NCBI RefSeq assembly: GCF_900163635.1
Contig: NZ_FUID01000033.1
Coordinates: 1-64,000, forward strand
Reading direction: 5' to 3'
Length of the DNA: 64,000 nt
DNA from: Leucobacter sp. 7(1)
Lineage (GTDB): Bacteria; Actinomycetota; Actinomycetes; Actinomycetales; Microbacteriaceae
Below are positions 1 to 64,000 of this stretch, in pieces; position 1 is the first letter of the stretch, and each line of letters opens with the position of its first letter. Position numbers and translations under genes: made by a program. Below the pieces are notes generated by a model. That model searched no databases. It worked only from the letters and a program-made list of their open reading frames with translations, and had not been told where the DNA came from.

Positions 1-2070
1 AACCCCCGCCTCAACACTGAAGTCGTCAGCGACGCGTTGCTCGGCAAATGGAAGCGCGAGCGCCTGGAATCGCGCGCCCTGGTCGCGGACCCGCGTCTGC
101 AAACGATCAACGGCCAGTCCATGGACGATCACCGGGAACGGGTACTCGGTCAGCTCGGCATCCTTGTTGAGCACGGCGCGATCCAGCGTGCATTCCCGTC
201 TGACCTTGGCGGGAGCGACAACCACGGCGGAAACATCGCTGCATTCCAGGAGCTTGTGCTCGCGGATCCCTCAATGCAGATCAAGAGCGGCGTACAGTGG
301 GGCCTGTTCGGTGCCGCGATCCTGCACCTGGGTACGCGACCGCACCACGAGGCATGGCTACCGGATGTCATGAGCCTGAAGCTTCCCGGTGCCTTCGCGA
401 TGACCGAGATCGGCCACGGTTCGGACGTTGCCTCGGTGGGCACCATCGCGACCTACGACCCTGAGACCGAAGAGTTTGAGATCCATACGCCCTTTACCGG
501 TGCATGGAAGGAGTTCCTCGGCAACGCCGCCCTGCACGGTCAGGCTGCGGTCGTGTTCGCGCAACTGATCACGCAGGATGTGAACCACGGCGTGCACGCA
601 TTCTTCGTGCCGATTCGCACCCCGGATGGAAAGCTCCTCCCCGGTGTGGGATCCGAAGATGATGGCGTCAAGGGAGGCCTGAACGGTATCGACAACGGTC
701 GTCTGCATTTCACGCACGTCCGAATCCCGCGCACCAACCTCTTGAACCGCTACGGCGATGTCGCGCCGGACGGCAGCTACTCTTCGCCGATCGAGAGCCC
801 AGGTCGCCGCTTCTTCACGATGATCGGCACGCTCGTCCAGGGACGCGTGTCCCTCGACGGCTCCGCGGTGAAGGCGATGATGGCGGCGCTGACGATTGCG
901 ATCCGCTACGGCAGTGAGCGGCGTCAGTTCCCCGGCGCCTCCGGCCGTGAGACCGTGCTCATGGATTACGGGCTGCACCAGCGCCGCCTGATCCCGCGCC
1001 TGGCACAGACCTATGCGATGGCGTTTGCGAGTGAGCGACTGCTGACGGTGTTCGACGAGGTGTTCTCCGGCGCGAAGGACACCGATGAGAACCGTGAAGA
1101 CCTCGAAACGCTCGCCGCAGCATTCAAGCCGCTGTCGACCTGGGCTGCGCTCGATACGCTGCAGGAAGCGCGTGAGGCCACGGGCGGCGCCGGTTTCATC
1201 GCGAAGAACCGCCTGGTCGGGCTGCGTGCAGACCTCGACATCTATGTCACCTTCGAGGGCGACAACAACGTGCTGCTCCAGCTCGTGGGCAAGCGTCTCC
1301 TCACGGACTACGCGAAGCAGTTCGCCGGCGGGGACAAGGCAGCGCTCGCAAAGGCCGCGGCGAGCCAACTGGGGGACCGAGTAAGCCGGTTCGGGCTCCG
1401 TCAAATGGGCCAGAGCATCGCGGATCTGGGCCAGATGGCGCGCTCCGTCGAGAGCCTGCGCTCACCAGAGGCGCAGCGTGCGCTGCTCGCCGACCGCGTC
1501 GAGACGATGGTCTCCGAGATCGCTCAGGCGCTCCGCGAGGGCACCAAAAACGTCTCGAAGCGAGACACACAGAAGTACGCCCAGGCGAGCGAGGACGCGT
1601 TCAACGCGCAGCAGCACAAGCTCATTGAGGCAGCTCGTGCACACGCAGAGCTGCTGCAGTGGGAGGCATTCACCGACGGGATCGAGCAGATCACCGACCC
1701 CGGTTCGCGCCAGGTGATGACCTGGCTGCGGGATCTGTTCGGCTTCGAACTGATCGAGCGTCATGCGGCTTGGTACCTGGTGCAGGGAAGGATCTCTGGC
1801 CAGCGCGCTACCGCGGTCACCGCCTACATTGACCGCCTGATCGGGCGGTTGGGCGACCACGCGCTTGATCTCGTTGACGCGTTCGGGCTGAGCCCCGAGA
1901 TGCTCCGTGCAGAGATCGCGACAGGTATCGAAGCAGAGCGTCAGGATGAGGCGCACGCCTATGTCGAGGCGGAAAAGGCGGCCGGGACCTGGCCAGTACA
2001 CGAGAAGGAACTCCGCAAGCGTGCGCAGGAGGCGAAACGTCGGGAAGCCGCGGCGCAGCGCGCCTCGTAG
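1..2070 (+). CDS. Acyl-CoA oxidase/dehydrogenase family protein, 5' end cut off by the window
   Basis: The frame is open from base 1, so the true start lies upstream and the TTG at 37 is only the first start-like codon. About 690 residues are visible. The motif MTEIGHGSDV and the following beta-barrel region fit the flavin-binding middle domain of acyl-CoA dehydrogenases. The segment FEGDNNVLLQ near residue 420 matches the place of the catalytic glutamate in acyl-CoA oxidases, and the long alpha-helical C-terminal extension also favours the oxidase type (ACOX) over the usual 380-residue dehydrogenase. The expected role is FAD-dependent alpha,beta-desaturation of fatty acyl-CoA in beta-oxidation. 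A strong hairpin follows the stop. Whether oxygen or ETF is the electron acceptor cannot be read from the sequence. Confidence 0.85.
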   Translation, partial: NPRLNTEVVSDALLGKWKRERLESRALVADPRLQTINGQSMDDHRERVLGQLGILVEHGAIQRAFPSDLGGSDNHGGNIAAFQELVLADPSMQIKSGVQWGLFGAAILHLGTRPHHEAWLPDVMSLKLPGAFAMTEIGHGSDVASVGTIATYDPETEEFEIHTPFTGAWKEFLGNAALHGQAAVVFAQLITQDVNHGVHAFFVPIRTPDGKLLPGVGSEDDGVKGGLNGIDNGRLHFTHVRIPRTNLLNRYGDVAPDGSYSSPIESPGRRFFTMIGTLVQGRVSLDGSAVKAMMAALTIAIRYGSERRQFPGASGRETVLMDYGLHQRRLIPRLAQTYAMAFASERLLTVFDEVFSGAKDTDENREDLETLAAAFKPLSTWAALDTLQEAREATGGAGFIAKNRLVGLRADLDIYVTFEGDNNVLLQLVGKRLLTDYAKQFAGGDKAALAKAAASQLGDRVSRFGLRQMGQSIADLGQMARSVESLRSPEAQRALLADRVETMVSEIAQALREGTKNVSKRDTQKYAQASEDAFNAQQHKLIEAARAHAELLQWEAFTDGIEQITDPGSRQVMTWLRDLFGFELIERHAAWYLVQGRISGQRATAVTAYIDRLIGRLGDHALDLVDAFGLSPEMLRAEIATGIEAERQDEAHAYVEAEKAAGTWPVHEKELRKRAQEAKRREAAAQRAS

Positions 2071-2089
2071 CCTGCGGCGTATCGGCGCA

Positions 2090-2145
2090 CATCACGGGGC
2101 CCGCCTGGGCTGCTCCACTGAGCAACCCAGGCGGGCCCCGTGATG
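2090..2145 (+). terminator. Strong inverted repeat after the acyl-CoA oxidase gene
   Basis: Two perfect 20-nt arms (2090-2109 and 2126-2145, beginning CATCACGGGGC) surround a 16-nt loop. It lies 20 bases after the stop codon and before the next gene. There is no long T tract, so it is either an I-shaped actinobacterial terminator or an mRNA-end stabilizer. Confidence 0.7.
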
Positions 2146-2240
2146 TTGGGTGGCAGTGCCCCTGAGCAACTAGAATCAGCACCAGTGGAACTGCCGAGGC
2201 GCCGCACGACGTCAGTGCGAATTGCCCCGGGCAGCGGGAG

Positions 2241-3155
2241 ATGGGAAACTCGGTGACCTTCAACGACAACGTGCGGATCGACACCAGCAAGGTGTCGAAG
2301 CGTGGCGGCGGTGCACGCCGCGGTGGCATGATCGCGGGCGGCGGGATCGGCGTCGCCCTCCTCCTCGCTCTGGGCTCGCAACTGTTCGGCGTGAACCTCA
2401 ATGTGTTCGCACCGGCGCTGAACCAGGCGCTGGGATCCGGCAGCGTTATTTCCGAACCGCAGCCCGGCACCGGATCTCTTGAGGGGTGTGCAGCGGGCGC
2501 GGACGCGAACCGTGACGTGGAGTGCCGCATGGCGGCGGCGAGTGATTCGCTCGACCGGTACTGGGCGACGCAGGTCGGAAACTACCGCGCCCCGGCGCCC
2601 GTGGTGCTATTCAGTGGGCAGACACAGTCGGCATGCGGTGCCGCCTCGTCGGCGACCGGCCCCTTCTACTGCCCGGGCGACGAGACAATCTACGTCGACG
2701 TCTCTTTCTTCGACACCCTCAGCCGTGACTATGGTGCCTCCGGTGGCTCCCTGTCGCAGATGTATGTCCTCGCGCACGAGTGGGGCCACCATATCTCGAA
2801 CCAGATCGGGACACTCCAGAGTGTGGGACGTGAATCGGGCCCCACCTCCGGCTCGGTGCGGCTCGAACTGCAGGCGGACTGCTTCGCGGGAGCGTGGGTG
2901 CAGAACGCGTCGACGGTCACCGACGACCAGGGTGTGCCGTTCCTGAAGCCCGTCACACAGCAGGAGATCGCGGATGCGATGAGTGCGGCAGCGGCGGTGG
3001 GTGACGACCGGATCATGGAATCTTCCGGCGTTCGAGTGAATCCTGAGCGCTTTACCCACGGCACATCGGAGCAGCGCCAGCGCTGGTTCCAGGTGGGCTA
3101 CCAGCAGGGTCCCACGGCCTGCGGCACCTTCGACGTCCCGGCTGCGCAGCTCTAG
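2241..3155 (+). CDS. Neutral zinc metallopeptidase, YpfJ type
   Basis: This is a 304-residue membrane-anchored protein. A glycine- and arginine-rich cytoplasmic start (residues 20-30) leads into one hydrophobic segment at about 30-50. The extracytoplasmic domain carries HEWGHH at 179-184, giving the HExxH zinc site, followed by the downstream LELQADCFAG segment typical of the neutral zinc metallopeptidase family (DUF2342/YpfJ), where the glutamate supplies a further zinc ligand. Paired cysteines suggest a secreted, disulfide-stabilised domain. Family members are of unknown substrate. It stands alone between a terminator hairpin and the convergent LysE gene. Confidence 0.85.
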   Translation: MGNSVTFNDNVRIDTSKVSKRGGGARRGGMIAGGGIGVALLLALGSQLFGVNLNVFAPALNQALGSGSVISEPQPGTGSLEGCAAGADANRDVECRMAAASDSLDRYWATQVGNYRAPAPVVLFSGQTQSACGAASSATGPFYCPGDETIYVDVSFFDTLSRDYGASGGSLSQMYVLAHEWGHHISNQIGTLQSVGRESGPTSGSVRLELQADCFAGAWVQNASTVTDDQGVPFLKPVTQQEIADAMSAAAAVGDDRIMESSGVRVNPERFTHGTSEQRQRWFQVGYQQGPTACGTFDVPAAQL

Positions 3156-3170
3156 CGGGCCGGCGCGGGC

Positions 3171-3812
3171 TCAGCTGCGATGCCCAGTGAGGGCGAGTCC
3201 GCCGCCCAGTCCCACCATGATCGCGCCGCCCGCGGCACGGGCCCTGATCATGCGGCGTGGGGAGCGCGCGAACCAGTGCTGCGCCGACCCGGCGAGTAGC
3301 GCCCAGGCCGCGTCGCATACGAGCCCGATTGTCACAAAGATCGTGCCGAGCAGCATGATCTGGGCGGGCACCGCGCCAGCACTCACCGTCACGAACTGGG
3401 GGAGTACGGCGACGAGAAACACGATCGCCTTGGGATTGGTGATGCCCACCACAACACCCTGCCGCAGCATCACGACGGGGGATATCTGGTGCGCGCCCAG
3501 GCTCGCAGCATCCTCGGTGCCCTCGGCTCGGTGTCGGATCGCCTGCACACCCAGGTAGACGAGATACCCGGCTCCGAGGAACTTGATAATCGTGAACAAT
3601 AGGATCGACTGTGCAACAATCGCGCCGATTCCGAGCGCGACGGCAGCCACGAGCGGCAGCACGCCGAGACTGTTCCCGAGCACACTCATGAGCCCTCCGC
3701 GGCGCCCGTAGCTCAGGGACCGGCCAATCACGAACAGCACGCTGGGACCAGGGACTACGATGAGTGCGACGGACGCGAGGATGAACGCGGTGAGCGTTTC
3801 CGGAGTGGGCAT
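3171..3812 (-). CDS. LysE/RhtB family amino-acid exporter
   Basis: The protein has 213 residues and about six hydrophobic segments. Its start (PETLTAFILASVALIVVPGPSVLFVIGRS) has the VPGP motif and glycine-rich loop characteristic of LysE-type translocators, and the length is normal for the family. The expected role is export of amino acids or related small metabolites through the inner membrane. It is convergent with the metallopeptidase, with only 15 bases between the two stops. The substrate cannot be predicted. Confidence 0.88.
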   Translation of the reverse strand: MPTPETLTAFILASVALIVVPGPSVLFVIGRSLSYGRRGGLMSVLGNSLGVLPLVAAVALGIGAIVAQSILLFTIIKFLGAGYLVYLGVQAIRHRAEGTEDAASLGAHQISPVVMLRQGVVVGITNPKAIVFLVAVLPQFVTVSAGAVPAQIMLLGTIFVTIGLVCDAAWALLAGSAQHWFARSPRRMIRARAAGGAIMVGLGGGLALTGHRS

Positions 3813-3845
3813 GGAGTCATCGTAACCCCGTGCGGTCCCCGTGAA

Positions 3846-4634
3846 CTAGCGCCGGCCGCGGTGCGGGGGTTTCTTACGGGTCGCCGCGAGCTGGGCACCA
3901 CGCGACCCCGGCTTAGGTCCGGACTTCGCACTCTTTGTCGGCTGCTTGGTGACACGCTTCGCTGGCTTCGGGGCGGCCTCGACATCCGTGTTCGCCCGCG
4001 AGCTGCGCGCTGTGCGGCCCCGCAGTACGCCCACGAGCTCCTGCACGTCTGCGGCGTCTCGGGCCACGTCCCAAGTAGCCCACACGGTCGTCGAGGGGAG
4101 GGCATCCGCGTCGGTGATCGTGAGGAGGGCGTGCTCGCGCTTATCGCTCAGGTGGCGCGCGAGCATCGTGGGAAGGATGATCCCGCCCGAACCGGTGGCA
4201 ACGAGCTGGAGCGCGGCGCGCAGCGTGGTCGGCATCCAACTCGGATCCGCCCACGGCTGGGGAGCGGGCCACTCCGCCGGGTGCAGGGGGTGATCCAGGA
4301 GCGCCACCGTCGCAAGATCGTCCAGGGACACAGCGTCCTGCTCGGCGAACTCGTGATCCCGCGCAACCACCAGGCTGAGTTTCTCGGTATAGAGCTGGAT
4401 TGCGTGCCGGGTGCGCCCGGGCTCGGCATTCCCCGCCGGCAGCTCACTCGGAAGTACACGCTCGAGCGTGACATCGGACTCGACCCTGTCGTTGCGACCG
4501 TACGCAATGTTGACGGGGACGAGTTCGAGAGGGACGCCCGAAACCTGAGCCCAGCGCTCCGCCCACCGGGAGGGGGCCATGCCGCGTGCAAATGCGAGGC
4601 GCAGCGGGGTGGGGGACGGGGGGACGTCGCTCAT
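3846..4634 (-). CDS. LysR-type substrate-binding domain protein without a DNA-binding domain
   Basis: I start at the ATG at 4634 (MSDVPPSPTPLRLAFARGM) because it overlaps the stop of the upstream alkyltransferase-like gene as ATGA; the longer frame upstream is a shadow. The 262 residues resemble the periplasmic-binding-protein-like effector domain of LysR regulators (LRLAFARGM..., then a GSGGIILPTMLA segment near residue 170), but no N-terminal winged helix is present. The last 45 residues are rich in Lys, Arg, Pro and Ser, an unusual basic tail that could contact nucleic acid. The function is unknown; it may be a diverged regulator. Confidence 0.7.
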   Translation of the reverse strand: MSDVPPSPTPLRLAFARGMAPSRWAERWAQVSGVPLELVPVNIAYGRNDRVESDVTLERVLPSELPAGNAEPGRTRHAIQLYTEKLSLVVARDHEFAEQDAVSLDDLATVALLDHPLHPAEWPAPQPWADPSWMPTTLRAALQLVATGSGGIILPTMLARHLSDKREHALLTITDADALPSTTVWATWDVARDAADVQELVGVLRGRTARSSRANTDVEAAPKPAKRVTKQPTKSAKSGPKPGSRGAQLAATRKKPPHRGRR

Positions 4635-4966
4635 AGCGCCACCTTCGCGTAGATTTCGTGCGTGTAGGGGAGACGGGCGGCTGACAGCGCGATCCGGTAA
4701 TCGGGCGAATCCGCGTGTCGGAGCGGGGTGCCCTCCTCCCGGTACCGGGGCAGGGCGAGTGTCGTGTGTCCCTGTGGCGGAAGACCGCTCGCGGGAACGA
4801 CCCGCCACCAGGGCACGGCGTGCCCAAAGAGGGCCATGACCTGCCCGACCGCGCGGGGCGCGTTCGAGCCGATTGCGAGCGCCACGTCACCGTACGTCAT
4901 GACTCGGCCCGCGGGGATCCGCGCAACGACGGCGAGCGTCGCGTCGACGAATTCGGGGCTGGGCAT
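4631..4966 (-). CDS. MGMT-fold alkyltransferase-like (ATL) protein
   Basis: The 111-residue protein has the wHTH fold of the O6-alkylguanine transferase C-terminal domain: RIPAGRVMTYGDVA, then the active-site region PWWRVV, where true alkyltransferases have PCHRV. The reactive cysteine is replaced by tryptophan, which defines the non-catalytic ATL family. These bind O6-alkylguanine, flip it out and flag the lesion for nucleotide excision repair. The stop overlaps the start of the LysR-like gene, so the two are translationally coupled. Confidence 0.85.
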   Translation of the reverse strand: MPSPEFVDATLAVVARIPAGRVMTYGDVALAIGSNAPRAVGQVMALFGHAVPWWRVVPASGLPPQGHTTLALPRYREEGTPLRHADSPDYRIALSAARLPYTHEIYAKVAL

Positions 4967-4992
4967 AGCACTAGCCTACGGTGTGTGCAGGG

Positions 4993-5715
4993 TTAGACGA
5001 CCCCGGAGACGCCGAGCAGCTTGCCAATCGTGAAGGTCGCTGCGACCGCAATCCCGCCGAACGTGAGCTGCCTGATCGCGCCAGCGATCCAGCTGCGGCG
5101 GGTGATTCGTGCGGCGAGTGCCCCGGCGAGCAGCAGGCCAAGCCCACCGAACGCCAGGCCCCAGCCGAGCGTGCCGAACCCGAAGAGGAACGGCAGGATC
5201 GGGATCAGGGCACCCACGCTGAACGACAGGAGCGACGACACCGCGGCGATCCAGGGCGACGGACGCTCATCCTCGCTCATGCCGAGTTCGTGAGAGAGGT
5301 GCACGCGCACGGCATGGTCCCCGCTCGTGTGCACCTCGCCCGCGGCGATCCGGGCCGTGTCTTCCTGCATGCCGAGCTTTTCGAACATGAGCGCCAGCTC
5401 AGCCTGTTCACCCTGCGGGTTGCGGCGGTGCGCGTCCTGCTCTGTGCGGACCTCCGCGTCGAGCTGCTCGTTGGCGGTGCGCACCGAGGTGAACTCGCCG
5501 AGCGCCATCGATACGGCACCCGCGATCAGCCCCGAGACGCCAGTGATGGCGACCATCCCGGGGGAGGCCCCCGCCGCCGCGATGCCGGCGATGAGCCCGA
5601 CGTTGGAGACAAGCCCATCCATCGCCCCGAACACCGTGGCGCGCAGCCAGCCCGACGAGATATCCGCGTGCCGGTGGTCGTATTCGTGTGGGTGTGCGAT
5701 ATTAATCTCGCTCAT
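4993..5715 (-). CDS. VIT1/CCC1 family iron/manganese transporter
   Basis: At 240 residues, the protein matches the VIT family: a first membrane segment with FGAMDGLVSNVGLIAGIAAAG, the hallmark of CCC1/VIT1 proteins, then a cytosolic helical region rich in Glu (LALMFEKLGMQ) that binds metal in plant VIT1, then three further membrane helices. The expected role is proton-coupled movement of Fe2+ or Mn2+ out of the cytoplasm. It starts at 5715 after a gene-free gap; no operon partner is evident. Confidence 0.9.
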   Translation of the reverse strand: MSEINIAHPHEYDHRHADISSGWLRATVFGAMDGLVSNVGLIAGIAAAGASPGMVAITGVSGLIAGAVSMALGEFTSVRTANEQLDAEVRTEQDAHRRNPQGEQAELALMFEKLGMQEDTARIAAGEVHTSGDHAVRVHLSHELGMSEDERPSPWIAAVSSLLSFSVGALIPILPFLFGFGTLGWGLAFGGLGLLLAGALAARITRRSWIAGAIRQLTFGGIAVAATFTIGKLLGVSGVV

Positions 5716-5920
5716 CAGTCAGCCCCCTCAACACCCGCGCAATTTCGCGCGTAAACCGCTACCGTAGCAAGCATTCGCGGGGAGGGAGAACCTCGCTCGC
5801 GGCTTCGAAATGGCGCGCTGCTGCGCTTCGTCTGGCCGGGTCTCCACGCTTCGCGCAGCCGTGTTCGGTGATTCGGAACGGGGGCATGTTGGGTTCGGTA
5901 TACCGAACTTCCGCGCCACC

Positions 5921-7795
5921 TCAGCCGTCTGATCTGGTGTCGGAGATCTCCCGCCGATGTGGCGGAACGATCGTCTGGATCTCACCCTGCCACCGGCGGC
6001 GTAGCCACCGGTCGTGTGTCGCGATGATCAGGGCCCCGGGGAACTGCGCAAGTGCCTGCTCCAACTCCTCGACGAGCGTGAGTGAGAGGTGGTTGCTGGG
6101 CTCATCGAGCAGCAGGATCTCTGGCGGATCAGCCACAAGTGTTGCGAGAGCCAGGCGTCGCCGCTGCCCCACACTCAGCACCCCGACCGGCCGATCGAGA
6201 TCGCGTGCAGCGATGAGGCCGCTCTCGACCAGGGGGTACTGTTCGGCTCGGGCCGAACCCAGGGTGTCCTCGTATGCCTGCGTTGCAGTGCGCTCAGGGC
6301 GCGGGAATACGACCTCCTGGGGGAGGTAGCCGAGCGTCGCGGTGCGGTTCGTGCTGCCGGTGTCGGGTTCAAGGACACCAGCGAGGACTGCGAGGAGCGT
6401 AGACTTCCCCGCGCCGTTTGGTCCGGCGAGGAGGATGCGACCGTTTTCGGGGAGGGCCAGAGACACCGGGGCCAGCCGATTCGCCACGGCGACGCCTGTT
6501 GCCTCGATAACCGGCGCATGCCGAACGGGACGCGCCGAGTGTTCCGAATCCCCAAGCGCGGGTGCACCGCTGCCCGAGAACCCGGCGAAGTTGAGCGGCG
6601 CGGGAGGTCTGCGCACGCGCCGCCGCTCGAGCGTCTCGAGCCGCACGCGCGCATTCCGTGCACGCCGGGATGTCACCCGAGCATCCTTGTCGGCGTAGAA
6701 CTTCTTGGTGATCCGGCTTTCCGACTTCGATTCGTGTTTCCGATTCACCTCGCGGGATCCAACCGCAATCTCGTGTCGCAGTGCCTCAAGCTCGGCGCTC
6801 TCCGCCGCGTACTGCGCCCGCCATCGGGCGAGTTCGGCCCGACGTTCGGCGCGCGCCGCCGAGTACCCCACGCCCCACATGCGCGCGCCGAAGCCCGCGC
6901 CGGGGTCGTCGGTTTCCGGTGCGTCCACAGCGGGGGCGTCAATCCCTGCCTGCGGGCGTGCCGGACTCGTGGTGGCGGCTGCGTCTGCGAGCTCGCTTGC
7001 CGGGAGCGGGAGGGGATCCAAGTCGAGGATCCGAGTCGTGATGGCGTCGAGGAGTGTGCGGTCGTGACTGGCTACGATCACGATCCCGGGCCACTGCCCA
7101 AGCACGCGCTCGAGGTAGTCGGCAGAGGCGTCGTCAAGGTGGTTTGATGGTTCGTCGAGGAGCAGGGTGTGCGGGGCCTCGAGTAGGAGCGCGGCGAGCG
7201 AGAGCCGGAGCCGTTGGCCCCCGGAGAGCTGCCCGATCGGGCGCTCTTCAGAGATTCCGCCAAGGCCGAGTCCTGCCAGAATGTCACCGCGGTGGGCTTC
7301 TGCGGTCCAGGCTCCCGTTCGTTCGGCCTCGTCGAGCGCCTCCGCGTAGGCGTCCGCCACTGCAGGGTCCGCCGGAGCGTGTGCGAGCGCTGCGCCGAGG
7401 CGATCCAGTTCCGCGAGTGCGCTGCGGGCACTGGCTTGGGCGTCGTCGAGCACGCGCGAGAGCGTGACCTCATCTGCGTAGGGGAGTTCCTGTGCGAGGA
7501 GCCCGACAGATCCGGGCAGCTGCACCGTGCCGAGACTCGGCGTGAGTTGCCCGGCGAGAATGCGAAGCAACGTGGACTTTCCGGTCCCGTTCTCTCCGAT
7601 GAGGCCGATGCGGTCCCCGGGGCGGGCGGTGAATGAGATGTCGCTGAGGACTCGGCGGTCCGGGTACGAATGGGATACCCCGTCGACGAAGAGATGCGCC
7701 GCAGCAGGGCGGTCAGTTCCGGGGGACGTTGCGTGGGCCGCGGCGCGCGTGGCACCGCTCAAGCTGGGAGTGGAGAAATTGGGTGATGCGGGCAT
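5921..7795 (-). CDS. ABC-F family ATP-binding protein
   Basis: I start at 7795 (MPASPNFSTP), since the residues further upstream look non-coding. The 624-residue protein carries two ABC domains and no membrane segments. The first Walker A is GENGTGKST at about 67-75 and the second is GPNGAGKST; each is paired with an LSGGQ/LSVGQ-type signature and a Walker B ending LLLDEPSNHL. The linker between them is long and charged (KSESRITKKFYADKDARV), as in the P-site tip of ABC-F proteins. These act on the ribosome, either in translation control or antibiotic resistance. About 240 bases of leader before the divergent SRPBCC gene could host attenuation, but no clear leader peptide was seen. Confidence 0.88.
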   Translation of the reverse strand: MPASPNFSTPSLSGATRAAAHATSPGTDRPAAAHLFVDGVSHSYPDRRVLSDISFTARPGDRIGLIGENGTGKSTLLRILAGQLTPSLGTVQLPGSVGLLAQELPYADEVTLSRVLDDAQASARSALAELDRLGAALAHAPADPAVADAYAEALDEAERTGAWTAEAHRGDILAGLGLGGISEERPIGQLSGGQRLRLSLAALLLEAPHTLLLDEPSNHLDDASADYLERVLGQWPGIVIVASHDRTLLDAITTRILDLDPLPLPASELADAAATTSPARPQAGIDAPAVDAPETDDPGAGFGARMWGVGYSAARAERRAELARWRAQYAAESAELEALRHEIAVGSREVNRKHESKSESRITKKFYADKDARVTSRRARNARVRLETLERRRVRRPPAPLNFAGFSGSGAPALGDSEHSARPVRHAPVIEATGVAVANRLAPVSLALPENGRILLAGPNGAGKSTLLAVLAGVLEPDTGSTNRTATLGYLPQEVVFPRPERTATQAYEDTLGSARAEQYPLVESGLIAARDLDRPVGVLSVGQRRRLALATLVADPPEILLLDEPSNHLSLTLVEELEQALAQFPGALIIATHDRWLRRRWQGEIQTIVPPHRREISDTRSDG

Positions 7796-8037
7796 CGGGG
7801 CCGCCTTTCGAACCGAACGGAGATTCCGCGGGGCGTTGCCAGAACGAAAAGCCTGCGACCGGCGGCACCGCAGGGTAGCCTGATCCGGGAGAGCGACGTT
7901 CGGGCACCTCATGCGCGAAACGGGAGCCGTGTTAGTTCTTCACAGGTTCGAGTGTACGGGGTGAGCCCCGGGACCGCGCAACCCCATCCATTCAATTCAC
8001 ACCGCACGAGTTTTACGCTGCACGAGGGGACACCATC

Positions 8038-8541
8038 ATGATGACGGACATAAGCGGACGGCTCGTGAACTCGCGGCAGGGCCTGGACCTGGTGCTGGTT
8101 CGCTCGCTCGCACTCCCAATTTCTGAGGCGTGGGCGTATCTGACCGACCCCGCCCTGACTGAACAGTGGTTCGGCCCCTGGGAGGGTGACGGCCGCCGCG
8201 GTGGCAGCGTACGAATTCGTATGCGCTTTGAAGAGAACGGCCCGGCCGTTCGTGCGCAAATCGTGGCCTGTGAGGCCCCGCACCATTTGGCACTGAACAC
8301 TGTCGATGAGTACGGCAGCTGGAAGTTGGAGCTTCACCTCGAAGAGGACGGCGAGGATGACACGCTGCTGCGCTTCGTGCACCACCTCGATGGGGATTCG
8401 GACGTCGGGGACATCGGCCCCGGCTGGGAGTATTACTTGGATCTTCTGGTTGCCGCGACCGAAGGTACCGAGAGCGCCGAGTTTGACCAGTACTACCCCG
8501 CATTGCGCGAACAATATCTCGCGCTCCGCCCCGGCCAGTAG
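8038..8541 (+). CDS. SRPBCC (AHSA1-type START) domain protein
   Basis: This 167-residue protein opens with two consecutive ATG codons, so the start is 8038 or 8041. The pattern VRSLALPISEAWAYLTDPALTEQWFGPWEG and the C-terminal GWEYYLDLLVAA helix fit the Aha1/SRPBCC ligand-binding fold, in which a long C-terminal helix closes a hydrophobic pocket. Its ligand is unknown. It is divergent from the ABC-F gene. Confidence 0.82.
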   Translation: MMTDISGRLVNSRQGLDLVLVRSLALPISEAWAYLTDPALTEQWFGPWEGDGRRGGSVRIRMRFEENGPAVRAQIVACEAPHHLALNTVDEYGSWKLELHLEEDGEDDTLLRFVHHLDGDSDVGDIGPGWEYYLDLLVAATEGTESAEFDQYYPALREQYLALRPGQ

Positions 8542-8652
8542 TCGCGCGCGTGGGCGCCTCTGCCCCCAAAATCGGGGACTGCGTCTCAGTGTTCACGTAT
8601 ACCCCACCCACGTATTTTCCTGAACCCCCGCGTGTCGCTCACCCTCACGTTT

Positions 8653-8671
8653 TGAGGGGAGCCTTACCTCG
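8653..8671 (+). promoter_or_regulatory. Candidate DtxR/IdeR iron box upstream of the HtaA gene
   Basis: The 19-bp site TGAGGGGAGCCTTACCTCG agrees with most of the DtxR/IdeR consensus (AGG..AG.CT.ACCT core). It sits directly upstream of a -10-like TATGAT at 8673-8678, so a bound repressor would occlude the promoter. This is the expected control for a heme-binding surface protein under iron sufficiency. Confidence 0.6.
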
Positions 8672-8748
8672 GTATGATGATGCCCGGATGCGGCGCAAGA
8701 TCGCCCGCGTACCGAGCCGACGCTGACGCGTCGGGAAAGCAAGGGGAC

Positions 8749-10998
8749 ATGCGACACAGGGTGGGGGCTGGCCTGCGCGCCAGTTTGGGGTTGGCTGCGT
8801 GTGCAGCGGTTGTGGTGGGGCTCATCGCACCAAGCGCCGCGGTGGCGACGGACGGCGAGGCTGCGCCCAGCAGCTATTCGGATGTGCGTCTGGAATGGGG
8901 AATCAACAGTGTGTACCAGTCGCCCAGCCCGGGTGGTACGGGGTGCTCCTTCTTCTCCGCGGGCACGCAGCTTGAGTTCGCCGCCGAGTCCGGCGACGTG
9001 CGGATCGTGAAGCGCGCCGAGGACGGATCCTCCGTCCCAGTCACCAAGAACAGCATTTGCTTGGGAAAGCCCGGCACTGAGCTCGGTCAGCGCATGCAGT
9101 TCAACGGCGGTTCCGGGCAGATCGACCCGGTCGCCGGAACCGGAACGCTGCGCTGGAGTGGCGCTGTGACCGCAAACGGGTACGGCGGCATGGTGCCGTG
9201 GTGGATTCAGGATCCGGCGCTGACATTTTCGGGTGACGGCACCGCCGTGCTGACTGCGACCGCCGGCGGTTGGGCCTCGTCGATGGAGAACCCCACGGAG
9301 ATGTCGCCGCTCCGCCCCCGGGCCGTCACGGTCGCGACGTTCTCGAACGTGGAGCTTGGGGCCGATTCGCTGAGCCTCACGCCCGACTTTGGTGGGGTTG
9401 ATTACTTCAAGCTGAGCGATCCGGCAGATCCAGCCTCCCCACGGGCGACACAGTCGACCGTGAACAAGGGAAATCCCGAGTGGGGCTCCTGGCCGGAAAG
9501 CTTCGTGGACTTCCACTACGAGACCGGGCTCGAGAGCTACTGGCATTCTTCGGGCAGCGGCGGTGACGGTGAGAAGCCGGGCATGCCGATCGTGATCGAG
9601 CTGGGCGAACAGGACGAACCGGTTGTCATTCCGCAGGTTGTGCAGCACGTTGAGATTGACCGGCCACGCCCGCTGATTGTCGGCCACCCGGTCACGTTCT
9701 CTGCGGTGATCGATGGAGCAGAAGCGGTGACCTGGGAGATCGCGCCCGAGCCTGAGGGGCCGTGGACACCAATCGCGGGGGCAACGACGCAGAGCTGGGC
9801 GGTGGACTCGGTTACTGCCGAGCAGTTCAACGACCGCTTTGTGCGGATGTCGGGAACAAACTCGGTGGGCACCGTATCCGCGGGCTCGCTGTATGTCCGC
9901 ACCGTGCCGTTCCAGGAACTTGCAATCACCGCGCAGCCGCTTCCGGTACACACGACCGAGGGCAACAAACCAGTTTTTTCTTTCACCGCTGAGGGCTCGC
10001 CTGCCGCGACAACGTTCTCGGTGGAGCAGAGCCGGGATCGGGGAAAGACCTGGCAGGTTGTCGAAGGCACCAGCTACCGGAAGGCCCAGCTGGGGCGACT
10101 GGACCAGCTCACGCTTCCGCCCGCAACCGCCGCGGACCACGGCACAGTTCTGCGCGGCGTCGCGAAGACGGGGAAGGTCCCGGGTGTTGCTGAAGCGGGA
10201 TACACCGCGACCACCACGCCGGTGGTCTATGTCGTCGCTCAGAAGACAGGAAAGCCTCAGATCAGCGCATGGAAGCTGCCGGGGTTCAGTGAGGAAGCGG
10301 GCGGTGCGATTGCCGTATCCGGGGCCGGATTCACGATCCCGAATTCCGAGACCGGCGGCAGCTACTCGCTTGACGTCGCGTTGTTTAATCGGGACGTGTG
10401 GGTTCCCGGCCACGCAGGCGAGCCGCAGTGGGTCAGCCTCTCCGAGGATTCGCGCAACGGTCAGTACTACCAGGCCTATATGGCCTACTACGGTGGCAGC
10501 TTCGAAACCGTGATCCAGGTGCCTGCGGGCGCACTATCTGCAGACAAACCGTACGGGGTGGGAACGCTGCTGCGCCACTACGCCGGAGGGGTCAATACCT
10601 ACGAAAACCGGGACATGGATACCCTGTCCGAGGTGGCGGATCCGGTGCTTGTGGAAATCGTCGATCCTGAACCCGAACCTGGGACCGAGCCGGGAACGGA
10701 TCCCGGGACGGAGCCGGGCACTGAGCCCGGGACCGATCCGAGCACGGAACCGGGGACAGATCCGAGCGCGGAACCGGGGACGGATCCGGGCACGGAACCG
10801 GGGACGGATCCGGGGACGGGTGTGACGCCGGTCCAGCCGCAGACCGGAGCAAGTCCGGGCGGCCAGGGCACGTCGGCGAAGCTTGCGCAGACGGGCTCTG
10901 GTCCCTCCGTAGTTCTGCTTCTCGGCGGGATCTCGCTGATTGTCCTCGGAGCTGGCGTAGTTGCGTTGCGCCGCCGGGCGGTGCAGACACCCGAGTAG
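8749..10998 (+). CDS. Secreted HtaA-domain heme-binding protein with LAxTG anchor
   Basis: I place the start at 8749 (MRHRVGAGLR), preceded by AAGGGGAC. An earlier ATG at 8674 overlaps the -10 hexamer. A signal peptide (GLRASLGLAACAAVVVGLIAPSAAVA) leads into an HtaA-like domain: YSDVRLEWGINSVYQ, later GTLRWSGAVTANGYGGMV and IQDPALTFSGDGTAVLTA. HtaA domains take heme at the cell surface of corynebacteria. The usual GHGG is GYGG here, so the axial ligand may differ. Ig-like regions follow, then about 14 PGTD/PGTE repeats as a wall-spanning stalk, LAQTG for a class E sortase, a membrane helix and a basic tail. The iron box upstream supports a role in heme iron uptake. Confidence 0.78.
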   Translation: MRHRVGAGLRASLGLAACAAVVVGLIAPSAAVATDGEAAPSSYSDVRLEWGINSVYQSPSPGGTGCSFFSAGTQLEFAAESGDVRIVKRAEDGSSVPVTKNSICLGKPGTELGQRMQFNGGSGQIDPVAGTGTLRWSGAVTANGYGGMVPWWIQDPALTFSGDGTAVLTATAGGWASSMENPTEMSPLRPRAVTVATFSNVELGADSLSLTPDFGGVDYFKLSDPADPASPRATQSTVNKGNPEWGSWPESFVDFHYETGLESYWHSSGSGGDGEKPGMPIVIELGEQDEPVVIPQVVQHVEIDRPRPLIVGHPVTFSAVIDGAEAVTWEIAPEPEGPWTPIAGATTQSWAVDSVTAEQFNDRFVRMSGTNSVGTVSAGSLYVRTVPFQELAITAQPLPVHTTEGNKPVFSFTAEGSPAATTFSVEQSRDRGKTWQVVEGTSYRKAQLGRLDQLTLPPATAADHGTVLRGVAKTGKVPGVAEAGYTATTTPVVYVVAQKTGKPQISAWKLPGFSEEAGGAIAVSGAGFTIPNSETGGSYSLDVALFNRDVWVPGHAGEPQWVSLSEDSRNGQYYQAYMAYYGGSFETVIQVPAGALSADKPYGVGTLLRHYAGGVNTYENRDMDTLSEVADPVLVEIVDPEPEPGTEPGTDPGTEPGTEPGTDPSTEPGTDPSAEPGTDPGTEPGTDPGTGVTPVQPQTGASPGGQGTSAKLAQTGSGPSVVLLLGGISLIVLGAGVVALRRRAVQTPE

Positions 10999-11030
10999 AG
11001 GAAGCTCACTGGGGAATTGCTTCCTCCTGA

Positions 11031-11067
11031 ACGGCGCGGCATCGGTGGATCACCGGTGTCGCGCCGT
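11031..11067 (+). terminator. Hairpin between convergent HtaA and WXG genes
   Basis: Arms ACGGCGCGGCATCGGTG and its near-complement (11031-11047 and 11051-11067) form a long imperfect stem with a very short loop. It lies between the two convergent genes and could end transcription from both sides. Confidence 0.6.
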
Positions 11068-11112
11068 TGTGTATCGGTCCTCCCACTCGTGGCTCCTGAG
11101 TCGACGGAGCAT

Positions 11113-11391
11113 CTAGGCTCCTCCCGCGGCGAAGATGTCCTGCGAAATTCGATCGAGCTGAGTGCGCAACTGTTCAAGCTCATTTTTTGCGGTGTCCAGG
11201 GCGGACTTCGTATCGGGCCACACGGAACCGCGGAACTGGGCGGCGAGGGGACCGTCCCACACGTTGGCGTCGGACAGGATCCGGCCTTGGGTGTCGAGCC
11301 GACTGATCTGCTCGGTGAACCCGCCTCCAATGATTGATTGGATTTGCCGGATCGCGGAGCGGGCTTCTTCGGTGGTGAGTACACGGGACAC
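11113..11391 (-). CDS. WXG100-like small secreted protein
   Basis: The start is uncertain; a GTG at 11391 gives a 92-residue all-helical protein, while the frame runs up to 11424. The sequence SDANVWDGPLAAQFRG holds the central W-x-G turn of ESAT-6/WXG100 proteins between two amphipathic helices, and the C-terminal helix (TQLDRISQDIFAAGGA) is compatible with the YxxxD/E-type export region, though not a perfect match. It sits divergently beside the EssC-like ATPase gene, which is the natural partner for its export. Confidence 0.72.
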   Translation of the reverse strand: MSRVLTTEEARSAIRQIQSIIGGGFTEQISRLDTQGRILSDANVWDGPLAAQFRGSVWPDTKSALDTAKNELEQLRTQLDRISQDIFAAGGA

Positions 11392-11517
11392 AGTGGAACC
11401 TCCGTTGCTGGGTGACTGGCGCACTTGGGGGTGTCAGTGCGTGGCCACCACGATAGGTCTCAACTGAGGCGCTCGGACGGCCCCTGGCACACTCTGTGGA
11501 GAACTCGTCTTGGACGG

Positions 11518-11551
11518 GGCCTGTGGACGGGGAGAGCGTCGTCCACAGGCC
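11518..11551. promoter_or_regulatory. Perfect 11-bp inverted repeat in the type VII divergent region
   Basis: GGCCTGTGGAC at 11518-11528 is mirrored at 11541-11551 with a 12-bp spacer. It is placed between the WXG100 and EssC genes, which makes it a plausible operator for both. Nearby TGTGGATAA at 11589-11597 matches a DnaA box and TGTGGA recurs several times in this 150-bp stretch. Confidence 0.45.
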
Positions 11552-11681
11552 GATCGAGAGACCGAATAGGCCGGAAAAGTACGCTGTCTGTGGATAACGA
11601 AGACGGCTCTGCGAGGAGCTTCGTACACTCGTGGCCACCGAACCCACTTCTGGGATCGGGCGGACGACGATCGGAGCTCAC

Positions 11682-14600
11682 ATGCGAATCTCGATAGTGC
11701 ACGCCGGAAGGAGCGTGACGTGTGAAGTCGTGAGTTGGCGCACGGCTGCGACGGTCGCAGATGTCCTCGTGGACCGCGGCTACGCTCCGATGGACTTTGT
11801 CGAGATTACCGTTGACGGGCATGCGGGCCTGTCCGTGCCGATGCAACTCGGAGCACACACGTCTCTGAGCGCTGCGGGGCTGCGCGAGGGCAGCACGCTG
11901 TCACTCGAGGGGAGGCATTCCGACGCCGCGGCACTCGACCCGCAGCCGCTGAGGTCGCCCACTCCGGGGTGGTGTGTGTCCGTGATCAGCGGTGCCGACG
12001 CCGTTGCAGGGATCCAACTTCCGCACGGCGTGACGCGGACGATCGGGCGGTCCCCGCGCGCGGACGTCACGGTGAACTCCCGAACTGCGTCGTGGCTGCA
12101 CTGCACAATCGAACGTGTGGGAGCGGGGATCCGAATCCGCGATGCCGGATCTCGCAACGGCACGTACGTCGCGGAAACACGCGTCGACCGGGCCGGGGTA
12201 GCAGTAAGCTCCACTCAAGTGTTCTGGGTGGGAGACGCTGCGCTCACGCTTGGTGAAGTGGGGACAGCACCAATGGCCACGCTCCCCGCTGTGAGTCGTG
12301 ACCCCGGTTGCGGCACAGTGCCCTTCAATAGACCGCCGCGTGTGCGCAACGTCATTGCCACTCTCAAAATCCCCGTTCCTTTGCCACGAGAGGTGCCCGA
12401 GGCCAGTTCGTTTAGTTGGGTTACCACCTTGCTTCCTCTGCTCGCCGCTGGGGTACTCATCATGGTGCTTGGAGATCTGCGGTTCGCTCTGTTTGCCCTG
12501 CTCAGCCCGATGCTGGCACTCGGAACTCACGCCGAGCAGCGTCGACGACGGCGCCAGCTGTTGCGTACGGAGGAGACACGTTGGAGCGCTGAACTGGGGA
12601 CGTTCCAGGCGCGTGTAGAGGCCGCGGCGAGCGCGGAGTCGACACGTCGGTCCGTAGCGACGCCGGATCCTGCAGTTATGCTGCGGCGAGCGCTGGCCGC
12701 GTCGCCCCAGTTGTGGCAGCAACGCACAGACGCTTCGGACTTCCTGCACCTTCACCTCGGGATAGCGACACTTCCGTGGACCCCCGACCTGGACATCGGG
12801 CCGAGTTCCTCAGTGGAGGCTGGTGCACAAGCCATCCTCGACCGGACCGTGTTGCGAGATACCGCGCTCGCCGCAGACCTGGGGAACGCTGGAGTCGTGG
12901 GGATCGTGGGGGATCGCGACCACGCGTTGGCTGTGGCCCGGAGCCTGACCGTTCAGGCGGCGTCGCACTGCGGACCCGCGGACCTTTCAGTGAGCGTGAG
13001 CTGTGATTCGGGTCGTGAGGCAGCGTGGGGGTGGGCCGGGTGGTTGCCTCACACCGGGGTGCGTGACGATCCTCGGGGTGTGCGTTGGCTGTCGGGCACC
13101 GTCGAGGACGGCAACGCGATGCTGCGTCGCCTTGCCCGTGCGCCGCAGTCCGGTGGGGCACGGGCGCACCTGACCATCATCGACTCTGACTCGATGCTGC
13201 GCGGTCAGGATTCGCCCGCCCGTGGGCTGCTGGGGCGGGGACGAAACAGCGAAACGGGGCACCACCCATTGCGAGGTGCCGCGATTGGTGAGTCCGCACC
13301 TCCGCCTGTCAGCGGAATAGTGGTCGTGTCACGAGAGACCGACCTCCCCGCGAGCTGCACCACAGTGGTATCGCTCACTCCGGACGGCCGCGCCACTGTT
13401 ACTGACACCCGCACTGCGGCTCGAGTCGACGGGGTGGTGCTCGGCCGCGTCGGTCAGACAGACGCGGAAGCCGCCGCACGTGCGCTTGCGCGGTTCACAG
13501 ACCCAGACTCGTCCAACGCCACTGGCGCGATTCCACGCCAGGTTCGGCTTCTCGAGTTGCTTTGCGATGGCCCGCCCAGCGCGGCCGTCATCCAGGATCG
13601 ATGGTCACGTGCGTCCGGACTGGCAGTTCCTATCGGGCGTTCCAGTCATGACGTGGTCTCCGTGGACCTTATTGCCGATGGCCCGCACGGGCTTGTCGGC
13701 GGGACTACCGGATCTGGCAAGTCGGAGTTTCTCCGGACGCTCGTCGCTGGGCTTGCGGCGAGCCACGATCCCAGTCGACTCAACTTCATCCTGATCGATT
13801 TCAAAGGAGGCGCCGCCTTTGCCGCCTGCGAACGGCTGCCGCACACGATCGGGACCATTACGAACCTCGACGCAGGGCTTGCCTCCCGTGCGGTGCGAGC
13901 TCTGGAGGCGGAACTGCAGCGCCGACAGCGGCTGTTCGCAGGGGCGGAGGTCGAGAGTCTCCCCGCCTATCTCGCCACGAGTCCTGCGTCGCCGCTGCCG
14001 CGGATCGTGCTCGTGATCGACGAGTTTGCGATGCTCGCACAGGAGTTCCCGGATGTTCTTGCCTCACTCGTCAGTATCGCTGCGGTGGGGCGCACTCTCG
14101 GTGTACACCTGCTTCTTGCGACGCAGCGTCCCGCCGGGGTGGTGACCGAGGACATCTTGACGAACACCAACCTGCGTATTGCGCTGAGAGTGCAGAGCCG
14201 GGAAGATTCATCGAACGTCATCGGCACCTCGCAGGCTGCTGAGATCCCGCGCCAGTTCCCGGGCCGAGCGCTGATCCGCCGCGGCGCAGACGACCTCGTC
14301 CCCATACAGACGGCGCTCGGAACGGGAATCCCCCAGAGGGAGGACGCCGCTCCCGTGACTGTGCGGGCCGTGAATGTTTTTGGGGAACCGATCCATGAGT
14401 CGGCGACACCTAGCGAGTCCGGGAGCGCTCCGCAACCTCAGACAGAAAACGAGCTGGATCACCTGATTGATGCGATCATCGACGCACACCGGGAGCTGGG
14501 ACTCGGCCACCCTCGACCAGTGTGGCCTCCGCCGCTCGGAGATCGGGTTGACCTTGGCAACCCCGGGCCAGGGTCTCTACAACCGGGAGGGACCACAGGC

Positions 14601-16100
14601 GCCGGCCCGGTTGCAGTCGTGGCACTTGCGGACGAGCCGGATCTCCAACGCCAGGTTCCAGTGGGCTGGGAACTCACTCAGGGCAATCTCTTGCTGCTCG
14701 GCCTCCCCGGGAGTGGCACGAGTACGGCGCTCCTCAGCATCGGGGTGGCGCTTGCACAGGAGCACGCGCCAGGAGACCTGGAACTCCTCTGTCTCGATGC
14801 CGGTGGCGGCAGGCTGAGCGACATCGCGGCGCTGCCGCATACAAGCACCTGGGTCGGTGAAGGAGACGGGGAACGCCGGGCACGACTGCTGCGCTACCTG
14901 ACTGGCGAGGTCCGTCGGAGACAGCGCGTAGCCGGACCCTGGCGGCGCACAGTAGTGCTCATCGATGGACTCGCAGCGCTGCGTGACGAACTCCAAGAGC
15001 CAGCGTCACTTGAACTCTGGGACGGTCTTCTGCGGGCATACACTGACGGCCCGGAGGTGGGAGTATCGTTCGCAGTTTCGGCGGCCCGCCCTCGTGCGGT
15101 GCCGACGGCGCTTGAAGAGACAACCGGACAACGCTGGGTGTTTACGTTGCCAAACGTATCTGCGTACGCGGCGCTCGGGATTCGCGGCGCGGCAATCCCC
15201 GCCGCGGTGCCCGGCAGATGTGTGGACTCGGCCACACTCAGACAGCTGCACGTTGCGACGCCCGCGGAGCCGTATTCCGTACGTGTTCAACACATCGCAG
15301 AGCGCTGGGCCGAACACCCCGCGCTCAGTGACCCGGTCGGCTCACTGCCCACAGTGCTCACCGCCGGGGAGCTTGCCCATACTGCGGACCTCGCAGGAGA
15401 TCCAACACGGATCCCGATCGGGATCCGGGAAGACACCCTGGAGCCTGCGGTACTCGAATTGTATGAGGGGGAGCACGCACTCATCGCCGGCCCACCCCGC
15501 TCGGGGCGTTCGTCATTGCTCGTCGGGATTGCCGAGCTGGTGGCTCTGGCCGTGTCCGAGCCTGGCGACGATGCTGGCGCCCGGAATTCCCATGCAAACC
15601 CCGGACGTACTCGGGTCTGGGGCATCGCGCCACGACGATCGCCGCTGAGCATGGCACCCCTCGACCGGTTCGCGAGCAGCTCTGCAGACATCGAAGAAAT
15701 GCTCGCGCAGCTTGCCGGGCCCTTGCCGAACACAGAGCAGGTGGTGCTTCTTGTCGACGACGCGGACCGACTCAGCGACCACGATGCGGCGTTCGAGGAA
15801 TTTCTGCGCGCGGTGTCCCCGCACCACCACCTGGTGTTCGCTGGGCGTGCAGCTGAGCTCCGGTCACGCTATCTGCATTGGACCACTGATGCGAGAGCCG
15901 CCCGCACCGGTATCCTCTTGCAACCGGACACCGACCTGGACGGCGAACTATTCGGGGTTCGACTTCCGCGTCGCGCTCCTGTGCAGATCACCCCGGGGCG
16001 GGGATACCTGTGCGTGAGCGGATCCGGCGTGCTTGTACAGACGATGACCGCTGGGACACACGGCACTGAGGAGGTGCCGAATGCCGGTGCGCTTCGATGA
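11682..16100 (+). CDS. EssC/EccC-type FtsK/SpoIIIE ATPase of a type VII secretion system, with FHA domain
   Basis: I choose ATG 11682 (MRISIVHAG), preceded by GGAG at a good distance, over GTG 11631. The 1,472-residue protein opens with a ubiquitin-like region. An FHA domain follows (TIGRSPRADVTVN...HCTIERV...DAGSRNGTYV, about 105-165), then two membrane helices around 245-290. Of three FtsK-type domains, the first Walker A is GGTTGSGKSEF near 673 with VLVIDEFAML as Walker B. The second (GLPGSGTST near 1008) and third (GPPRSGRSS near 1272) are degenerate. FHA plus two helices is the EssC/actinobacterial arrangement. It should drive export of WXG100-type substrates. It overlaps the next gene by 20 bases. 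Confidence 0.9.
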   Translation: MRISIVHAGRSVTCEVVSWRTAATVADVLVDRGYAPMDFVEITVDGHAGLSVPMQLGAHTSLSAAGLREGSTLSLEGRHSDAAALDPQPLRSPTPGWCVSVISGADAVAGIQLPHGVTRTIGRSPRADVTVNSRTASWLHCTIERVGAGIRIRDAGSRNGTYVAETRVDRAGVAVSSTQVFWVGDAALTLGEVGTAPMATLPAVSRDPGCGTVPFNRPPRVRNVIATLKIPVPLPREVPEASSFSWVTTLLPLLAAGVLIMVLGDLRFALFALLSPMLALGTHAEQRRRRRQLLRTEETRWSAELGTFQARVEAAASAESTRRSVATPDPAVMLRRALAASPQLWQQRTDASDFLHLHLGIATLPWTPDLDIGPSSSVEAGAQAILDRTVLRDTALAADLGNAGVVGIVGDRDHALAVARSLTVQAASHCGPADLSVSVSCDSGREAAWGWAGWLPHTGVRDDPRGVRWLSGTVEDGNAMLRRLARAPQSGGARAHLTIIDSDSMLRGQDSPARGLLGRGRNSETGHHPLRGAAIGESAPPPVSGIVVVSRETDLPASCTTVVSLTPDGRATVTDTRTAARVDGVVLGRVGQTDAEAAARALARFTDPDSSNATGAIPRQVRLLELLCDGPPSAAVIQDRWSRASGLAVPIGRSSHDVVSVDLIADGPHGLVGGTTGSGKSEFLRTLVAGLAASHDPSRLNFILIDFKGGAAFAACERLPHTIGTITNLDAGLASRAVRALEAELQRRQRLFAGAEVESLPAYLATSPASPLPRIVLVIDEFAMLAQEFPDVLASLVSIAAVGRTLGVHLLLATQRPAGVVTEDILTNTNLRIALRVQSREDSSNVIGTSQAAEIPRQFPGRALIRRGADDLVPIQTALGTGIPQREDAAPVTVRAVNVFGEPIHESATPSESGSAPQPQTENELDHLIDAIIDAHRELGLGHPRPVWPPPLGDRVDLGNPGPGSLQPGGTTGAGPVAVVALADEPDLQRQVPVGWELTQGNLLLLGLPGSGTSTALLSIGVALAQEHAPGDLELLCLDAGGGRLSDIAALPHTSTWVGEGDGERRARLLRYLTGEVRRRQRVAGPWRRTVVLIDGLAALRDELQEPASLELWDGLLRAYTDGPEVGVSFAVSAARPRAVPTALEETTGQRWVFTLPNVSAYAALGIRGAAIPAAVPGRCVDSATLRQLHVATPAEPYSVRVQHIAERWAEHPALSDPVGSLPTVLTAGELAHTADLAGDPTRIPIGIREDTLEPAVLELYEGEHALIAGPPRSGRSSLLVGIAELVALAVSEPGDDAGARNSHANPGRTRVWGIAPRRSPLSMAPLDRFASSSADIEEMLAQLAGPLPNTEQVVLLVDDADRLSDHDAAFEEFLRAVSPHHHLVFAGRAAELRSRYLHWTTDARAARTGILLQPDTDLDGELFGVRLPRRAPVQITPGRGYLCVSGSGVLVQTMTAGTHGTEEVPNAGALR

Positions 16101-18015
16101 AGAGGCTGCCGAACAGTTCCGTCGGGCCGCACGCCACGCTGCGAGCGAGCTTCACTCCCAGGGCGGATCGCGACGGGCTGCCGCAGAGCAGGCCATCTCC
16201 GGTTGCGTTGGTCCTGTGGCGCGTCTCCTGGAACGAGCCTGCACACTCGAAGCAGAAGACCGCGGCACCCTCGCTGGAGTGCTGAGCAAACTTGCGGAGC
16301 AAGTGGCGGAGGCTGGGCGGGTGGCCCGTGAAGAAAAAACGCGGGAGCGACTCGTCGCGGAGTGGGAAGCACGGCAGGCACTCCGGGTGCACGACGCCGC
16401 GACCCCGGTCTCTGCGCTCCTGCACGCCAGCGGGATCGCGCATCCGAGCGCATTGGCGGGGGATCCGCGACCGCAACAGGCAGACGGGATCTCACCGGTC
16501 TTGGCTGCATCGTTTAGCCCGCGTCGCCGGGTACGGACACCGCACCGCACCGCGGAGGGCAGCAGCGGCGCACACCCAGATTCGTTGCGGCGATTTGCGG
16601 CACGTTCTCGGACGAACAGCGCCGCGCTCGAGCGGGAGCTTTCGACCCTCTGGTCTGCGTGGACACAATTGCTTGCCTCCTCCCCGTGGCTCCGCGTGGA
16701 CTCGGCCACCTTTCTCACGGGGTTCCAGGGGTACTTAGCCGAAAATGAGGCGGATGCGCAGTGGATCGGCAGGGTATCTGATGCGTTCCGTGCGGCCGGC
16801 GGCGGGACGCTCCGACCGAGCGTGTTGCGCGGCCTTGCGACCGTGCGGCCCCGCATTCGGAGCGACTCCGAACTGCTGACAACTCTTGCGACGGCAAGCG
16901 ACGCGGAGCTTGCAGCAATTCTCGCCGGGATCCCCGGAATCGGGGCGCAGTTGCAACAGTTCAAACCTCGCGCGGTCGCGGATTGGTGGACCCAGATGGC
17001 GGCAGGGGCAGAACCAGGCAGCACGGGCCACACCGCACGACAGGAGCGACTTCTGCGGAACTTGCCGGATGTCCTCGGGAACCTCGACGGTATGCCAGTC
17101 GCGGCGCGCGTCCGGGCGAACACCCTGCGCATCCCGGCCCTCCTACGTGCGGTCCGGGCTGAGCTCCGCGGCGTGGAACGTGGCGAGATTGCCGGCGGAA
17201 CTGGCCGGGCAGGACAACTTCGCTCCGAGCTCTCCTATCTGCGCCGCGTTGGGCAGGGAGAAGCCCAGCTGTATCTCTACGACCGCCACGCTTCCCGCAT
17301 CGTGGAGGTGCTGGGTGCCCCGGGGCCCGGCACGCAGCGTGCCATTACCTACGTGCCCGGTACCTATACGGGAATGAACTCGTTCTACACAGGGCGGGTG
17401 CAACAGCTCGGGCACGCACTCACTCAGGGGACCCCGGGAACCATAGTTTTTGTGTACAAGGATGGCCCGTTCCCGGGCGAGGAACCGTCAGGTCGGGGGC
17501 CACGGGCGTTGCGTATTCGGGAAGCAAACAACGCGGAGACCGCGCTCACGGCTGGCGAACAATTGCGCCGCTTCGGCACTGGGGTGCGGAGCGATCCGTC
17601 GTTTGCGACCCTGCCACAGATCGGCATCGGACACAGTTGGGGGCTCGCGAATCTCACCGCCTCTGAGGTCGTCGGAGCGCGCTATGACACGGTCATTTCC
17701 CTCTCGGGGGCCGGCATGCCCGCAGAGTGGTCCGCGAGCCCCACAACGGGGTACTTCGACCTGAGCTATCCGGACATTCTCCAGGGAGCGCAACAGCAGG
17801 GATACGTGTGGAAGGGACACACCCCACGCAACAATCCCGGCTTCGCGAAATACCCCCTGTACTCAGGTCCCGATGACGCGGTGCTGTCGAGCTCGGCACT
17901 TTCAGACACCCCGGAGAAACTTCGGGTACTCACTCGCAACCACGACCTGATTGCTACGAAAAGCCCGACAAACAGGCAAGTCTTGGAGGACCTGGGAAGG
18001 TTGGTAACGCAATGA
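16081..18015 (+). CDS. DUF1023-type alpha/beta hydrolase, candidate type VII effector
   Basis: The protein has 644 residues. The N-terminal third is helical and Ala/Arg/Glu rich. The middle has WWTQMAAG...RNLPDVLGNLDGMPVAARVRAN, the signature before DUF1023 domains, and the C-terminal part has ITYVPGTYTGMNSF and IGHSWG (about 515-520), a GxSxG nucleophile elbow with Ser as catalytic base carrier. DUF1023 proteins are alpha/beta hydrolases often encoded with WXG100/ESX genes. It overlaps EssC by 20 bases and the following lipoprotein by 4. A secreted lipase or esterase is the best inference; no signal peptide is seen, consistent with type VII export. Confidence 0.75.
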   Translation: MPVRFDEEAAEQFRRAARHAASELHSQGGSRRAAAEQAISGCVGPVARLLERACTLEAEDRGTLAGVLSKLAEQVAEAGRVAREEKTRERLVAEWEARQALRVHDAATPVSALLHASGIAHPSALAGDPRPQQADGISPVLAASFSPRRRVRTPHRTAEGSSGAHPDSLRRFAARSRTNSAALERELSTLWSAWTQLLASSPWLRVDSATFLTGFQGYLAENEADAQWIGRVSDAFRAAGGGTLRPSVLRGLATVRPRIRSDSELLTTLATASDAELAAILAGIPGIGAQLQQFKPRAVADWWTQMAAGAEPGSTGHTARQERLLRNLPDVLGNLDGMPVAARVRANTLRIPALLRAVRAELRGVERGEIAGGTGRAGQLRSELSYLRRVGQGEAQLYLYDRHASRIVEVLGAPGPGTQRAITYVPGTYTGMNSFYTGRVQQLGHALTQGTPGTIVFVYKDGPFPGEEPSGRGPRALRIREANNAETALTAGEQLRRFGTGVRSDPSFATLPQIGIGHSWGLANLTASEVVGARYDTVISLSGAGMPAEWSASPTTGYFDLSYPDILQGAQQQGYVWKGHTPRNNPGFAKYPLYSGPDDAVLSSSALSDTPEKLRVLTRNHDLIATKSPTNRQVLEDLGRLVTQ

Positions 18016-18521
18016 GTAGGACGACAGGCGTCACTGTAGCTGGCGCGATCTTATGCGTGCTCTTGTTGGTGGGCTGCTCCGGAAAAGTTGGTACAGACAT
18101 GAAGAATAGTGAGTCAGGCGCGAGATGGTCCGAGGTCAAGGAACGGACGCAAACTCAGGAACTTGATATTGCAGCATCACTACCCGAGGCGTGGGTATCG
18201 GAAATCGAACAGGTACCTGACGGCTTCTTGCTCGACTGCAGCTCGACGGAGATGACTTGGAACGGACTGACGAAAGTCGGGCTCTCTGCCGGAGTCGACC
18301 CGACTGACGCAGTGCACCATCTCGAATCTCGATTCGCAGGAACAGCGTTCACGATCGGAACACGGCTAAATGTCGTGGGCCAGTATGAACTCCAGCTTGT
18401 CGCCCAGGATGGCGTCGAAAACTACATCATTGCCGAGGGCGAGCCCGGCACACTCCGCATTGCCTCCGGCTCGCCGTGCTTTGTGCTCCCCGAGGACACA
18501 TACCCTGGAGGGACGTGGTGA
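18012..18521 (+). CDS. Lipoprotein coupled to the DUF1023 hydrolase, possible immunity protein
   Basis: The 169-residue protein has a lipoprotein signal, ILCVLLLVGCSGK, with the lipobox cysteine near residue 22. The start overlaps the hydrolase stop as ATGA. The mature part has no domain I recognise and two further cysteines (LLDCSSTE and GSPCFVLP) likely paired outside the cell. A surface lipoprotein tightly coupled to a secreted hydrolase fits an immunity or chaperone role, but this is inference from position only. Confidence 0.65.
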   Translation: MSRTTGVTVAGAILCVLLLVGCSGKVGTDMKNSESGARWSEVKERTQTQELDIAASLPEAWVSEIEQVPDGFLLDCSSTEMTWNGLTKVGLSAGVDPTDAVHHLESRFAGTAFTIGTRLNVVGQYELQLVAQDGVENYIIAEGEPGTLRIASGSPCFVLPEDTYPGGTW

Positions 18522-18545
18522 TGGGCGGCAGACAGGAGGACCGGA

Positions 18546-19169
18546 ATGAACGGGCCGAACGATCCAGTGAGCGCTGCGTACGAAGCACGTGCGGCGGAAT
18601 ACATTGAAGTGTGCGGCACGATCGATCGAACCGCATCCGTCGACCGGGACAACATTCTGGGTTGGGCTCAAGACCTGAGCGGGCCGATCCTGGATGTTGG
18701 ATGCGGGCCGGGCCAGTGGACAGAGCTGCTGCACACCCAGGGATTCGATATCTCCGGAATTGATCCTGTGCCCGGGTTCCTCACGGATGCGAGGCGACGC
18801 TACCCCGGTGTGAGGTTTTCGGAGGGGAAAGCGACCGCCCTGCCCGTCAGCGACGGTGCGCTCGGCGGGGTGCTCTCATGGTTCTCGCTGATCCACACAG
18901 ATCCCGGTCTCCTCAGCCTCCCGCTCGCGGAGTTCGCGCGCACCCTCGGGCCCGGTGCCGGTCTAGCGCTTGGCTACTTCGACGGCCCACACGGAGTGCC
19001 GTTTGATCACGCGGTGACCACGGCCTTTACCTGGTCGGCCGACGAACTTTCGGCACTCGTGAGCGATGCGGGCTTCCAAGTGGTCTCCATACAATCTCGG
19101 GCCGAGCCGGGGAGCCGTCCAGTGGGAACGCTCTTTGCAACCAAACGCGGGGGAGCGGACGCGTGCTGA
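18546..19169 (+). CDS. Class I SAM-dependent methyltransferase
   Basis: The 207 residues include ILDVGCGPGQWTELL (motif I, about 40-55) and the acidic loop ISGIDPVPGF (motif II), followed by a GALGGVLSWFSLIHT motif IV-like strand. This is a small-molecule type methyltransferase (Methyltransf_11/25 fold). The substrate is unknown. It begins 24 bases after the lipoprotein gene and overlaps the next acetyltransferase by 7 bases, suggesting one transcript. Confidence 0.85.
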   Translation: MNGPNDPVSAAYEARAAEYIEVCGTIDRTASVDRDNILGWAQDLSGPILDVGCGPGQWTELLHTQGFDISGIDPVPGFLTDARRRYPGVRFSEGKATALPVSDGALGGVLSWFSLIHTDPGLLSLPLAEFARTLGPGAGLALGYFDGPHGVPFDHAVTTAFTWSADELSALVSDAGFQVVSIQSRAEPGSRPVGTLFATKRGGADAC

Positions 19170-19672
19170 TCCGGCCCTACGCCTACGCGGACGCTACTCC
19201 CACCCTCAAGGTGTTCTTCCGTGCAATCGAGCTCACCGCGCGGGCACACTATTCGAAAGCACAGCGAGCGGCGTGGGCGGACCGAGCCGGTCGCACGATC
19301 CCGACCTGGCATGTGGCTCGTTCCGCCGCCGACACGTGGGTGGCCGAGGTCGAGGGCCGCGTTGTCGGGTTCGCCGACCTGGACGCTTCGGGCACGATCG
19401 ACATGCTCTTCGTGGACCCCGACTTTGCTCGCCGCGGCATCGCCGCAGCCTTGCTCGCCCGGCCGCTCTCAACCGCACGGGCGCGAGGCCTCACCCGGGT
19501 GCGGACCAACGCGAGCGACACCGCCTGTCCGTTTTTCCTCGCCCACGGCTTCCGCATCGAAGAACAACGCACAGTCGTCGTGCGGGGAGTCAGCATGTCA
19601 CACACGGCACTCGTGCTCGACCTGGAGCCAGAAGCAGAAGCAGAAGCAGAAGCAGAAGCAGACGCAGAATGA
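19163..19672 (+). CDS. GNAT family N-acetyltransferase with an acidic repeat tail
   Basis: At 169 residues it has the GNAT core: WVAEVEGRVVGFADLDASGTIDMLFVDPDFARRGIAAALL, where RRGIAAAL is the acetyl-CoA pyrophosphate loop, then NASDTACPFFLAHGFRIEE. The last residues are a run of Glu-Ala pairs encoded by a hexanucleotide repeat, an unusual addition for the family. It starts inside the methyltransferase gene. The acceptor substrate is unknown. Confidence 0.85.
   Translation: MLIRPYAYADATPTLKVFFRAIELTARAHYSKAQRAAWADRAGRTIPTWHVARSAADTWVAEVEGRVVGFADLDASGTIDMLFVDPDFARRGIAAALLARPLSTARARGLTRVRTNASDTACPFFLAHGFRIEEQRTVVVRGVSMSHTALVLDLEPEAEAEAEAEADAE
19627..19664 (+). repeat. Hexanucleotide tandem repeat AGAAGC
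   Basis: About six copies of AGAAGC/AGACGC sit in frame at the 3' end of the acetyltransferase gene and encode alternating Glu and Ala. Copy-number change would only lengthen or shorten the tail without breaking the frame. Confidence 0.85.
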
Positions 19673-19681
19673 TCCTGCGTA

Positions 19682-20731
19682 TCACCCGAGCGTAAACCGC
19701 GCGGGCCTGCACCCGGCCAGTTCGCTGGCGTCAACTCCGGCGACGAGCTCCTCTGCGAGTAGGCGGCCGACCGCGGCGCCCAGCGTCACACCTTGATGCA
19801 TCACCGCCAACGTGAGGCCCGGAACCTCTGGATGCGGCCCGATGAGGGGTTCACCGTCAGAGGTCATCGGTCGCCAGCCGATCTCAACGGAGATCGGCTC
19901 CAACCGCCCGGGGTCAGTGAAGTTCGCTTCGAGGTCTGCGATGGTCGCACGCGCGGTGGCGTCGCGATCTGCCTGAGTCTTCTCGCCGGAATAATCCCGG
20001 GGACACCAGAGCGTCCCATCGGGGAGCTGGCGCACCTCAAACTCATTGGTGCCGACGATCCCGCGCACCAAACCACGCTCAGCCCGGAGCCTGACGAGCA
20101 CAGCGGGCGAACTGTGGATCACTGCATCGGGACCGACTGGCGGGAAGAGCGGGACTGCTCCGGCACCGGCTGCGAGGACAACACTGTGGCCACGGACTTC
20201 GCCCTGAGACGTGTACACGCCCGCAACTCGCCCGTCGCCCAAGAAGAGGCCGGTCACCGGGGTGTTGGTGCGCAGTTCTGCGCCGAGTTCGCATGCGGCG
20301 GTGATGAGTCGGTTGGTCACGTGGCCGGGGTTGATCGCCCCGTCGTCCGGACTGAAGTACGCCGTGGTGGGCGGGTAGGCCAGTCGCGGCTCCCGCGCGT
20401 GCGCGTCACGGATGGCATAGCGGGGGTTCGGATTCGGATCGAAGCCGTCCCACGTCAGCGACCCCGTCCATTGGATATCCAAATGAGGGAGCTCAGCATC
20501 AAGGCGGTGATACTCGGTCTGGGCGATCTGTCGCAGGGGGTCCGACGGCCTGGGATCCACAGGCGGGCGCCCGACCCACCCGAAAGAGCTGCCGGTAGCG
20601 CCCGCGCCGGGCTGCGCGCTATCGATGAGGATGACGCGTTCACCGAGCGCGCTGAGATGGTAGGCGATCGACGCACCCACGATTCCGGCACCGACCACAA
20701 TGTGGGTGCCTCCTGCGGAACTCCGGGGCAT
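19682..20731 (-). CDS. FAD-dependent oxidoreductase, DAO family
   Basis: The start is set at 20731 (MPRSSAGGTHIVVGAGIVG), since the longer frame upstream has no family similarity. The 349-residue protein has the GxGxxG dinucleotide motif VVGAGIVGASIAYHLS with the ILIDSAQ acidic end of beta-2, ATGSSFGWVG, and the late WRPMTSDGEPLIGPHPEVPG segment typical of glycine/D-amino-acid oxidase-like enzymes. The likely reaction is oxidation of an amine or amino acid with FAD; the substrate is not readable. It is divergent from the HTH-membrane fusion gene. Confidence 0.85.
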   Translation of the reverse strand: MPRSSAGGTHIVVGAGIVGASIAYHLSALGERVILIDSAQPGAGATGSSFGWVGRPPVDPRPSDPLRQIAQTEYHRLDAELPHLDIQWTGSLTWDGFDPNPNPRYAIRDAHAREPRLAYPPTTAYFSPDDGAINPGHVTNRLITAACELGAELRTNTPVTGLFLGDGRVAGVYTSQGEVRGHSVVLAAGAGAVPLFPPVGPDAVIHSSPAVLVRLRAERGLVRGIVGTNEFEVRQLPDGTLWCPRDYSGEKTQADRDATARATIADLEANFTDPGRLEPISVEIGWRPMTSDGEPLIGPHPEVPGLTLAVMHQGVTLGAAVGRLLAEELVAGVDASELAGCRPARFTLG

Positions 20732-20896
20732 GCATCTCCAAACAGCGTGAATCAATGATGGGAACGGGACGAGTGTACGTGGAAAGGGGACAGTGGCGCG
20801 CGGGATCGCACCGGGCTGGCGTAATACCTGAGTTCTCGCAGGTATTCTGGGAAGCCGGGGGTTGACCGGGCCAAACAGGTGGGAAACGGGGTATCG

Positions 20897-21919
20897 ATGC
20901 AACCGGAACCTCATGAGCGGGAGCACTACACCCGCTTCGACGAGATCGCGTCAGAGCTGCTGAATCTGAAGACTGCGGAATCTGTGTCCTACGCGGATCT
21001 GGTGCGCAGGATCACCGAGCAGCGCCTCGCCCGCGGTGTGGATCCCGCAACCGCGGCGCCCGCGCGCTCAACGATCTATGACGCCTTTCGGGTGGGACGG
21101 GTGCGGGTTGACGTGGCGCTGGTGCGAGACATTGTCCTCGCGCTGGGGGCTACTGACGTTGAGGCTGACGGCTGGGTAGAGCGCTGCCGTGATGCACAGC
21201 GCCCGATCATCCCTGCTCTCGCTCCGGGCGGGCACACTCCGAAGCCCGCAATCCAGGTGGAGCAATCGACACGGTTTGCGGTCCTGCGCGCCGGGTACCC
21301 CCGAGGCTTTCTGGTGCCGTTCCTCTTGGGCTGCATCATCCTGAACTTCGCAGGAGACATCACCGGGCGTGCGCTGGGGGTGCCGGTCTATCTGGACATG
21401 ATCGGAACCGCGGTCGCAGCACTCGTGCTCGGCCCCTGGTGGGGTGTAGGAATCGCGCTGCTCTCGAACCTTGCAACGCTCCCGATCGCACAGGGTCATT
21501 CGCTCTCGCTGGTGCTCGTCGCGATCACCGGGGCTCTGGTGTGGGGGTACGGGGTGCGGAAGTTCAATATGGGCCGGGATTTCTCGCGATTCTTCCTCCT
21601 CGCCCTGACGGCCGCCGTGATGTGTAGTCTCGTCGCGGTCCCGATCCTGATGTTACAGTTCGGAGGCGGGAACGGGCACGCCGGCGACCAGATATGGCAA
21701 CGCTTCACTGACGCCGGGGTTCCGCTTGTGCTCGCGGTGTTCTTCTCGAACATCACGACGTCGGTGATGGACAAACTCCTGAGTAGCTTCATTGCCCTGG
21801 CCGTATTTGCGGGCTTGCACTCGAAGTTCGGGATCCCCGCGGACCACCTCCCACTCGTGGGGCGGCTCGGGGCCGAGCCTCGCGGCCCGGGCGTGAGCGC
21901 GGCTCTGTCAGCGGGGTAA
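20897..21919 (+). CDS. Fusion of an N-terminal HTH-like region with a multi-spanning membrane domain
   Basis: I start at ATG 20897 (MQPEPHERE), just after ACGGGGTATCG, rather than GTG 20879. Residues 1-110 resemble an XRE-like helix-turn-helix (YADLVRRITEQR..., ARSTIYDAFRVGRVRV) of the kind that handles AT-rich or phage DNA. From about 135 on there are six hydrophobic segments, including YLDMIGTAVAALVLGPWWGVGIALLSN, which recalls ECF transporter S components. The combination suggests a membrane-tethered regulator or a ligand-sensing transcription factor. The exact family is not known to me. Confidence 0.55.
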   Translation: MQPEPHEREHYTRFDEIASELLNLKTAESVSYADLVRRITEQRLARGVDPATAAPARSTIYDAFRVGRVRVDVALVRDIVLALGATDVEADGWVERCRDAQRPIIPALAPGGHTPKPAIQVEQSTRFAVLRAGYPRGFLVPFLLGCIILNFAGDITGRALGVPVYLDMIGTAVAALVLGPWWGVGIALLSNLATLPIAQGHSLSLVLVAITGALVWGYGVRKFNMGRDFSRFFLLALTAAVMCSLVAVPILMLQFGGGNGHAGDQIWQRFTDAGVPLVLAVFFSNITTSVMDKLLSSFIALAVFAGLHSKFGIPADHLPLVGRLGAEPRGPGVSAALSAG

Positions 21920-22064
21920 GGCGGAAAGCCTTCAGTGAGCGTAGGATTTATACGCAACTTCTGGGGTATGCGCCCTGCAAAATTGTTGTGTTAACTATGC
22001 GAATACTAGGGTGGATTGAGACTGTGCCGTTTCAGGTCTCTCTCACTCGAAGGAGTTCGCCATT

Positions 22065-23639
22065 TTGAAGAAGAACCTTGCCGGGTTTGCGCTCGCATGT
22101 GCGCTTATCCCCGCGCTCACCCTCGGCGGATCGGCCGCCTTTGCGGTCGCGGATCCCGAGTTGCCGGCCGCGCTGGTGAGTGCAGAACTCGATGCGACGG
22201 GTGGCGCCGAAGAGGGTTCAGCACTACCCGAGGTCGCCAGCGAACTCTCAGAGCTGAATCCCGGTGTTGCTAGCGAAGACGCTCAGCTCGAAACGCTGAG
22301 TCCCGAGGAGTCGCCGCCCGCTACCGGCAGTTCGGTACCTGGCACCGAGGCCCCTGCTCCGAACGCTGCCGAAGCACCGGCACACAGTCGCGAGGTGAGC
22401 GGCGTGGTCGTGTTCCCCGCGGCTGTGCCCACGGACGTCCGCGGAAAGATGCAGTACTCGTTGTTTCCGACCACAGGCTATGACCAGAAGTGCCTGCCCC
22501 CGAGCACCTCTGGGAAACTCTCTTTCTCGAACCTGACAACCGGAGAATTTCGGCTGACCGAACTCCCCGCCTGCGACTACAATCTTCACCTCTACTACTC
22601 GGTGGATGCCGTTGAACGGACGGTGATTGCGGCTGACATGATTCGGGTCGATCTGCGTGCAGGGAACCAGCGCGGGGTATCGATTTCCGCCCAAGTTCGC
22701 GGTGGTGCCACGACATCAATCCAAGGGAAATCCGAGAACAATCAGTTCCCCGGGAAGATCTACATGCAGGATGCTCGGGGGGCGGAAACAGATGTGAGTC
22801 ACCACCTCGGGGGCTGGGGTGGCGGCGGACCCGAAGGCTGGGTCCAAGGATATGCGTTCGCTGTCCCCGGTGGAACGTACACCCTGCGACTGCAACTCGA
22901 GAACGGCACCCGCCTGTACTATTCGGCGTCAGCGAAGCAGGGGCTGACGACCAGCGCCGCGCAGGCGACGAAGTTCACGATCACAAACTTCGTGAACATC
23001 AGGCTCAAAGAGATGTCCATCAATGAGTGGTTGAAGCCGGCCCCGAAGCCGAAGCCAACGGCCCCGACCTTCACGGATGTGAAGCGGGGTGCTCCGTTCT
23101 ACTCGGATATTCGGTGGCTTGCCGATTCGGGGATCACGACGGGTGTGAAGCAGGCGAACGGGTCGTACAAGTTCCTGCCGAAGGACAGCGTGACGCGTGA
23201 GGCGATGATCGCGTTCCTGTACCGCGCGAACGGTGTGAAGAACTACACGCCCAAGGGTGCGTCTCCGTTTGTGGACGTGAAGAAGGGCGACCAGTTCTAC
23301 ACGCAGATCATGTGGGCCTACGAGAACAAGGTCACCACAGGCATCAACCTGGGCAACGGCAAGCGGAAGTTCGACCCGAAGGCGACGATCACCCGTGAGG
23401 CGATGGCGGCGTTCATGTACCGTCAGTACGCGAAGTCGATCCCCGTGGGTTCGGCTCCACAGAACTTCACGGATATCCCGGCGAACCACAAGTTCGCGAA
23501 GGAGATCAAGTGGATGGCGTCGAACAAGATCACCACGGGTGTGAAGCAGCCGAACGGGACGGTGAAGTTTGTTCCGAAGGGGGCGACGAGCCGTGAGGCG
23601 ACCGCCGCGTTCCTGCATCGCGCGGAGCTGAAGAAGTAA
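22065..23639 (+). CDS. Secreted protein with three C-terminal SLH-like domains
   Basis: Translation starts at TTG 22065 after AAGGAG. A signal peptide (KKNLAGFALACALIPALTLGGSAAFA) is followed by an acidic linker, an unassigned beta-rich region (about 110-320), and three tandem SLH-like repeats beginning FTDVKRGAPFYSDIRWLADSGITTGV, each with TREAM(I/A)AF(L/M)YR. Such modules bind cell-wall polymers and anchor proteins at the surface of actinobacteria. The 524 residues make a plausible wall-attached protein; what the middle region does is unknown. A strong hairpin ends the gene. Confidence 0.8.
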   Translation: MKKNLAGFALACALIPALTLGGSAAFAVADPELPAALVSAELDATGGAEEGSALPEVASELSELNPGVASEDAQLETLSPEESPPATGSSVPGTEAPAPNAAEAPAHSREVSGVVVFPAAVPTDVRGKMQYSLFPTTGYDQKCLPPSTSGKLSFSNLTTGEFRLTELPACDYNLHLYYSVDAVERTVIAADMIRVDLRAGNQRGVSISAQVRGGATTSIQGKSENNQFPGKIYMQDARGAETDVSHHLGGWGGGGPEGWVQGYAFAVPGGTYTLRLQLENGTRLYYSASAKQGLTTSAAQATKFTITNFVNIRLKEMSINEWLKPAPKPKPTAPTFTDVKRGAPFYSDIRWLADSGITTGVKQANGSYKFLPKDSVTREAMIAFLYRANGVKNYTPKGASPFVDVKKGDQFYTQIMWAYENKVTTGINLGNGKRKFDPKATITREAMAAFMYRQYAKSIPVGSAPQNFTDIPANHKFAKEIKWMASNKITTGVKQPNGTVKFVPKGATSREATAAFLHRAELKK

Positions 23640-23657
23640 CACTCTCCGTTGTGTACA

Positions 23658-23690
23658 CGTGTGGCCCCGGCATTGTGCCGGGGCCACACG
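23658..23690 (+). terminator. Hairpin terminator after the SLH gene
   Basis: A perfect 15-bp stem with a 3-nt loop (arm CGTGTGGCCCCGGCA) lies 18 bases after the stop. There is no T run, as is common in GC-rich actinobacteria. Confidence 0.7.
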
Positions 23691-23753
23691 CGCGTTGTGA
23701 GTGGTGGGTGCCGGATCCGGCACTGCCGATGTTGCGTGCGCGGCCCGCCGCCC

Positions 23754-24725
23754 CTATTCGGGAAGCGTGAGGTGCAGGATCGGGTACGGGCGGCCGTCGC
23801 CGTCGAGCTCGCTCCGTCCCGTCTGCACGAAACCGCGGCTGCGATAGAACCCGGCAGCCCCGGGGTTTTGCTCGTTCACGTCGACCCTGGTGACATCGTG
23901 GCGCGCGATCGCGTCCGCGAGGAGCGCGGAGCCGACACCGCCGCCGCGCACCGCGTCCGATACAAACAGCATTTCGAGGCCGCCGGCCACGGTGCCCGCA
24001 AAGCCCACGGGCACCCCGTCCCGCTCGGCCACGGTGAGTGTGACGGCGGGGAAATACGCGGGCGCGAGCTGCGCCTCGATCCGGTGGAAGTCCTCCTCCG
24101 CGAGAAAATCGTGTGTCGCGCGCACGGCGCTGCCCCAAATCGCCACGAGCGCCGGGTACTCATTTGGGCCGTGCACGGGCCGCAACACCAGCGGCCCGGA
24201 TCCGGCGCGGTCCGAGCTGTGCCCCGCTGAAGCCGGAGAAACCGTGGCGTCTGTACCAAGTTCCTGTGCGTACTGCTCGACCGAGCGGCGATACAGCGGC
24301 AGTGTTCGCGAAAGCGCGGTGAGTGCGGTACTCAGCGCAGCGGCTGGTTGCCCAGTACTCCACTGAGACAGTGCAAGAAATGCCTGCGCCGCGTCCCCAG
24401 TGACGGGATCAGCGTCCAGGTCCTGAAGGATTCGGATAGCCTCGTCGGCCCGCCCGACATTGCGGAGTGAACTCGCGAGCTGGATGAGTGCCTGTGGCCG
24501 GCGCTCGCCCGCGAGCCCGTGCGCGAGCGCCGCCTCATACAGCGGGATCGCCTCGGCCTCCCGCCCCAGATAGTCGTGGACCGAGGCCCACTCGTAGACG
24601 GCGGCAGGGTCCTCAGCGGGGCGCTCCGCTACGATCCGGTGCATAGCGGGGAGCACCGTGTCCGCTGGGATCTCTTCGACGGTGTCCCAGAATGCGTTGA
24701 TCCGGGAATCCCACTCGCTTGTCAT
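23754..24725 (-). CDS. TPR domain fused to a GNAT acetyltransferase
   Basis: The 323-residue protein has two parts. Residues 1-160 form helical repeats (AVYEWASVHDYLGREAEAIPLYEAALAHGL; ALIQLASSLRNVGRADEAIRIL), matching the small actinobacterial TPR group often found as a stand-alone protein. From about 185 there is a GNAT domain with LEMLFVSDAVRGGGVGSALLADAI as the acetyl-CoA loop and GFYRSRGFVQTGRSELD. The fusion suggests that the TPR part recruits a protein or peptide substrate. It lies 10 bases from the BenE gene on the same strand. Confidence 0.8.
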   Translation of the reverse strand: MTSEWDSRINAFWDTVEEIPADTVLPAMHRIVAERPAEDPAAVYEWASVHDYLGREAEAIPLYEAALAHGLAGERRPQALIQLASSLRNVGRADEAIRILQDLDADPVTGDAAQAFLALSQWSTGQPAAALSTALTALSRTLPLYRRSVEQYAQELGTDATVSPASAGHSSDRAGSGPLVLRPVHGPNEYPALVAIWGSAVRATHDFLAEEDFHRIEAQLAPAYFPAVTLTVAERDGVPVGFAGTVAGGLEMLFVSDAVRGGGVGSALLADAIARHDVTRVDVNEQNPGAAGFYRSRGFVQTGRSELDGDGRPYPILHLTLPE

Positions 24726-24735
24726 GAAGTCGAGT

Positions 24736-25962
24736 TTATGGGGTGTCCCGTGTCGCTTTCGGTGCGTGCGCGCCGCGAGGTCTCCCGATCGTGAGGACCC
24801 CGCGCACGACGAGGCCTGTGGCGAGCGCCCAGAACGCCGAACTCAGCCCGAGCACACTGATGCCAGATGCCGCGACGAGGAAGGTCAGCGCGGCCGGCAC
24901 TCGCTGTGCCGCGATCGCGAACGACTGCGAGATGGCGGACACGAATGTGGGGAGGAGAGCGACGCCGGCGAGTGCGGGCAGCACTCCGGCCGGACCCGCG
25001 AGGATCAGCGTTGCAAGGCCCGGGCTAAGGATGCCCAGCATGATGGAAGTGCCGCCGGCGGACATGCCCGCGATCCAGCGCCGGCCGTGCGGGCCGGCCT
25101 CAGGACCGGCGATCAGCGCTGCGCTGATGGCAGCGAGGTTGATGGCGTGCCCGCCAAGCGGCGCGGTGAGTGCGGAGCCGACGCCGGTGAGCGCGAGCGG
25201 GGAACGCCACGGGATTGTGTAGCCGAAGCTCTGCATGACCGCGACGCCAGGGATATTTTGCGATGCCATTGTGACGATGTAGAGCGGGAGCGCGAGGCTG
25301 ATGCACGCCTGGAGCGTGAACTCGGGGGTGGTCCATTCGAGGCGCGGAATGAACTCCGCGGGCGCGAATGTGATACCCGTGCTCGTGATGTGGAAACCGA
25401 TGACCGTGAGTGTGGTGACGAGCGCTCCGAGGATCGCCCACTGGGGACGGAAGCGATTGAGAATGAGCCAGACAATGAGGATCGGCGCGACGGTCAACGG
25501 GCTGCTCGCCACGGCGGAAACGGGGGCGACCACGAGCGGGAACAGAATCCCTGCGAGCATGGCCTGGATGAGGGTTGCGGGAATTCGCTGCACCAGGCGG
25601 GACACGACGGGGAAGAAACCGGTGACAGCGAGGAGGATCCCGCAGACCACGAAGGCCCCGACCGCGACCGGCCAGCCGCCGGCGACAATCGGGGTGGCCA
25701 TGAGCAGCGCGGCACCGGGGGTGGACCAGGCCGCGGTCAGCGGCATCCGGGTGCGCCAGGACATGAACACGGAGATTGCACCGCTGACCACCGCAAGGAT
25801 CACGAGGCCGGACACGGCCTGGGTGTGGCTTGCGCCCGCGGCTTCGAGGCCGCCGATGACGATGGAGAACGCGGCGCTGAACGCGACAATGCTGGCGACG
25901 ATGCCAGCGCTGATCGGGATGCGAGTGGAAGTCGCATCCGTTCTCTTTACCGAACGTTTCAT
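24736..25962 (-). CDS. benE: BenE family benzoate/H+ symporter-like transporter
   Basis: This 408-residue, about 12-helix protein carries GLEAAGASHTQAVSGLVILAVVSG, FMSWRTRMPLTAAWSTPGAALL and APLGGHAINLAAISAAL, all characteristic of BenE proteins. It should import benzoate or a related aromatic acid with protons, but no benzoate catabolic genes are visible nearby, so the substrate is uncertain. It is divergent from a cupin-type XRE regulator only 22 bases away, which is probably its regulator. Confidence 0.85.
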   Translation of the reverse strand: MKRSVKRTDATSTRIPISAGIVASIVAFSAAFSIVIGGLEAAGASHTQAVSGLVILAVVSGAISVFMSWRTRMPLTAAWSTPGAALLMATPIVAGGWPVAVGAFVVCGILLAVTGFFPVVSRLVQRIPATLIQAMLAGILFPLVVAPVSAVASSPLTVAPILIVWLILNRFRPQWAILGALVTTLTVIGFHITSTGITFAPAEFIPRLEWTTPEFTLQACISLALPLYIVTMASQNIPGVAVMQSFGYTIPWRSPLALTGVGSALTAPLGGHAINLAAISAALIAGPEAGPHGRRWIAGMSAGGTSIMLGILSPGLATLILAGPAGVLPALAGVALLPTFVSAISQSFAIAAQRVPAALTFLVAASGISVLGLSSAFWALATGLVVRGVLTIGRPRGAHAPKATRDTP

Positions 25963-25984
25963 AAACAGAACGTATCATGGGGGC
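25963..25984 (+). promoter_or_regulatory. Overlapping divergent promoter between benE and its regulator
   Basis: GAACGT is repeated just inside and beside this 22-bp gap, around GTTTCATAAAC. TATCAT at 25973-25978 is a good -10 for the regulator and lies only 6 bases before its ATG, so the regulator mRNA is probably leaderless. A bound repressor would cover both starts. Confidence 0.5.
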
Positions 25985-26500
25985 ATGACGCTGCAAGACA
26001 TCGGTGAGAATCTGCGCGGGATCCGTGCCGGGCGAGGGATCAGCCTCTCAGAGCTTGCCCGCCTCGCCGGCGTGAGTAAAAGCTCGCTCTCAGAGCTCGA
26101 AGCGGGGAAGCGGAATCCCACAATCGAGACGCTGTACGCGCTCTGCGCACCCCTGAACGTGCCGATCACCGCAATCCTCGGGGAAACTCCTGGGGTTGAC
26201 GCCGCCACGGACGCCGGGGTGCGCACTATCCTCCTGTCAGTGAGACACCTGCCGGATCGCACGGTCGAGGTGTTCAGGGTCGAGTTTCCTGCTGCCGGTG
26301 GGCACACCTCGCCAGGACATGGCCCGGGCGTCCTCGAACACTTGATGGTGATCGAAGGCGCGCTCGGCGTCGGACCGGTGGGAGCCGAGTCGGTGGTGCA
26401 CGCTGGGGAGTCTGCGAGTTGGTCGAGCGCCGCGGCACACAAGTACCGGGTCATTGCCGGACCGGGCGAAGGGGTGCTTGTCATCACTACGCCGCGGTAG
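25985..26500 (+). CDS. XRE family regulator with C-terminal cupin domain
   Basis: The 171 residues begin with a classic XRE helix-turn-helix (LRGIRAGRGISLSELARLAGVSKSSLSELEAGKRNPTIETLYAL), followed by a small beta-rich cupin (PGVLEHLMVIEGALGVGP). This architecture is common in regulators of amine, amino-acid or aromatic-acid uptake, where the cupin senses the ligand. Divergent placement beside benE indicates local control of that transporter. Confidence 0.85.
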   Translation: MTLQDIGENLRGIRAGRGISLSELARLAGVSKSSLSELEAGKRNPTIETLYALCAPLNVPITAILGETPGVDAATDAGVRTILLSVRHLPDRTVEVFRVEFPAAGGHTSPGHGPGVLEHLMVIEGALGVGPVGAESVVHAGESASWSSAAAHKYRVIAGPGEGVLVITTPR

Positions 26501-26540
26501 GGCGTGAGCACTTGCGTGGCAGGTGGCGGCGTAGAGGTAC

Positions 26541-26966
26541 CTACTCGGACTCGCCCAGTTTCGTGCCGAGAGACTGTTCGGAAACTGCTCGCGCGGCTCG
26601 GTTCGCTGCGGCCCCGGCAGCAAGCACCCAGGTGACAAGCCACACGCAAGACCCCAGAATCCCCGCGGTGATCACCCCGTTCGTGAGGTTCTCCGACGCC
26701 CCAGCAAGGGGGAGGAAGCCGCTGGTGACGGCGACCGCGGCACCGATCACGCCGCCGATTCCGGCGACGTGCACGCGCGGGGCACCCGCGCGATGACCGG
26801 CGTCCCAGGCTTTGTCCGAGGCGAGAGTCCAGCGGGTGCGCAGGCCGACACTGTGGTTGCGCCCGAGCGATCCTCGCGCGGATGCCCGCCCCAACCAGAG
26901 CACCACGAAACTGCCGACGAGGAGCACCGCAGCGGACGCCATGCCCATCAGTACGCTCTCGACCAT
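26541..26966 (-). CDS. SdpI-like small membrane protein
   Basis: The start is placed at ATG 26966 (MVESVLMGMASAAVLLVGSF); the upstream frame is not protein-like. The 141 residues have three or four hydrophobic helices and the segment SLGRNHSVGLRTRWTLASDKAWDAGHRAG, which is the conserved motif of the SdpI/YhfL family. Bacillus SdpI gives immunity to the SdpC toxin, but most actinobacterial members are of unknown role. Confidence 0.75.
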   Translation of the reverse strand: MVESVLMGMASAAVLLVGSFVVLWLGRASARGSLGRNHSVGLRTRWTLASDKAWDAGHRAGAPRVHVAGIGGVIGAAVAVTSGFLPLAGASENLTNGVITAGILGSCVWLVTWVLAAGAAANRAARAVSEQSLGTKLGESE

Positions 26967-27057
26967 CACTCTACGGTAGCTGGTGCCCGCGTCCCGCGGA
27001 GCAGGGTGCGCAAGGCTGAGTGGCGATCGGGGTGCCTGAGTGCATAGCCTGGGCACC

Positions 27058-28038
27058 TCACGCTGGCTCGCGGCCCCGCTGCTGGGACATGAGCCGGGGG
27101 AGTCCACGCACAAGCACGACCATCGTGAGGAGTTCGATGAGTGTCTGCAGCACGACCGCGAGCGGGGCGATCTCAAACCCGCTGGGAAGCGCCAAAACGA
27201 TGGGCAGTACCACGAGCGAGTTTCGGGTCACCCCGCTGAACACGACCGCTCGCCGCCCGCTCAGATCGAGCCCTGCTGCTCGTGAGACCACGGTGCCCAG
27301 CGGAACCATCAGGACGGCGAAAGCGACATAGATCGGGATCGCAGGGGCCAGCGCCCCGAGGCGACCGCTCACCCCGCCGATCTGCGACGCGACAAGCACC
27401 GCAAGGGTGAGCATCATCACCGGCACCATGCATCGCGACGCGACATCCGACAGGCGCCGCCCCCAGCGCGCCCGCGCGGCGGCGAACTGAGTGAGCGCGG
27501 CCGCACCGAGTGGGATCAGGATCAGCGTGACAAACGCCTCGACAAATGGGGCCGGATCTACCCGGTCCACAAACTCTGACCCCACGAACAACCACAAGTA
27601 CAGCGGCAGCACGAGCATTTGCGCGAGCATCAGGATCGGTGCGGCGGCAACGAGTCGATCTTGCGCGCCTCCCGCGAGCCCGGTGAAGACGATTACGTAG
27701 TCGATGCAGGGGGTGAGGAGCACGCAGAGTACGCCGACGAGCAGCGCCTGATCATGCGCGATCCAGCGCGACAGCACGAACACAACAACCGGCACAATGA
27801 GGAAGTTCAGGGCAAGTACGGCACCGAGGAAGCGCCAATCGCGCAGCGCGATCCCGATCTTGCCGAACGGCACCCCGAGGAATGTGACATACAGCAGCAG
27901 GCCCAGTGCAGGGGTGACCGCGAACCCGGCCGGTTCGGCAATACCAGGGGCGAGGAGCCCCGCTGCCGCTCCCGCGGCCAGAGCGAGCAGGTACAGCGCG
28001 ATCTGCCGCCGCTCCATCCAGTTCACCGCGGCGCTCAT
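27058..28038 (-). CDS. ACR3/bile-acid-symporter superfamily transporter, arsenite pump-like
   Basis: I start at 28038 (MSAAVNWMERRQIALYL). The 326 residues form about ten helices. The segment VLLTPCIDYVIVFTGLAGG contains the conserved cysteine region of ACR3 arsenite pumps, and VVFSGVTRNSLVVLPIVLALP matches the later conserved motif. ACR3 exports arsenite. No arsR or arsC gene is adjacent, so the substrate is inferred from the motif only. Confidence 0.8.
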   Translation of the reverse strand: MSAAVNWMERRQIALYLLALAAGAAAGLLAPGIAEPAGFAVTPALGLLLYVTFLGVPFGKIGIALRDWRFLGAVLALNFLIVPVVVFVLSRWIAHDQALLVGVLCVLLTPCIDYVIVFTGLAGGAQDRLVAAAPILMLAQMLVLPLYLWLFVGSEFVDRVDPAPFVEAFVTLILIPLGAAALTQFAAARARWGRRLSDVASRCMVPVMMLTLAVLVASQIGGVSGRLGALAPAIPIYVAFAVLMVPLGTVVSRAAGLDLSGRRAVVFSGVTRNSLVVLPIVLALPSGFEIAPLAVVLQTLIELLTMVVLVRGLPRLMSQQRGREPA

Positions 28039-28266
28039 GGCTCCAGTATGGCAAGGCGAGGAGAGGGGAGCTGTATCGCGATCAACCCCGGTTTTTCCAG
28101 CAGCCCGGCCCACGGCGATTGCATGCGTATGTGGGGCCTACTTGGCAGTATGGGGGCAGCTTGGAGGCAAATCGTGGTGAAGGGACGTGGTGCGAGGCAG
28201 CCGTGAGACGGTCCGTCAGCACCTCAGCGCGGTGTTGCACTCCGAGAATGGGTAAGCCTCGGGCTG

Positions 28267-28587
28267 ATGCTCGTCCCGCTGGCGCGTGTCGCGGCGGCGC
28301 TCTGTGCCTGGGTCGGCATCCTGGGGACCCGAGAACGGTGGAAGGTGAACCGGCGTTGGCAGCGGGGACTTGTCGGATCGATCGGCGCGACACTCGTGAC
28401 GGTGCTCCTCAGTGCGTGGTCCCTGGCTCATGCGCTCGAGCTGGGCGCACCTCCGAATGTGGGATTGGCGATGTTCGTCACGCTGTGCGCGATGCTCTAC
28501 GGGGTGCTGTGCGCGGCGCTCTCGCCGCGGGACGCCGTGTACTCCTGGGACGAGCCTGAGCCCGAGGGGGAGAAGGACGTGCGGTAG
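28267..28587 (+). CDS. Small hypothetical membrane protein
   Basis: At 106 residues, it has a hydrophobic start, then a helix GLVGSIGATLVTVLLSAWSLAHAL and another GLAMFVTLCAMLYGVLCAAL, ending in an acidic tail (SWDEPEPEGEKDVR). I recognise no family. It lies alone between the divergent ACR3-like gene and the SDR gene. Confidence 0.55.
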   Translation: MLVPLARVAAALCAWVGILGTRERWKVNRRWQRGLVGSIGATLVTVLLSAWSLAHALELGAPPNVGLAMFVTLCAMLYGVLCAALSPRDAVYSWDEPEPEGEKDVR

Positions 28588-28679
28588 GGGTACTGGGCCC
28601 CTGTGGATCTGTGCGGACGCGTCTCCGCACAGAGAAGGTGACGATCCCGGCCACGGCACCGCGTTGTTACGCTGAACCG

Positions 28680-29414
28680 GTGAGCACACGAACAATCCTG
28701 ATCACCGGCGGCACCCGCGGCATCGGCCATGCGTGCGCCCTCGCGCTCGCCGCCGAGGGCTGTGACCTCGTGCTGGGGTATGCGCAGGATGCCGCCGCGG
28801 CCGCGCGGGTCGAAACCGAGGTGCGCGCCGCGGGTGGCAGGTGCCGCACCGTTGCCGCGGATCTCACCACTGACGCGGGCATCGAAACACTGTTCGCGAA
28901 CGCACTCGCGTGGTCCGGTCGGATCGACGGGGTCGTGAACAACGCCGGGGCAACCCTGCATGTCGGCCGGCTCGTGGATACCGCCCCGGAGACGGTGCGG
29001 CGGGTTGTCGAACTCAACCTCACCGCAGCGATTTTGGTGGCGCGACGGGCCCTGCAGATCCTTCCTACCGGGGGCGTCCTGGTGAACATTTCATCCGGTG
29101 CGGCGACGACAGGTTCGCCCGGCGAATACGTGCACTACGCTGCGGCGAAGGCGGGCGTCGACGCGCTCACCAAGGGCCTCGCGATCGAGGCGGCGGATCA
29201 GCGGGTGCGCGTGGTCGGCGTGGCCCCGGGCACCATCGACACGGAGCTCCACGCAGCCGCGGGTGATCCGGATCGCGCGACTCGGGTCGCGGGGCGGCAC
29301 CCGATGGGGCGGGCTGGCGCGCCGAGCGAGGTGGCTGCGGTCGTGGCGTTCGCGCTCTCGGACGCCGCGAGTTATGTCTCAGGCACCACGCTCCGCGTCG
29401 CCGGCGGGGTATAG
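28680..29414 (+). CDS. Short-chain dehydrogenase/reductase (SDR)
   Basis: The GTG start at 28680 gives 244 residues beginning STRTILITGGTRGIGHACA, with the TGxxxGIG cofactor motif at once. NNAG (about 85), the catalytic Ser in LVNISSGAATTGS, and YAAAKAG as the YxxxK pair complete a classical SDR with an intact active site. RPG-like PGTIDTELH follows. It is an NAD(P)H-dependent oxidoreductase of unknown substrate. A hairpin separates it from the convergent LLM fragment. Confidence 0.88.
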   Translation: MSTRTILITGGTRGIGHACALALAAEGCDLVLGYAQDAAAAARVETEVRAAGGRCRTVAADLTTDAGIETLFANALAWSGRIDGVVNNAGATLHVGRLVDTAPETVRRVVELNLTAAILVARRALQILPTGGVLVNISSGAATTGSPGEYVHYAAAKAGVDALTKGLAIEAADQRVRVVGVAPGTIDTELHAAAGDPDRATRVAGRHPMGRAGAPSEVAAVVAFALSDAASYVSGTTLRVAGGV

Positions 29415-29427
29415 CGCACACGGCAAA

Positions 29428-29453
29428 GCGCGGCGGAGTTGCCTCCGCCGCGC
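29428..29453 (+). terminator. Hairpin between SDR and LLM genes
   Basis: Perfect 10-bp stem GCGCGGCGGA with loop GTTGCC, placed between two convergent stop codons. Confidence 0.65.
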
Positions 29454-29465
29454 CCTGGCGACCGC

Positions 29466-30272
29466 TTAGATCGCGTCCCCGACCACGGGTCCCTCCGTGT
29501 TCGGCTTCCAGCCGAGCGCCGGGGCGACGTGCTCCGCGAAGGCCTGCATGACGTGCAGGTTGTACTCCGGGCCGAGCTGGTTCGGGATCGTCAGCATAAG
29601 CGTGTCCGCCGCCATCACTGCATCGTCCGCGAGGAGCTGTTCGATGAGCTTGTCCGGGGTGTCCGCGTAGGTCTTGCCAAACGTGGAGCGCATCCCGTCG
29701 ATGATGCCGACCTGATCCTGGCCGTCCCGCCCGCGCAGCCCGAAGTACATTTCGTCCTGCTCGCTCACGATCGGGAACACGCTGCGGCTCACCGAAACAC
29801 GCGGCGATCCGGTGTGGCCCGCAGCCTTGTATGCGGCGCGAAAGCGGTCGATCTGATCCTTCTGGAGCACGTGCAGTGGCTCGCCGGTGGCCTCGGTGAG
29901 GAGCGTTGAGCTCATCAGGTTCAAGCCCTGGCGGCCGACCTGCTCGGCCGAGTCGCGCGATCCGGCACCCCACCAGATGTGGTCGCGAAGCGTGGGGGAC
30001 TGGGGCTCGATGGCGAGGCGTCCCGGCGGGGCCATCTGGGGGTCGGACTCCACGAGGGCCTCGCCCTCAACGGCCTGCATGAACAGCTCGAACTTGTCGC
30101 GGGCAATGTCGGCGCCGCGCGGATCCTCGGATCCGGTGTAGCCGAACGCTTCGTAGCCACGGAGCGCGGTTTCGGGGGATCCCCGGCTCACGCCGAGGGC
30201 GAGTCGTCCGTCGGCGATGTAGTCGAGCGCGGCCGCTTCTTCGGCGAGGTAGAGCGGGTTTTCGTAGCGCAT
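29466..30272 (-). pseudogene. LLM class flavin-dependent oxidoreductase, C-terminal part split by the mobile element
   Basis: The frame runs from the junction codons MRY (30272-30264) through ENPLYLAEEAAALDYIADGRLALGVSRGSPE to VVGDAI at 29466, about 268 residues of a luciferase-like monooxygenase. The N-terminal third is at 57983-58234 in the same orientation. Joined at the shared GTAGCGCAT, the two give one continuous protein (GTGVIDMRYENPLYL) of about 349 residues, the normal family length. The frame stays open into the element up to 30458, so a chimeric product is possible, but it would lack the first beta strands of the TIM barrel and is unlikely to be active. Confidence 0.9.
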
Positions 30273-30289
30273 ATTGGGGTTGTGACACC
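30264..30289. other. attL junction: core plus element-side att arm
   Basis: Core GTAGCGCAT (30264-30272), then ATT, then the arm GGGGTTGTGACACC (30276-30289). The arm is an imperfect inverted copy (11 of 14) of the arm at the other end of the element. Confidence 0.8.
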
Positions 30290-30302
30290 CGTGCAATATG
30301 CT
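30274..30302 (+). promoter_or_regulatory. Integrase promoter inside the left end
   Basis: TTGGGG (30274-30279), 17-bp spacer, TATGCT (30297-30302). The start codon at 30310 falls at the expected transcription start, giving a leaderless mRNA. The -35 region overlaps the att arm, so integrase binding could repress its own gene. Confidence 0.5.
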
Positions 30303-30309
30303 GTCTGAC

Positions 30310-31746
30310 ATGGTCGAACTGGTATCCCTGCGCAAGACGAACGAGATCGCGGCGTACGTCCGCGCCTCCATGGACCGCAAGGGCGACCGATGGACTGTCG
30401 ACACCCAGCTGAAGAAGATCAGGGCGCTGTCCGAAGCCAAGGACTGGGTAGTCGTCAACGTCTACGAGGACAACGCCGTCTCGGCGACAAAGAAGCGCCG
30501 TGCTGACACGCAGTGGGCGCAGATGCTCGAGGATGCCAAGGCCGGCAAGTTCTCGATGGTGGTCGCCGTTGACATCGACCGCCTCCTGCGCAGCACCAAG
30601 GACCTGAACACCCTGATCGACCTGGGTCTGCGCGTCGTCACCGTGGACGGCGAGATCGACCTCTCCACCGCCGACGGCGAGTTCAGGGCGACGATGCTCG
30701 CCGCACTGGCCCGATTCGAAGCACGGCGCAAGGCCGAGCGACAGATCCGGTCGAACGAGCGCCGGAGGGCCGAGGGCATCCCTGCATCCACCTGGAAGGC
30801 GTTCGGCTGGACACGGGATGGCAAATTGATCCCGGAGGAAGCAGCCGCCGTCCGACAGGCTTTCGACTCGTTCCTCGGCGAGCCATCGCTGTCGATCCGG
30901 CGCATCCGAGAGGATCTGAACAAGGCTGGCCACCAGACCGCTCGCGGCTCCGAGTTCTCTGTTGACGCTGTGCGCTACCTGCTGGCCAACCCGCTCTACG
31001 CTGGCTACATCAAGCACTACTCCTCAGGAGAGCTGTACCCCGTGCAGGGCGACAAGTTCCCGCCCATCGTCGGAGAACAGACCTGGCGGGCCGCAGTGGC
31101 GAAGCTGGAGGACAACGTGAGGCGTGCTGCGAAGCAGGGCAACCAGCCGAAGTACCTCCTGTCCACGATTGGCCTGTGCGGCAAGTGCGGTGCGACGCTG
31201 GTCGCCGGGCGCAACGGCCATGGCGTGCCGACCTACAAGTGCGGCGAGCACTTCCACCTGTCCCGCCAGCGCGAGCTCGTCGATGTCATGGTTACCGAGG
31301 CTGTGCTTACCCGCCTGTCCTCCATGGATGTCCACGACCTGGTAATGCCGCAGGAGGACCAAGGCCCGGACCGCGACGAGCTGCTGACCGAGCGCAACGC
31401 CCTGGTCGAGCGCGTGAAGGAGCTGAGCCCGCTCCTGCTCGACGTGCACCAGCCCGTCGTGGAAATCACCACGGCCATCCGGCTGGGCAAAGCCCGCATT
31501 GACGAGATCGACGCGCACCTGCTCGATCGATCCGTGTCGGCCGCTGCAAAGCTACTGGCAGAAGTCGGCGAGTCGATGGGCACTGCAGAGCAACGCGCTG
31601 TCGTGGAGTCGAAATGGGAGGCGCTGGACGTCGATCGCCGCCGCATGCTCGTGGACGAGCTGGTGACCGTGACCATCGATCCGATCAAGCCTGGCCACGT
31701 GAAGTTCGACCCCGACCTCATTCGAATCGAACCACGTCGCGCCTGA
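30310..31746 (+). CDS. int: Large serine recombinase (integrase)
   Basis: The 478-residue protein catalyses site-specific integration and, with a directionality factor, excision. The catalytic serine is in YVRASMD (Ser20), followed by VDTQLKKI, VVAVDIDRLLRS and the ARFEARRKAERQIRSNERRR helix E. The recombinase domain has GWTRDGKL and YVKHY-type GYIKHYSSGELY. A zinc ribbon follows (LCGKCGATLVAG...YKCGEHF), then a coiled C-terminal region. I prefer ATG 30310 to 30298 because 30298 lies within the -10. It sits 38 bases from attL, the usual place for phage-type serine integrases. The excision factor is not identified. Confidence 0.93.
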   Translation: MVELVSLRKTNEIAAYVRASMDRKGDRWTVDTQLKKIRALSEAKDWVVVNVYEDNAVSATKKRRADTQWAQMLEDAKAGKFSMVVAVDIDRLLRSTKDLNTLIDLGLRVVTVDGEIDLSTADGEFRATMLAALARFEARRKAERQIRSNERRRAEGIPASTWKAFGWTRDGKLIPEEAAAVRQAFDSFLGEPSLSIRRIREDLNKAGHQTARGSEFSVDAVRYLLANPLYAGYIKHYSSGELYPVQGDKFPPIVGEQTWRAAVAKLEDNVRRAAKQGNQPKYLLSTIGLCGKCGATLVAGRNGHGVPTYKCGEHFHLSRQRELVDVMVTEAVLTRLSSMDVHDLVMPQEDQGPDRDELLTERNALVERVKELSPLLLDVHQPVVEITTAIRLGKARIDEIDAHLLDRSVSAAAKLLAEVGESMGTAEQRAVVESKWEALDVDRRRMLVDELVTVTIDPIKPGHVKFDPDLIRIEPRRA

Positions 31747-31933
31747 TCTGGCTTTGCTCACAGTGAAATGGCTTTGTCCTAGTCAGACCGCTATGGCAGG
31801 ATCATTTCTGCACGATCCCACCGGGGGCCAGACTTAGAAGCTGGCGGTACTGCTCCCGGATGATTAGCCGGTAAAAAAGGGCCCAACGACAGTGGCGGGG
31901 AACCGGAAGTTTACTCATGCCTGAGGACTTCCA

Positions 31934-32125
31934 ATGCCTGTCGTTACCGACACTCCCCGCACCACCGCGCCCGACCGTCCTACCTCGAAGCCCGACCGCC
32001 ACGCCGCGGCCCTCGAAGCCGCCCGCGCCGCAGGCCGCCTGGCCGGTGAGCGCCTGAACCGCACTTCCCTGGATCCGCGCCAGCGTGCCACGGTAGCTGC
32101 CGTGATGGGCGATGGTCCCTACTGA
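31934..32125 (+). CDS. Small hypothetical protein
   Basis: A 63-residue protein, basic and Ala/Arg rich (AALEAARAAGRLAGERLNRTSLDPRQRATVAAVMGDGPY). I recognise no family. It lies between the integrase and the restriction-modification operon and could be a candidate recombination directionality factor by size and place only; nothing in its sequence proves this. Confidence 0.45.
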   Translation: MPVVTDTPRTTAPDRPTSKPDRHAAALEAARAAGRLAGERLNRTSLDPRQRATVAAVMGDGPY

Positions 32126-32180
32126 CAAGCCCTACATACCAGGATCTACGCGAGCCGGTGGGGCACCGAGCGCGATCTGG

Positions 32181-32220
32181 TGCTAGTCTCGTGTCGACGC
32201 TATTAGGTCGACGATAGGAG
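32181..32220 (+). promoter_or_regulatory. R-M operon leader with two GTCGAC sites
   Basis: An extended -10-like TGCTAGTCT (32181-32189) is followed by GTCGAC at 32193-32198 and again at 32207-32212, 14 bp apart, and by AGGAG before the ATG at 32226. GTCGAC is the known target of XamI, the family of the enzyme encoded downstream, so both sites are potential targets of the operon's own methyltransferase. Confidence 0.5.
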
Positions 32221-32225
32221 CGAGC

Positions 32226-32450
32226 ATGGTCGAGCAGAAGGTGCGCCTGCGCCGCCCCCATAACGAAATCAAGAACGCGATGCGCGAGTTCCTTGCCGAC
32301 AAGAACGGTGAACCAGCATCCATCAGCGAGATCAAAGCCGGCATCCTCGAGGTGGTTGGCGAAGCGCCCGACTCCTCATACCGCAGCGCACTGCAGGACG
32401 AGCGCTACTTTGAGCGCGTCGAGCGCGGGGTGTTCAAACTCCGTGGTTGA
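32226..32450 (+). CDS. Small DNA-binding-like protein leading the R-M operon
   Basis: The 74 residues (MVEQKVRLRRPHNEIKNAMREFLADKNGEPASISEIKAGILEVVGEAPDSSYRSALQD..., ending RVERGVFKLRG) look like a winged helix of the restriction-associated HB1/HARE type. An AGGAG site precedes the start. The stop is 7 bases before the methyltransferase start, so it is likely a controller or accessory protein. It is not a C-protein of the XRE type. Confidence 0.6.
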   Translation: MVEQKVRLRRPHNEIKNAMREFLADKNGEPASISEIKAGILEVVGEAPDSSYRSALQDERYFERVERGVFKLRG

Positions 32451-32457
32451 TTCCCAG

Positions 32458-34116
32458 ATGTCACCAGTGGATGAGAACATGTCGAACATGCGTTCTATCA
32501 CTTCTCTTCCTGACCTCGTCCGACTCTGTGTCGCTCTTGGCGCAGAGAGCATCGGCTCACTCAGCCGTGGCGAGAAGAAGCTCGTGGACCAGAACGCAGG
32601 CTTGGCTCCGGAAGCGGTCACGCAATCACTGGCCGATCAGATCAAGCAGGGCCTTGACCCGTTGGGCGACGCATACACCCAGCTCCTTTCGCCCCAAGAG
32701 CGTCGGCCGCTCGGGCAGACCTACACGCCAGCAGACATCGTCCAGTCAATGGTCTCCTGGGCTACCGACCAGGGCGCACCGGATCGCATTGTCGACCCCG
32801 GTGCGGGATCGGGCCGGTACCTCCTGGCCGCAGCCCGGCAGTTCCCCGATGCACAGGTCATCGGCGCTGACATCGATCCGATGTCGGCGCTCATGCTTCG
32901 TGCGAACATCGCCGCCTCAGACCTTGCGTCACGGGCAAAGGTCGTCGTCGGCGACTACAGGGCGATGAAGCTGCCCAAAATCGCCGGACGTACGCTTTTC
33001 ATCGGCAACCCGCCCTACGTCCGACACCACCAGATCACCTCTGAATGGAAAGGGTGGCTGGCGGCAACGGCCAAGAAGCGCGGATTGAAGGCAAGCGGTC
33101 TGGCCGGCCTGCACGTCCACTTCTTCCTCGCGACCGTAGAACACGGACGTCCTGGCGACTACGGGGCGTTCATCACCAGCGCGGAATGGCTGGACGTCAA
33201 CTACGGCAGTCTGGTCAGGGAGTTGCTGCTTGATGGCCTCGGTGGCGAATCGCTGCACGTACTCGATCCCAAAGCCGCACCCTTCGCCGACGCGACGACC
33301 ACCGGCGCAATCACCTGCTTCAAGCTTGGCGAGAAGCCCGAGTCGATCACCGTTCGCCGCGTTGAAGAGGTCGCCGACCTGGGCCGTCTCGATCTCGGCC
33401 ATTCCATCTCCAGGCAGCGGCTAGCGGAAGCGAACCGCTGGTCTGTCCTCACTCGTGTCACGCCGAAGTTGCCGGAGGGCTACATCGAGCTCGGTGAACT
33501 GTGCCGCGTGCATCGCGGGACTGTGACCGGTGCGAACAAGGTGTGGGTACACCGCCCTGAGGAGATCGACCTTCCCGAAAGTGTGCTGTTCGCATCGGTG
33601 ACCAAGGCGCGAGAGCTGTTCGGCGCAGGCGACCGTCTCTCAGCTGCTGACAGCCTCAAGATCGTTGTCGACTTACCGGTCGATCTCGATGTGCTGGATG
33701 CGGCCGATCGCAAGCTGGTCGATCGATTCCTTCGCGTTGCCAAGAAGCAGAAGGTCCAGGATGGCTACGTCGCATCCAACCGGAAGGCATGGTGGAGCGT
33801 TGGTCTCCGTGAGGCTGCACCTGTCTTGGCTACCTACATGGCCCGCCGTCCGCCGGCATTTGTCCGCAACGACGCCAAGGCCCGGCACATCAACATCGCC
33901 CATGGCTTGTATCCCCGCGAGGGGCTCGACACGACGACACTCGACAATCTAGCGACTCATCTGCGGTCAGCCGTTACCCTGAGTCAGGGACGCGTTTACG
34001 CGGGCGGGCTCACCAAGTTCGAGCCCAAGGAGATGGAACGTCTGCCTATTCCGAGCCTGGAGTCCCTGAGCAGAGGAGATTTCAGTGTCGCAGGTGCCGC
34101 CACCACGTTGGAGTGA
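32458..34116 (+). CDS. N6-adenine DNA methyltransferase of a XamI-type R-M system
   Basis: I start at ATG 32458 (MSPVDENMSNM); the longer frame to 32293 overlaps the upstream gene and is a shadow. The 552 residues include TYTPADIVQSM before motif I (IVDPGAGSGRYLLAAAR), the acidic IGADIDPMSALM, and the catalytic NPPY (LFIGNPPYVRHHQ), which marks adenine-N6 methylation. The C-terminal half is the target-recognition region (YIELGELCRVHRGTVTGANKVW), as in Eco57I-type enzymes. It protects host DNA against the endonuclease encoded next, which starts 32 bases before its end. Confidence 0.88.
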   Translation: MSPVDENMSNMRSITSLPDLVRLCVALGAESIGSLSRGEKKLVDQNAGLAPEAVTQSLADQIKQGLDPLGDAYTQLLSPQERRPLGQTYTPADIVQSMVSWATDQGAPDRIVDPGAGSGRYLLAAARQFPDAQVIGADIDPMSALMLRANIAASDLASRAKVVVGDYRAMKLPKIAGRTLFIGNPPYVRHHQITSEWKGWLAATAKKRGLKASGLAGLHVHFFLATVEHGRPGDYGAFITSAEWLDVNYGSLVRELLLDGLGGESLHVLDPKAAPFADATTTGAITCFKLGEKPESITVRRVEEVADLGRLDLGHSISRQRLAEANRWSVLTRVTPKLPEGYIELGELCRVHRGTVTGANKVWVHRPEEIDLPESVLFASVTKARELFGAGDRLSAADSLKIVVDLPVDLDVLDAADRKLVDRFLRVAKKQKVQDGYVASNRKAWWSVGLREAAPVLATYMARRPPAFVRNDAKARHINIAHGLYPREGLDTTTLDNLATHLRSAVTLSQGRVYAGGLTKFEPKEMERLPIPSLESLSRGDFSVAGAATTLE

Positions 34117-35047
34117 ACCCGATCTTGTCAAGGACGCCGCGGAAGCTGTGCGTCGGTTCCGCGAGATCCGGATGCATGAGCCGCTGGAGCAGTACCTCGA
34201 GCAGTTCGACAGCTTCCGCGGCACCATGGAGGAGCTCATTGAGGGCACTGTTGACCTGACCCAGCTTCGCGACCAGGCCGCGGAACTTCTCGCGGAGCCC
34301 GATGTGCTCACCTCGGCCAGGTACTTGGCTGGACCGCCCATCAGCGCTGACGATTTGAAAGAGCTCGCTGGCGACGTCAGCCTCGCGCCAGGAAGACTCA
34401 GGGCAGATCCCGCGATGGCGCAGCGCGTCATTGACACGATTTTGCTTGGGCTCGATCGTGTGCGTTTTCCGTGGGTCAGCGAGGATCGCGAGCCCACCGA
34501 CGCCGAAAGGGAGATCGCAGTCATCGCCACGGCTGCGATGATCGCGACCCAGAAGGTCCAGACTGCACGGCGCAATGAGGCCAAGGATGAGCAAGAAGAG
34601 GCCGTCGCCGCAATCTTGAACGAGAACGGCTTCACGCAGATCGCCACGCGACCGATCCTGAACATCTCCCATTTCCCCGACGTCGGGGAGTTCTGCCGGG
34701 AATCCGACTTCGGCGGTCGCAAAGCTGATCTTGTCGTGCGTCTGTGGGATGGCCGCGTCATGCCTATCGAGTGCAAGGTCAGCAACTCCTCGACCAATAG
34801 CGTGAAGCGTTTGAACAACGACGCAGCCGTCAAAGCTGGCGTCTGGCTCAGCGAATTCGGTACGGCCACCGTTGTGCCAACCGCTGTGTTGTCAGGTGTG
34901 TTCAAGATCCACAACTTGGAAAATGCGCAAACTCGCGGCCTTTCGCTGTTCTGGGCACATCGCCTTGACGCGATGATCGAGTTCATCGAGTCAACTCGCG
35001 CCCTACCTGAACCAAAGGCTCAGGGCATTGCTCGCAATCCTCGCTGA
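34085..35047 (+). CDS. XamI family type II restriction endonuclease
   Basis: A 320-residue protein starting at GTG 34085 within the methyltransferase gene. GGRKADLVVRLWDGRVMPIECKVSNSSTNSVKRLNNDAAVK holds a PD-(D/E)xK core (Asp in KADLVV and the pair in IECK), and YLAGPPISADDLKELA plus GLDRVRFPWVSEDREPTDAE match XamI-type enzymes as I know them. XamI cuts GTCGAC; whether this enzyme has the same target is inference. Tight coupling to the methyltransferase is normal for type II systems. Confidence 0.85.
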   Translation: MSQVPPPRWSEPDLVKDAAEAVRRFREIRMHEPLEQYLEQFDSFRGTMEELIEGTVDLTQLRDQAAELLAEPDVLTSARYLAGPPISADDLKELAGDVSLAPGRLRADPAMAQRVIDTILLGLDRVRFPWVSEDREPTDAEREIAVIATAAMIATQKVQTARRNEAKDEQEEAVAAILNENGFTQIATRPILNISHFPDVGEFCRESDFGGRKADLVVRLWDGRVMPIECKVSNSSTNSVKRLNNDAAVKAGVWLSEFGTATVVPTAVLSGVFKIHNLENAQTRGLSLFWAHRLDAMIEFIESTRALPEPKAQGIARNPR

Positions 35048-35065
35048 GCAGTAGCCGCGACCCAA

Positions 35066-35398
35066 TCAGCGAGCGGTTGCCTCGTACGCCTGGGCATCGA
35101 GCACTGCATGGCGGGCATGCTCAGCCCGGTCGTCGATGAAGCGCTGGCATGCAGCCCGCATGGCCACGGTGTCCTCGATCTGCAGGATCCCCCAGACCTT
35201 GGCTTTGCCGATGCGGATATGGCGGAGGAAGCCGCCGGGGGTGCTGACCTCGATGTAGACGTCTTCGCGGTCCGAGTCCTCGGTGCGCAACACCAGCTTC
35301 ATCTCCGCTGGGGCATCCTGCGGCATCGGCCTGCAGGCGGCACGCATGGCCGCATGGCCGATGTTCGTCTCGTTGATCGTGAAGAACTCGCCGATCAC
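35066..35398 (-). CDS. Hypothetical protein, third gene of a small minus-strand operon
   Basis: Starts at GTG 35398, which overlaps the stop of the upstream gene (GTGA). The 110 residues (IGEFFTINETNIGHAAMRAACRPMPQDAPAEMKLVLRTEDSDREDVYIEVSTPGG...) look like a small alpha/beta protein with no motif I know. The fold and role are unknown. Confidence 0.55.
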   Translation of the reverse strand: MIGEFFTINETNIGHAAMRAACRPMPQDAPAEMKLVLRTEDSDREDVYIEVSTPGGFLRHIRIGKAKVWGILQIEDTVAMRAACQRFIDDRAEHARHAVLDAQAYEATAR

Positions 35399-35601
35399 TG
35401 CTTCCTCTCCTCCTCGAACGGATCCACGACGCTGTGTACCCCGTGCTCGGGGCAGACGAAAGCGATGCGCACTCCCATGCCATCCGCGCCGGCACTGGTG
35501 TCCGGGTAGCAGTCGCCGCCGCACTCGGAGCACGTCCTGTAGCTCTGGTCTTTGGGCACGGTTGTTTCGCCGTCCAGGTCGCCAATCTCGTCGTAGTCCA
35601 T
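35395..35601 (-). CDS. Small zinc-finger-like hypothetical protein
   Basis: I start at ATG 35601 (MDYDEIGDLDGETTVPKD); a TTG two codons earlier is possible. The 68 residues hold YRTCSECGGDCYPD and AFVCPEHGVHSV, giving CxxC and CxxH pairs that could bind one zinc. Overlap with the next gene at GTGA indicates coupled translation. Confidence 0.6.
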   Translation of the reverse strand: MDYDEIGDLDGETTVPKDQSYRTCSECGGDCYPDTSAGADGMGVRIAFVCPEHGVHSVVDPFEEERKQ

Positions 35602-35614
35602 GGTCAAGCCCGTT

Positions 35615-35794
35615 TCATGGCGTCTCTACGGCGTCAGACTGCACCCTCGGATACTTCGCTGCATACTCCTGCTGGATCTCCAGCGGCAGCGACAGCCACA
35701 TGGTCGCCACGGAGTCCCAGAACGCAGCCCAGCACTCATCCTCGGTGGGCCGCGGACTCGATGCCGCCTTTGCTTCCCCCAGGTTCTTCTCCAT
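35615..35794 (-). CDS. Small hypothetical protein, first gene of the operon
   Basis: A 59-residue protein, MEKNLGEAKAASSPRPTEDE followed by WAAFWDSVATMWLSLPLEIQQEYAAKYPRV. The longer frame to 36160 is non-coding in appearance. The following gene starts about 14 bases after its stop. No family is recognised. Confidence 0.5.
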   Translation of the reverse strand: MEKNLGEAKAASSPRPTEDECWAAFWDSVATMWLSLPLEIQQEYAAKYPRVQSDAVETP

Positions 35795-35923
35795 TCGCTG
35801 ATTGTACTTGGGGGCTACGACGCGCTGCCGTGGAGAAAGCCCTGCTTGAGCCATCGAACCCAGCAAAGCTGTGCCGGGAGATCGCCTGAGAAGAAGATCA
35901 GCGACATCGAACAGGACAGCCCT

Positions 35924-36124
35924 ATGAGCGCCATTGCCTTTGCACCAGTCCAGCCCACCCTGTTCGACTTCGCCCCGGCCTACACCGACGCCGATCGCCG
36001 CGCAGATCGCCAGCTGTGCCGCAAATACCTCAAGCAGTGGGCCGGCTCGTTCAAGCGCCGCGGTATGGCTACCGAGATCAGCGTCGATGATTTCAACGCG
36101 GCGGCAGCACGCCTGGCCCAGTAG
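35924..36124 (+). CDS. Small hypothetical protein
   Basis: 66 residues beginning MSAIAFAPVQPTLFDFAPAY and ending DFNAAAARLAQ, with a basic middle (YLKQWAGSFKRRGMATEI). I recognise no family. A terminator follows 15 bases after the stop, which supports it as a real gene. Confidence 0.5.
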   Translation: MSAIAFAPVQPTLFDFAPAYTDADRRADRQLCRKYLKQWAGSFKRRGMATEISVDDFNAAAARLAQ

Positions 36125-36139
36125 CACCAAGACACGACA

Positions 36140-36168
36140 AACCCCAGTGGATGACTCCACTGGGGTTC
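36140..36168. terminator. Bidirectional terminator between the small gene and the tyrosine recombinase
   Basis: Stem AACCCCAGTGGA / TCCACTGGGGTT with loop TGAC, followed by CTTGCTTTCC on the plus strand. It separates convergent genes. Confidence 0.75.
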
Positions 36169-36195
36169 TTGCTTTCCTGGCTCAGCCGGCGACTA

Positions 36196-37179
36196 CTACA
36201 GTCCAAGCTCTTTGGCGGTGGTGTCTTTCAATACCTGGGCTGGTCGCACGTACTTCGCCAGCGTCTCAAGACGCACGTGTCGAGTCGTTCGAGCGATGCG
36301 AGCTGCATCCACGCCATGCTCTGCAACTGTCGTGGCATGACCTGCGCGTAGCGAGTGCCCGGAGATCGGCAGGCTGCCAAGGCCAGCCAGCTGGGCGCGG
36401 GACTTCACGATCTGGTCAATCGACTCTCCAGTCAGACCCTTGATCGTCAGGGGCACCGTATTGTGCCTGGTGACCCGTCCGAAGATCGGACCGCTGTCAA
36501 CACCCAGTAGCTCCAGCCAGGCGTCGAGCGCGGTGACGGGGCAGGTCTCTTTGTGCTCACCCCACGTCACGCCGACCTGCTGGCCTGCCTTGAGCTGGTC
36601 GCCCTTCGACTGCCTGATGGTGATCACCAGACCATCGCGCATGCGACCGATGTCCTCGACCTGGAGTGCTGCCAGCTCAGATCGACGTAGAGCTCCCGCG
36701 TAGCCAATGAGCAACACCGCCTTGTCGCGCATGCCTCGGACGCCGTCATCGTTGCAAGCATCCACCAGGCGACGCATCTCGGCCAAGGTCAAAGCGTGTG
36801 CCTGCTTGGACGACGCCACGCCCAGCCTGCGAGTCAAGCCTGCGCGCACCCGGCGCACGCCAGCGGCCGACGTTGGATCATCGAGGCCGGCGTCCTCGTG
36901 GTACGCCCGTATCGCCGCGGCTGCGCCATTGACCGTCGACAGCGACGCGCCCTCGGCCATCTCACTCAGGTAGGCGGCAACATTCTCAGGGCTGGCAGGC
37001 AGTGCGCTGCGCTGGGTGATGCTGCACCACTTGACCCAGCCCTTCCACTTGCTTGCATAGGCACGTCGGGTAGCCGGCGATCGCGACTCAGCCAACGCCG
37101 CAACGACCCGTTCGACTTCCTCCTCGGTCAAAGGGGAGTTGACGAGCTCGGTGCCCGTCGCTTCAAGTTCATTTGTCAT
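36196..37179 (-). CDS. Tyrosine recombinase (XerC/D-like integrase)
   Basis: The 327-residue protein has an N-terminal SAM-like core-binding domain (SRSPATRRAYASKWKGWVKWC) and a catalytic domain with the first Arg in GALRRSELAAL, the HxxR pair in HSLRAGH, the second His/Trp-position His in TRHVRLETL, and the nucleophile Tyr in AKYVRP. All catalytic residues are present. It is internal to an element that already has a serine integrase, so it may resolve multimers, be a relic of another element, or act on an internal cassette. The mRNA is probably leaderless: TAGAAT (37191-37186) lies 6 bases before the ATG. Confidence 0.9.
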   Translation of the reverse strand: MTNELEATGTELVNSPLTEEEVERVVAALAESRSPATRRAYASKWKGWVKWCSITQRSALPASPENVAAYLSEMAEGASLSTVNGAAAAIRAYHEDAGLDDPTSAAGVRRVRAGLTRRLGVASSKQAHALTLAEMRRLVDACNDDGVRGMRDKAVLLIGYAGALRRSELAALQVEDIGRMRDGLVITIRQSKGDQLKAGQQVGVTWGEHKETCPVTALDAWLELLGVDSGPIFGRVTRHNTVPLTIKGLTGESIDQIVKSRAQLAGLGSLPISGHSLRAGHATTVAEHGVDAARIARTTRHVRLETLAKYVRPAQVLKDTTAKELGL

Positions 37180-37193
37180 AGGACAATTCTACC

Positions 37194-37243
37194 TTTCAAC
37201 TCGTGATATTTGAACTCCTGAGAACAAACATTTCAACGAGTTG
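37194..37243. promoter_or_regulatory. Divergent operator region: inverted and direct repeats
   Basis: CAACTCG at 37197-37203 is inverted as CGAGTTG at 37237-37243, and TTTCAAC is directly repeated at 37194 and 37231. They sit between the -10 of the recombinase and the -10 of the leader module at 37249, so one protein could control both directions. Confidence 0.5.
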
Positions 37244-37248
37244 TTTGA

Positions 37249-37333
37249 TATGATGGAACTACGCCGAAGCGCTCTCGCGACCGCTTATCAGACACCCCCA
37301 AGTGTCCGGCGCTTCGATCTGCCCGGGCGCACC
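37249..37333 (+). promoter_or_regulatory. Promoter-leader module, copy A
   Basis: -10 TATGAT (37249-37254), a 9-nt gap, the box CCGAAGCGCTCT..CGACCGCTT (37264-37286), then a hairpin: GTGTCCGG (37302-37309) with CCGGGCGCAC (37323-37332) across a 13-nt loop. GACAC at 37291 can pair instead with GTGTC at 37302, a mutually exclusive alternative. Two more copies occur at 42203-42308 and 48103-48186 on the other strand. Confidence 0.7.
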
Positions 37334-37350
37334 CAGCTCGGAAGTGGATC

Positions 37351-37401
37351 ATGAAGCAATACTCGACGTTCCCTGCAAGCCTCAGTCACGGTGACCTGTA
37401 A
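37351..37401 (+). CDS. 16-residue leader peptide ORF coupled to the repeat-nuclease gene
   Basis: ATG 37351, preceded by GGAAG, reads MKQYSTFPASLSHGDL and stops at TAA 37399-37401, overlapping the next ATG as TAATG. This arrangement suggests that ribosomes reinitiate on the main gene. It lies directly after the leader hairpin. Confidence 0.45.
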   Translation: MKQYSTFPASLSHGDL

Positions 37402-39131
37402 TGGCACGGCGGCAGACCACCGAAGAATGGATCGCCAAGGCTCGTGCCGTGCACGGCGACCTCTACGACTACTCACAGAGCGTGTACGACAAGGCCACGT
37501 CGAAGATCACGATCATCTGCGAACTGCACGGACCATGGCGTCCGATTGCTCGCGACCACACCAATAGTTCGGCGGGATGCCCTGAGTGCGGAGGTGTCCG
37601 TCGTTTGTCCCGAGAAGACTGGATCTATCGTGCTCGCCAGATCCACGGCGATAAGTTCGACTACTCAAAGGTCAACTACACGACGCTCACCGCTGAAGTG
37701 GCGATCATCTGTCCTGCTCATGGTGAGTTCCTTCAACAGGCCGAGGTGCATCTGCGCGGCTTTGGCTGCTCGCAATGCAGTGGTCGCCGCAGGGGGACCA
37801 CCGAAGAATGGATCGCCAAGGCTCGTGCCGTGCACGGCGACCTCTACGACTACTCAAAGGCGGTCTATGTCAACGCCAATACGAGCCTGATCATCATCTG
37901 CCCGAAGCATGGCGAGTTCCAGAAGCAGCCCCGGAAGCACCTTGATCGAGCGTCTGGCTGCACACGGTGCAGCGGCCGCTTCAGCCCGACCACTGAGGAG
38001 TGGATCGCTCAAGCGGTTGCTAAGTTCGGCGGTCGCTTTGACTACTCAGAAGTCACCTACCGTGGAGCCGACGCAAGGATCACCATCCTTTGCCCGAGCC
38101 ATGGCTCGTTCAGCTCTACGCCCTATCGGCATCTGCTCAGTCGCCACGGGTGTCCTGAATGCGCCAACGCTATGGCCGGGGATGCTAGGCGGCTAGGGCT
38201 TGACGGCTTCATCGAGCGGGCTCGCCTCGTCCACGGTTTCAAGTACGACTACGCGCAAGTCGACTACAAGAGCACCGAAGGTGCAGTAACCATCGTCTGC
38301 CCTGGCCACGGGCCGTTCTCACAAAGCGCCGGCAACCATCTCAACGGTGCTGGCTGTCCTCGATGCGCTGGCCGCTACAACTGGACAACCGAGGAGTGGG
38401 TCGCGCTCGTCGATAAGGTCCACGGCGGCCGATTCGACTATTCCTTGGTCGAGTACGTGAACTCCGCGACGAAAGTAACCATCATCTGCCCTGAGCATGG
38501 CCAGTTCACCCAAATTGCCAAAGACCATCGCCGAGGCATCGGGTGCGCCCGCTGCAGCGGCTACATCCCGCCGACAACAGCCGAATGGGTCGACATGACC
38601 AAGGGCGTCCACGGCGAGCGGTACGACTACAGCCAGACTGAGTACGTCAACCAGAACACGCAGGTGACAATCGTCTGCCGCAATCATGGCCCTTTCTCGA
38701 TGAGCCCCCGGGGCCACGTTGAGGACGGTAGCGGATGCCCCTCCTGCCCCCGGAACAAGTCTCGCGGCGAAGAGCTGGTCGCCCAGGCGCTGAACCAGCT
38801 TGGTGTCGCATACGTGCGGGAGTGGAAGCACTCAACGCTCGGAGGCCGTGGTAAAGGTCGAATGCGCTTCGATTTCCTGCTGCCTGCATTCAACGCCTTG
38901 GTCGAGTTCGATGGTCGGCAGCACCGTGAACCAGTCCGCTGGACGAAGCAGGTCTCCGTCAAGCAGTCCAAGGTCATGTTCATCAGGGTCCAGCACAACG
39001 ACCGGCTGAAGAGCAGATGGGCCGCGGAGCACGGCTATGAACTCCTGCGGCTGTCGAACTTGCGCACAGTGGACGACGAGATCAAGCAGTTCATCCAAGC
39101 GCTGTCAGCCATGCCCAGCGACGCCGTGTAG
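37401..39131 (+). CDS. Seven tandem zinc-motif repeats fused to a Vsr-like endonuclease domain
   Basis: The 576 residues contain seven repeats of about 62-68 residues, each following TTEEWI.KA..VHG..YDYS..Y.....ITIICP.HG.F....HL...GC.RC.G. Each holds a CxxH and a CxxC, enough for one treble-clef-like zinc site. The C-terminal 130 residues (GEELVAQALNQLGVAYVREW..., MRFDFLLPAFNALVEFDGRQHREP, VMFIRVQHND) fit the Vsr/EDxHD nuclease fold of phage homing endonucleases such as I-Bth0305I. Most likely it is a sequence-specific DNA nuclease with a long modular DNA-binding array. It is driven by leader module copy A and followed by a terminator. Its target is unknown. Confidence 0.72.
   Translation: MARRQTTEEWIAKARAVHGDLYDYSQSVYDKATSKITIICELHGPWRPIARDHTNSSAGCPECGGVRRLSREDWIYRARQIHGDKFDYSKVNYTTLTAEVAIICPAHGEFLQQAEVHLRGFGCSQCSGRRRGTTEEWIAKARAVHGDLYDYSKAVYVNANTSLIIICPKHGEFQKQPRKHLDRASGCTRCSGRFSPTTEEWIAQAVAKFGGRFDYSEVTYRGADARITILCPSHGSFSSTPYRHLLSRHGCPECANAMAGDARRLGLDGFIERARLVHGFKYDYAQVDYKSTEGAVTIVCPGHGPFSQSAGNHLNGAGCPRCAGRYNWTTEEWVALVDKVHGGRFDYSLVEYVNSATKVTIICPEHGQFTQIAKDHRRGIGCARCSGYIPPTTAEWVDMTKGVHGERYDYSQTEYVNQNTQVTIVCRNHGPFSMSPRGHVEDGSGCPSCPRNKSRGEELVAQALNQLGVAYVREWKHSTLGGRGKGRMRFDFLLPAFNALVEFDGRQHREPVRWTKQVSVKQSKVMFIRVQHNDRLKSRWAAEHGYELLRLSNLRTVDDEIKQFIQALSAMPSDAV
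37415..37475 (+). repeat. 61-bp exact repeat, copy 1, in repeat unit 1
   Basis: Identical over 61 bases to 37796-37856, the corresponding part of repeat unit 3, while the other five units differ clearly at DNA level. This indicates a recent duplication or gene conversion within the array. Confidence 0.9.
37796..37856 (+). repeat. 61-bp exact repeat, copy 2, in repeat unit 3
   Basis: Second copy of the segment at 37415-37475; the identity ends where units 1 and 3 diverge in the YSQSVYDK versus YSKAVYVN region. Confidence 0.9.
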
Positions 39132-39152
39132 CTATCACCGACATACGAAAAG

Positions 39153-39187
39153 ACCCCCGAAGCATCGCCGCTTCGGGGGTTTTGCTC
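39153..39187 (+). terminator. Rho-independent terminator after the repeat-nuclease gene
   Basis: Stem ACCCCCGAAGC / GCTTCGGGGGT with loop ATCGCC and a following TTTTGCTCTT tract. Confidence 0.8.
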
Positions 39188-39252
39188 TTCCTATTTCCTT
39201 GTGTCCTGTTCTTCCCCGCCGGCATCGTCGGAGGCGGGCTGGCCGTGGTGGG

Positions 39253-39552
39253 CTACGCGGCCAGCAGGGCGTCGAGCCGCACTTCGACGAGCATCCCGCC
39301 GAAGTGCGCGTAGTACTCGTGGCCGTCGTCGGTGATGCAAGGCTGGCTGGTCTTCACATACGAGCTCTGATCGTCGGGGACAAGGTCGAAGCCGAGTTCT
39401 TCAGTGTCGCCGAGGGCCAGCCGTGCGAGATGTCCGGTAGCAAGGTGATCGAACCCCTCGCGGTCGATGCCCTGTCCAGCGAAGAAGGCGTCTGCGTCGA
39501 TCTCGGTGCCGGTGATGCCTGAGGCGGTAATGGTGGTGATCATGTTGGGCAC
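39253..39552 (-). CDS. Hypothetical protein
   Basis: 99 residues from ATG 39552 (or 96 from ATG 39543), beginning MPNMITTITASGITGTEID and ending MLVEVRLDALLAA. Acidic, probably soluble, with no family I recognise. It is transcribed toward the terminator of the repeat-nuclease gene. Confidence 0.55.
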   Translation of the reverse strand: MPNMITTITASGITGTEIDADAFFAGQGIDREGFDHLATGHLARLALGDTEELGFDLVPDDQSSYVKTSQPCITDDGHEYYAHFGGMLVEVRLDALLAA

Positions 39553-39651
39553 TCCTGTGTTGAGTTGGTTTCGCGGCCGGCCGGGTGGCAGCGCGCTGGT
39601 GAAGGGCCCCGTTGCGGTGGGGTGTTCCTTTCCCCTTCAACCCATCCCCCG

Positions 39652-39849
39652 GCCGGGCTACTGCCCGGCTGAAAGTGCTCCAAAAGGGTGAAGAAGAGGG
39701 CACAGCCCTCTCGGGAGACAACTTGGAGCACTCCACCTCCATCAGCGGGGCCCGAGCTGTCGATGTGAACGTTGCGGTGACCGTCGGCTGCAATGCTCGC
39801 CCCGCAAGAGACCCCCGTAGCGTTATCGCTACGGGGGTCTTCTTTTTCT
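39652..39849 (+). ncRNA. Candidate structured RNA ending in a terminator
   Basis: No convincing gene lies here, but the plus strand shows three nested or serial stems: GCCGGGC/GCCCGGC (39652-39669), a perfect 10-bp closing stem AGTGCTCCAA/TTGGAGCACT (39674-39683 with 39723-39732) enclosing AGAGGGC/GCCCTCT (39695-39711), then a terminator (stem GACCCCCGTAGCG, 39810-39839, followed by TTCTTTTTC). This layout fits a small RNA of about 200-250 nt or a long leader. A 26-codon ORF (GTG 39689) inside is possible but weak. Confidence 0.35.
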
Positions 39850-39866
39850 TCGCCGGTCTACTGCTC

Positions 39867-40019
39867 CTACCCGTCGCTCTCGACGATGATCGGCTCCAGG
39901 AACGACTCGATGACGTGCTGTACCACTGGCTCGACCGCCTCGTGCTTCTCCGTCTCAGTGCAAGCTGTCAAACCGACCAGCACCGCCCCCAGCAGCATCG
40001 CTGCCATCAACCTCTTCAT
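39867..40019 (-). CDS. Small lipoprotein
   Basis: I use ATG 40019 rather than the longer frame because the signal starts there: MKRLMAAMLLGAVLVGLTAC, with Cys20 as the lipidated residue. The mature peptide is only 30 residues, acidic (TETEKHEAVEPVVQHVIESFLEPIIVESDG). Such tiny lipoproteins beside transfer genes may act in entry exclusion or lysis, but this one is unassigned. Confidence 0.6.
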   Translation of the reverse strand: MKRLMAAMLLGAVLVGLTACTETEKHEAVEPVVQHVIESFLEPIIVESDG

Positions 40020-40087
40020 GTCCGCTCCCTGATGCGACAAAGGCCCCGGCTTCCACCGAGGCCCTCGTGCGTTGTGCTGTGTCGTGC

Positions 40088-40729
40088 TTAGAGGATGAAT
40101 TCTGCAATGGACTGACCAGCGTCCAAGCACATCGAGCTGAAGGCGTTCTGCTGGGCCTCGAGATCACTGGTGGCCATCTCGTCGCCGGTGACGTACATGG
40201 TTTCCAGGAACTGATCAGAGACGGCCACAGGGCCGGTCTGCAGATCCGAGTCGCCTGGCCACTGGATCTCCTTCTTCTGCTCGTTGACGCTCCATGGCTT
40301 CAGCATCCCGGTGGCCCGCGAGCCCTCGTCCTCGCCGAGGCACGTGTACCGCGAGTAGTGCAGGGTGTCGCCGTCGACAACGAACTTGCTCAAGTACGGG
40401 CTGAAGGACTGGACCGCCTCCAGGTAGACCGTGCCTTTCACCTCGTCGCTGCCCAGGTCGATTGTGGTGCCGGCCTCCTGCGACGGAGCCGCCGACTCGG
40501 TCTCAGCTGGTGCCGAAGACTCGACCTCGCTGCCCGGCGTCTGCCAGCCCTGCTCTGCGTCCTGCGACGGCTGGGCCGGAGCTGGCGCGGCAGGTTGGGT
40601 CTGCGCCTGCTGTTCGTGAACCTGCTTCTGGTACTCGGCGGCAACCTCGTCGCTTCCGGGGTAACTGCAGCCGGTCATCGAGATCACGGCCAGTGCTGCC
40701 AGCGGCAGTGCAATCAGATGCTTCTTCAT
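40088..40729 (-). CDS. Lipoprotein with a Pro/Ala/Gln-rich linker
   Basis: The start at 40729 gives MKKHLIALPLAALAVISMTGC, a lipobox with Cys21. A low-complexity stretch of about 60 residues (QTQPAAPAPAQPSQDAE...) precedes a C-terminal domain (DEVKGTVYLEAVQSFSPYLSKFVVDGDTLHYSRYTCLG) of unknown fold. The start lies 2 bases from the stop of the membrane gene upstream, so it belongs to the 42176-40088 operon. A surface-exposed part of a transfer or exclusion apparatus is possible. Confidence 0.65.
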   Translation of the reverse strand: MKKHLIALPLAALAVISMTGCSYPGSDEVAAEYQKQVHEQQAQTQPAAPAPAQPSQDAEQGWQTPGSEVESSAPAETESAAPSQEAGTTIDLGSDEVKGTVYLEAVQSFSPYLSKFVVDGDTLHYSRYTCLGEDEGSRATGMLKPWSVNEQKKEIQWPGDSDLQTGPVAVSDQFLETMYVTGDEMATSDLEAQQNAFSSMCLDAGQSIAEFIL

Positions 40730-40731
40730 GA

Positions 40732-41256
40732 TCACGCACGACCCTTCTTGGCGTTGAGCTTGCGCAGCCACGCGAAGATCTCGTTCTGCGCGACGATGGC
40801 TCCACCGATCAGCAGGCCAACGCCGATAGCCATCCACATGTTGCTCAGCAGTCCGAACAGAAAACCCATGGCCGCACGCAGGATCAAGAATCCAACGGTG
40901 TACGCGGCCGCGAACAGGATCAGCTTGAACGCTGAGCTATTAGCGATCGACGTCTGGATCTCGTCGTAGATCCGACGCAGCGTGCTCTTGGTGAACTCGA
41001 GGTCGTCCTGCTCGCTTGTCCGCTCGGGCATGCGCAGGATGCCTGCCTTGAACATGTAGCCGATCAACGTCACCAGGAACACCGTCATGCCGGTGGCCAC
41101 GTTCTCGGCGAACGGACCCAGCGACAGCTGGTAGCCGATGGCCATTAGTCCGCCGGTCACCAGGAGCGTCACCAGGATGCTCCATCCACGTCCGCCCTCG
41201 ATGCGGATCACGTTTTCGATGCGAGTCTGCTTCGACTCGTTCGTGTCGCTAGACAT
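40732..41256 (-). CDS. Hypothetical membrane protein
   Basis: 174 residues with two helices near 28-70 (SILVTLLVTGGLMAIGYQ, GMTVFLVTLIGYMFKAG) and two near 110-160 (FKLILFAAAYTVGFLILRAAMGFLFGLL, MAIGVGLLIGGAIVAQ), joined by a charged cytoplasmic loop. Overlaps the gene upstream by 8 bases. No family is recognised; the context suggests a mating or membrane-complex part. Confidence 0.6.
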   Translation of the reverse strand: MSSDTNESKQTRIENVIRIEGGRGWSILVTLLVTGGLMAIGYQLSLGPFAENVATGMTVFLVTLIGYMFKAGILRMPERTSEQDDLEFTKSTLRRIYDEIQTSIANSSAFKLILFAAAYTVGFLILRAAMGFLFGLLSNMWMAIGVGLLIGGAIVAQNEIFAWLRKLNAKKGRA

Positions 41257-42031
41257 TGTTCTTGTTCCCCTCGTCTTCGCTGGCCTTGTTCAGGCCGGAA
41301 ATGATCTTGATTCCCGGATCGCCGGCGTCGGCTGATCCCTTGTCTTCGTTCTTCGGCGCATCCGGATTGCTGATGATCTTGATCGCCTTGTCGGCGGTAC
41401 CCCCGGCGCGGGTCTTGTGTCCACTGCGTACCGATGGGGCCGCCCAGCCCCAGGCGTAAGCGCGCCATCCTGCGGCGGCAAACCCGAGCACGATCTGGAT
41501 CTCGATCCAGCTGACCCACCCTGCGGCGTACCAGCCCGAGAGCACCCGAGGTGCGATCCAGCCGCCGGTGCTGACCTCAAGCCAGCTGGCCAGCGCGTTG
41601 ATCAGCCAGAGGTCGCCTCCGGCTGGCCGGCCGACCATGAACAGGACTGCGACGGCGGCAGCGGCTGCGAAGTACGGCCACACCATGACGCGGTGCTTGT
41701 CGGCGACCGTCTCCCAGGCCTTGTAGAACACCCAGCTCAGTGCCCAGGTGATCCCGAACCAGAACAGCTTCAACCCGACAAACATGACGTAGGCGATGGC
41801 TCCCAGCGCCGAGGTCTTGGCATCTTCGCTGCGTTCGGTCCACAGGAGGAACGTGCTCTTGAGCTTCGCCTCGTGCAGTGCCGAGTCGCCCAGGCCCATG
41901 CTGGTGCGCTCCAGCTTGCGGGCACGTCGTGCCAGCAGCTCTGCGCGCTGGGTGGCCGAGTGCTTGTCGAGCCACTGCCGGCCCTGGATCCACGCGGCTC
42001 GCTCGGACTCGAACTTCGTTGCGTCAGCCAT
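41249..42031 (-). CDS. Hypothetical multi-spanning membrane protein
   Basis: ATG 42031 (MADATKFESERAAW) overlaps the stop of the small gene before it (ATGGCTGA). The 260 residues have a basic N-terminal helical part, then hydrophobic segments around 75-105, 120-140, 150-165 and 175-200, and a soluble tail with a repeated IKIIS motif (AIKIISNPDA, GIKIISGLNK). Unassigned; likely part of the element's membrane module. Confidence 0.6.
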   Translation of the reverse strand: MADATKFESERAAWIQGRQWLDKHSATQRAELLARRARKLERTSMGLGDSALHEAKLKSTFLLWTERSEDAKTSALGAIAYVMFVGLKLFWFGITWALSWVFYKAWETVADKHRVMVWPYFAAAAAVAVLFMVGRPAGGDLWLINALASWLEVSTGGWIAPRVLSGWYAAGWVSWIEIQIVLGFAAAGWRAYAWGWAAPSVRSGHKTRAGGTADKAIKIISNPDAPKNEDKGSADAGDPGIKIISGLNKASEDEGNKNNV

Positions 42032-42176
42032 GGGCAACCACGCCCAGCGGTGCGTCAGCCAGCGCAACGGCTGAAACATTCAACGGGGTGACGGTGCTGC
42101 CGACGATGAACCCGGCGAAGAACACGAAGCCCAGGACGAACAGGACGACGATAGTTCCGAAGATCATCTTCCACAT
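42024..42176 (-). CDS. 50-residue single-pass membrane protein
   Basis: The frame reads MWKMIFGTIVVLFVLGFVFF followed by AGFIVGSTVTPLNVS and ends HG-stop inside the next start (ATGGCTGA). AAAGGGAAATCAG precedes its ATG. It is the first gene after leader module copy B and is easily missed because of its size. Confidence 0.6.
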   Translation of the reverse strand: MWKMIFGTIVVLFVLGFVFFAGFIVGSTVTPLNVSAVALADAPLGVVAHG

Positions 42177-42202
42177 CTGATTTCCCTTTCCGAAAGTGCG
42201 GC

Positions 42203-42308
42203 GGCATCCGGAAACAAGAAAATCCCGGACACCAAGTAGGGCCTCTGAGGGCCGAAGTTGATGTACTGCAAGCGGTCGATTAGAGCGCTTCGGGATGCCT
42301 CAACGATA
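42203..42308 (-). promoter_or_regulatory. Promoter-leader module, copy B
   Basis: On the minus strand: -10 TATCGT (42308-42303), 9-nt gap, the box (42293-42270), then after a 36-nt insert a hairpin GGTGTCCGG (42233-42225) with CCGGATGCC (42211-42203) and a 13-nt loop. Compared with copy C (CCGGGCACC) the second arm differs at paired positions but still pairs using G-U. The insert has its own GGCC/GGCC stem. Confidence 0.7.
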
Positions 42309-42310
42309 GC

Positions 42311-42340
42311 ATAAGATCGTAGACTTTGCTACAATCTTAT
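42311..42340. promoter_or_regulatory. 30-bp palindromic operator between divergent promoters
   Basis: ATAAGATCGTAG and CTACAATCTTAT flank ACTTTG; the arms match in 11 of 12 positions. The plus-strand -10 (TACAAT, 42330-42335) lies inside it and the minus-strand promoter abuts it. The adjacent RHH-like protein is the natural binder. Confidence 0.7.
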
Positions 42341-42372
42341 TAACTGGTCGCCCAAAGAAAGGAGTCGACGCA

Positions 42373-42669
42373 ATGGTCAATTTGGACGCACGATTGACAG
42401 TCCCAATGACTACACGCGACAAGGCCCGCCTTCGACGCAAGGCGGCCGATTTGGGTGTCAGTCCAGGGGTGCTTGCACGTGCATTCATCCTGAGAGGTCT
42501 GAAGTCTTTAAATGACCCACAACTTGTCGCACAGATCGAGGCTGAGGCTGAGGCTGCGACTGAACGAGCATCCGCCGCCGGCAAAGCAGCCATGAAGGCG
42601 CGTTGGAGCAAAGAGCAGGCTAGAAACAAACGAGGTGACCCAGGCAATGGGAATGTTCGACAAGATTAA
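42373..42669 (+). CDS. Ribbon-helix-helix-like regulator or relaxosome protein
   Basis: 98 residues: a short strand (VNLDARLTVPMT) then two helices (TRDKARLRRKAADLGVSPGVLARAFILRGLKSL), the plan of RHH/MobC-N proteins, and a Glu/Ala-rich helical tail ending in basic residues. AAAGGAG precedes the start. It overlaps the coupling-protein gene by about 23 bases. It probably represses its own operon and the opposite one via the palindrome upstream. Confidence 0.65.
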   Translation: MVNLDARLTVPMTTRDKARLRRKAADLGVSPGVLARAFILRGLKSLNDPQLVAQIEAEAEAATERASAAGKAAMKARWSKEQARNKRGDPGNGNVRQD

Positions 42670-44080
42670 GGAAACGGCGACGAGCGTCGCCGAGAAGGTT
42701 GTTGCGGAGCCGCAGAAGGCTTGGGTGAGTGACGAGCGCACGCCCTACCTCGGCTTCGAAATGGATGAGAACGGCAACGTCCTCGGGAAGGCCAAAGGCG
42801 GCGTCCACGCGCTGATGCTGGCAGGTTCGGGCACCGGCAAGTCCCGCACGGTGCTCGCACCAGCAATCATCCTGTGGAAAGAGGGGGTGGTCTTTGCTGT
42901 CTCGGCCAAGGGCGACCTTGCAGAGCTCACCGCGGCCCACCGTAACGGTGGACCTTGCTACCTCATGGATCTGACTGGCCAGGTGGATCCAAGCGAGATT
43001 CCTGCCGACGTGACCCACGTTGTGAGCGACCCCTGCGCACTGCTCGTGCCCGATGCGACCGGCTCCACTGACGACTCGGCCTACGACATCGCAACCCTGC
43101 TGGTGCAGGTTGGCGCGGCAGGCCTGTCCGGAGGCAAGGATTCCAGCGGCGACTCCGCGTTCTGGGCCACGCTCTCGCTCGGCGTGCTGGCCTGCCTCCT
43201 GCAGGCCGGGGCAGGCTACCCCGACCCCGAGACGGGCGAATGGGTCGATGGCGGCGGGATCAACTGGGTTCTGGCAGCATCACGGAACTCCAGCAGCCGG
43301 GACAGCGACGAGGACGGCACCGACCTGTTCGACCTGGATACGCCCAGCTGGGACACCGCTGCCCTGCGTGCGGGTCTGGTCGACTCCATCCATGCCGACG
43401 ACGTCGAAGCCACCAAGAACCTGGACCCCAAGCAGGTCGACAGTGTCAAGATCAACCTGAAGGTCGCGACCTCGGCATGGACCAAGCGCGCGATCCGCGG
43501 AACTGGCGACTCGGTGCCCTTCACCCCGGACATGCTCGAGCAGAACAACGCCACCTTCTACATGGTCTCGCCCTCGAATGGTGCAGGCGCTTCGGCAGCT
43601 GTCTCCGTCATCGATTCCGTCGTGAACCACTGGGTGCTCAACGCCGCCCGGAAGATGCCCAAGATGCTGATGGTGCTCGACGAGATGCCGGTCATCGCGC
43701 CATGGAAGCGTCTTCGCGAGGCTGTTGGCCTGCTGCGCTCCTACGGGCTGACGTTCCTGGTCGCAGCCCAGCACTCCACCCAGTTCACTGCCCGGTTCGG
43801 CAAGGAAGAGGCTGACGCACTGTTGGCCATCTTCCCCTCGATCCTCGTTGGAGTAGGTGCCATCGAGGAGGATCTGCTCAAGCGGGCCGCCTGGACGATC
43901 CCGGCCACTGAACGCCGGACCGAGTCCAAGGACTCAGCCGCGCGAAACAACTCGTCCAAGGACAGGGCAGAGACTGCCCAGGCAGCAGAGCTGCTGCCGC
44001 GCCACACGGGTGAAGGCCAGCTGCTGATCCGGGGCATGCCAGGGCCGAGGGTCAAGCTGGTGGATCTCAAGTACATGTAG
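42647..44080 (+). CDS. VirD4/TraG-like type IV coupling protein
   Basis: I use ATG 42647 (the GTG at 42635 is in frame). The 477 residues carry Walker A LAGSGTGKSRT near 60-68, VVFAVSAKGDLAELTA as the strand after it, Walker B LMVLDEMP near 345, and FLVAAQHSTQF, the sensor-like Gln motif of TraG/TraD proteins. No N-terminal membrane helices are present, unlike VirD4, but as in TcpA-like or soluble TraG forms; the small membrane proteins nearby may tether it. It would deliver the relaxase-DNA complex to a channel. A terminator follows. Confidence 0.82.
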   Translation: MGMFDKIKETATSVAEKVVAEPQKAWVSDERTPYLGFEMDENGNVLGKAKGGVHALMLAGSGTGKSRTVLAPAIILWKEGVVFAVSAKGDLAELTAAHRNGGPCYLMDLTGQVDPSEIPADVTHVVSDPCALLVPDATGSTDDSAYDIATLLVQVGAAGLSGGKDSSGDSAFWATLSLGVLACLLQAGAGYPDPETGEWVDGGGINWVLAASRNSSSRDSDEDGTDLFDLDTPSWDTAALRAGLVDSIHADDVEATKNLDPKQVDSVKINLKVATSAWTKRAIRGTGDSVPFTPDMLEQNNATFYMVSPSNGAGASAAVSVIDSVVNHWVLNAARKMPKMLMVLDEMPVIAPWKRLREAVGLLRSYGLTFLVAAQHSTQFTARFGKEEADALLAIFPSILVGVGAIEEDLLKRAAWTIPATERRTESKDSAARNNSSKDRAETAQAAELLPRHTGEGQLLIRGMPGPRVKLVDLKYM

Positions 44081-44103
44081 CCAGATCTAGCCCAGGACAG
44101 GCG

Positions 44104-44137
44104 AAGACCCCGGTGGAATCTCCACCGGGGTCTTGTT
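44104..44137 (+). terminator. Terminator after the coupling-protein gene
   Basis: Stem AAGACCCCGGTGGA / TCCACCGGGGTCTT with loop ATC, then GTTCTG. It also faces the convergent minus-strand gene ending at 44151. Confidence 0.8.
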
Positions 44138-44150
44138 CTGCCTGCCGCAC

Positions 44151-44399
44151 CTACCTCCGACGCCTTTCCACGTCGATCGCCTTCTCGAAGCCGTTGCTCG
44201 TCATGACGTAGACGTTCGGATCACGCCGGGGCAGCGGCTGCCGCTGCAGTGCCCTTGCCTTCAGCCGGGCCATCTTCGGACAGTTCTCGGCATGCTCGTA
44301 AGTCCCATCGCCGTCCCGGCTGGACTCGCCGCACTCATTGCACAGGCTGAATCCGCCGAGGCCGAGGATGGCATCTCCATCCCTGCTCAAGAAGGCCAT
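44151..44399 (-). CDS. Small cysteine-motif protein
   Basis: 82 residues with FSLCNECGESSRDGDGTYEHAENCPKMARL, a CxxC ... H/C arrangement able to bind zinc, and a basic C-terminus (FEKAIDVERRRR). It is the last gene of the relaxase operon, 3 bases after the previous stop. No known family. Confidence 0.6.
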   Translation of the reverse strand: MAFLSRDGDAILGLGGFSLCNECGESSRDGDGTYEHAENCPKMARLKARALQRQPLPRRDPNVYVMTSNGFEKAIDVERRRR

Positions 44400-44401
44400 G
44401 G

Positions 44402-44761
44402 CTACATCCCCATGCCCTGCGACTGGGACTGGCTCTGCTGGCGCTCCTTGATGCGCTGGTTCTGCTGAGCCTGCTGCTCCTTCATCGCGGCGATCTTCTG
44501 CTGGGCGGCGGTGCGCTGCAGATCCTGCCCCTTCTGGCCAGCGGACTGGCCCTTCTGGCCCTGCTGCTTCTCCTGGGCCTTTTCTGCCGCCTTCTGCTGC
44601 TGCTTGCGGGCGTACTCCATGCGCTTCTGGCGGTCCTGGGCTGCCTTCTTGAACTCGGGGGACTGCTCGTCGAACCGCTGCTTGGCCTTGCCGGTGCCGT
44701 CCTGCGACATCGAGGTCTTGATCTTCTGCAGTTCCCGCTCGTCCATCTTCACTTCAGCCAT
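44402..44761 (-). CDS. Gln/Lys-rich helical protein sharing the relaxase C-terminal tail
   Basis: 119 residues, almost entirely charged and glutamine-rich helix (RKQQQKAAEKAQEKQQGQKG). Its end, QNQRIKERQQSQSQSQGMGM, closely matches the end of the adjacent MOBF relaxase, QNKRIREREQSQSQSYGMGL, and KIAAMKEQQA also matches KIKAMRARQA. A shared tail in two adjacent transfer proteins suggests a common docking or translocation signal. Confidence 0.6.
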   Translation of the reverse strand: MAEVKMDERELQKIKTSMSQDGTGKAKQRFDEQSPEFKKAAQDRQKRMEYARKQQQKAAEKAQEKQQGQKGQSAGQKGQDLQRTAAQQKIAAMKEQQAQQNQRIKERQQSQSQSQGMGM

Positions 44762-44786
44762 GACTGGCTCCTTTCATCGGTTTCTT

Positions 44787-47700
44787 CTACAACCCCATGC
44801 CGTATGACTGGGACTGGCTCTGTTCGCGCTCCCTGATGCGCTTGTTCTGTGCGGCCTGCCGTGCACGCATGGCCTTGATCTTTTCCATGGCCGGCGTCAT
44901 CGGCTTGGCCGGTGCCGTCTCGGTGGCCGGCGTTGCCGGTGCCGCGGTGGAAGCCTGCTTGTGCGACTTGTCCTCGGCAGCCCGCTGGCGGCTGAGCACG
45001 TCCTTCTCGATCAGCTCGTGCTGGGCCGATGGCTTCATCGACGTGAGGTCGACCTGGTAGCCGCCTTGGCTGTCCTGCGCGATCGAGCCGCGCACAGCCA
45101 GGACGTGCTTGCCCTCGACCACCGTGGAGTTGCCGCCCGTGGCATCGAGCTGCAGGCCGATCTCCTCTAGCGTGGAGTCCTCGAACTCGTGCTTCGTGGC
45201 ACCGGAGGCGATGGTCAGATCGTCGTACTCGGCGGCGCTCAGGCGCTGCCCGGTCTTCTCGGCCTGCAGACGCAGGCTCTTCTGGCCCTGGGCCGCGTCG
45301 TCATAGGCCGCCAGCTGGAAGTCGACGTCCACGCTGCCATCGGCAAACTGCTCGCGGACCACGGCAATCAGTTCAGGCTGCTCCATGTCCTGGCCGGTCA
45401 GATCCCGCACTACGCGTGTCCGTGGCTCGACCACCTGCGGCTGCTGTGGCTGGCTCAGCTCTGCATCCAAGTCCAAGCCGTCCATCTCGCGCAGGCTCTG
45501 CGACAGCGCGTCGTCCAACCCGAGATCGGCACCTTCGCGGGTCATGGCTGAAGCGAACTGCTCGCGGACCTCGTCCCGGTCTGCGGCTACAGCGTGCAAG
45601 ACGTTGGCCGTGCGTCCGCGGGTCAATCCGACATACGCGCCAGCAGCGCCCATCTCGTCGCTCAGGACAGTGTGGGCGGTATCAACCGTCATGCCCTGGC
45701 TGCCGTGCGCCGTCACGCAGTAGGCCAGCTGTACGTTCTCAGCGACGTACTGCGCGTTCAGCTCCTGGTAGCGGCCCTGATCGTCGATCACCGTGATCCG
45801 GCCATCGTCGGTGACATGGTCAACGGTGAAGCTCTGGCGGTTGGCAACCTGCAGCTCGCGATCGTTCTTGCGAGTTGCTACGCGAGCACCAGCAGCGATT
45901 GAATCGCCGTCCATGCCCTCGACGACGCGGGAGCTGTCGATGACACCAGCTGCGCTCAGACGATCGAACACTGCCTGGTTCACGCGCTGGGCGGTGGCGT
46001 TGGTCGCGGTGATCGCCAGCGACTTCTCGCCGGCCATGCTCTCCAGAGCCACAGTCTCTGCCACGCGGTCGATGACCTCGTCGGAGGTGCCGATCTGGAC
46101 CTGGCCCCGCTCCTCGAGCAGGTGGTAGAACTCGTCCACGTTCCCGCGCTGGCGCAGCTCGACGCTCGCATCGGCGTACTGGGTATCCAGCTGGCCCTCC
46201 GGGGTACGGAAGCGGCGGACGTCGGTCAGATCAGCGTAGGAGGTCGACAGCTTGGCGGCCTGCGCCATGTAGCCGCCTCGACCCACCGCAGCCAGCTGCT
46301 TCGTGTCGCCGGTCAGCACCAAAGTGCCCAGCTTTGCGTCATCGACGTACTGGTGCAGCACCCGGGCGGTCTCCTGGTCGAGCATGCCTGCTTCATCGAC
46401 CACGAGCACGGTGTTCGCATCGAGCTTGGTCGCCTCAGGCTGTGCCTTCCACACCTGGGGAAGCACCCACTTGCCAGTCTCCTCGTCGATGGAAGCTCCG
46501 GCGCGATAGAGCAGCGCGTGGACCGAGTTGCCCTCGGCACCGATTGCCGCGCCGGCTTCCAGCGCACCGCGCTTGGTAGGCGAGACCACGACCATCCGGC
46601 GACCGTCAGCCTGCAGCTGCTCGTTGGCGGCTTCAAGCATCGAAGTCTTGCCAGCGCCGGCCGCACCTTCGACGACGACCAGGCTGTGTGAACCGGTGAT
46701 GGCCTGCGCGGCCTTGATCTGCTCCTCGGAAAGGTTGTAGGCACCGCGGTCTGCATTGACTTCGCCGTCCTGGCCGCCGCGCTGTGCGCGTGCGTCCAGC
46801 CGGGACTCCAGTTGCTCGTGGGTGGCCAGTACAGCGTGCGACGTGAAATGGCGGTTGCCCTCCACAACGAGCCCGTCGTCGTAGAACGAGTGCTGCTGGA
46901 CCATGGCTGCTTCGGCAGCGGCGGTGCGCAGCTCTTCAAGGCCGTCGTCGCCCAGTAGGTAGGTCTGCGCGATGCGGCGGTCGATGGCCGCCTTCATGTC
47001 GGCGGTGGACCAGGCCGAATGCTGCTGGGCGAGGTCATCCAGCGCGGTCATCGCAATGATCTCGGGGTCGATCTGATCGGCACGCTGGCCAGCCAGGATC
47101 TGGTCGAGGTTGGTGCCTTCGACACTCTCCAAGCCGCGTCCGAGTTCTTCCACGTCGAACGAGGCGTCCTGGCCCTTCACGGACTTCTGGGGACGCTGCT
47201 GCGCCCAGCCCAGCTGATCCCACGCACGAAGCTGCTTCGGTCCTGGCTCCTGCCCGGGGTGCTCTGCACGCCACTGGGCTTCCTGGGACTCGCGGTTTGC
47301 TTCGATCTGATCGCGTCGTGTCGAGAAGCTGTCGACCAAAGGCTCGAACTCGGCGATCTTGCCACCGCCTTCGCCTGGAATCCACGTGTAGCCGGCCTGG
47401 GCAATGGCCTGGCGAAGCTCCATGTCGGTGGACATCGACAGATCAGCGGCAGCGTGCACGCGACCGGAAAGGCGGTACAGGGTCTTGCCGTCGATGGCAC
47501 GCCATTTGCCCTCGGCCAGGCCCTTCGGCACGAGCTGCACGTGGCGGTGGAAGTGGGGGTCGCCGGCTCGGGAAGTCTTGTGCTGGACGGAGGTGATCTC
47601 CATCTGCTCCAGCTTCACCTGGTACTGCCCGCCCTTGGGGCCTACGCGGGTTACTGCGTGCTCCTTCAACGCCACAGCGCCGGCGACGGCGGCGCGGGCC

Positions 47701-48080
47701 TGGGCGGCTTCCAGCGCCTCGGCAATGCGGGGGTCGGCTGCTGCAGCAAGGGAGAGCGACTTCGACGAGGAGATCAGGGTCTCCTGGAAGAGGGGAGTGC
47801 CGCCCATCTTCAGCGCACCGTCCTCGCCCACGTACATGCGCTGGCGGAAGGTGCCGCGCTGCTGGCCGGTCTCCGGGTCGCGGTGCTCCATCCACGCCTT
47901 GAACTCCTCGGAGCTGAGGGTGCCTTGCTCGATGCCGCCGTCCGACAGGACGACGTGCTGGATCGAGCGGTCCTCGCCTTCGGAGTAGTACTCGTCAAGA
48001 CGTGCAGAGGTGGTTTCGAGCAGGTAGGCAGAGGCCGTCGCGGAAGATCCGCGGAATGCCTTGAAGCCGCCCTTGCTCAT
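44787..48080 (-). CDS. traA: MOBF family relaxase-helicase (TraA/TrwC-like)
   Basis: ATG 48080 (MSKGGFKAFRGSSATAS) is chosen because the leader hairpin lies upstream. The 1,097 residues start with the relaxase domain: Tyr31-Tyr32 as the nicking pair and the metal-binding histidines in HKTSRAGDPHFHRHVQL (about 167-180). A RecD-like helicase follows, with Walker A GAAGAGKTSM near 480 and Walker B VLVVDEAGM. The C-terminus ends QSQSQSYGMGL, shared with the next gene. It would nick oriT, bind the 5' end and unwind the strand for transfer. Expression is under leader module copy C. Confidence 0.9.
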   Translation of the reverse strand: MSKGGFKAFRGSSATASAYLLETTSARLDEYYSEGEDRSIQHVVLSDGGIEQGTLSSEEFKAWMEHRDPETGQQRGTFRQRMYVGEDGALKMGGTPLFQETLISSSKSLSLAAAADPRIAEALEAAQARAAVAGAVALKEHAVTRVGPKGGQYQVKLEQMEITSVQHKTSRAGDPHFHRHVQLVPKGLAEGKWRAIDGKTLYRLSGRVHAAADLSMSTDMELRQAIAQAGYTWIPGEGGGKIAEFEPLVDSFSTRRDQIEANRESQEAQWRAEHPGQEPGPKQLRAWDQLGWAQQRPQKSVKGQDASFDVEELGRGLESVEGTNLDQILAGQRADQIDPEIIAMTALDDLAQQHSAWSTADMKAAIDRRIAQTYLLGDDGLEELRTAAAEAAMVQQHSFYDDGLVVEGNRHFTSHAVLATHEQLESRLDARAQRGGQDGEVNADRGAYNLSEEQIKAAQAITGSHSLVVVEGAAGAGKTSMLEAANEQLQADGRRMVVVSPTKRGALEAGAAIGAEGNSVHALLYRAGASIDEETGKWVLPQVWKAQPEATKLDANTVLVVDEAGMLDQETARVLHQYVDDAKLGTLVLTGDTKQLAAVGRGGYMAQAAKLSTSYADLTDVRRFRTPEGQLDTQYADASVELRQRGNVDEFYHLLEERGQVQIGTSDEVIDRVAETVALESMAGEKSLAITATNATAQRVNQAVFDRLSAAGVIDSSRVVEGMDGDSIAAGARVATRKNDRELQVANRQSFTVDHVTDDGRITVIDDQGRYQELNAQYVAENVQLAYCVTAHGSQGMTVDTAHTVLSDEMGAAGAYVGLTRGRTANVLHAVAADRDEVREQFASAMTREGADLGLDDALSQSLREMDGLDLDAELSQPQQPQVVEPRTRVVRDLTGQDMEQPELIAVVREQFADGSVDVDFQLAAYDDAAQGQKSLRLQAEKTGQRLSAAEYDDLTIASGATKHEFEDSTLEEIGLQLDATGGNSTVVEGKHVLAVRGSIAQDSQGGYQVDLTSMKPSAQHELIEKDVLSRQRAAEDKSHKQASTAAPATPATETAPAKPMTPAMEKIKAMRARQAAQNKRIREREQSQSQSYGMGL

Positions 48081-48102
48081 GTCCGTCACCCGCTTGCTAG
48101 GC

Positions 48103-48186
48103 GGTGCCCGGACATAAAAAACGCCCGGACACCTAGTGGTATCTAACAAGCGGTCGATTAGAGCGCTTCGGGGTGCTTCAAGTGTA
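48103..48186 (-). promoter_or_regulatory. Promoter-leader module, copy C
   Basis: On the minus strand: -10 TACACT (48186-48181), 9-nt gap, the box (48171-48148), then a 9-bp hairpin GGTGTCCGG (48133-48125) with CCGGGCACC (48111-48103), one G-U pair, 13-nt loop containing a T6 run. GATACC just before can pair with GGTGTC instead, giving an alternative fold as in copy A. The relaxase ATG is 22 bases after the hairpin. Confidence 0.7.
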
Positions 48187-48401
48187 CCAAGAAAACTAGG
48201 TCACTACCACCGGTAGATTACGTGCTTCCACTTTCCCCTTCGTCTTCTGCCTAGCATCCCCGCCCGCGGGCTGGAACAGCCAAGGGACGGGGTCCGCAGC
48301 ACCCCTGAAGCCGTCCTTTGTGCCGCTCGCCAGATGCAGCAAGCCCGGTGGCGCATGAGCTCCCAACCAGCACAGATCCACGACCACAGTCGGACATAGA
48401 A
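48187..48401. other. Gene-free stretch between relaxase operon and mobilization operon
   Basis: Contains the upstream part of the relaxase promoter, including a small CTACC-ACC-GGTAG inverted repeat at about 48199-48212. Short frames here look like shadows. Nothing else is evident. Confidence 0.5.
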
Positions 48402-48434
48402 GAAGCCCACCTGCCATGAACGCAAGTGGGCTTC
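48402..48434 (-). terminator. Terminator of the second relaxase operon
   Basis: Stem GAAGCCCAC / GTGGGCTTC with a 15-nt loop, followed on the minus strand by TTCTATG. It sits 18 bases after the relaxase stop. Confidence 0.7.
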
Positions 48435-48451
48435 CGCCTTTGGAGGGTCGG

Positions 48452-50362
48452 CTACAACGTCGCCGTGTGCTGGTCGTCAGCCCCACGCCCCTCGATCAAC
48501 GCTGCGCGCTCGGCTATGTGGGCCTTGAGATATGCCGAGCGATCCTCGTCGCTGATGTCGTAGCGCCCGGCCTCCAGCTGGCGCTTCATCCACGCACGAC
48601 GCAGGTTCGACAGCGCCAGAGCTCGGTCGTTGTCCGCAGCCTGAGCATCAGCACCTCGCTCGAACTCCTGAGCCATCTCTTCCTTCAGCGTGGTGCGCAA
48701 CCACATCTGCTCGCTGACTGATGGATCCAGCTTGCTGCCGAACTCCTCCATCCACGCGCGGCCGACACCATCTGGCACCTTAGCTTCGTCGAACGGCTGA
48801 CCCTCGGCCAATGCCTGCCAGGCGTGAGCCTCTTCGAACTCAGCCATGGCCACAATGATCTTCTGCTTGCGTCCGCTGTGCGAGTCGAAGTCAACCGACC
48901 ACAGCAGCGACTGGCGGTCCTCGATGAGGCCAGCATCTTCGATCTGTGGCTCTGCTAGCTCTTCGGCGTCCTGCACAGCCTCTGTCGCCTCTACGGCCGG
49001 CAGAGCCTGCACAGCGGGCTCAGGAGCAGTAGCCGGCGCTACCGGTTCCTTGGCAGGCTCCACTGGCTCAGGCTTCGCTGCCGCCCGTTTGGTGCGTTGC
49101 TTGGGCACGGGGGTTTCCTCCGCCACCTGAGCCTCGAAAGCCTCCATCTCAGCAGCCTGCGTTGCTCCTTCGGTCGCCGTGGCCTTCGGTTCTGGACCTA
49201 ATGAGGGGATGAATGCGGCGTCCCTGGTGCGCATGTCGACCATGAGCTGATTGATCGGGCCGTCTACCGTACTGAAGCCGGCAGGATTATCGGCGCGATT
49301 AGCCATCATGGTCTCGTACGCAGCCTGCCCGCGAGCGTCGGCAGACTGCATCAGGTCGTCGAATGCGGCCTGGCGGCGTCCTGCGCCAGCCATCATGGCT
49401 TCATACCGCTCTTCGGGGGTCGACTCCGCTGGCCCTGCGCTCTTTGCTGCCTCGTCATTGGCCGCAAGCTGCGCCAAGATCACCTCGCGCCCGTAGAGCG
49501 CAACAGGCAAGCGCGTGGAACCAGCACGAGCACTGCGTACCTTGCCATTCTCGTCAGTGTGCTTGAACGTCCAGGAAGTCCCGTCCTTGCCGCGCTTGGT
49601 CAGCGCCACGGTGCCGTCCTCTTCCACCAGCTGGATGAACCGCTCTTCGTCGAGCGCCTGCGCCTTGGCGGCGTCGATCTGCGCCATCAGGCTCGGCAGC
49701 CACTGGGCGTTACGACCGCTGCGACTTACCCGCATCAGCTCCTTGTTGTCGTAGGCGTGCTTGCTCTTGAAGCCCTTGAACCTCTTGCCGTTGCGCTTGG
49801 CCTCGTCGGCCAGCGCAACGGCCAATCGGGAATTGTCGTAGCCGATCGACGCCATGAACTCTTCGTCGGCCAGCACCTCATTGGTGATGGCGCGGATGCG
49901 GTACACGTTCGACATCGCCGAGGAGAACGGCTTGCCGGCAACGACGGCTTCGGAGACCTTCTCGCCCTTGGCGGTATGCGTCATCTCGGCATCCTCGTGC
50001 GCCAAGTTCGGCACGACGCCGTGGCTATGAACCAGTCCGCTTGACCCGTCACTCTGGGTGCCGACCAAATTCATTCGACCTCCGAAGGCTCGGCGCACCA
50101 CCTCAGCGACGACCTGGTGGTGCTGGTAGACCTCTTCGGGGTTGTTCGGATCGAACTCGGCGGTCGACGCGCTGAGCACCAGGCCGAACGCCTCGACCTT
50201 CAACTTGCCCTGCGGATCGAACATGTCGCGTACGTCGCGGAAGTCATCCTGAGCCGTTGTCGCGGTGCACCCGTAGCCGGTGGCGAACTCGCAGCGGTCA
50301 TCCTTCAGGATGTACGCCAGCAGTCGGTCAGCGTTCGTGGTGCTCTGGATTCCAGTGAACAT
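48452..50362 (-). CDS. Second relaxase, MOBP/MobA-like
   Basis: 636 residues. The N-terminus (LLAYILKDDRCEF...) resembles the relaxase motif with a catalytic-type Tyr, and GLVHSHGVVPNLAHEDAEMTHT resembles the HxH metal motif III of MobA/VirD2-type proteins (usual form HNHivvN). After about 350 the protein becomes low-complexity (Pro/Ala/Glu) and then a helical C-terminal domain. It overlaps no gene, but its start is 6 bases from the stop of the MobC-like partner, the classic mobC-mobA order. It gives the element a relaxase distinct from the MOBF one. Confidence 0.7.
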   Translation of the reverse strand: MFTGIQSTTNADRLLAYILKDDRCEFATGYGCTATTAQDDFRDVRDMFDPQGKLKVEAFGLVLSASTAEFDPNNPEEVYQHHQVVAEVVRRAFGGRMNLVGTQSDGSSGLVHSHGVVPNLAHEDAEMTHTAKGEKVSEAVVAGKPFSSAMSNVYRIRAITNEVLADEEFMASIGYDNSRLAVALADEAKRNGKRFKGFKSKHAYDNKELMRVSRSGRNAQWLPSLMAQIDAAKAQALDEERFIQLVEEDGTVALTKRGKDGTSWTFKHTDENGKVRSARAGSTRLPVALYGREVILAQLAANDEAAKSAGPAESTPEERYEAMMAGAGRRQAAFDDLMQSADARGQAAYETMMANRADNPAGFSTVDGPINQLMVDMRTRDAAFIPSLGPEPKATATEGATQAAEMEAFEAQVAEETPVPKQRTKRAAAKPEPVEPAKEPVAPATAPEPAVQALPAVEATEAVQDAEELAEPQIEDAGLIEDRQSLLWSVDFDSHSGRKQKIIVAMAEFEEAHAWQALAEGQPFDEAKVPDGVGRAWMEEFGSKLDPSVSEQMWLRTTLKEEMAQEFERGADAQAADNDRALALSNLRRAWMKRQLEAGRYDISDEDRSAYLKAHIAERAALIEGRGADDQHTATL

Positions 50363-50368
50363 CGACGA

Positions 50369-50890
50369 TCACCACTCCCGGCGTTCGAGGACGCTGCGCA
50401 GTGCCCCAGCCCGCTGTGCGTTCGCAGCCATCAGCAGGGCCAGCTTCTCGTTGACCTGCTCCATCAGGGCGACAACCTCGGCGTTCTCAACGTTCTCCGC
50501 AGCCCAGTAGCGCTGCAGCTGGGGCATGACGTTGTTGCCGAGCCTCTTGAGCTGCAGTGCTTCGGCCTCTGAGGCAGTCTGCGCGGCACGTACCTCTGCT
50601 CGCACGACATCAGGTACCTCCACGCGGATCTTCCTGGCATCGGCTCGACCTTCGCCGATGAACTGCAGGACTGCCAACGCCACCAGATCGCCGCGTTTCA
50701 TTTCTCCGCGCTTGGCAGCATCATCAACTAACGACAAGACCTCTAAGTCGACCCTCCCGCTGATCGGATACGTCGCCTTTTTCTGCCGCTTGCTGCGGCC
50801 TTTTTTCATCACGACTTTGTCGTGGCCGGCTGTGCCGGTTGCCTCCGTGCTCTCCGACAGTTCGATGTCCCGCTGTTCCTTCGTCACCAT
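50369..50890 (-). CDS. mobC: MobC-like relaxosome accessory protein
   Basis: 173 residues: a basic, disordered start, an RHH-like part (YPISGRVDLEVLSLVDDAAKRGEMKRGDLVALAVLQFI) and the hallmark LQLKRLGNNVMPQLQRYW of MobC proteins. It should bind oriT, open it and place the relaxase, and may repress its own operon through the inverted repeat 30-90 bases upstream. Start at ATG 50890; the next gene follows after 6 bases. Confidence 0.75.
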   Translation of the reverse strand: MVTKEQRDIELSESTEATGTAGHDKVVMKKGRSKRQKKATYPISGRVDLEVLSLVDDAAKRGEMKRGDLVALAVLQFIGEGRADARKIRVEVPDVVRAEVRAAQTASEAEALQLKRLGNNVMPQLQRYWAAENVENAEVVALMEQVNEKLALLMAANAQRAGALRSVLERREW

Positions 50891-50921
50891 TGCTGGACCC
50901 CTCTCTATCTCCGATCACGGC

Positions 50922-50981
50922 ATGCAAGTCGCGATGGTTTGTGACACTGCGTGCCTGTAACCATTATATCGCGACTTGCAT
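50922..50981. other. Candidate oriT/operator: perfect 14-bp inverted repeat
   Basis: ATGCAAGTCGCGAT (50922-50935) and its exact inverse (50968-50981) are 32 bp apart, with ATGGTT/AACCAT nested inside. Placed directly upstream of the mobC-mobA pair. Beyond it lies a second repeat GATTGTGT/ACACAATC (50997-51004 with 51041-51048) and GGGGTC/GACCCC. MOBP oriTs typically have such a repeat close to the nick site; the nick itself cannot be located. Confidence 0.6.
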
Positions 50982-51242
50982 AGGACGAGGACCATTGATT
51001 GTGTATACAGTTTCGCTTCGCTCACTTCGGCTAACGCCGCACACAATCATGGCCCCGAGGGGTCTCACGCTCATTCCGCTACGCTCCATTCACTCCGACC
51101 CCTTCTAATCCCCGGAACCCCCGCCCACTGCTTCGCGCGGGGGCGGGGCGTTGCTGCCGCCAGCCGATACCCAGATGACCCCATAGCGTGAGCGCAGAGG
51201 CATCGGGCTTGGCTGCAGCAACGTTGTGCCAGCACTGACGCA
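50982..51242. other. Gene-free stretch next to the oriT candidate
   Basis: Rich in short repeats: GATTGTGT/ACACAATC, CGCTCATTCCGCTACGCTCC near-direct repeats, and CCCCGCCC/GGGCGGGG at about 51119-51148. GCGTGAGCGCAG at 51186 recurs at 51667. No gene is convincing. Confidence 0.5.
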
Positions 51243-51282
51243 AAGAACCCCCAGTTGCGTCTGCAACCGGGGGTTCTTCTGT
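51242..51282 (-). terminator. Terminator after the 100-residue helical protein
   Basis: Stem AAGAACCCCCAGTTGC / GCAACCGGGGGTTCTT (one mismatch) with loop GTCT. Confidence 0.75.
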
Positions 51283-51296
51283 AGATGCCCAAGGCA

Positions 51297-51596
51297 TCAG
51301 TACTGGCTCATTGCCGCCTCGGAGGCCTCCTCCTCGGCTTCCACCAAGTCCGCAGCGCCTGCGTCCTTGGCCTGCCTTGCGGCTTTGGCCTTGCGGCTGC
51401 GCTCTTCCCGCTGCGCGGTCAGCTTGCGGAATGCCCGCTCGTACATCTCGTTGTAGAAATCGCTGTGCTCGTCCTTGAGTTCGACCAGCATGAGATCAGT
51501 GATCTTCTTTTCCTCAGCGGCCTTCTTGCGATTCAGCTTCGCCAGCTGCTTCGCGTAGGCTGCCTTGGCCTTCAGCATTTCTTCTTCAACGGTCAT
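51297..51596 (-). CDS. Small charged coiled-coil protein
   Basis: 99 residues from ATG 51596 (MTVEEEMLKAKAAYAKQLAKLNRKKAAEEKKI...), highly charged helix throughout, ending EAEEEASEAAMSQY. A GTG or ATG 3 codons earlier is possible. No family is recognised. It closes the replication operon and is followed by a terminator. Confidence 0.55.
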   Translation of the reverse strand: MTVEEEMLKAKAAYAKQLAKLNRKKAAEEKKITDLMLVELKDEHSDFYNEMYERAFRKLTAQREERSRKAKAARQAKDAGAADLVEAEEEASEAAMSQY

Positions 51597-51752
51597 GGCG
51601 ACCACCCTTTCAACAGTGATTCTTCAATTGGTGCAGCATTTGCTGCTGGAATATCCGCACCCGGAGCGTGAGCGCAGGGGTCGGGGTTTGCCAGGAGCCG
51701 AAGACGGGTCGCACAAGCTGCACGGCCCGCCCTGAGCGGCCTGCTGGCGGGT

Positions 51753-52403
51753 CTACGAGGCCTTCACCAGGTCTTCGGCTTCCTCGGCATCTGCGAACGC
51801 CTCAGGAGCCTGCTGGCGGGCTTCTCGCAGCCGACGCTGGATGGTGCGATCGCTGACGTTGACTCCTGCATTGGAGAACAGCTGCACCGTTGACCGCCAG
51901 GACACGTCTTCACCAGCACGAGCACGAGTCACGAGCCAGTCAATCTGCTCGTCCTTTTCGGTCGGGACCCGATCGATGACTGCATCGTTCTTCGCCGTTG
52001 ACTGCGTGACTGCGTCACTCTCAACTAACCCAGTCACTGGTGAATCACTGACTGGAACCGTGACTTCCTCGGCAGTCACACGGTGAATCTGCCCGTCAGG
52101 GGTGACCATCACCGTTGACCCATCGGAGAAGTCAACAGTCACCAGACCGTCAGCGGAAACGCGAACTTCCTGGCCGGCCGGCTTCGGCATGACCGTGACC
52201 ATACCTTCGTCGTCTACGTACAGTTCCTGCTGAGCCGACGTAGTCACGTCCAGGTAGCCGTTATCGCGCAGCGTGACCTTCGCCGAGCTCGGCGTCATGC
52301 CACCGCGGCGCTCGACCTCGACTACTCCGTAGCCCTCGGCGTAGCGGAACGGCCCCCAGCTGCGGGTCTGCGAACCGATGTCGGAAGGTGAATTGTTGCT
52401 CAT
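51753..52403 (-). CDS. Soluble protein with a C-terminal HTH shared with the DUF2637 neighbour
   Basis: 216 residues. The middle has short beta repeats (GYLDVTTSAQQELYVDDEGMVTVMPKPAG, DGLVTVDFSDGSTVMVTPDGQ). The last 55 residues (EQIDWLVTRARAGEDVSWRSTVQLFSNAGVNVSDRTIQRRLREARQQAPEAF) are a helix-turn-helix that is clearly homologous to the end of the next protein. It may act with it on the same DNA sites. Confidence 0.6.
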   Translation of the reverse strand: MSNNSPSDIGSQTRSWGPFRYAEGYGVVEVERRGGMTPSSAKVTLRDNGYLDVTTSAQQELYVDDEGMVTVMPKPAGQEVRVSADGLVTVDFSDGSTVMVTPDGQIHRVTAEEVTVPVSDSPVTGLVESDAVTQSTAKNDAVIDRVPTEKDEQIDWLVTRARAGEDVSWRSTVQLFSNAGVNVSDRTIQRRLREARQQAPEAFADAEEAEDLVKAS

Positions 52404-52438
52404 CGTAGAGCTCCTATCTCTTTGTTGTGGTGAGTTCT

Positions 52439-53503
52439 CTAAGCTGCTGCGAAGACCTCTGGCGCTTTCGCACGGGCCTCTCGCAGACGCCGCTGTGCAG
52501 TGCTATCGCTGACCGGCTGACCGACCTCCTCGAAGACCGCCAGCAGTGCCTTCTTCGTTACGTCACGGCCAGCTCGTGCCCGGTCAACGATCCAATCGAC
52601 CTGTGCAGCCGGTTCGGCGGGAATGTTCTCGATCGCATGAAGCTGGGGCGCTGACTCGACGACTTCAGCCACCTCAGTCACGGGTGCGTCAGCCTCCGCA
52701 ATCACGACTTCACGCTCAGTCACGACCTCTTCAGTGACTGACTCACTGGAATCAACCGGGTCATCAGTGACTGCCTGCTGCGGCTCGTCGTGACCGTCAA
52801 GCTCAGTTGGTTCCACCACCGACTGGACCGTTGACCGTGCAAAATCAGGTTCAGAAGTCTCGGCCACCACGTCGTGGTCAGGCGCTTCAGTCAGCTCAGC
52901 CAGCTCAGTCACGACCGGCTCAGGCTGGCTCGCGTCGGCGATCGCCGCGGGCGCTGGGGTGGCGATAATCGGCACCGGCTGGCTCGCTTCGGTAGGGACC
53001 TCGGCCACGGCATCGACGGCTTCGTCAGACTTCGGCATCTGTCCGCGTGTGGTCATCAACGACGCGAGAATGTGGACTGTAAGCAGCAGTCCGACTGGCG
53101 GCACCAGGTTGATGAAAACGATGAGTGCACCGCGGATGAACCAAGCGACCTCTGCCCCTGCGTCGGCCAGCAGGCCGTGTGCCACGTTGCCAAGAATCGA
53201 CACGATGGCAAAGCTGATCAGCGTCCCCATCGTGAACGTCTTCAGATCGGGATCCCGCTTGCCAGCCACGAAGTACACCACCGTGGCGGCGAGGATCGTA
53301 CCGTCGACAGCAACAGGCCACAGCCAAGCGACGGTCGCCGAGATGTTGCCGTACTCGGCAAGCTCGCTCAGCGAGTCAAACGAGATGACGAAGATCGACA
53401 CTACGACCAGCACCACCAGGGTGACGGCGACGATGGTCAGCCCGTGCGTGTCCATCCAGGCAAGGAAGCCGGAGCCCTTGCTCTTGGTCTTTGCGTTGCT
53501 CAT
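52439..53503 (-). CDS. DUF2637 membrane protein with C-terminal HTH
   Basis: 354 residues. About four helices in the first 150 residues (WMDTHGLTIVAVTLVVLVVVSIFVISFDSLSELA, VAWLWPVAVDGTILAATVVYF...) match DUF2637, found in actinobacterial plasmids and integrative elements near replication and spread genes. A long acidic linker of about 140 residues leads to a C-terminal HTH (VDWIVDRARAGRDVTKKALLAVFEEVGQPVSDSTAQRRLREARAKAPEVF) shared with the downstream gene. A membrane-anchored DNA-binding protein for segregation or transfer is plausible. Confidence 0.75.
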   Translation of the reverse strand: MSNAKTKSKGSGFLAWMDTHGLTIVAVTLVVLVVVSIFVISFDSLSELAEYGNISATVAWLWPVAVDGTILAATVVYFVAGKRDPDLKTFTMGTLISFAIVSILGNVAHGLLADAGAEVAWFIRGALIVFINLVPPVGLLLTVHILASLMTTRGQMPKSDEAVDAVAEVPTEASQPVPIIATPAPAAIADASQPEPVVTELAELTEAPDHDVVAETSEPDFARSTVQSVVEPTELDGHDEPQQAVTDDPVDSSESVTEEVVTEREVVIAEADAPVTEVAEVVESAPQLHAIENIPAEPAAQVDWIVDRARAGRDVTKKALLAVFEEVGQPVSDSTAQRRLREARAKAPEVFAAA

Positions 53504-53505
53504 GG

Positions 53506-53910
53506 CTACTTCTCCTTGCAGTGGGTGGGCTTAGTCGCGTCGTGGGTTGCGCTCATGTCGTGAAAAGAGGGGGACAGGCCGTAGGCCTGCCCGATGGCCT
53601 GGGCGACCAGCACGAAAGCCTTCGGATCGATGCCGGTCATCACGTCGCCCAGATCCACTGGGTGCTTGGAAGACACCAAGCTCATTGCGACCTGGAGCAC
53701 GCGGCGCTGTCCGCCGCTGAGGTGGCCGCATTCCGCTGCAGCGACCTCCGGGTCGAACCAGCAGCTGCCAGCGTCCGTGCGACGCACCCAGGGACCGTCG
53801 AGCAGGTGTCCACCGTTGAAGCTGATCAGCAGTTCGACGGCAGCCTGCTCGCAGGTCGTCTCGGCCCAGTGCCGGAGACCCATGTCGCGGGGAGTGGAAT
53901 CGTTCTTCAT
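53506..53910 (-). CDS. Hypothetical protein of the replication operon
   Basis: Start at ATG 53910 (MKNDSTPRDMGLRHW). 134 residues, with RRVLQVAMSLVSSKHPVDLGDVMTGIDPKAFVLVAQAIGQAYGL as helical core. GGAGATC lies before the start. No family is recognised. It is 14 bases after the primase gene and 2 bases before the DUF2637 gene. Confidence 0.6.
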   Translation of the reverse strand: MKNDSTPRDMGLRHWAETTCEQAAVELLISFNGGHLLDGPWVRRTDAGSCWFDPEVAAAECGHLSGGQRRVLQVAMSLVSSKHPVDLGDVMTGIDPKAFVLVAQAIGQAYGLSPSFHDMSATHDATKPTHCKEK

Positions 53911-53924
53911 GGGGATCTCCTTGG

Positions 53925-55805
53925 TTAGTTGGTGGCGGCGCTGCCGGTGTTGCGCAGCAGGCCGTCGTACTTCGACTTGAGAATCGGCTTGCACAGGGCG
54001 TCCGGATCGGGTCGACGGCTAGGCTGCTGGCGCTGCAGGAGCCTTTCTGCCGGGTTCATCCAGTCCTGCAAGTCGTATCCGGCAATGAGCGGCTCGGGAT
54101 CATCCATTCGACGAGCTGGCCGGGTGTTGCCAGCTGCGGGCCTGTACCAGCTGTCGTCGTTCCTGACGATCTGCGTCACGTCGCCAATGAAGCGCTGGCG
54201 GGAGATCGGCGATCCCGAGGGCGACACCTTGGCGAACCAGCTCTTGTAGAGGTCGTAGAGGAACGGGAACGGGAGCAGGTCCCATACGAACTCGTCCTTG
54301 AACTCCTCCCAGAAGGAGCGCACCGGATCGTTGTTCTCCTTGTACTCGCCCAGCACCACCTGAGTCGCGACCGGCTCTGACAGTTCGTAGTACGAGCCCG
54401 GGGCCTGAACGCCGGCCTTGTGCAGGACGCGCCAGAGCACGTACTCCAGTACCTCCTGACGCTGCAGGTAATCGCCCTTGATGTACTTGCGTTCCATGCC
54501 CGTGTAGCTCTTGATGAACGGCACGAAGAGCTGGCGGCGGTAGAACGACTCCGACTTGTCCTTGACCAGCGGGAACTCGTTGAGGCACTGCACCATGAAA
54601 CCCCAGAACTGGAACGCAATCGGCTGCTTATGCTTACGATCGATCTGGATCACGTCATTGGTGACAATCGCCTTCATGTTGGCGGCCTTGTCGATGAAGG
54701 TGCCGACGTCGTTCTCGTCGACGATGATCGCGTTGGCACGCACCAGCGGCTCCAGGGCGAAGTTCTTGCCGAAGTCGCTCAATGGGATCGATGTGTGCGA
54801 TCCATCACCCACCAGGTTGCGCATCAGGGAACACAGCGTGCCCTTGCCGTTATTGCCAACCTCCGAGTAGAACCACGCCGTTTTGCCCCAGCGCACATGC
54901 GGCCGGACGATCGCACCCAAGATTTCCCAGATCAGATCCGACAGCCCTTCCTGCCCTGGCTCGTCGAACATTTCCTCGAGCCAGCCCTCCACATCCCAGA
55001 CCGTGCCGTCTTCGGGATGGGTGATGACCTGCTTGGGTGCATCTTTGACGTAGTTCACCTTGCTCTTGGCCACGAAGACGATGGCTGGATCAAACGGATT
55101 CAGGCTCTTGGCTTCGAAGCGGAAGCTCTTGCCGGCGAACTCCATCTCGGCCGGCTCGACGCCGTAGTGGAAGATCCCGTTGTTCACAGCCACCAGGTCG
55201 CGTTCACCGCACTGATGCCTGCGCGGGGCATCTTCCTTGAGCACCGCCACGACTTCCTTGAACTCGTTCAGCATCAACCGGGCGTTGTAGGAGCGAGCCA
55301 CCGTTCGAATGTCGTCTTCGCTCGTGGTGTAGGTGCCCTTCAGCTTGCCGGTCGTCCGGTACATGGCCAGCAAGTCGTACTCGCGGTCGGTGTCCTTGGC
55401 GTTGGGTGCGATGCGGATGACATGGTGCAGCTTCAGCAGGATCTGCGCGACCTGCCAGTAGTCCAAGCGGCGCACCGCGGGGAGCTTGGGCTCGCCCTTG
55501 TCGATCTTGCGGTTCTCCTGGCGCAGAACGGCAGCGGTGAGCTCCAGCAGCTGCTCCTCGATGGTCTTCGGCCCAGGATTGCCCAGCTCGTTGATGCGCT
55601 CGAGATACGTCTCAGTCACGTAGGTCGTGATCAGGTTCTGCGGAGCCGGCTCCTTGGAGTCGCGCAGTGCGAAGTAGTCGAGCATTTCGCCGGTCAGCCG
55701 AGCCAGTGGCGTGGGTGCCGGCCGTCCCGGCACGGCATCGGCAGAAGCCGATGCGGGCGATGATTCGAAGTTGGCTGGGGTCCCGTTTTCGGGTACACTA
55801 GACAT
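53925..55805 (-). CDS. D5-type primase-helicase / replication ATPase
   Basis: 626 residues. The N-terminal half shows the D5_N region (YDLLAMYRTTGKLKGTYTTSEDDIRTVARSYNARLMLNE). SF3 helicase motifs follow: Walker A EVGNNGKGTLCSLMRNLVG near 300, Walker B AIIVDENDVGTF near 355, and the motif C-like FMVQCLNEFP near 405. A C-terminal region after 450 probably holds a winged helix. Such proteins start replication of phages and plasmids. Immediately upstream is an HTH gene and then the iteron-like region, so this is the likely replication initiator-helicase. Confidence 0.85.
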   Translation of the reverse strand: MSSVPENGTPANFESSPASASADAVPGRPAPTPLARLTGEMLDYFALRDSKEPAPQNLITTYVTETYLERINELGNPGPKTIEEQLLELTAAVLRQENRKIDKGEPKLPAVRRLDYWQVAQILLKLHHVIRIAPNAKDTDREYDLLAMYRTTGKLKGTYTTSEDDIRTVARSYNARLMLNEFKEVVAVLKEDAPRRHQCGERDLVAVNNGIFHYGVEPAEMEFAGKSFRFEAKSLNPFDPAIVFVAKSKVNYVKDAPKQVITHPEDGTVWDVEGWLEEMFDEPGQEGLSDLIWEILGAIVRPHVRWGKTAWFYSEVGNNGKGTLCSLMRNLVGDGSHTSIPLSDFGKNFALEPLVRANAIIVDENDVGTFIDKAANMKAIVTNDVIQIDRKHKQPIAFQFWGFMVQCLNEFPLVKDKSESFYRRQLFVPFIKSYTGMERKYIKGDYLQRQEVLEYVLWRVLHKAGVQAPGSYYELSEPVATQVVLGEYKENNDPVRSFWEEFKDEFVWDLLPFPFLYDLYKSWFAKVSPSGSPISRQRFIGDVTQIVRNDDSWYRPAAGNTRPARRMDDPEPLIAGYDLQDWMNPAERLLQRQQPSRRPDPDALCKPILKSKYDGLLRNTGSAATN

Positions 55806-55879
55806 AGATGTCTCCTCGGAGATTCGCCTGGTAAACGAGCTGCTTACTCGTCAGGCGGGAAATGAATGAACACTTGGAA

Positions 55880-55907
55880 GGCCCCGGTTCGCCGGGGTCT
55901 TTCTTTT
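55880..55907 (+). terminator. Hairpin between HTH and primase genes
   Basis: Stem GGCCCCGG / CCGGGGTC with loop TTCG and TTTCTTTTT on the plus strand. In the minus direction it could attenuate transcription into the primase gene. Confidence 0.55.
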
Positions 55908-55910
55908 TGT

Positions 55911-56303
55911 TCAGGTCGCAGAGGGCCGAGTCAGCAGCCAGCGAAGCTCGATCTGTTCGCTTGCGTCGAGCTGAGGGAACATGTGCACGAGCTCCTTGGC
56001 GTAGTCGCCAAGCGTCCCCTCCGTCGGCTGAAAACAAGACAGCAATCGATTCAGCTCGATCTTCTGGCTTGCGTCGAGCTTCGGAAAAGCATTGGCCAGC
56101 GCCTTGAGGTAGTCGCCAAGCGACCATTCGCCCAGCAAATGCAGGTCGCACCCGAGAATCTTGTAGCCGTTGCGGACCTTTCGGCCAGGCACGCGGCCCT
56201 CACGGACGAACTGGGTGATGGTGTTCCGGTGGCCGTAGCTCATTTCGTTCAGCTCACGAAAGCTGAACTCACGCTCCAGCATCGAAAGATTAGAAGTGCC
56301 CAT
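55911..56303 (-). CDS. HTH protein with an internal 29-residue duplication
   Basis: 130 residues. The start (EREFSFRELNEMSYGHRNTITQFVREGRVPGRKVRNGYKILGCDL) reads as a MerR/excisionase-type winged helix. Then two copies of a helical unit follow: SLGDYLKALANAFPKLDASQKIELNRLLS and TLGDYAKELVHMFPQLDASEQIELRWLLT. It starts the replication operon next to the iteron-like region, and may regulate replication or excision. Confidence 0.65.
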   Translation of the reverse strand: MGTSNLSMLEREFSFRELNEMSYGHRNTITQFVREGRVPGRKVRNGYKILGCDLHLLGEWSLGDYLKALANAFPKLDASQKIELNRLLSCFQPTEGTLGDYAKELVHMFPQLDASEQIELRWLLTRPSAT

Positions 56304-56750
56304 GACGGAGTCCTTCAGAATGCAAGGTGTCGGCTCGTCATCGCATGTTGCATGCGGCGAGCTCTATTCGGTTCCGTCCACCCGTCCCGCACTCACCGCT
56401 GTCATTGCGATGCGTGGGCCCACAGTCTCGGGGCCGTCGGTTTCGGCGTTGTCGTCCGGATCCCTCCGGGCCGCCGTGGTTCTGCATCGCCATCTTCGCG
56501 ATGTATTACGTTCGATAGTACAGCAGCTGCAAGACTTGTGCAACTTGGGTAGCGATAGTCGCTGAAGTTGCCCAACTGGGCGCATGTCGCCGTTGGGTAG
56601 AGGCTTGGACCGGTGGCCATGTCGCCAGCGCAGGGGATCCGCGTCGTGTAGGTAACTGAAAAGACCTGCAAGTTCTACACTGCCATTTCCCCTTGTCGGC
56701 ACGCGGGTTCACCGTTGAAGACATGCCACCAAGCGGTTGGTGTCCAGGCT
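56304..56750. other. Gene-free stretch upstream of the replication operon
   Basis: Contains the presumed promoter of the HTH-primase operon. A GCATG-rich palindromic patch (CGCATGTTGCATGCGGCG, about 56342) is visible. Short open frames here lack ribosome sites and look like shadows. Confidence 0.5.
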
Positions 56751-57037
56751 GATGTCCCGACCTCTTGGGACAATGTCCCGAGCTTTTTTCGTAGCTCGGG
56801 ACACCGTTTCACCATGTCAGAGCGAGAATTGAGATCGATGTCCCCGCTGTCCCCGCCTTTTCCAACCTTTACAGGGTTGCAGGGATGGCTGGAAAACCAT
56901 CTCTATATAACTTTCTTAAAAAGAGAGGGACATCGGGGACATCTATAAGAATCTTCTTAAATTCGCAGGTCAGAGCCACTTTGCCGTGTCCCCGTCTTTG
57001 TCCCGACCTTTTCAGATGTCCCGAGCGCTCGGGACAT
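56751..57037. other. Iteron-like GTCCCGA cluster with AT-rich core, candidate replication origin
   Basis: GTCCC(C)G or its inverse occurs about eleven times in 290 bp. Two units share the plan GTCCCGACCT ... TGTCCCGAGC ... GCTCGGGACA: one with a 10-nt gap (56774-56783 with 56794-56803) and one as a perfect 22-bp palindrome (57016-57037). Between them is the only AT-rich stretch of the area (about 56900-56960), with repeated CTATA..CTTAAA. This is typical of an iteron origin next to the replication gene. Confidence 0.6.
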
Positions 57038-57320
57038 TTTCACTGCATCATGCGCTCCAGCCCGTACACACTTCCTTCCACTGACGACATGGGCCACCTC
57101 GGCCACACCGCGACATGCGCCCCAGCACGACGCTGAAGCTGGGCTGCCAGCCAGCTGCAACTTCGCCCAGGGCATCGCCGATCCTCATTGCTTCACGACA
57201 TGGGTCCCCAGCACTCCTGCTATCCACCCTTCGCGACACGGATCCCTTCCGTTACCCGCCTGGGGCTCCGCATAGTTGCGCGTGGCCGGTCGATGCATTT
57301 CTCCAAGTCAGCCCGTAGTC
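57038..57320. other. Gene-free stretch between origin candidate and right-end regulator
   Basis: No convincing gene or strong repeat seen, apart from AAGTCAGC (57305-57312), which pairs with GCTGACTT (57340-57347) overlapping the operator of the next gene. Confidence 0.5.
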
Positions 57321-57353
57321 TGTAGTAAGCAACCCATCTGCTGACTTACTACA
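57321..57353. promoter_or_regulatory. 9-bp inverted repeat before the right-end HTH gene
   Basis: TGTAGTAAG (57321-57329) and CTTACTACA (57345-57353) with a 15-bp gap, 19 bases upstream of the start codon. Likely the binding site of the regulator itself. Confidence 0.6.
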
Positions 57354-57371
57354 CCGAGGAGCGCCTGGCGC

Positions 57372-57899
57372 ATGACTGCTGACGACGCCGAGCTGGTTGT
57401 ACCACCCGAGAGCAAGCTGCTTCGTGCTGCCTACGAGGCGTCCGGCCTCTCCGTCCCGGCCATGTCGAAGGCCACCGAGATCTCCAAGCCGTCCATCCAC
57501 ATCGCCATGAATGGCTTCCGCTACAAGCAGGGCCAGCCTGTGGCCGTGTCGCCGCCTGACAAGACCTTGGTGAAGCTCGCCTCCCTGCTCCGCGTCCAGC
57601 CTGCTGCGCTACGCGAGGCTGGCCGGGAACGGGCTGCCCAGCTGCTTGAAGAGATCCCTGCGGACCAACGCCCCACCCGGGTGCCTGAAGACATCAGCAC
57701 CAGATCGCGGGCCGAGGGGCGGCGGGTCGTGACGCAGCAGGTACTCGGCGTCTTCTCCACTGAAGAGCTACGCGCTGAGATCCAGCGCCGCGAAGCCAAG
57801 CTGGCTGAAGACGAGCTCTACGCCGACGAGGACGAGGACAACGAGGCGTTCCACCGGGAGCTGGCTGAGGATCTGCGCACCGAGCAGTGGCCGGGCTGA
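57372..57899 (+). CDS. HTH regulator at the right end of the element
   Basis: 175 residues, start ATG 57372 after GAGGAGCG. The first half is an XRE-like helix-turn-helix (LLRAAYEASGLSVPAMSKATEISKPSIHIAMNGFRYKQG..., KLASLLRVQPAALREAG). The second half is acidic helix. It is the last gene before attR and may govern maintenance or excision of the element. Confidence 0.7.
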   Translation: MTADDAELVVPPESKLLRAAYEASGLSVPAMSKATEISKPSIHIAMNGFRYKQGQPVAVSPPDKTLVKLASLLRVQPAALREAGRERAAQLLEEIPADQRPTRVPEDISTRSRAEGRRVVTQQVLGVFSTEELRAEIQRREAKLAEDELYADEDEDNEAFHRELAEDLRTEQWPG

Positions 57900-57960
57900 C
57901 CAACGCCTCCTGGCCCCGCTAGGGCGCTAATCGCCGCATCAGGGCACCAGTCGCGGAACC

Positions 57961-57991
57961 GGTGCTACAACTCCGACATGCGGTAGCGCAT
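57961..57991. other. attR junction: element-side att arm plus core
   Basis: Arm GGTGCTACAACTCC (57961-57974), GAC, then ATGCG joined to the core GTAGCGCAT (57983-57991). Joined to the left end (30273-30289), this gives a 48-bp attP in which both the outer arms and the inner ATGCG/CGCAT are symmetric about the same point, between GT and AG of the core. Confidence 0.8.
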
Positions 57992-58234
57992 GTCGATGAC
58001 CCCGGTGCCAACCTCAATTCGCTTGGTGCGGGCTGCCATTGCGGTGAGCAGTGGCATGGGCGACGCCGCCTGGCGTGCGAAGTGATGCACGCGCACGTAG
58101 GCCCCGTTCACGCCAATCTCATCGGCGCCCTCGGCAAGCTCGATTGTCTGGCGCAGCATGTCGCCCGCGGTGCGCACGCGCGATCCGGGAACCGGACCGT
58201 AGTGGCCGAATGACAGGAATCCAAAAGCTCTCAT
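57965..58234 (-). pseudogene. LLM class flavin-dependent oxidoreductase, N-terminal part
   Basis: From ATG 58234 (MRAFGFLSFGHYGPVPGS) to the junction codons MRY, 84 residues belong to the host gene; five residues (RMSEL) and a stop come from the element. The segment has the first strands and the FMN-region residues of luciferase-like monooxygenases. The remaining 265 residues are at 29466-30263. A -10-like TTATAC just before the start suggests a short leader. The gene is inactivated in this strain while the element is inserted. Confidence 0.9.
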
Positions 58235-58440
58235 GGTGGGTATAACCGCCAACGCAAAAGTATATTCCCGCGCATGTAGATTTGGCGGCCGTAGCGGCCC
58301 TGCGGGGGTTTTCGCCTGTGCTGGATCCGGCGACCGCTCTGTGCTGGGCCCAGGGTGCCGTCCGCACATGGCACCGGGGGATGACCGCGATGGTACTCCT
58401 GGGTGATCCCTGGGAACTTCCGCGCTCGTAGCGTCGAAGC

Positions 58441-59208
58441 ATGGACATTCAACCGAGCGACATGGGACTGGTTGCGCGCGTCGCACACCTCAGGAAGCAC
58501 TACGGCAGTGGCGATCACCGTGTCACCGCCCTCAATGACGTATCCATCGGGATCCGGCGCAGCCAGTTCACCGCGATCATGGGGCCGTCCGGATCCGGCA
58601 AATCCACGCTCATGCACGTCATGGCTGGCCTCGACACCGCCACAGAGGGGCGCGTCTGGCTCGGTGACGACGAGATCACGCACCTCGGCGACACCGAACT
58701 CACGCGGCTACGCCGGCGCCGGATCGGCTTCGTGTTCCAGGCCTTCAACCTCGTTCCCACGCTCGACGTCATGGGGAACCTCCGCCTCCCATTCGAACTT
58801 GATGGGCGCGGGGTGCCGCAGGCGGACCGCGAGCGCATCGACGCCCTCGTCCACGCGCTCGGCCTCGCGGGTCGCACGAGTCACCGACCCCACGAACTCT
58901 CGGGCGGCCAGCAGCAGCGGGTCGCGATCGCGCGCGCCCTCGCGACCCAACCCGATGTGATCTTCGCTGACGAGCCCACGGGAGCCCTCGACTCCCGCAC
59001 CGGACGTGAAGTGCTCGCGCTGCTGCGCGCCGCCGTTGTCGAACAGGGGCAGAGCATCGCGATGGTCACCCACGATCCCATCGCGGCCAGCCACGCTGAC
59101 CGGATCCTGTTCCTCGCCGACGGCCGCATCGTTGCGGACCGGGCCGCGATGACGCCCGAGCAGATCTCTGAGGCCATGCTGAGTCTTGAAGCGGAGGCCG
59201 CGGCATGA
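58441..59208 (+). CDS. ABC transporter ATP-binding protein, LolD/MacB type
   Basis: 255 residues with Walker A GPSGSGKSTL near 50, Q-loop FVFQAFNLVPTL, signature LSGGQQQRVAIARAL, Walker B VIFADEPTGALDS and the H-loop VTHD. The sequence family is that of MacB/LolD/FtsE-like ATPases that energise FtsX-type permeases. Overlaps the permease gene by 4 bases (ATGA). The start at 58441 is the first ATG of the conserved frame. Confidence 0.92.
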   Translation: MDIQPSDMGLVARVAHLRKHYGSGDHRVTALNDVSIGIRRSQFTAIMGPSGSGKSTLMHVMAGLDTATEGRVWLGDDEITHLGDTELTRLRRRRIGFVFQAFNLVPTLDVMGNLRLPFELDGRGVPQADRERIDALVHALGLAGRTSHRPHELSGGQQQRVAIARALATQPDVIFADEPTGALDSRTGREVLALLRAAVVEQGQSIAMVTHDPIAASHADRILFLADGRIVADRAAMTPEQISEAMLSLEAEAAA

Positions 59209-60599
59209 ACACCGGGGCCGGAATCCGCGAGCACGGCGCGACCGTCGTGGTCGCCGCGCTGAGCTCGCTCTTCGCCAGCACGCTGATCCTGTTTACTGGG
59301 GTGATGTCTGCGGCACTCGATCCGGATCTCTTAGAAAGCTCCGGCACGTTCCGCATGGTGCTGCTCATGGTGTCATTCGTGTTCATCGTGATCGCGCTCT
59401 ACGTCGGTTCGATCGTGACCGCGAACACCTTCGCCACGATTATTGCCGGACGCACCCGCACTATCGCGCTGCTCCGGCTCGTCGGGGCCACCTCGCGCAA
59501 GGTGCGCTCTCGCGTCGCCGCGGAGGGTCTCACGATGGGGCTCCTGGGAGGGGCGATCGGGTGGGTACTTTCGGAGGCCCTGGTCTTCGCCGCGGTGACG
59601 TGGGGGCCTGGGCTGGGCTGGCTGCCCGCCGGACGCGACTACCCGCTGTTCGATCCCCTCACTCTGGGGGCCGTCGCGGTTGTCGCACTCTCAACCTGGG
59701 CGGCAGCCTGGGCCGGATCGCGCCGGGTCGGATCTGTCTCGCCCATCGCCGCGACGGGTGCCGCCGTGGAGCTCCGCCCCGAGGCCGCCCGCGGCCGCAC
59801 CGCGCGCACGGTGTGGGCAATCATCCTCGTCATTGTCGGGGCGGTACTGCTCGCTCTGGGCCTCCTGCTCGGCATGCTTACGCCGCTCGCGCTCCTCGTC
59901 TCCTTCTTCGGTGGGCTGTTCTCCTTCACGGGGATCGCGCTCGGCGCGCACCTCATCATGCCGCCGATCCTGCGCATCACCGGGAAACTCCTCGGACAGG
60001 GGCCGACCGGCCGGCTCGCCGCAGCCAACGCGGTGCGGTTCCCGGAGCGCAGCTCGCGTGCCACGATCGGCCTGGTCATCGGGGTGACGCTCGTGATCAT
60101 GTTCGCCGTTGCGCTCGAAACTTACGGGTCTATGACGCTGATTGCATTCGACAACGATCCGGCGCTCGCCGCCGCGCTCGCCGAGACGCTCGCGATCACC
60201 ACCGCAGTGTTCACCGGGCTTGTCGGCTTCTCCGCGATCATCGCTGCAGTGGGCATGGTGAACACCCTGTCACTCAGCGTCTTGCAGCGCACCCGCGAAC
60301 TCGGCCTGCTGCGCGCCCTCGGCTTCACCGGCGGGCAGGTGCGTCGCATGGTTATCGCCGAAAGCTGCCAGATGACGCTCGCTGCGCTCGGCTTCGGGCT
60401 GGTGCTCGGTGTGTTCTACGGCTGGGTCGCGGCGCAGTCGCTGCTCGGATCACAGGCGGGGATGGCCCCGCCGACAGTGCCGTGGATCGTCGTTGCCGGG
60501 GTGGTGCTGTTCGGCTTTGTACTCGCCGTGGGTGCCGCGGTTGCGCCCGCACGCCGTGCTATCCGGGTCTCCCCGGTGGCTGCCCTCGCCGTCGACTAA
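59205..60599 (+). CDS. FtsX-like ABC transporter permease
   Basis: 464 residues. One FtsX domain at each end: helices near 15-40, 60-80 (with TIIAGRTRTIALLRLVGATSRKVR, the coupling helix) and 105-125, then helices in the middle (about 200-250), and a second set at 340-450 with LSVLQRTRELGLLRALGFTGGQVRRM. There is no large extracytoplasmic domain, so it is a compact BceB/YtrF-like permease. With the ATPase it probably extrudes a lipid or antimicrobial peptide. Confidence 0.85.
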   Translation: MNTGAGIREHGATVVVAALSSLFASTLILFTGVMSAALDPDLLESSGTFRMVLLMVSFVFIVIALYVGSIVTANTFATIIAGRTRTIALLRLVGATSRKVRSRVAAEGLTMGLLGGAIGWVLSEALVFAAVTWGPGLGWLPAGRDYPLFDPLTLGAVAVVALSTWAAAWAGSRRVGSVSPIAATGAAVELRPEAARGRTARTVWAIILVIVGAVLLALGLLLGMLTPLALLVSFFGGLFSFTGIALGAHLIMPPILRITGKLLGQGPTGRLAAANAVRFPERSSRATIGLVIGVTLVIMFAVALETYGSMTLIAFDNDPALAAALAETLAITTAVFTGLVGFSAIIAAVGMVNTLSLSVLQRTRELGLLRALGFTGGQVRRMVIAESCQMTLAALGFGLVLGVFYGWVAAQSLLGSQAGMAPPTVPWIVVAGVVLFGFVLAVGAAVAPARRAIRVSPVAALAVD

Positions 60600-60749
60600 G
60601 CGCATGGCGGGCCCGGGGAGTGCCGGGTCTGCCGTGTGTGCCGTGTGCCGGGTGTGCCGGGTGCCGGCCCTGCCGGGAGCCGGGCTCGCCGGGTGTGCCG
60701 GGTCTGCCGGGTGCCGGGCTCGCCGGGTGCGTCAGGTGCGTCAGGTCTG

Positions 60750-60894
60750 CCTGCCCTGCCGCGCCCGCCCGCCAGTCGCCTTTCCACACTCGACTGTCAC
60801 CGCCGCGCAGGAGATTCTTCGGTTTGAGGCATTGCTGATGCGAATCGCTCCTTCGAACTCGTGAATCTCCTACTGGTTGGTCAACCGGTCCTGG
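60750..60894 (+). repeat. 145-bp intergenic repeat, copy 1
   Basis: Aligned without gaps to 61040-61184 (offset 290), with most bases identical. Each copy contains AGGAGATTC and its inverse GAATCTCCT (60809-60817 and 60863-60871). Confidence 0.8.
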
Positions 60895-61039
60895 CCCGCT
60901 CCGCCTGACCCTGCCAGGCGAGCTCAGGTCCGACCGAGCAGCCCAAGTCCAACCCGGAGCTCAGTTCCAACCCGGAGCTCAGTTCCAACCCGGAGTTCAG
61001 GTCCGACCCAGCAGCCTAAGTCCGCCCCGCACCATAGGC

Positions 61040-61184
61040 CCTGCCCTGCCGCGCCCGCCCGCCAGTCGCCTTGCCACACTCGGCTATCACCGCCGCGCAG
61101 GAGATTCTTCGACGTGAGCTAGCTCTGATGCGAATCGCTCCTGCTGGTTCGTGAATCTCCTGCTGCTTGGTGAACGGGCCCGGG
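61040..61184 (+). repeat. 145-bp intergenic repeat, copy 2
   Basis: Second copy of the repeat at 60750-60894, ending about 40 bases before pepA, so it lies in or near that gene's promoter. Confidence 0.8.
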
Positions 61185-61226
61185 ATTCCCCGGGCGGGGC
61201 CCGGCGTGCAGGGATAGGCTGGAGCA

Positions 61227-62762
61227 ATGAGCGTTGTGATTGACCCCAGTTTCGATCCCGTCCCTTCTCTGAGCCAGGTTGTCGATGTGCGCGTCGCCGA
61301 TGCGGCCGCCGTTGCCGCGGCCCCGGCGCGCGCGTGCTTCGTGCCCGCCGAGGGTGAGCTGCCGGCCTGCGACTGCCTCGCGGGTATGACCCGTGACGCG
61401 CTCGCCGCAGCGGGCTTCACGGGCGGCAAGAACCAGACCCTCGTCCTGCCCGGTGCGCAGCTGTGCGTGCTCGTCGGTACCGGTGCCGGCCTGACCTCGG
61501 GCGCCGCCCTGCGCGACGCAGTGGCCGCGTTCACCCGTGCCGCACACGAATCGCCGCGCCTCGCGGTCGACCTGAGCGACGCGATCGCCGCAGGGATCGC
61601 CGCGGACGAGGCGGCGCTCGCTGCAACGGAGGGGGCTCTGCTGGCCCGCTACCGCTTTGATGCGCTGAAGAGCGAAGCGAAAACCGTTGAGCTGACCGAG
61701 CTCGTGCTCGGCGTGCCCGAGACCGCGGCCACGGCCGCGATCGCCGGTGTGGCCCGCGGCCGCGTGCAGGCCCGCACGGCGGCACTGGCTCGCGACCTCG
61801 CGAACACGCCGCCGCGGCACCTGAGCGCCGAAAAGTTCGGCAACGTCATCGAGCGGCTCGCCCCTGACTTTGGCCTCACCGTTGAGGTGTTCGATCGTGC
61901 GCAGCTCATGGAGCTCGGCACAGGCGGCCTGCTCGGGGTCAACGCAGGCTCCATCGAGGAGCCCCGCATGATCAAGATCAGCTACCGCCCGGCGGACGCC
62001 GACGGCCACCTCGCCCTCATCGGCAAGGGCATCATGTACGACTCGGGCGGGATCAGCCTGAAGCCGTCGAACGCGATGCACGCGGCGATGAAGTTCGACA
62101 TGATGGGCGCCGGATCGGTGTTCGCCTCGATGACCGCGCTGCGGGATTTGGGCGTCACCACGGCGGTGACCGGTTGGCTCATGTGCACCGACAACATGCC
62201 CTCGGGCAGCGCGACCAAGCTCGGCGACGTGCTCACCATGCGCGGCGGCAAGACAGTTGAGGTGAAGAACACCGACGCCGAGGGGCGCCTGGTGATGGCA
62301 GACGGTCTCGTGCTGGCGACCGAAGACGCGAGCGTGGCGGATCGCCGCCCCGACGCGATCGTCGACATCGCGACGCTCACCGGTGCCGTACAGATGGCGC
62401 TCGGCACCCGCACCGCGGGCATGCTCGCCAACAACGACGAGATCGCGGCGCAGCTGCAGGCCGCAGCGGACACGACGGACGAGAATATCTGGCGCTTCCC
62501 GCTGGATCGTCGCTATCGCGACCAGCTGAAGTCGAACGTGGCGGATCTGTCGAACATCGGCGGCCAGTACGGCGGCGTGATCCTCGCAGCACTGTTCCTC
62601 GACGAGTTCGTCGACGGTACCCCGTGGGGCCACCTCGACATCGCAGGAACGATGCAGGCGGAGAGCGATGATCTGTGGCGCTCGGTCGGTTCGACGGGCT
62701 TCGGCGCTCGTCTGCTGGCTCAGTTCGCTGACGACTTCGTCGCGCCCACCGCAGGGGAGTAA
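61227..62762 (+). CDS. pepA: Leucyl aminopeptidase (M17)
   Basis: 511 residues. The C-terminal catalytic domain has GKGIMYDSGGISLKPS (metal-binding Lys/Asp) and NTDAEGRLVMAD, the M17 signature, plus MKFDMMGAGSVF and ATLTGA. All metal ligands and the catalytic Lys and Arg are present. It removes N-terminal residues from peptides in the cytoplasm using two metal ions. The M18 gene starts 3 bases after the stop, so both peptidases share one mRNA. Confidence 0.95.
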   Translation: MSVVIDPSFDPVPSLSQVVDVRVADAAAVAAAPARACFVPAEGELPACDCLAGMTRDALAAAGFTGGKNQTLVLPGAQLCVLVGTGAGLTSGAALRDAVAAFTRAAHESPRLAVDLSDAIAAGIAADEAALAATEGALLARYRFDALKSEAKTVELTELVLGVPETAATAAIAGVARGRVQARTAALARDLANTPPRHLSAEKFGNVIERLAPDFGLTVEVFDRAQLMELGTGGLLGVNAGSIEEPRMIKISYRPADADGHLALIGKGIMYDSGGISLKPSNAMHAAMKFDMMGAGSVFASMTALRDLGVTTAVTGWLMCTDNMPSGSATKLGDVLTMRGGKTVEVKNTDAEGRLVMADGLVLATEDASVADRRPDAIVDIATLTGAVQMALGTRTAGMLANNDEIAAQLQAAADTTDENIWRFPLDRRYRDQLKSNVADLSNIGGQYGGVILAALFLDEFVDGTPWGHLDIAGTMQAESDDLWRSVGSTGFGARLLAQFADDFVAPTAGE

Positions 62763-62764
62763 TC

Positions 62765-64000
62765 GTGGCCGGTCTGCTGCGCGATCTCGACGCGTACATT
62801 CGGGAGTTCGCGGACTTCGTGTCCGCGTCCCCAACTTCGTTCCACGCCGCTCGTGAAGTTGCCGCCCGGCTTGCCGCGGCGGGCTTCACGGATCACGCGG
62901 AGGACGCGGCTTGGCCCTCGGACGCCGCGCACGGCAGCGGCTTTGTGGTGCGGGATGGTGCCGTGATCGCGTGGCGGGCCGGAACCGGTGTGAGTGCGAC
63001 GAGCCCCGTGCGGGTGCTCGGCGTGCACACTGATTCGCCGGGCTTCGTGCTCAAGCCGCAGGCTGATTTCCGTGCCGACGGCTGGGCTCAGGCCGGCGTC
63101 GAGGTGTACGGCGGCCCGCTGCTGAATTCCTGGCTAGACCGGGATCTCGGGATCGCCGGCCGCGTGGTGACGCGCGACGGGGTCGAGTGCCTGGTGCAGA
63201 CGGGTGCAGTGGCGCGGATCCCGCAGCTCGCGATCCACCTGGACCGCGAGGCGAACACCGGCCTGGCGCTCAACAAGCAGCGGCACACGCAGCCTGTGCT
63301 CGCGGTGGGTGCGGGGGCCGAGGGCGTCACCGTTGCCGGGCTGCTCAGCGAGGCCGCACGTGCTGCAGGGGACGCAGGCTTCGCGCCCGAGGACATTGCG
63401 GGTGCCGATGTGCGGCTCTTTGACACGCAACAACCCCAGCGGATCGGCGCGGTTGCGGAGTTCTTCGCGTCACCGCGCCTCGATAACCTGAGCTCCACCT
63501 TCGCGGGGCTTGTTGCACTGCTCGAGTCGGAGCCCGCAGAGGGGACAACCTCGGTGCTCGCCGCGTTCGATCACGAGGAGCTCGGTTCGGAGACGCGATC
63601 CGGCGCGGCCGGTCCATTCCTCGCCGACGTGCTGGAGCGGTTGCGTGCCGGTCTGGGCGCGAGCCGGGACGAGGCCGCGCAGGCGATGGCGGGCTCGTGG
63701 TGCATCTCCGCGGACGCTGGGCACTCCGTGCACCCGAATTACCCGGAAAAGCACGACCCGAACGTACGCCCCCTCGCCGGGCGGGGGCCGATGCTGAAGG
63801 TCAACGCGAACCAGCGCTACGCAAGCGATGCTCACGGGGCGGCCTTGTGGGCGCGGGCGTGCGCGGCAGCCGAGGTGCCGACCCAGGAGTTCGTGTCGAA
63901 TAACACGGTGCCCTGCGGATCTACGATCGGTCCGATCACCGCCACACGGCTTGGGATTCGCACGGTGGACGTGGGGGTGCCGCTCCTGTCGATGCACTCG
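62765..64000 (+). CDS. M18 family aminopeptidase, 3' end cut off by the window
   Basis: Starts at GTG 62765 (GLLRDLDAYIREFADFVSASPTSFHA). About 412 residues are visible; the normal length is near 430. VLGVHTDSPGFVLKP gives the first His/Asp metal ligands, VLAAFDHEELGS the catalytic Glu pair, and WCISADAGHSVHPNYPEKHDPNVRPLAGRGPMLKVNANQRYASDA the later ligand region. The enzyme is a metal-dependent aspartyl/leucyl-type aminopeptidase working with PepA in peptide turnover. Confidence 0.92.
   Translation, partial: MAGLLRDLDAYIREFADFVSASPTSFHAAREVAARLAAAGFTDHAEDAAWPSDAAHGSGFVVRDGAVIAWRAGTGVSATSPVRVLGVHTDSPGFVLKPQADFRADGWAQAGVEVYGGPLLNSWLDRDLGIAGRVVTRDGVECLVQTGAVARIPQLAIHLDREANTGLALNKQRHTQPVLAVGAGAEGVTVAGLLSEAARAAGDAGFAPEDIAGADVRLFDTQQPQRIGAVAEFFASPRLDNLSSTFAGLVALLESEPAEGTTSVLAAFDHEELGSETRSGAAGPFLADVLERLRAGLGASRDEAAQAMAGSWCISADAGHSVHPNYPEKHDPNVRPLAGRGPMLKVNANQRYASDAHGAALWARACAAAEVPTQEFVSNNTVPCGSTIGPITATRLGIRTVDVGVPLLSMHS

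Follow-up and report, generated by a model that had tools for sequence, protein, structure and literature searches.

The 64,000-nt stretch of Leucobacter sp. 7(1) DNA analysed here (the window) carries one 5' leader in three copies, designated A (plus strand), B, and C (both minus strand), whose helices are documented by complementarity, conservation, compensatory changes, and computed energies. We judge the chances to be about even that these are three copies of one cis-acting strand-exchange RNA that controls translation via the ribosome-binding site. The three promoter and leader copies described in an earlier sequence-only reading are real and were all found at the positions it gave, and in each of them the end of the -10 hexamer lies precisely 9 nt upstream of CCGAAGCGCTC, the spacing that it had reported (Table 1). 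When a 3-nt gap and up to three mismatches are allowed, the core pattern has two matches in the window, B and C, both exact (0.00 expected from 100 shuffles); with a gap of 2 to 4 nt, the 3.9-Mb genome has no exact match other than A, B, and C, to which a tolerance of three mismatches adds one site on another contig.

A related element is present in a genome of the same genus (G005), in which the relaxase is 70% identical and the leader is found at all three equivalent operons, as two close copies (G5B and G5C) and one far-diverged copy (G5A). The covariance model found G5A at no more than 8.6 bits with an E value of 2.7, yet at the expected place, and it was accepted as a leader copy on structure and position; the copy set comprises six leaders in two elements. 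The seventh base after the -10 hexamer, taken as the +1, is an A in five of them (A, B, C, G5B, and G5C).

Table 1. Promoter elements, leader helices, and genes in the window
Feature	Position	Strand	Details
-10 hexamer TATGAT, copy A	37249..37254	+	from the sequence; predicted +1, A37261
-10 hexamer TATCGT, copy B	42303..42308	-	TG one base upstream; predicted +1, A42296
-10 hexamer TACACT, copy C	48181..48186	-	predicted +1, A48174
Leader A	37261..37350	+	P1 37262-37266/37307-37311; P2 37267-37286; P3 37291-37295/37302-37306
Leader A, later helices		+	P5 37302-37309/37323-37330; P6 37311-37357; P4 37281-37286/37342-37347
Leader B	42177..42296	-	P1 42296-42291/42227-42222; P2 42290-42270; P3 42264-42258/42235-42229, with inserted hairpin
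Leader B, later helices		-	P5 42233-42225/42211-42203; P6 42214-42207/42194-42187
Leader C	48081..48174	-	P1 48172-48169/48127-48124; P2 48168-48148; P3 48143-48138/48133-48128
Leader C, later helices		-	P5 48133-48125/48111-48103; P6 48115-48109/48085-48079; P4 48153-48143/48100-48090
16-aa ORF	37351..37401	+	directly after leader A; from the sequence
Repeat protein (nuclease gene)	37401..39131	+	DUF723/DUF4379 (treble-clef) matches
Membrane operon	40088..42176	-	inferred from ORF order
50-aa membrane ORF, membrane operon	42024-42176	-	
Membrane operon ORFs	41249-42079, 40732-41256	-	
Lipoprotein-like ORF, membrane operon	40088-40837	-	
MOBF (TrwC-type) relaxase	44787..48080	-	most likely start MSKGGF at ATG 48080
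Type IV coupling protein (T4CP)	42635..44080	+	divergent from membrane operon; 74% identity in G005

The sequence-only reading had assigned the leaders to a repeat-nuclease, a membrane operon, and a MOBF relaxase. These assignments stand with two amendments: leader A meets a 16-aa ORF first, and the relaxase start is shifted, the ATG being the most likely start rather than the upstream TTG. The TAA of the 16-aa ORF overlaps the ATG of the nuclease gene (TAATG), which suggests translational coupling. The C-terminus of the repeat protein is presumably nuclease-like. The operons served by the leaders look short (about 2 to 4 ORFs).

Folded alone, the RNA between the predicted +1 and the end of P1 takes the shape of a three-way junction as its MFE structure in five of the six copies, composed of P1, which is formed by the very 5' end, P2, a hairpin interrupted by a 1x1 mismatch, and P3; slightly longer stretches of the same five copies give the same junction (z of -1.7 to -3.0). 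Copy A prefers a different fold at 57 nt. G5A is without P1 and P5 and forms two hairpins at 58 nt, and its P2 architecture is kept (5 bp, 1x1 mismatch, 2 bp, and a 3-nt loop). The sequence of the P2 stem is identical in five copies, and its mismatch is C-C in five copies and C-U in G5A, the independent copies being few; the loops differ among copies. The P2 loops are the same in B and C and in G5B and G5C and differ between the elements. This 5' domain with P2 is the best-conserved unit, rather than the hairpin P5 alone, to which the sequence-only reading had drawn attention. The loop of P5 varies in sequence; it has the 13 nt described earlier in A, B, and C and 12 nt in G5B and G5C. The 2-nt bulge proposed for the hairpin of copy A is unneeded, in that GUGUCCGG and CCGGGCGC form 8 bp, including two G-U pairs, and this unbulged register is better than the bulged one by approximately 5 kcal/mol (-31.2 versus -26.3).

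P5 and the junction compete for the strand GGUGUCCGG. The 3' arm of P5 has an alternative partner in the Shine-Dalgarno (SD) sequence or the start codon (P6), and the 3' strand of P2 has one in the SD region (P4), which in leader C covers the SD sequence AAGCGGGTGA. In the computed structures, strand use is mutually exclusive between P3/P1 and P5, between P5 and P6, and between P2 and P4, with not every helix present in every copy; each of the six allows some pairing with the ribosome-binding region to be drawn. The alternative upstream stem that had been noted in two copies exists and forms in all three.

Covariation had been named as the test of the RNA fold, and compensatory changes are seen in P1, P2, P4, and P6. 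Two pairs of P1 and three pairs of P2, the latter all in G5A, are changed on both sides, and the P2 architecture of G5A is retained in 312 of 200,000 shuffles. With the strands set by hand, P6 shows a G-C to A-U exchange between C and G5C and paired changes between B and G5B. For the start region of G5A, the pairing energy is -8.4 kcal/mol with its own P2 strand and -2.6 to -3.7 kcal/mol with those of the other copies; the swap test is one-sided, as the G5A strand pairs with the start region of C (-8.6 kcal/mol) as well as with its own. Shuffle tests gave combined p values of 3e-7 for P5, 6e-6 for P6, and 1.4e-4 for P4 in five copies, and of 4e-6, 4e-4, and 0.003, respectively, in A, B, and C alone, all of which are optimistic because orthologous copies are not independent and the helices were chosen after looking. 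By copy, P4 is missing from B (p = 0.77) and weak in A (0.07) and G5A (0.135), and P6 by itself does not reach significance in C (0.10) or G5C (0.12). Covariation over the whole junction in five copies lies within the shuffles, 50 of 500 of which reach it.

In the mechanism that we propose, the nascent 5' end would fold first, into the three-way junction. While the junction stands, GGUGUCCGG would be locked in P3 and P1, so that P5 is blocked, and the 3' arm and loop of P5 would pair with the SD sequence or the start codon as P6; opening of the junction would let P5 form and withdraw this arm from P6. As a second lever, the 3' strand of P2, once out of P2, would pair with the SD region as P4. 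In constrained folding, the mean unpaired fraction of the SD sequence is 0.11-0.44 with the junction and 0.49-0.85 with P2 and P5 both formed (0.52 in copy A with the unbulged P5), by computation its most open state; when P5 is forced but P2 is left free, the SD sequence is in many cases no more accessible than with the junction (0.08-0.52). Since the site is computed to be most open with P2 and P5, a factor recognising P2 would jointly control relaxase, membrane-operon, and nuclease translation. The default state favours the junction by approximately 10 kcal/mol in copy A (unbulged P5) and a rival fold by approximately 7 kcal/mol in C and G5B, and the energies are nearly even in B and G5C; the state with P2 and P5 is the minimum in B only. 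The effect of the fold change is presumably a change in ribosome access, with the junction and P6 as the probable off state, and a factor, most likely an element-encoded protein, is presumed to act on the leader. The shared structured leader, the exclusive stems, and the three operons of the second element bear out part of the "switch for transfer genes" in the sequence-only reading, of which the switching itself and an effect on transfer are predictions. Only tentatively do we extend this to one switch of which each transfer operon of an actinobacterial integrative element received a copy and which sets the relaxase, membrane channel, and nuclease jointly through the coupled exchanges P5/P6 and P2/P4, with an element-encoded factor reading P2 and its element-specific loops; the P2 loops would then differ between the elements because the factor of each has its own specificity.

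A transcription attenuator, in which the junction and a U-rich stretch would act as an intrinsic terminator and P5 as the antiterminator, is unlikely. P5 and the junction are mutually exclusive, as this requires, and a U-rich stretch follows the junction in C (GCGUUUUUU) and B (GAUUUUCUUGUUU), but a U-run is lacking at this place in A and G5B and reduced to UUUCU in G5C, and the terminator scan, whose stem rule is blind to junctions, reported just a 5-bp stem at B and none at leaders A or C. As there is no conserved U-tract terminator, the phrase "as in attenuators" in the sequence-only reading fits, in its transcriptional sense, B and C only; P5 as a general terminator is rejected for lack of a conserved U-run. 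More doubtful is a put- or conAn-like RNA for processive antitermination, whose hairpins would bind the elongating polymerase so that terminators are ignored. One RNA heads several operons of a mobile element, its fold is compact (about 50 to 75 nt) with the P2 stem identical in five copies, and its placement resembles that of putL just after an early promoter (PMC9378689) and of conAn at the start of conjugation operons (PMC8955417). However, the scan found no U-tailed terminator within the apparently short operons served, the leader has a junction where put has two stem-loops, and antitermination would leave the pairing with the translation start without a purpose. We give little credence to a 5' stabiliser, i.e., a P1-closed 5' end that shields the mRNA from decay without switching: in B, G5B, and G5C the predicted +1 is the first base of P1, but the 5'-terminal nucleotide in A and the first two in C are unpaired, P1 is missing in G5A, and P5, P6, P4, and the compensatory changes are left unaccounted for. 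Least probable is a DNA operator at which one repressor common to the three promoters binds the conserved 24 bp just after +1, the RNA folds being incidental: the P2 block does form an imperfect inverted repeat (about +7 to +27), but its half-site spacer is not constant (3, 4, or 5 bp), which a dimer would tolerate poorly, different upstream inverted repeats belong to the membrane operon and to the relaxase operon (by eye), and P1 and P6 covary outside the block.

The wider search envisaged in the sequence-only reading, by covariance model and pattern, yielded no copies outside the two elements in the genomes sampled, so the leader shows no spread over the actinobacteria in these samples. Covariance model R1 scored matches in other genomes at 16.5 to 34.5 bits and two elsewhere in the genome of the window at 22.3 and 19.0 bits. 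Matches L184, L185, L156, L157, and L210, which were inspected, and L186 and L188, for which the alignments alone were considered, were rejected as incomplete or as apparent coding sequence in six-frame reading. L156, a less clear case than the others, contains a GACACC/GGTGTCCGG pair with an insert. Exact-pattern scans (94 genome_contigs stretches and 9 viral_contigs) gave 104 matches, taken as chance after inspection of their contexts by eye; GGTGTC occurs within 120 nt downstream in 3 of the 104 and GTGTCCGG in none, and the exact scan with a narrower gap had no match in the viral contigs. Copy C with its surroundings retrieved 35 plasmid records by blastn (E up to 10), none of which covers 80% of the query. 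Relaxase matches occur in 86 of 199 family genomes, the best-scoring after G005 being 36-40% identical (short pieces up to 51%), and three phage records match it at 25-34% identity. T4CP was found in 2 of 396 family genomes (E of 1e-20) and in 50 plasmid records, of which the 15 listed show 32-35% identity and come from mycobacterial genera. No relative of the relaxase or T4CP was confirmed in viral_contigs, and none of the relaxase in genome_contigs, by scans that reach close relatives only; the protein at 48452-50362 had no match in the plasmid search. Rfam 15 had no match in the window and one, below the cut-off (E of 4.4), in the leader loci of A, B, C, G5B, and G5C (approximately 3 kb each), in line with the sequence-only reading, which knew of no such motif. 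The titles and abstract openings of the openly accessible literature searched contained no such leader.

To our knowledge, conjugation control in actinobacterial integrative elements has been little studied, and the RNA-based cases of conjugation control that we know of consist of single leaders or of antisense RNAs. If one leader has been copied to every transfer operon, it would constitute an RNA regulon within one mobile element; as three operons share one folding leader that would hide or expose the start site, one design may time transfer-gene synthesis. The diverged copy G5A provides natural compensatory changes that are usable in reporters.

Among known systems, the put RNA of HK022 is a nascent RNA of approximately 70 nt in two copies per genome, with putL just after the promoter and putR approximately 270 nt downstream of the transcript start (PMC9378689). 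The leader is likewise a short nascent RNA of a mobile element in multiple copies; put, however, consists of two adjacent stem-loops that bind polymerase and suppress terminators via its beta' zinc-binding domain, whereas the leader has its junction in five of six copies and pairs with the start site. The conAn RNA of pLS20-type conjugative plasmids lies at the start of conjugation operons (PMC8955417). It also needs a protein, ConAn1, and serves an operon with more than 20 terminators, in contrast to the short operons and the leader without a conserved terminator described here. In F-like plasmids, FinP and traJ provide a case in which the ribosome-binding site of a transfer gene is hidden at the RNA level. 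FinP is an antisense RNA acting in trans, whereas, apart from the leader sites themselves, the longest exact complements of the leader starts measure 11 nt in the window (three places) and 12 nt in the G005 stretch (one place). Translational riboswitches and other leaders that sequester the ribosome-binding site are built from an aptamer, an antisequestor, and a sequestor. As in these, the 5' domain has one strand in common with an antisequestor, the second arm of which can pair with the ribosome-binding site, and the computed folds are mutually exclusive, with one of them hiding that site. It differs from riboswitches in its loops, which vary by copy, in having no Rfam match, in its three copies per mobile element, and in its two strand exchanges, P5/P6 and P2/P4. 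Judged from its sequence, the leader appears to be a new motif that uses a known logic, the hiding of the ribosome-binding site.

The promoter and leader reported in the sequence-only reading, which suggested a single switch for transfer genes, are present at all three sites, before the nuclease gene (copy A), the membrane operon (copy B) and the relaxase gene (copy C). The leader is genuine and structured, and it matched no Rfam family, in line with the earlier supposition that the motif has no described relative. The leader core pattern gave two matches in the window, with none expected from 100 shuffles. With a variable gap, it gave three, which are the sole exact matches in the 3.9-Mb genome, where two further MOBF relaxases are encoded, and across 100 genomes including this one. 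The element also encodes a MOBF relaxase, a type IV coupling protein and a DUF5906 protein.

Features of the window element and related loci
Feature	Position	Remarks
XamI-type restriction endonuclease gene	34085-35047	Adjoins the element
Tyrosine integrase	36196-37179	
Leader A	37249-37333 (+)	Nuclease
16-aa ORF	37351-37401	Between leader A and nuclease; its stop overlaps the nuclease start
Leader B	42203-42308 (-)	Membrane operon
Inverted repeat of membrane operon	upstream of 42308	AAGATTGTAG-CAAAGT-CTACGATCTT, near promoter
Leader C	48103-48186 (-)	Relaxase
Inverted repeat of relaxase operon	upstream of 48186	CTACCGGTGGTAG, near promoter; perhaps oriT
636-aa protein	48452-50362	Weak MobA/VirD2-like match (E 0.0037, under Pfam cut-off); no relative in plasmid search; perhaps a second relaxase-like protein
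Further MOBF relaxase, same genome	G000:C3:25220-27817	37% identical
Further MOBF relaxase, same genome	G000:C105:4711-7542	36% identical
Weak model match, locus L156 in another genome	1501-1596	27.1 bits; edge of protein kinase-like gene; GACACC and GGTGTCCGG with insert between

A related element (relaxase, 70%; coupling protein, 74%) in a second genome of the genus, G005, is syntenic with that of the window over ~16 kb and shares the nuclease gene. Two clear leaders were found there, G5C upstream of the relaxase and G5B upstream of the membrane operon. The nuclease is the second gene behind a serine resolvase (named by eye), whose gene takes the place of the 16-aa ORF and likewise ends with a TAATGG overlap. 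Sequences resembling the inverted repeats that precede the membrane and relaxase operons are also present.

If only the stretch from the predicted +1 through helix P1 is folded, the same three-way junction results for five copies (A, B, C, G5B and G5C). Slightly longer pieces beginning some nucleotides before +1 give it as well, except that the G5C centroid differs. P1 pairs the 5' end of the RNA with the CGG closing GGUGUCCGG, and P2, which carries a C-C mismatch, is formed by AAGCGCUC/GACCGCUU. Copies C and G5B have GAYAYC/GGUGUC as P3; the helix is shorter in A and has a bulge in G5C, and in B it consists of ACAUCAA/UUGGUGU plus an inserted hairpin. Base 7 after the -10 box is an A in all five copies; if this A is +1, P1 starts right at the 5' end in B, G5C and, with one mismatch, G5B, but one nucleotide later in A (+2) and two later in C (+3).

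Among the five copies, two P1 pairs changed on both sides, P2 was invariant and P3 changes were one-sided; sliding the partners destroyed pairing (92.6% versus at most 43%), but covariation of the whole junction lay within that of shuffles (reached by 50/500). With filters off, a covariance model search matched a further sequence, G5A, immediately upstream of the G005 serine resolvase, at a score (8.6 bits, E 2.7) that is meaningless taken singly. However, G5A begins ACCCCGAAG downstream of a TAAAAT box, and its P2 is built exactly like those of G5B and G5C, with 5 bp, one 1x1 mismatch, 2 bp and a 3-nt loop. It was counted as a sixth, diverged copy, and each of the three operons is then preceded by a leader in both elements. 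The P2 architecture occurred in register in 312 of 200000 shuffles of the G5A sequence. In six copies, three P2 pairs changed on both sides with 42/42 cells paired (reached by 1/500 shuffles), all three changes stemming from G5A, and this test is not blind because the search that brought in G5A used the P2 structure. The motif was not widespread in the genomes sampled: the covariance model R1 gave five matches >60 bits, in 2 of 54 genus genomes, the same two genomes among 398 of the family, and only the window's own genome among 396 of the order and 396 of the phylum, in overlapping samples with at most 13 candidates scored per genome in the large runs. Distant members could exist unseen, since R1 misses copies diverged as far as G5A.

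P5, the hairpin of the sequence-only reading, occupies the strand common to P3 and P1. Its loop and 3' arm can in turn pair with the start region (P6; combined p = 4e-5 if the arm is shuffled instead), and the 3' strand of P2 can pair with the Shine-Dalgarno (SD) region (P4).

Alternative helices and folds by copy; p values are from shuffles and serve as guides, not probabilities, because the copies are related and the helices were picked after inspection
Copy	P5 p	P6 p	P4 p	Junction fold (kcal/mol)	P5 fold (kcal/mol)	Full-leader z
A	0.007	0.002	0.07	-41.3	-31.2 (bulged P5, -26.3)	-0.95
B	0.003	0.019	about 0.78	-40.7	-41.1	-1.4
C	0.001	0.10	0.001	-41.9	-49.1	-4.3
G5B	0.02	0.001	0.03	-28.7	-35.8	-3.9
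G5C	0.03	0.12	0.02	-34.9	-36.9	-2.5
G5A			0.135			
Combined	3e-7	6e-6	1.4e-4			

Paired changes are more telling than these values. With strands set by hand, P6 is AUGUCCG/CGGACAU in C and AUAUCCG/CGGAUAU in G5C, and a P4 pair changes from U-G to A-U between the same copies. When strands were swapped, its own P2 strand was the only good partner of the G5A start region; the reverse test failed, the G5A P2 strand pairing equally well with the C start region.

In growing transcripts, the minimum-energy fold has P2 first and then the junction at about 49-57 nt (73-77 in B), followed in B, C, G5B and G5C by P5 and then by a fold with the start region hidden; copy A takes a different fold at 57 nt, and P5 is never its minimum. 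Compared with shuffles, folding of the complete leader is more favourable for C, G5B and G5C, and not clearly so for A and B. On average, the computed openness of the SD sequence is 0.11-0.44 when the junction is imposed, 0.08-0.52 when P5 is forced while P2 is left free, and 0.49-0.85 when P2 and P5 are both present. The computed evidence for competing folds is good, and the most likely reading is translation control by a strand-exchange leader. By exchanging strands, the 5' domain of each transcript would determine if the arm facing the start site is free; the junction would be off, via P6, and P5 with intact P2 would be on. P4 would act as an additional lock in copies C, G5B and G5C, perhaps also in A and G5A. 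That the leader acts as a switch responding to a signal is what we infer. A put- or conAn-like RNA would suit the leader position but not the short operons, and a transcription terminator would suit only B and C. A DNA operator is unlikely because the spacers vary (3, 4 and 5 nt) and the upstream inverted repeats of the membrane and relaxase operons differ.

Within the window element, B and C are identical at 27 of the first 28 positions after +1, and G5B and G5C share their first 31 nt but for one gap, whereas the P2 loop differs between equivalent copies of the two elements. This points to copies being exchanged within an element, or to one factor that may read all copies of an element. Just before the relaxase starts at five loci (L022, L023, L027, L030 and L031), a near-perfect hairpin, CACCTCC(C/T)TCATGAG-ACGA-CTC(A/G)TGAGG(G)AGG, was seen by eye to cover the SD sequence of MOBF relaxase genes elsewhere in the family; its sequence is unrelated to that of the window leader, but the idea is the same, namely, a hidden relaxase start.
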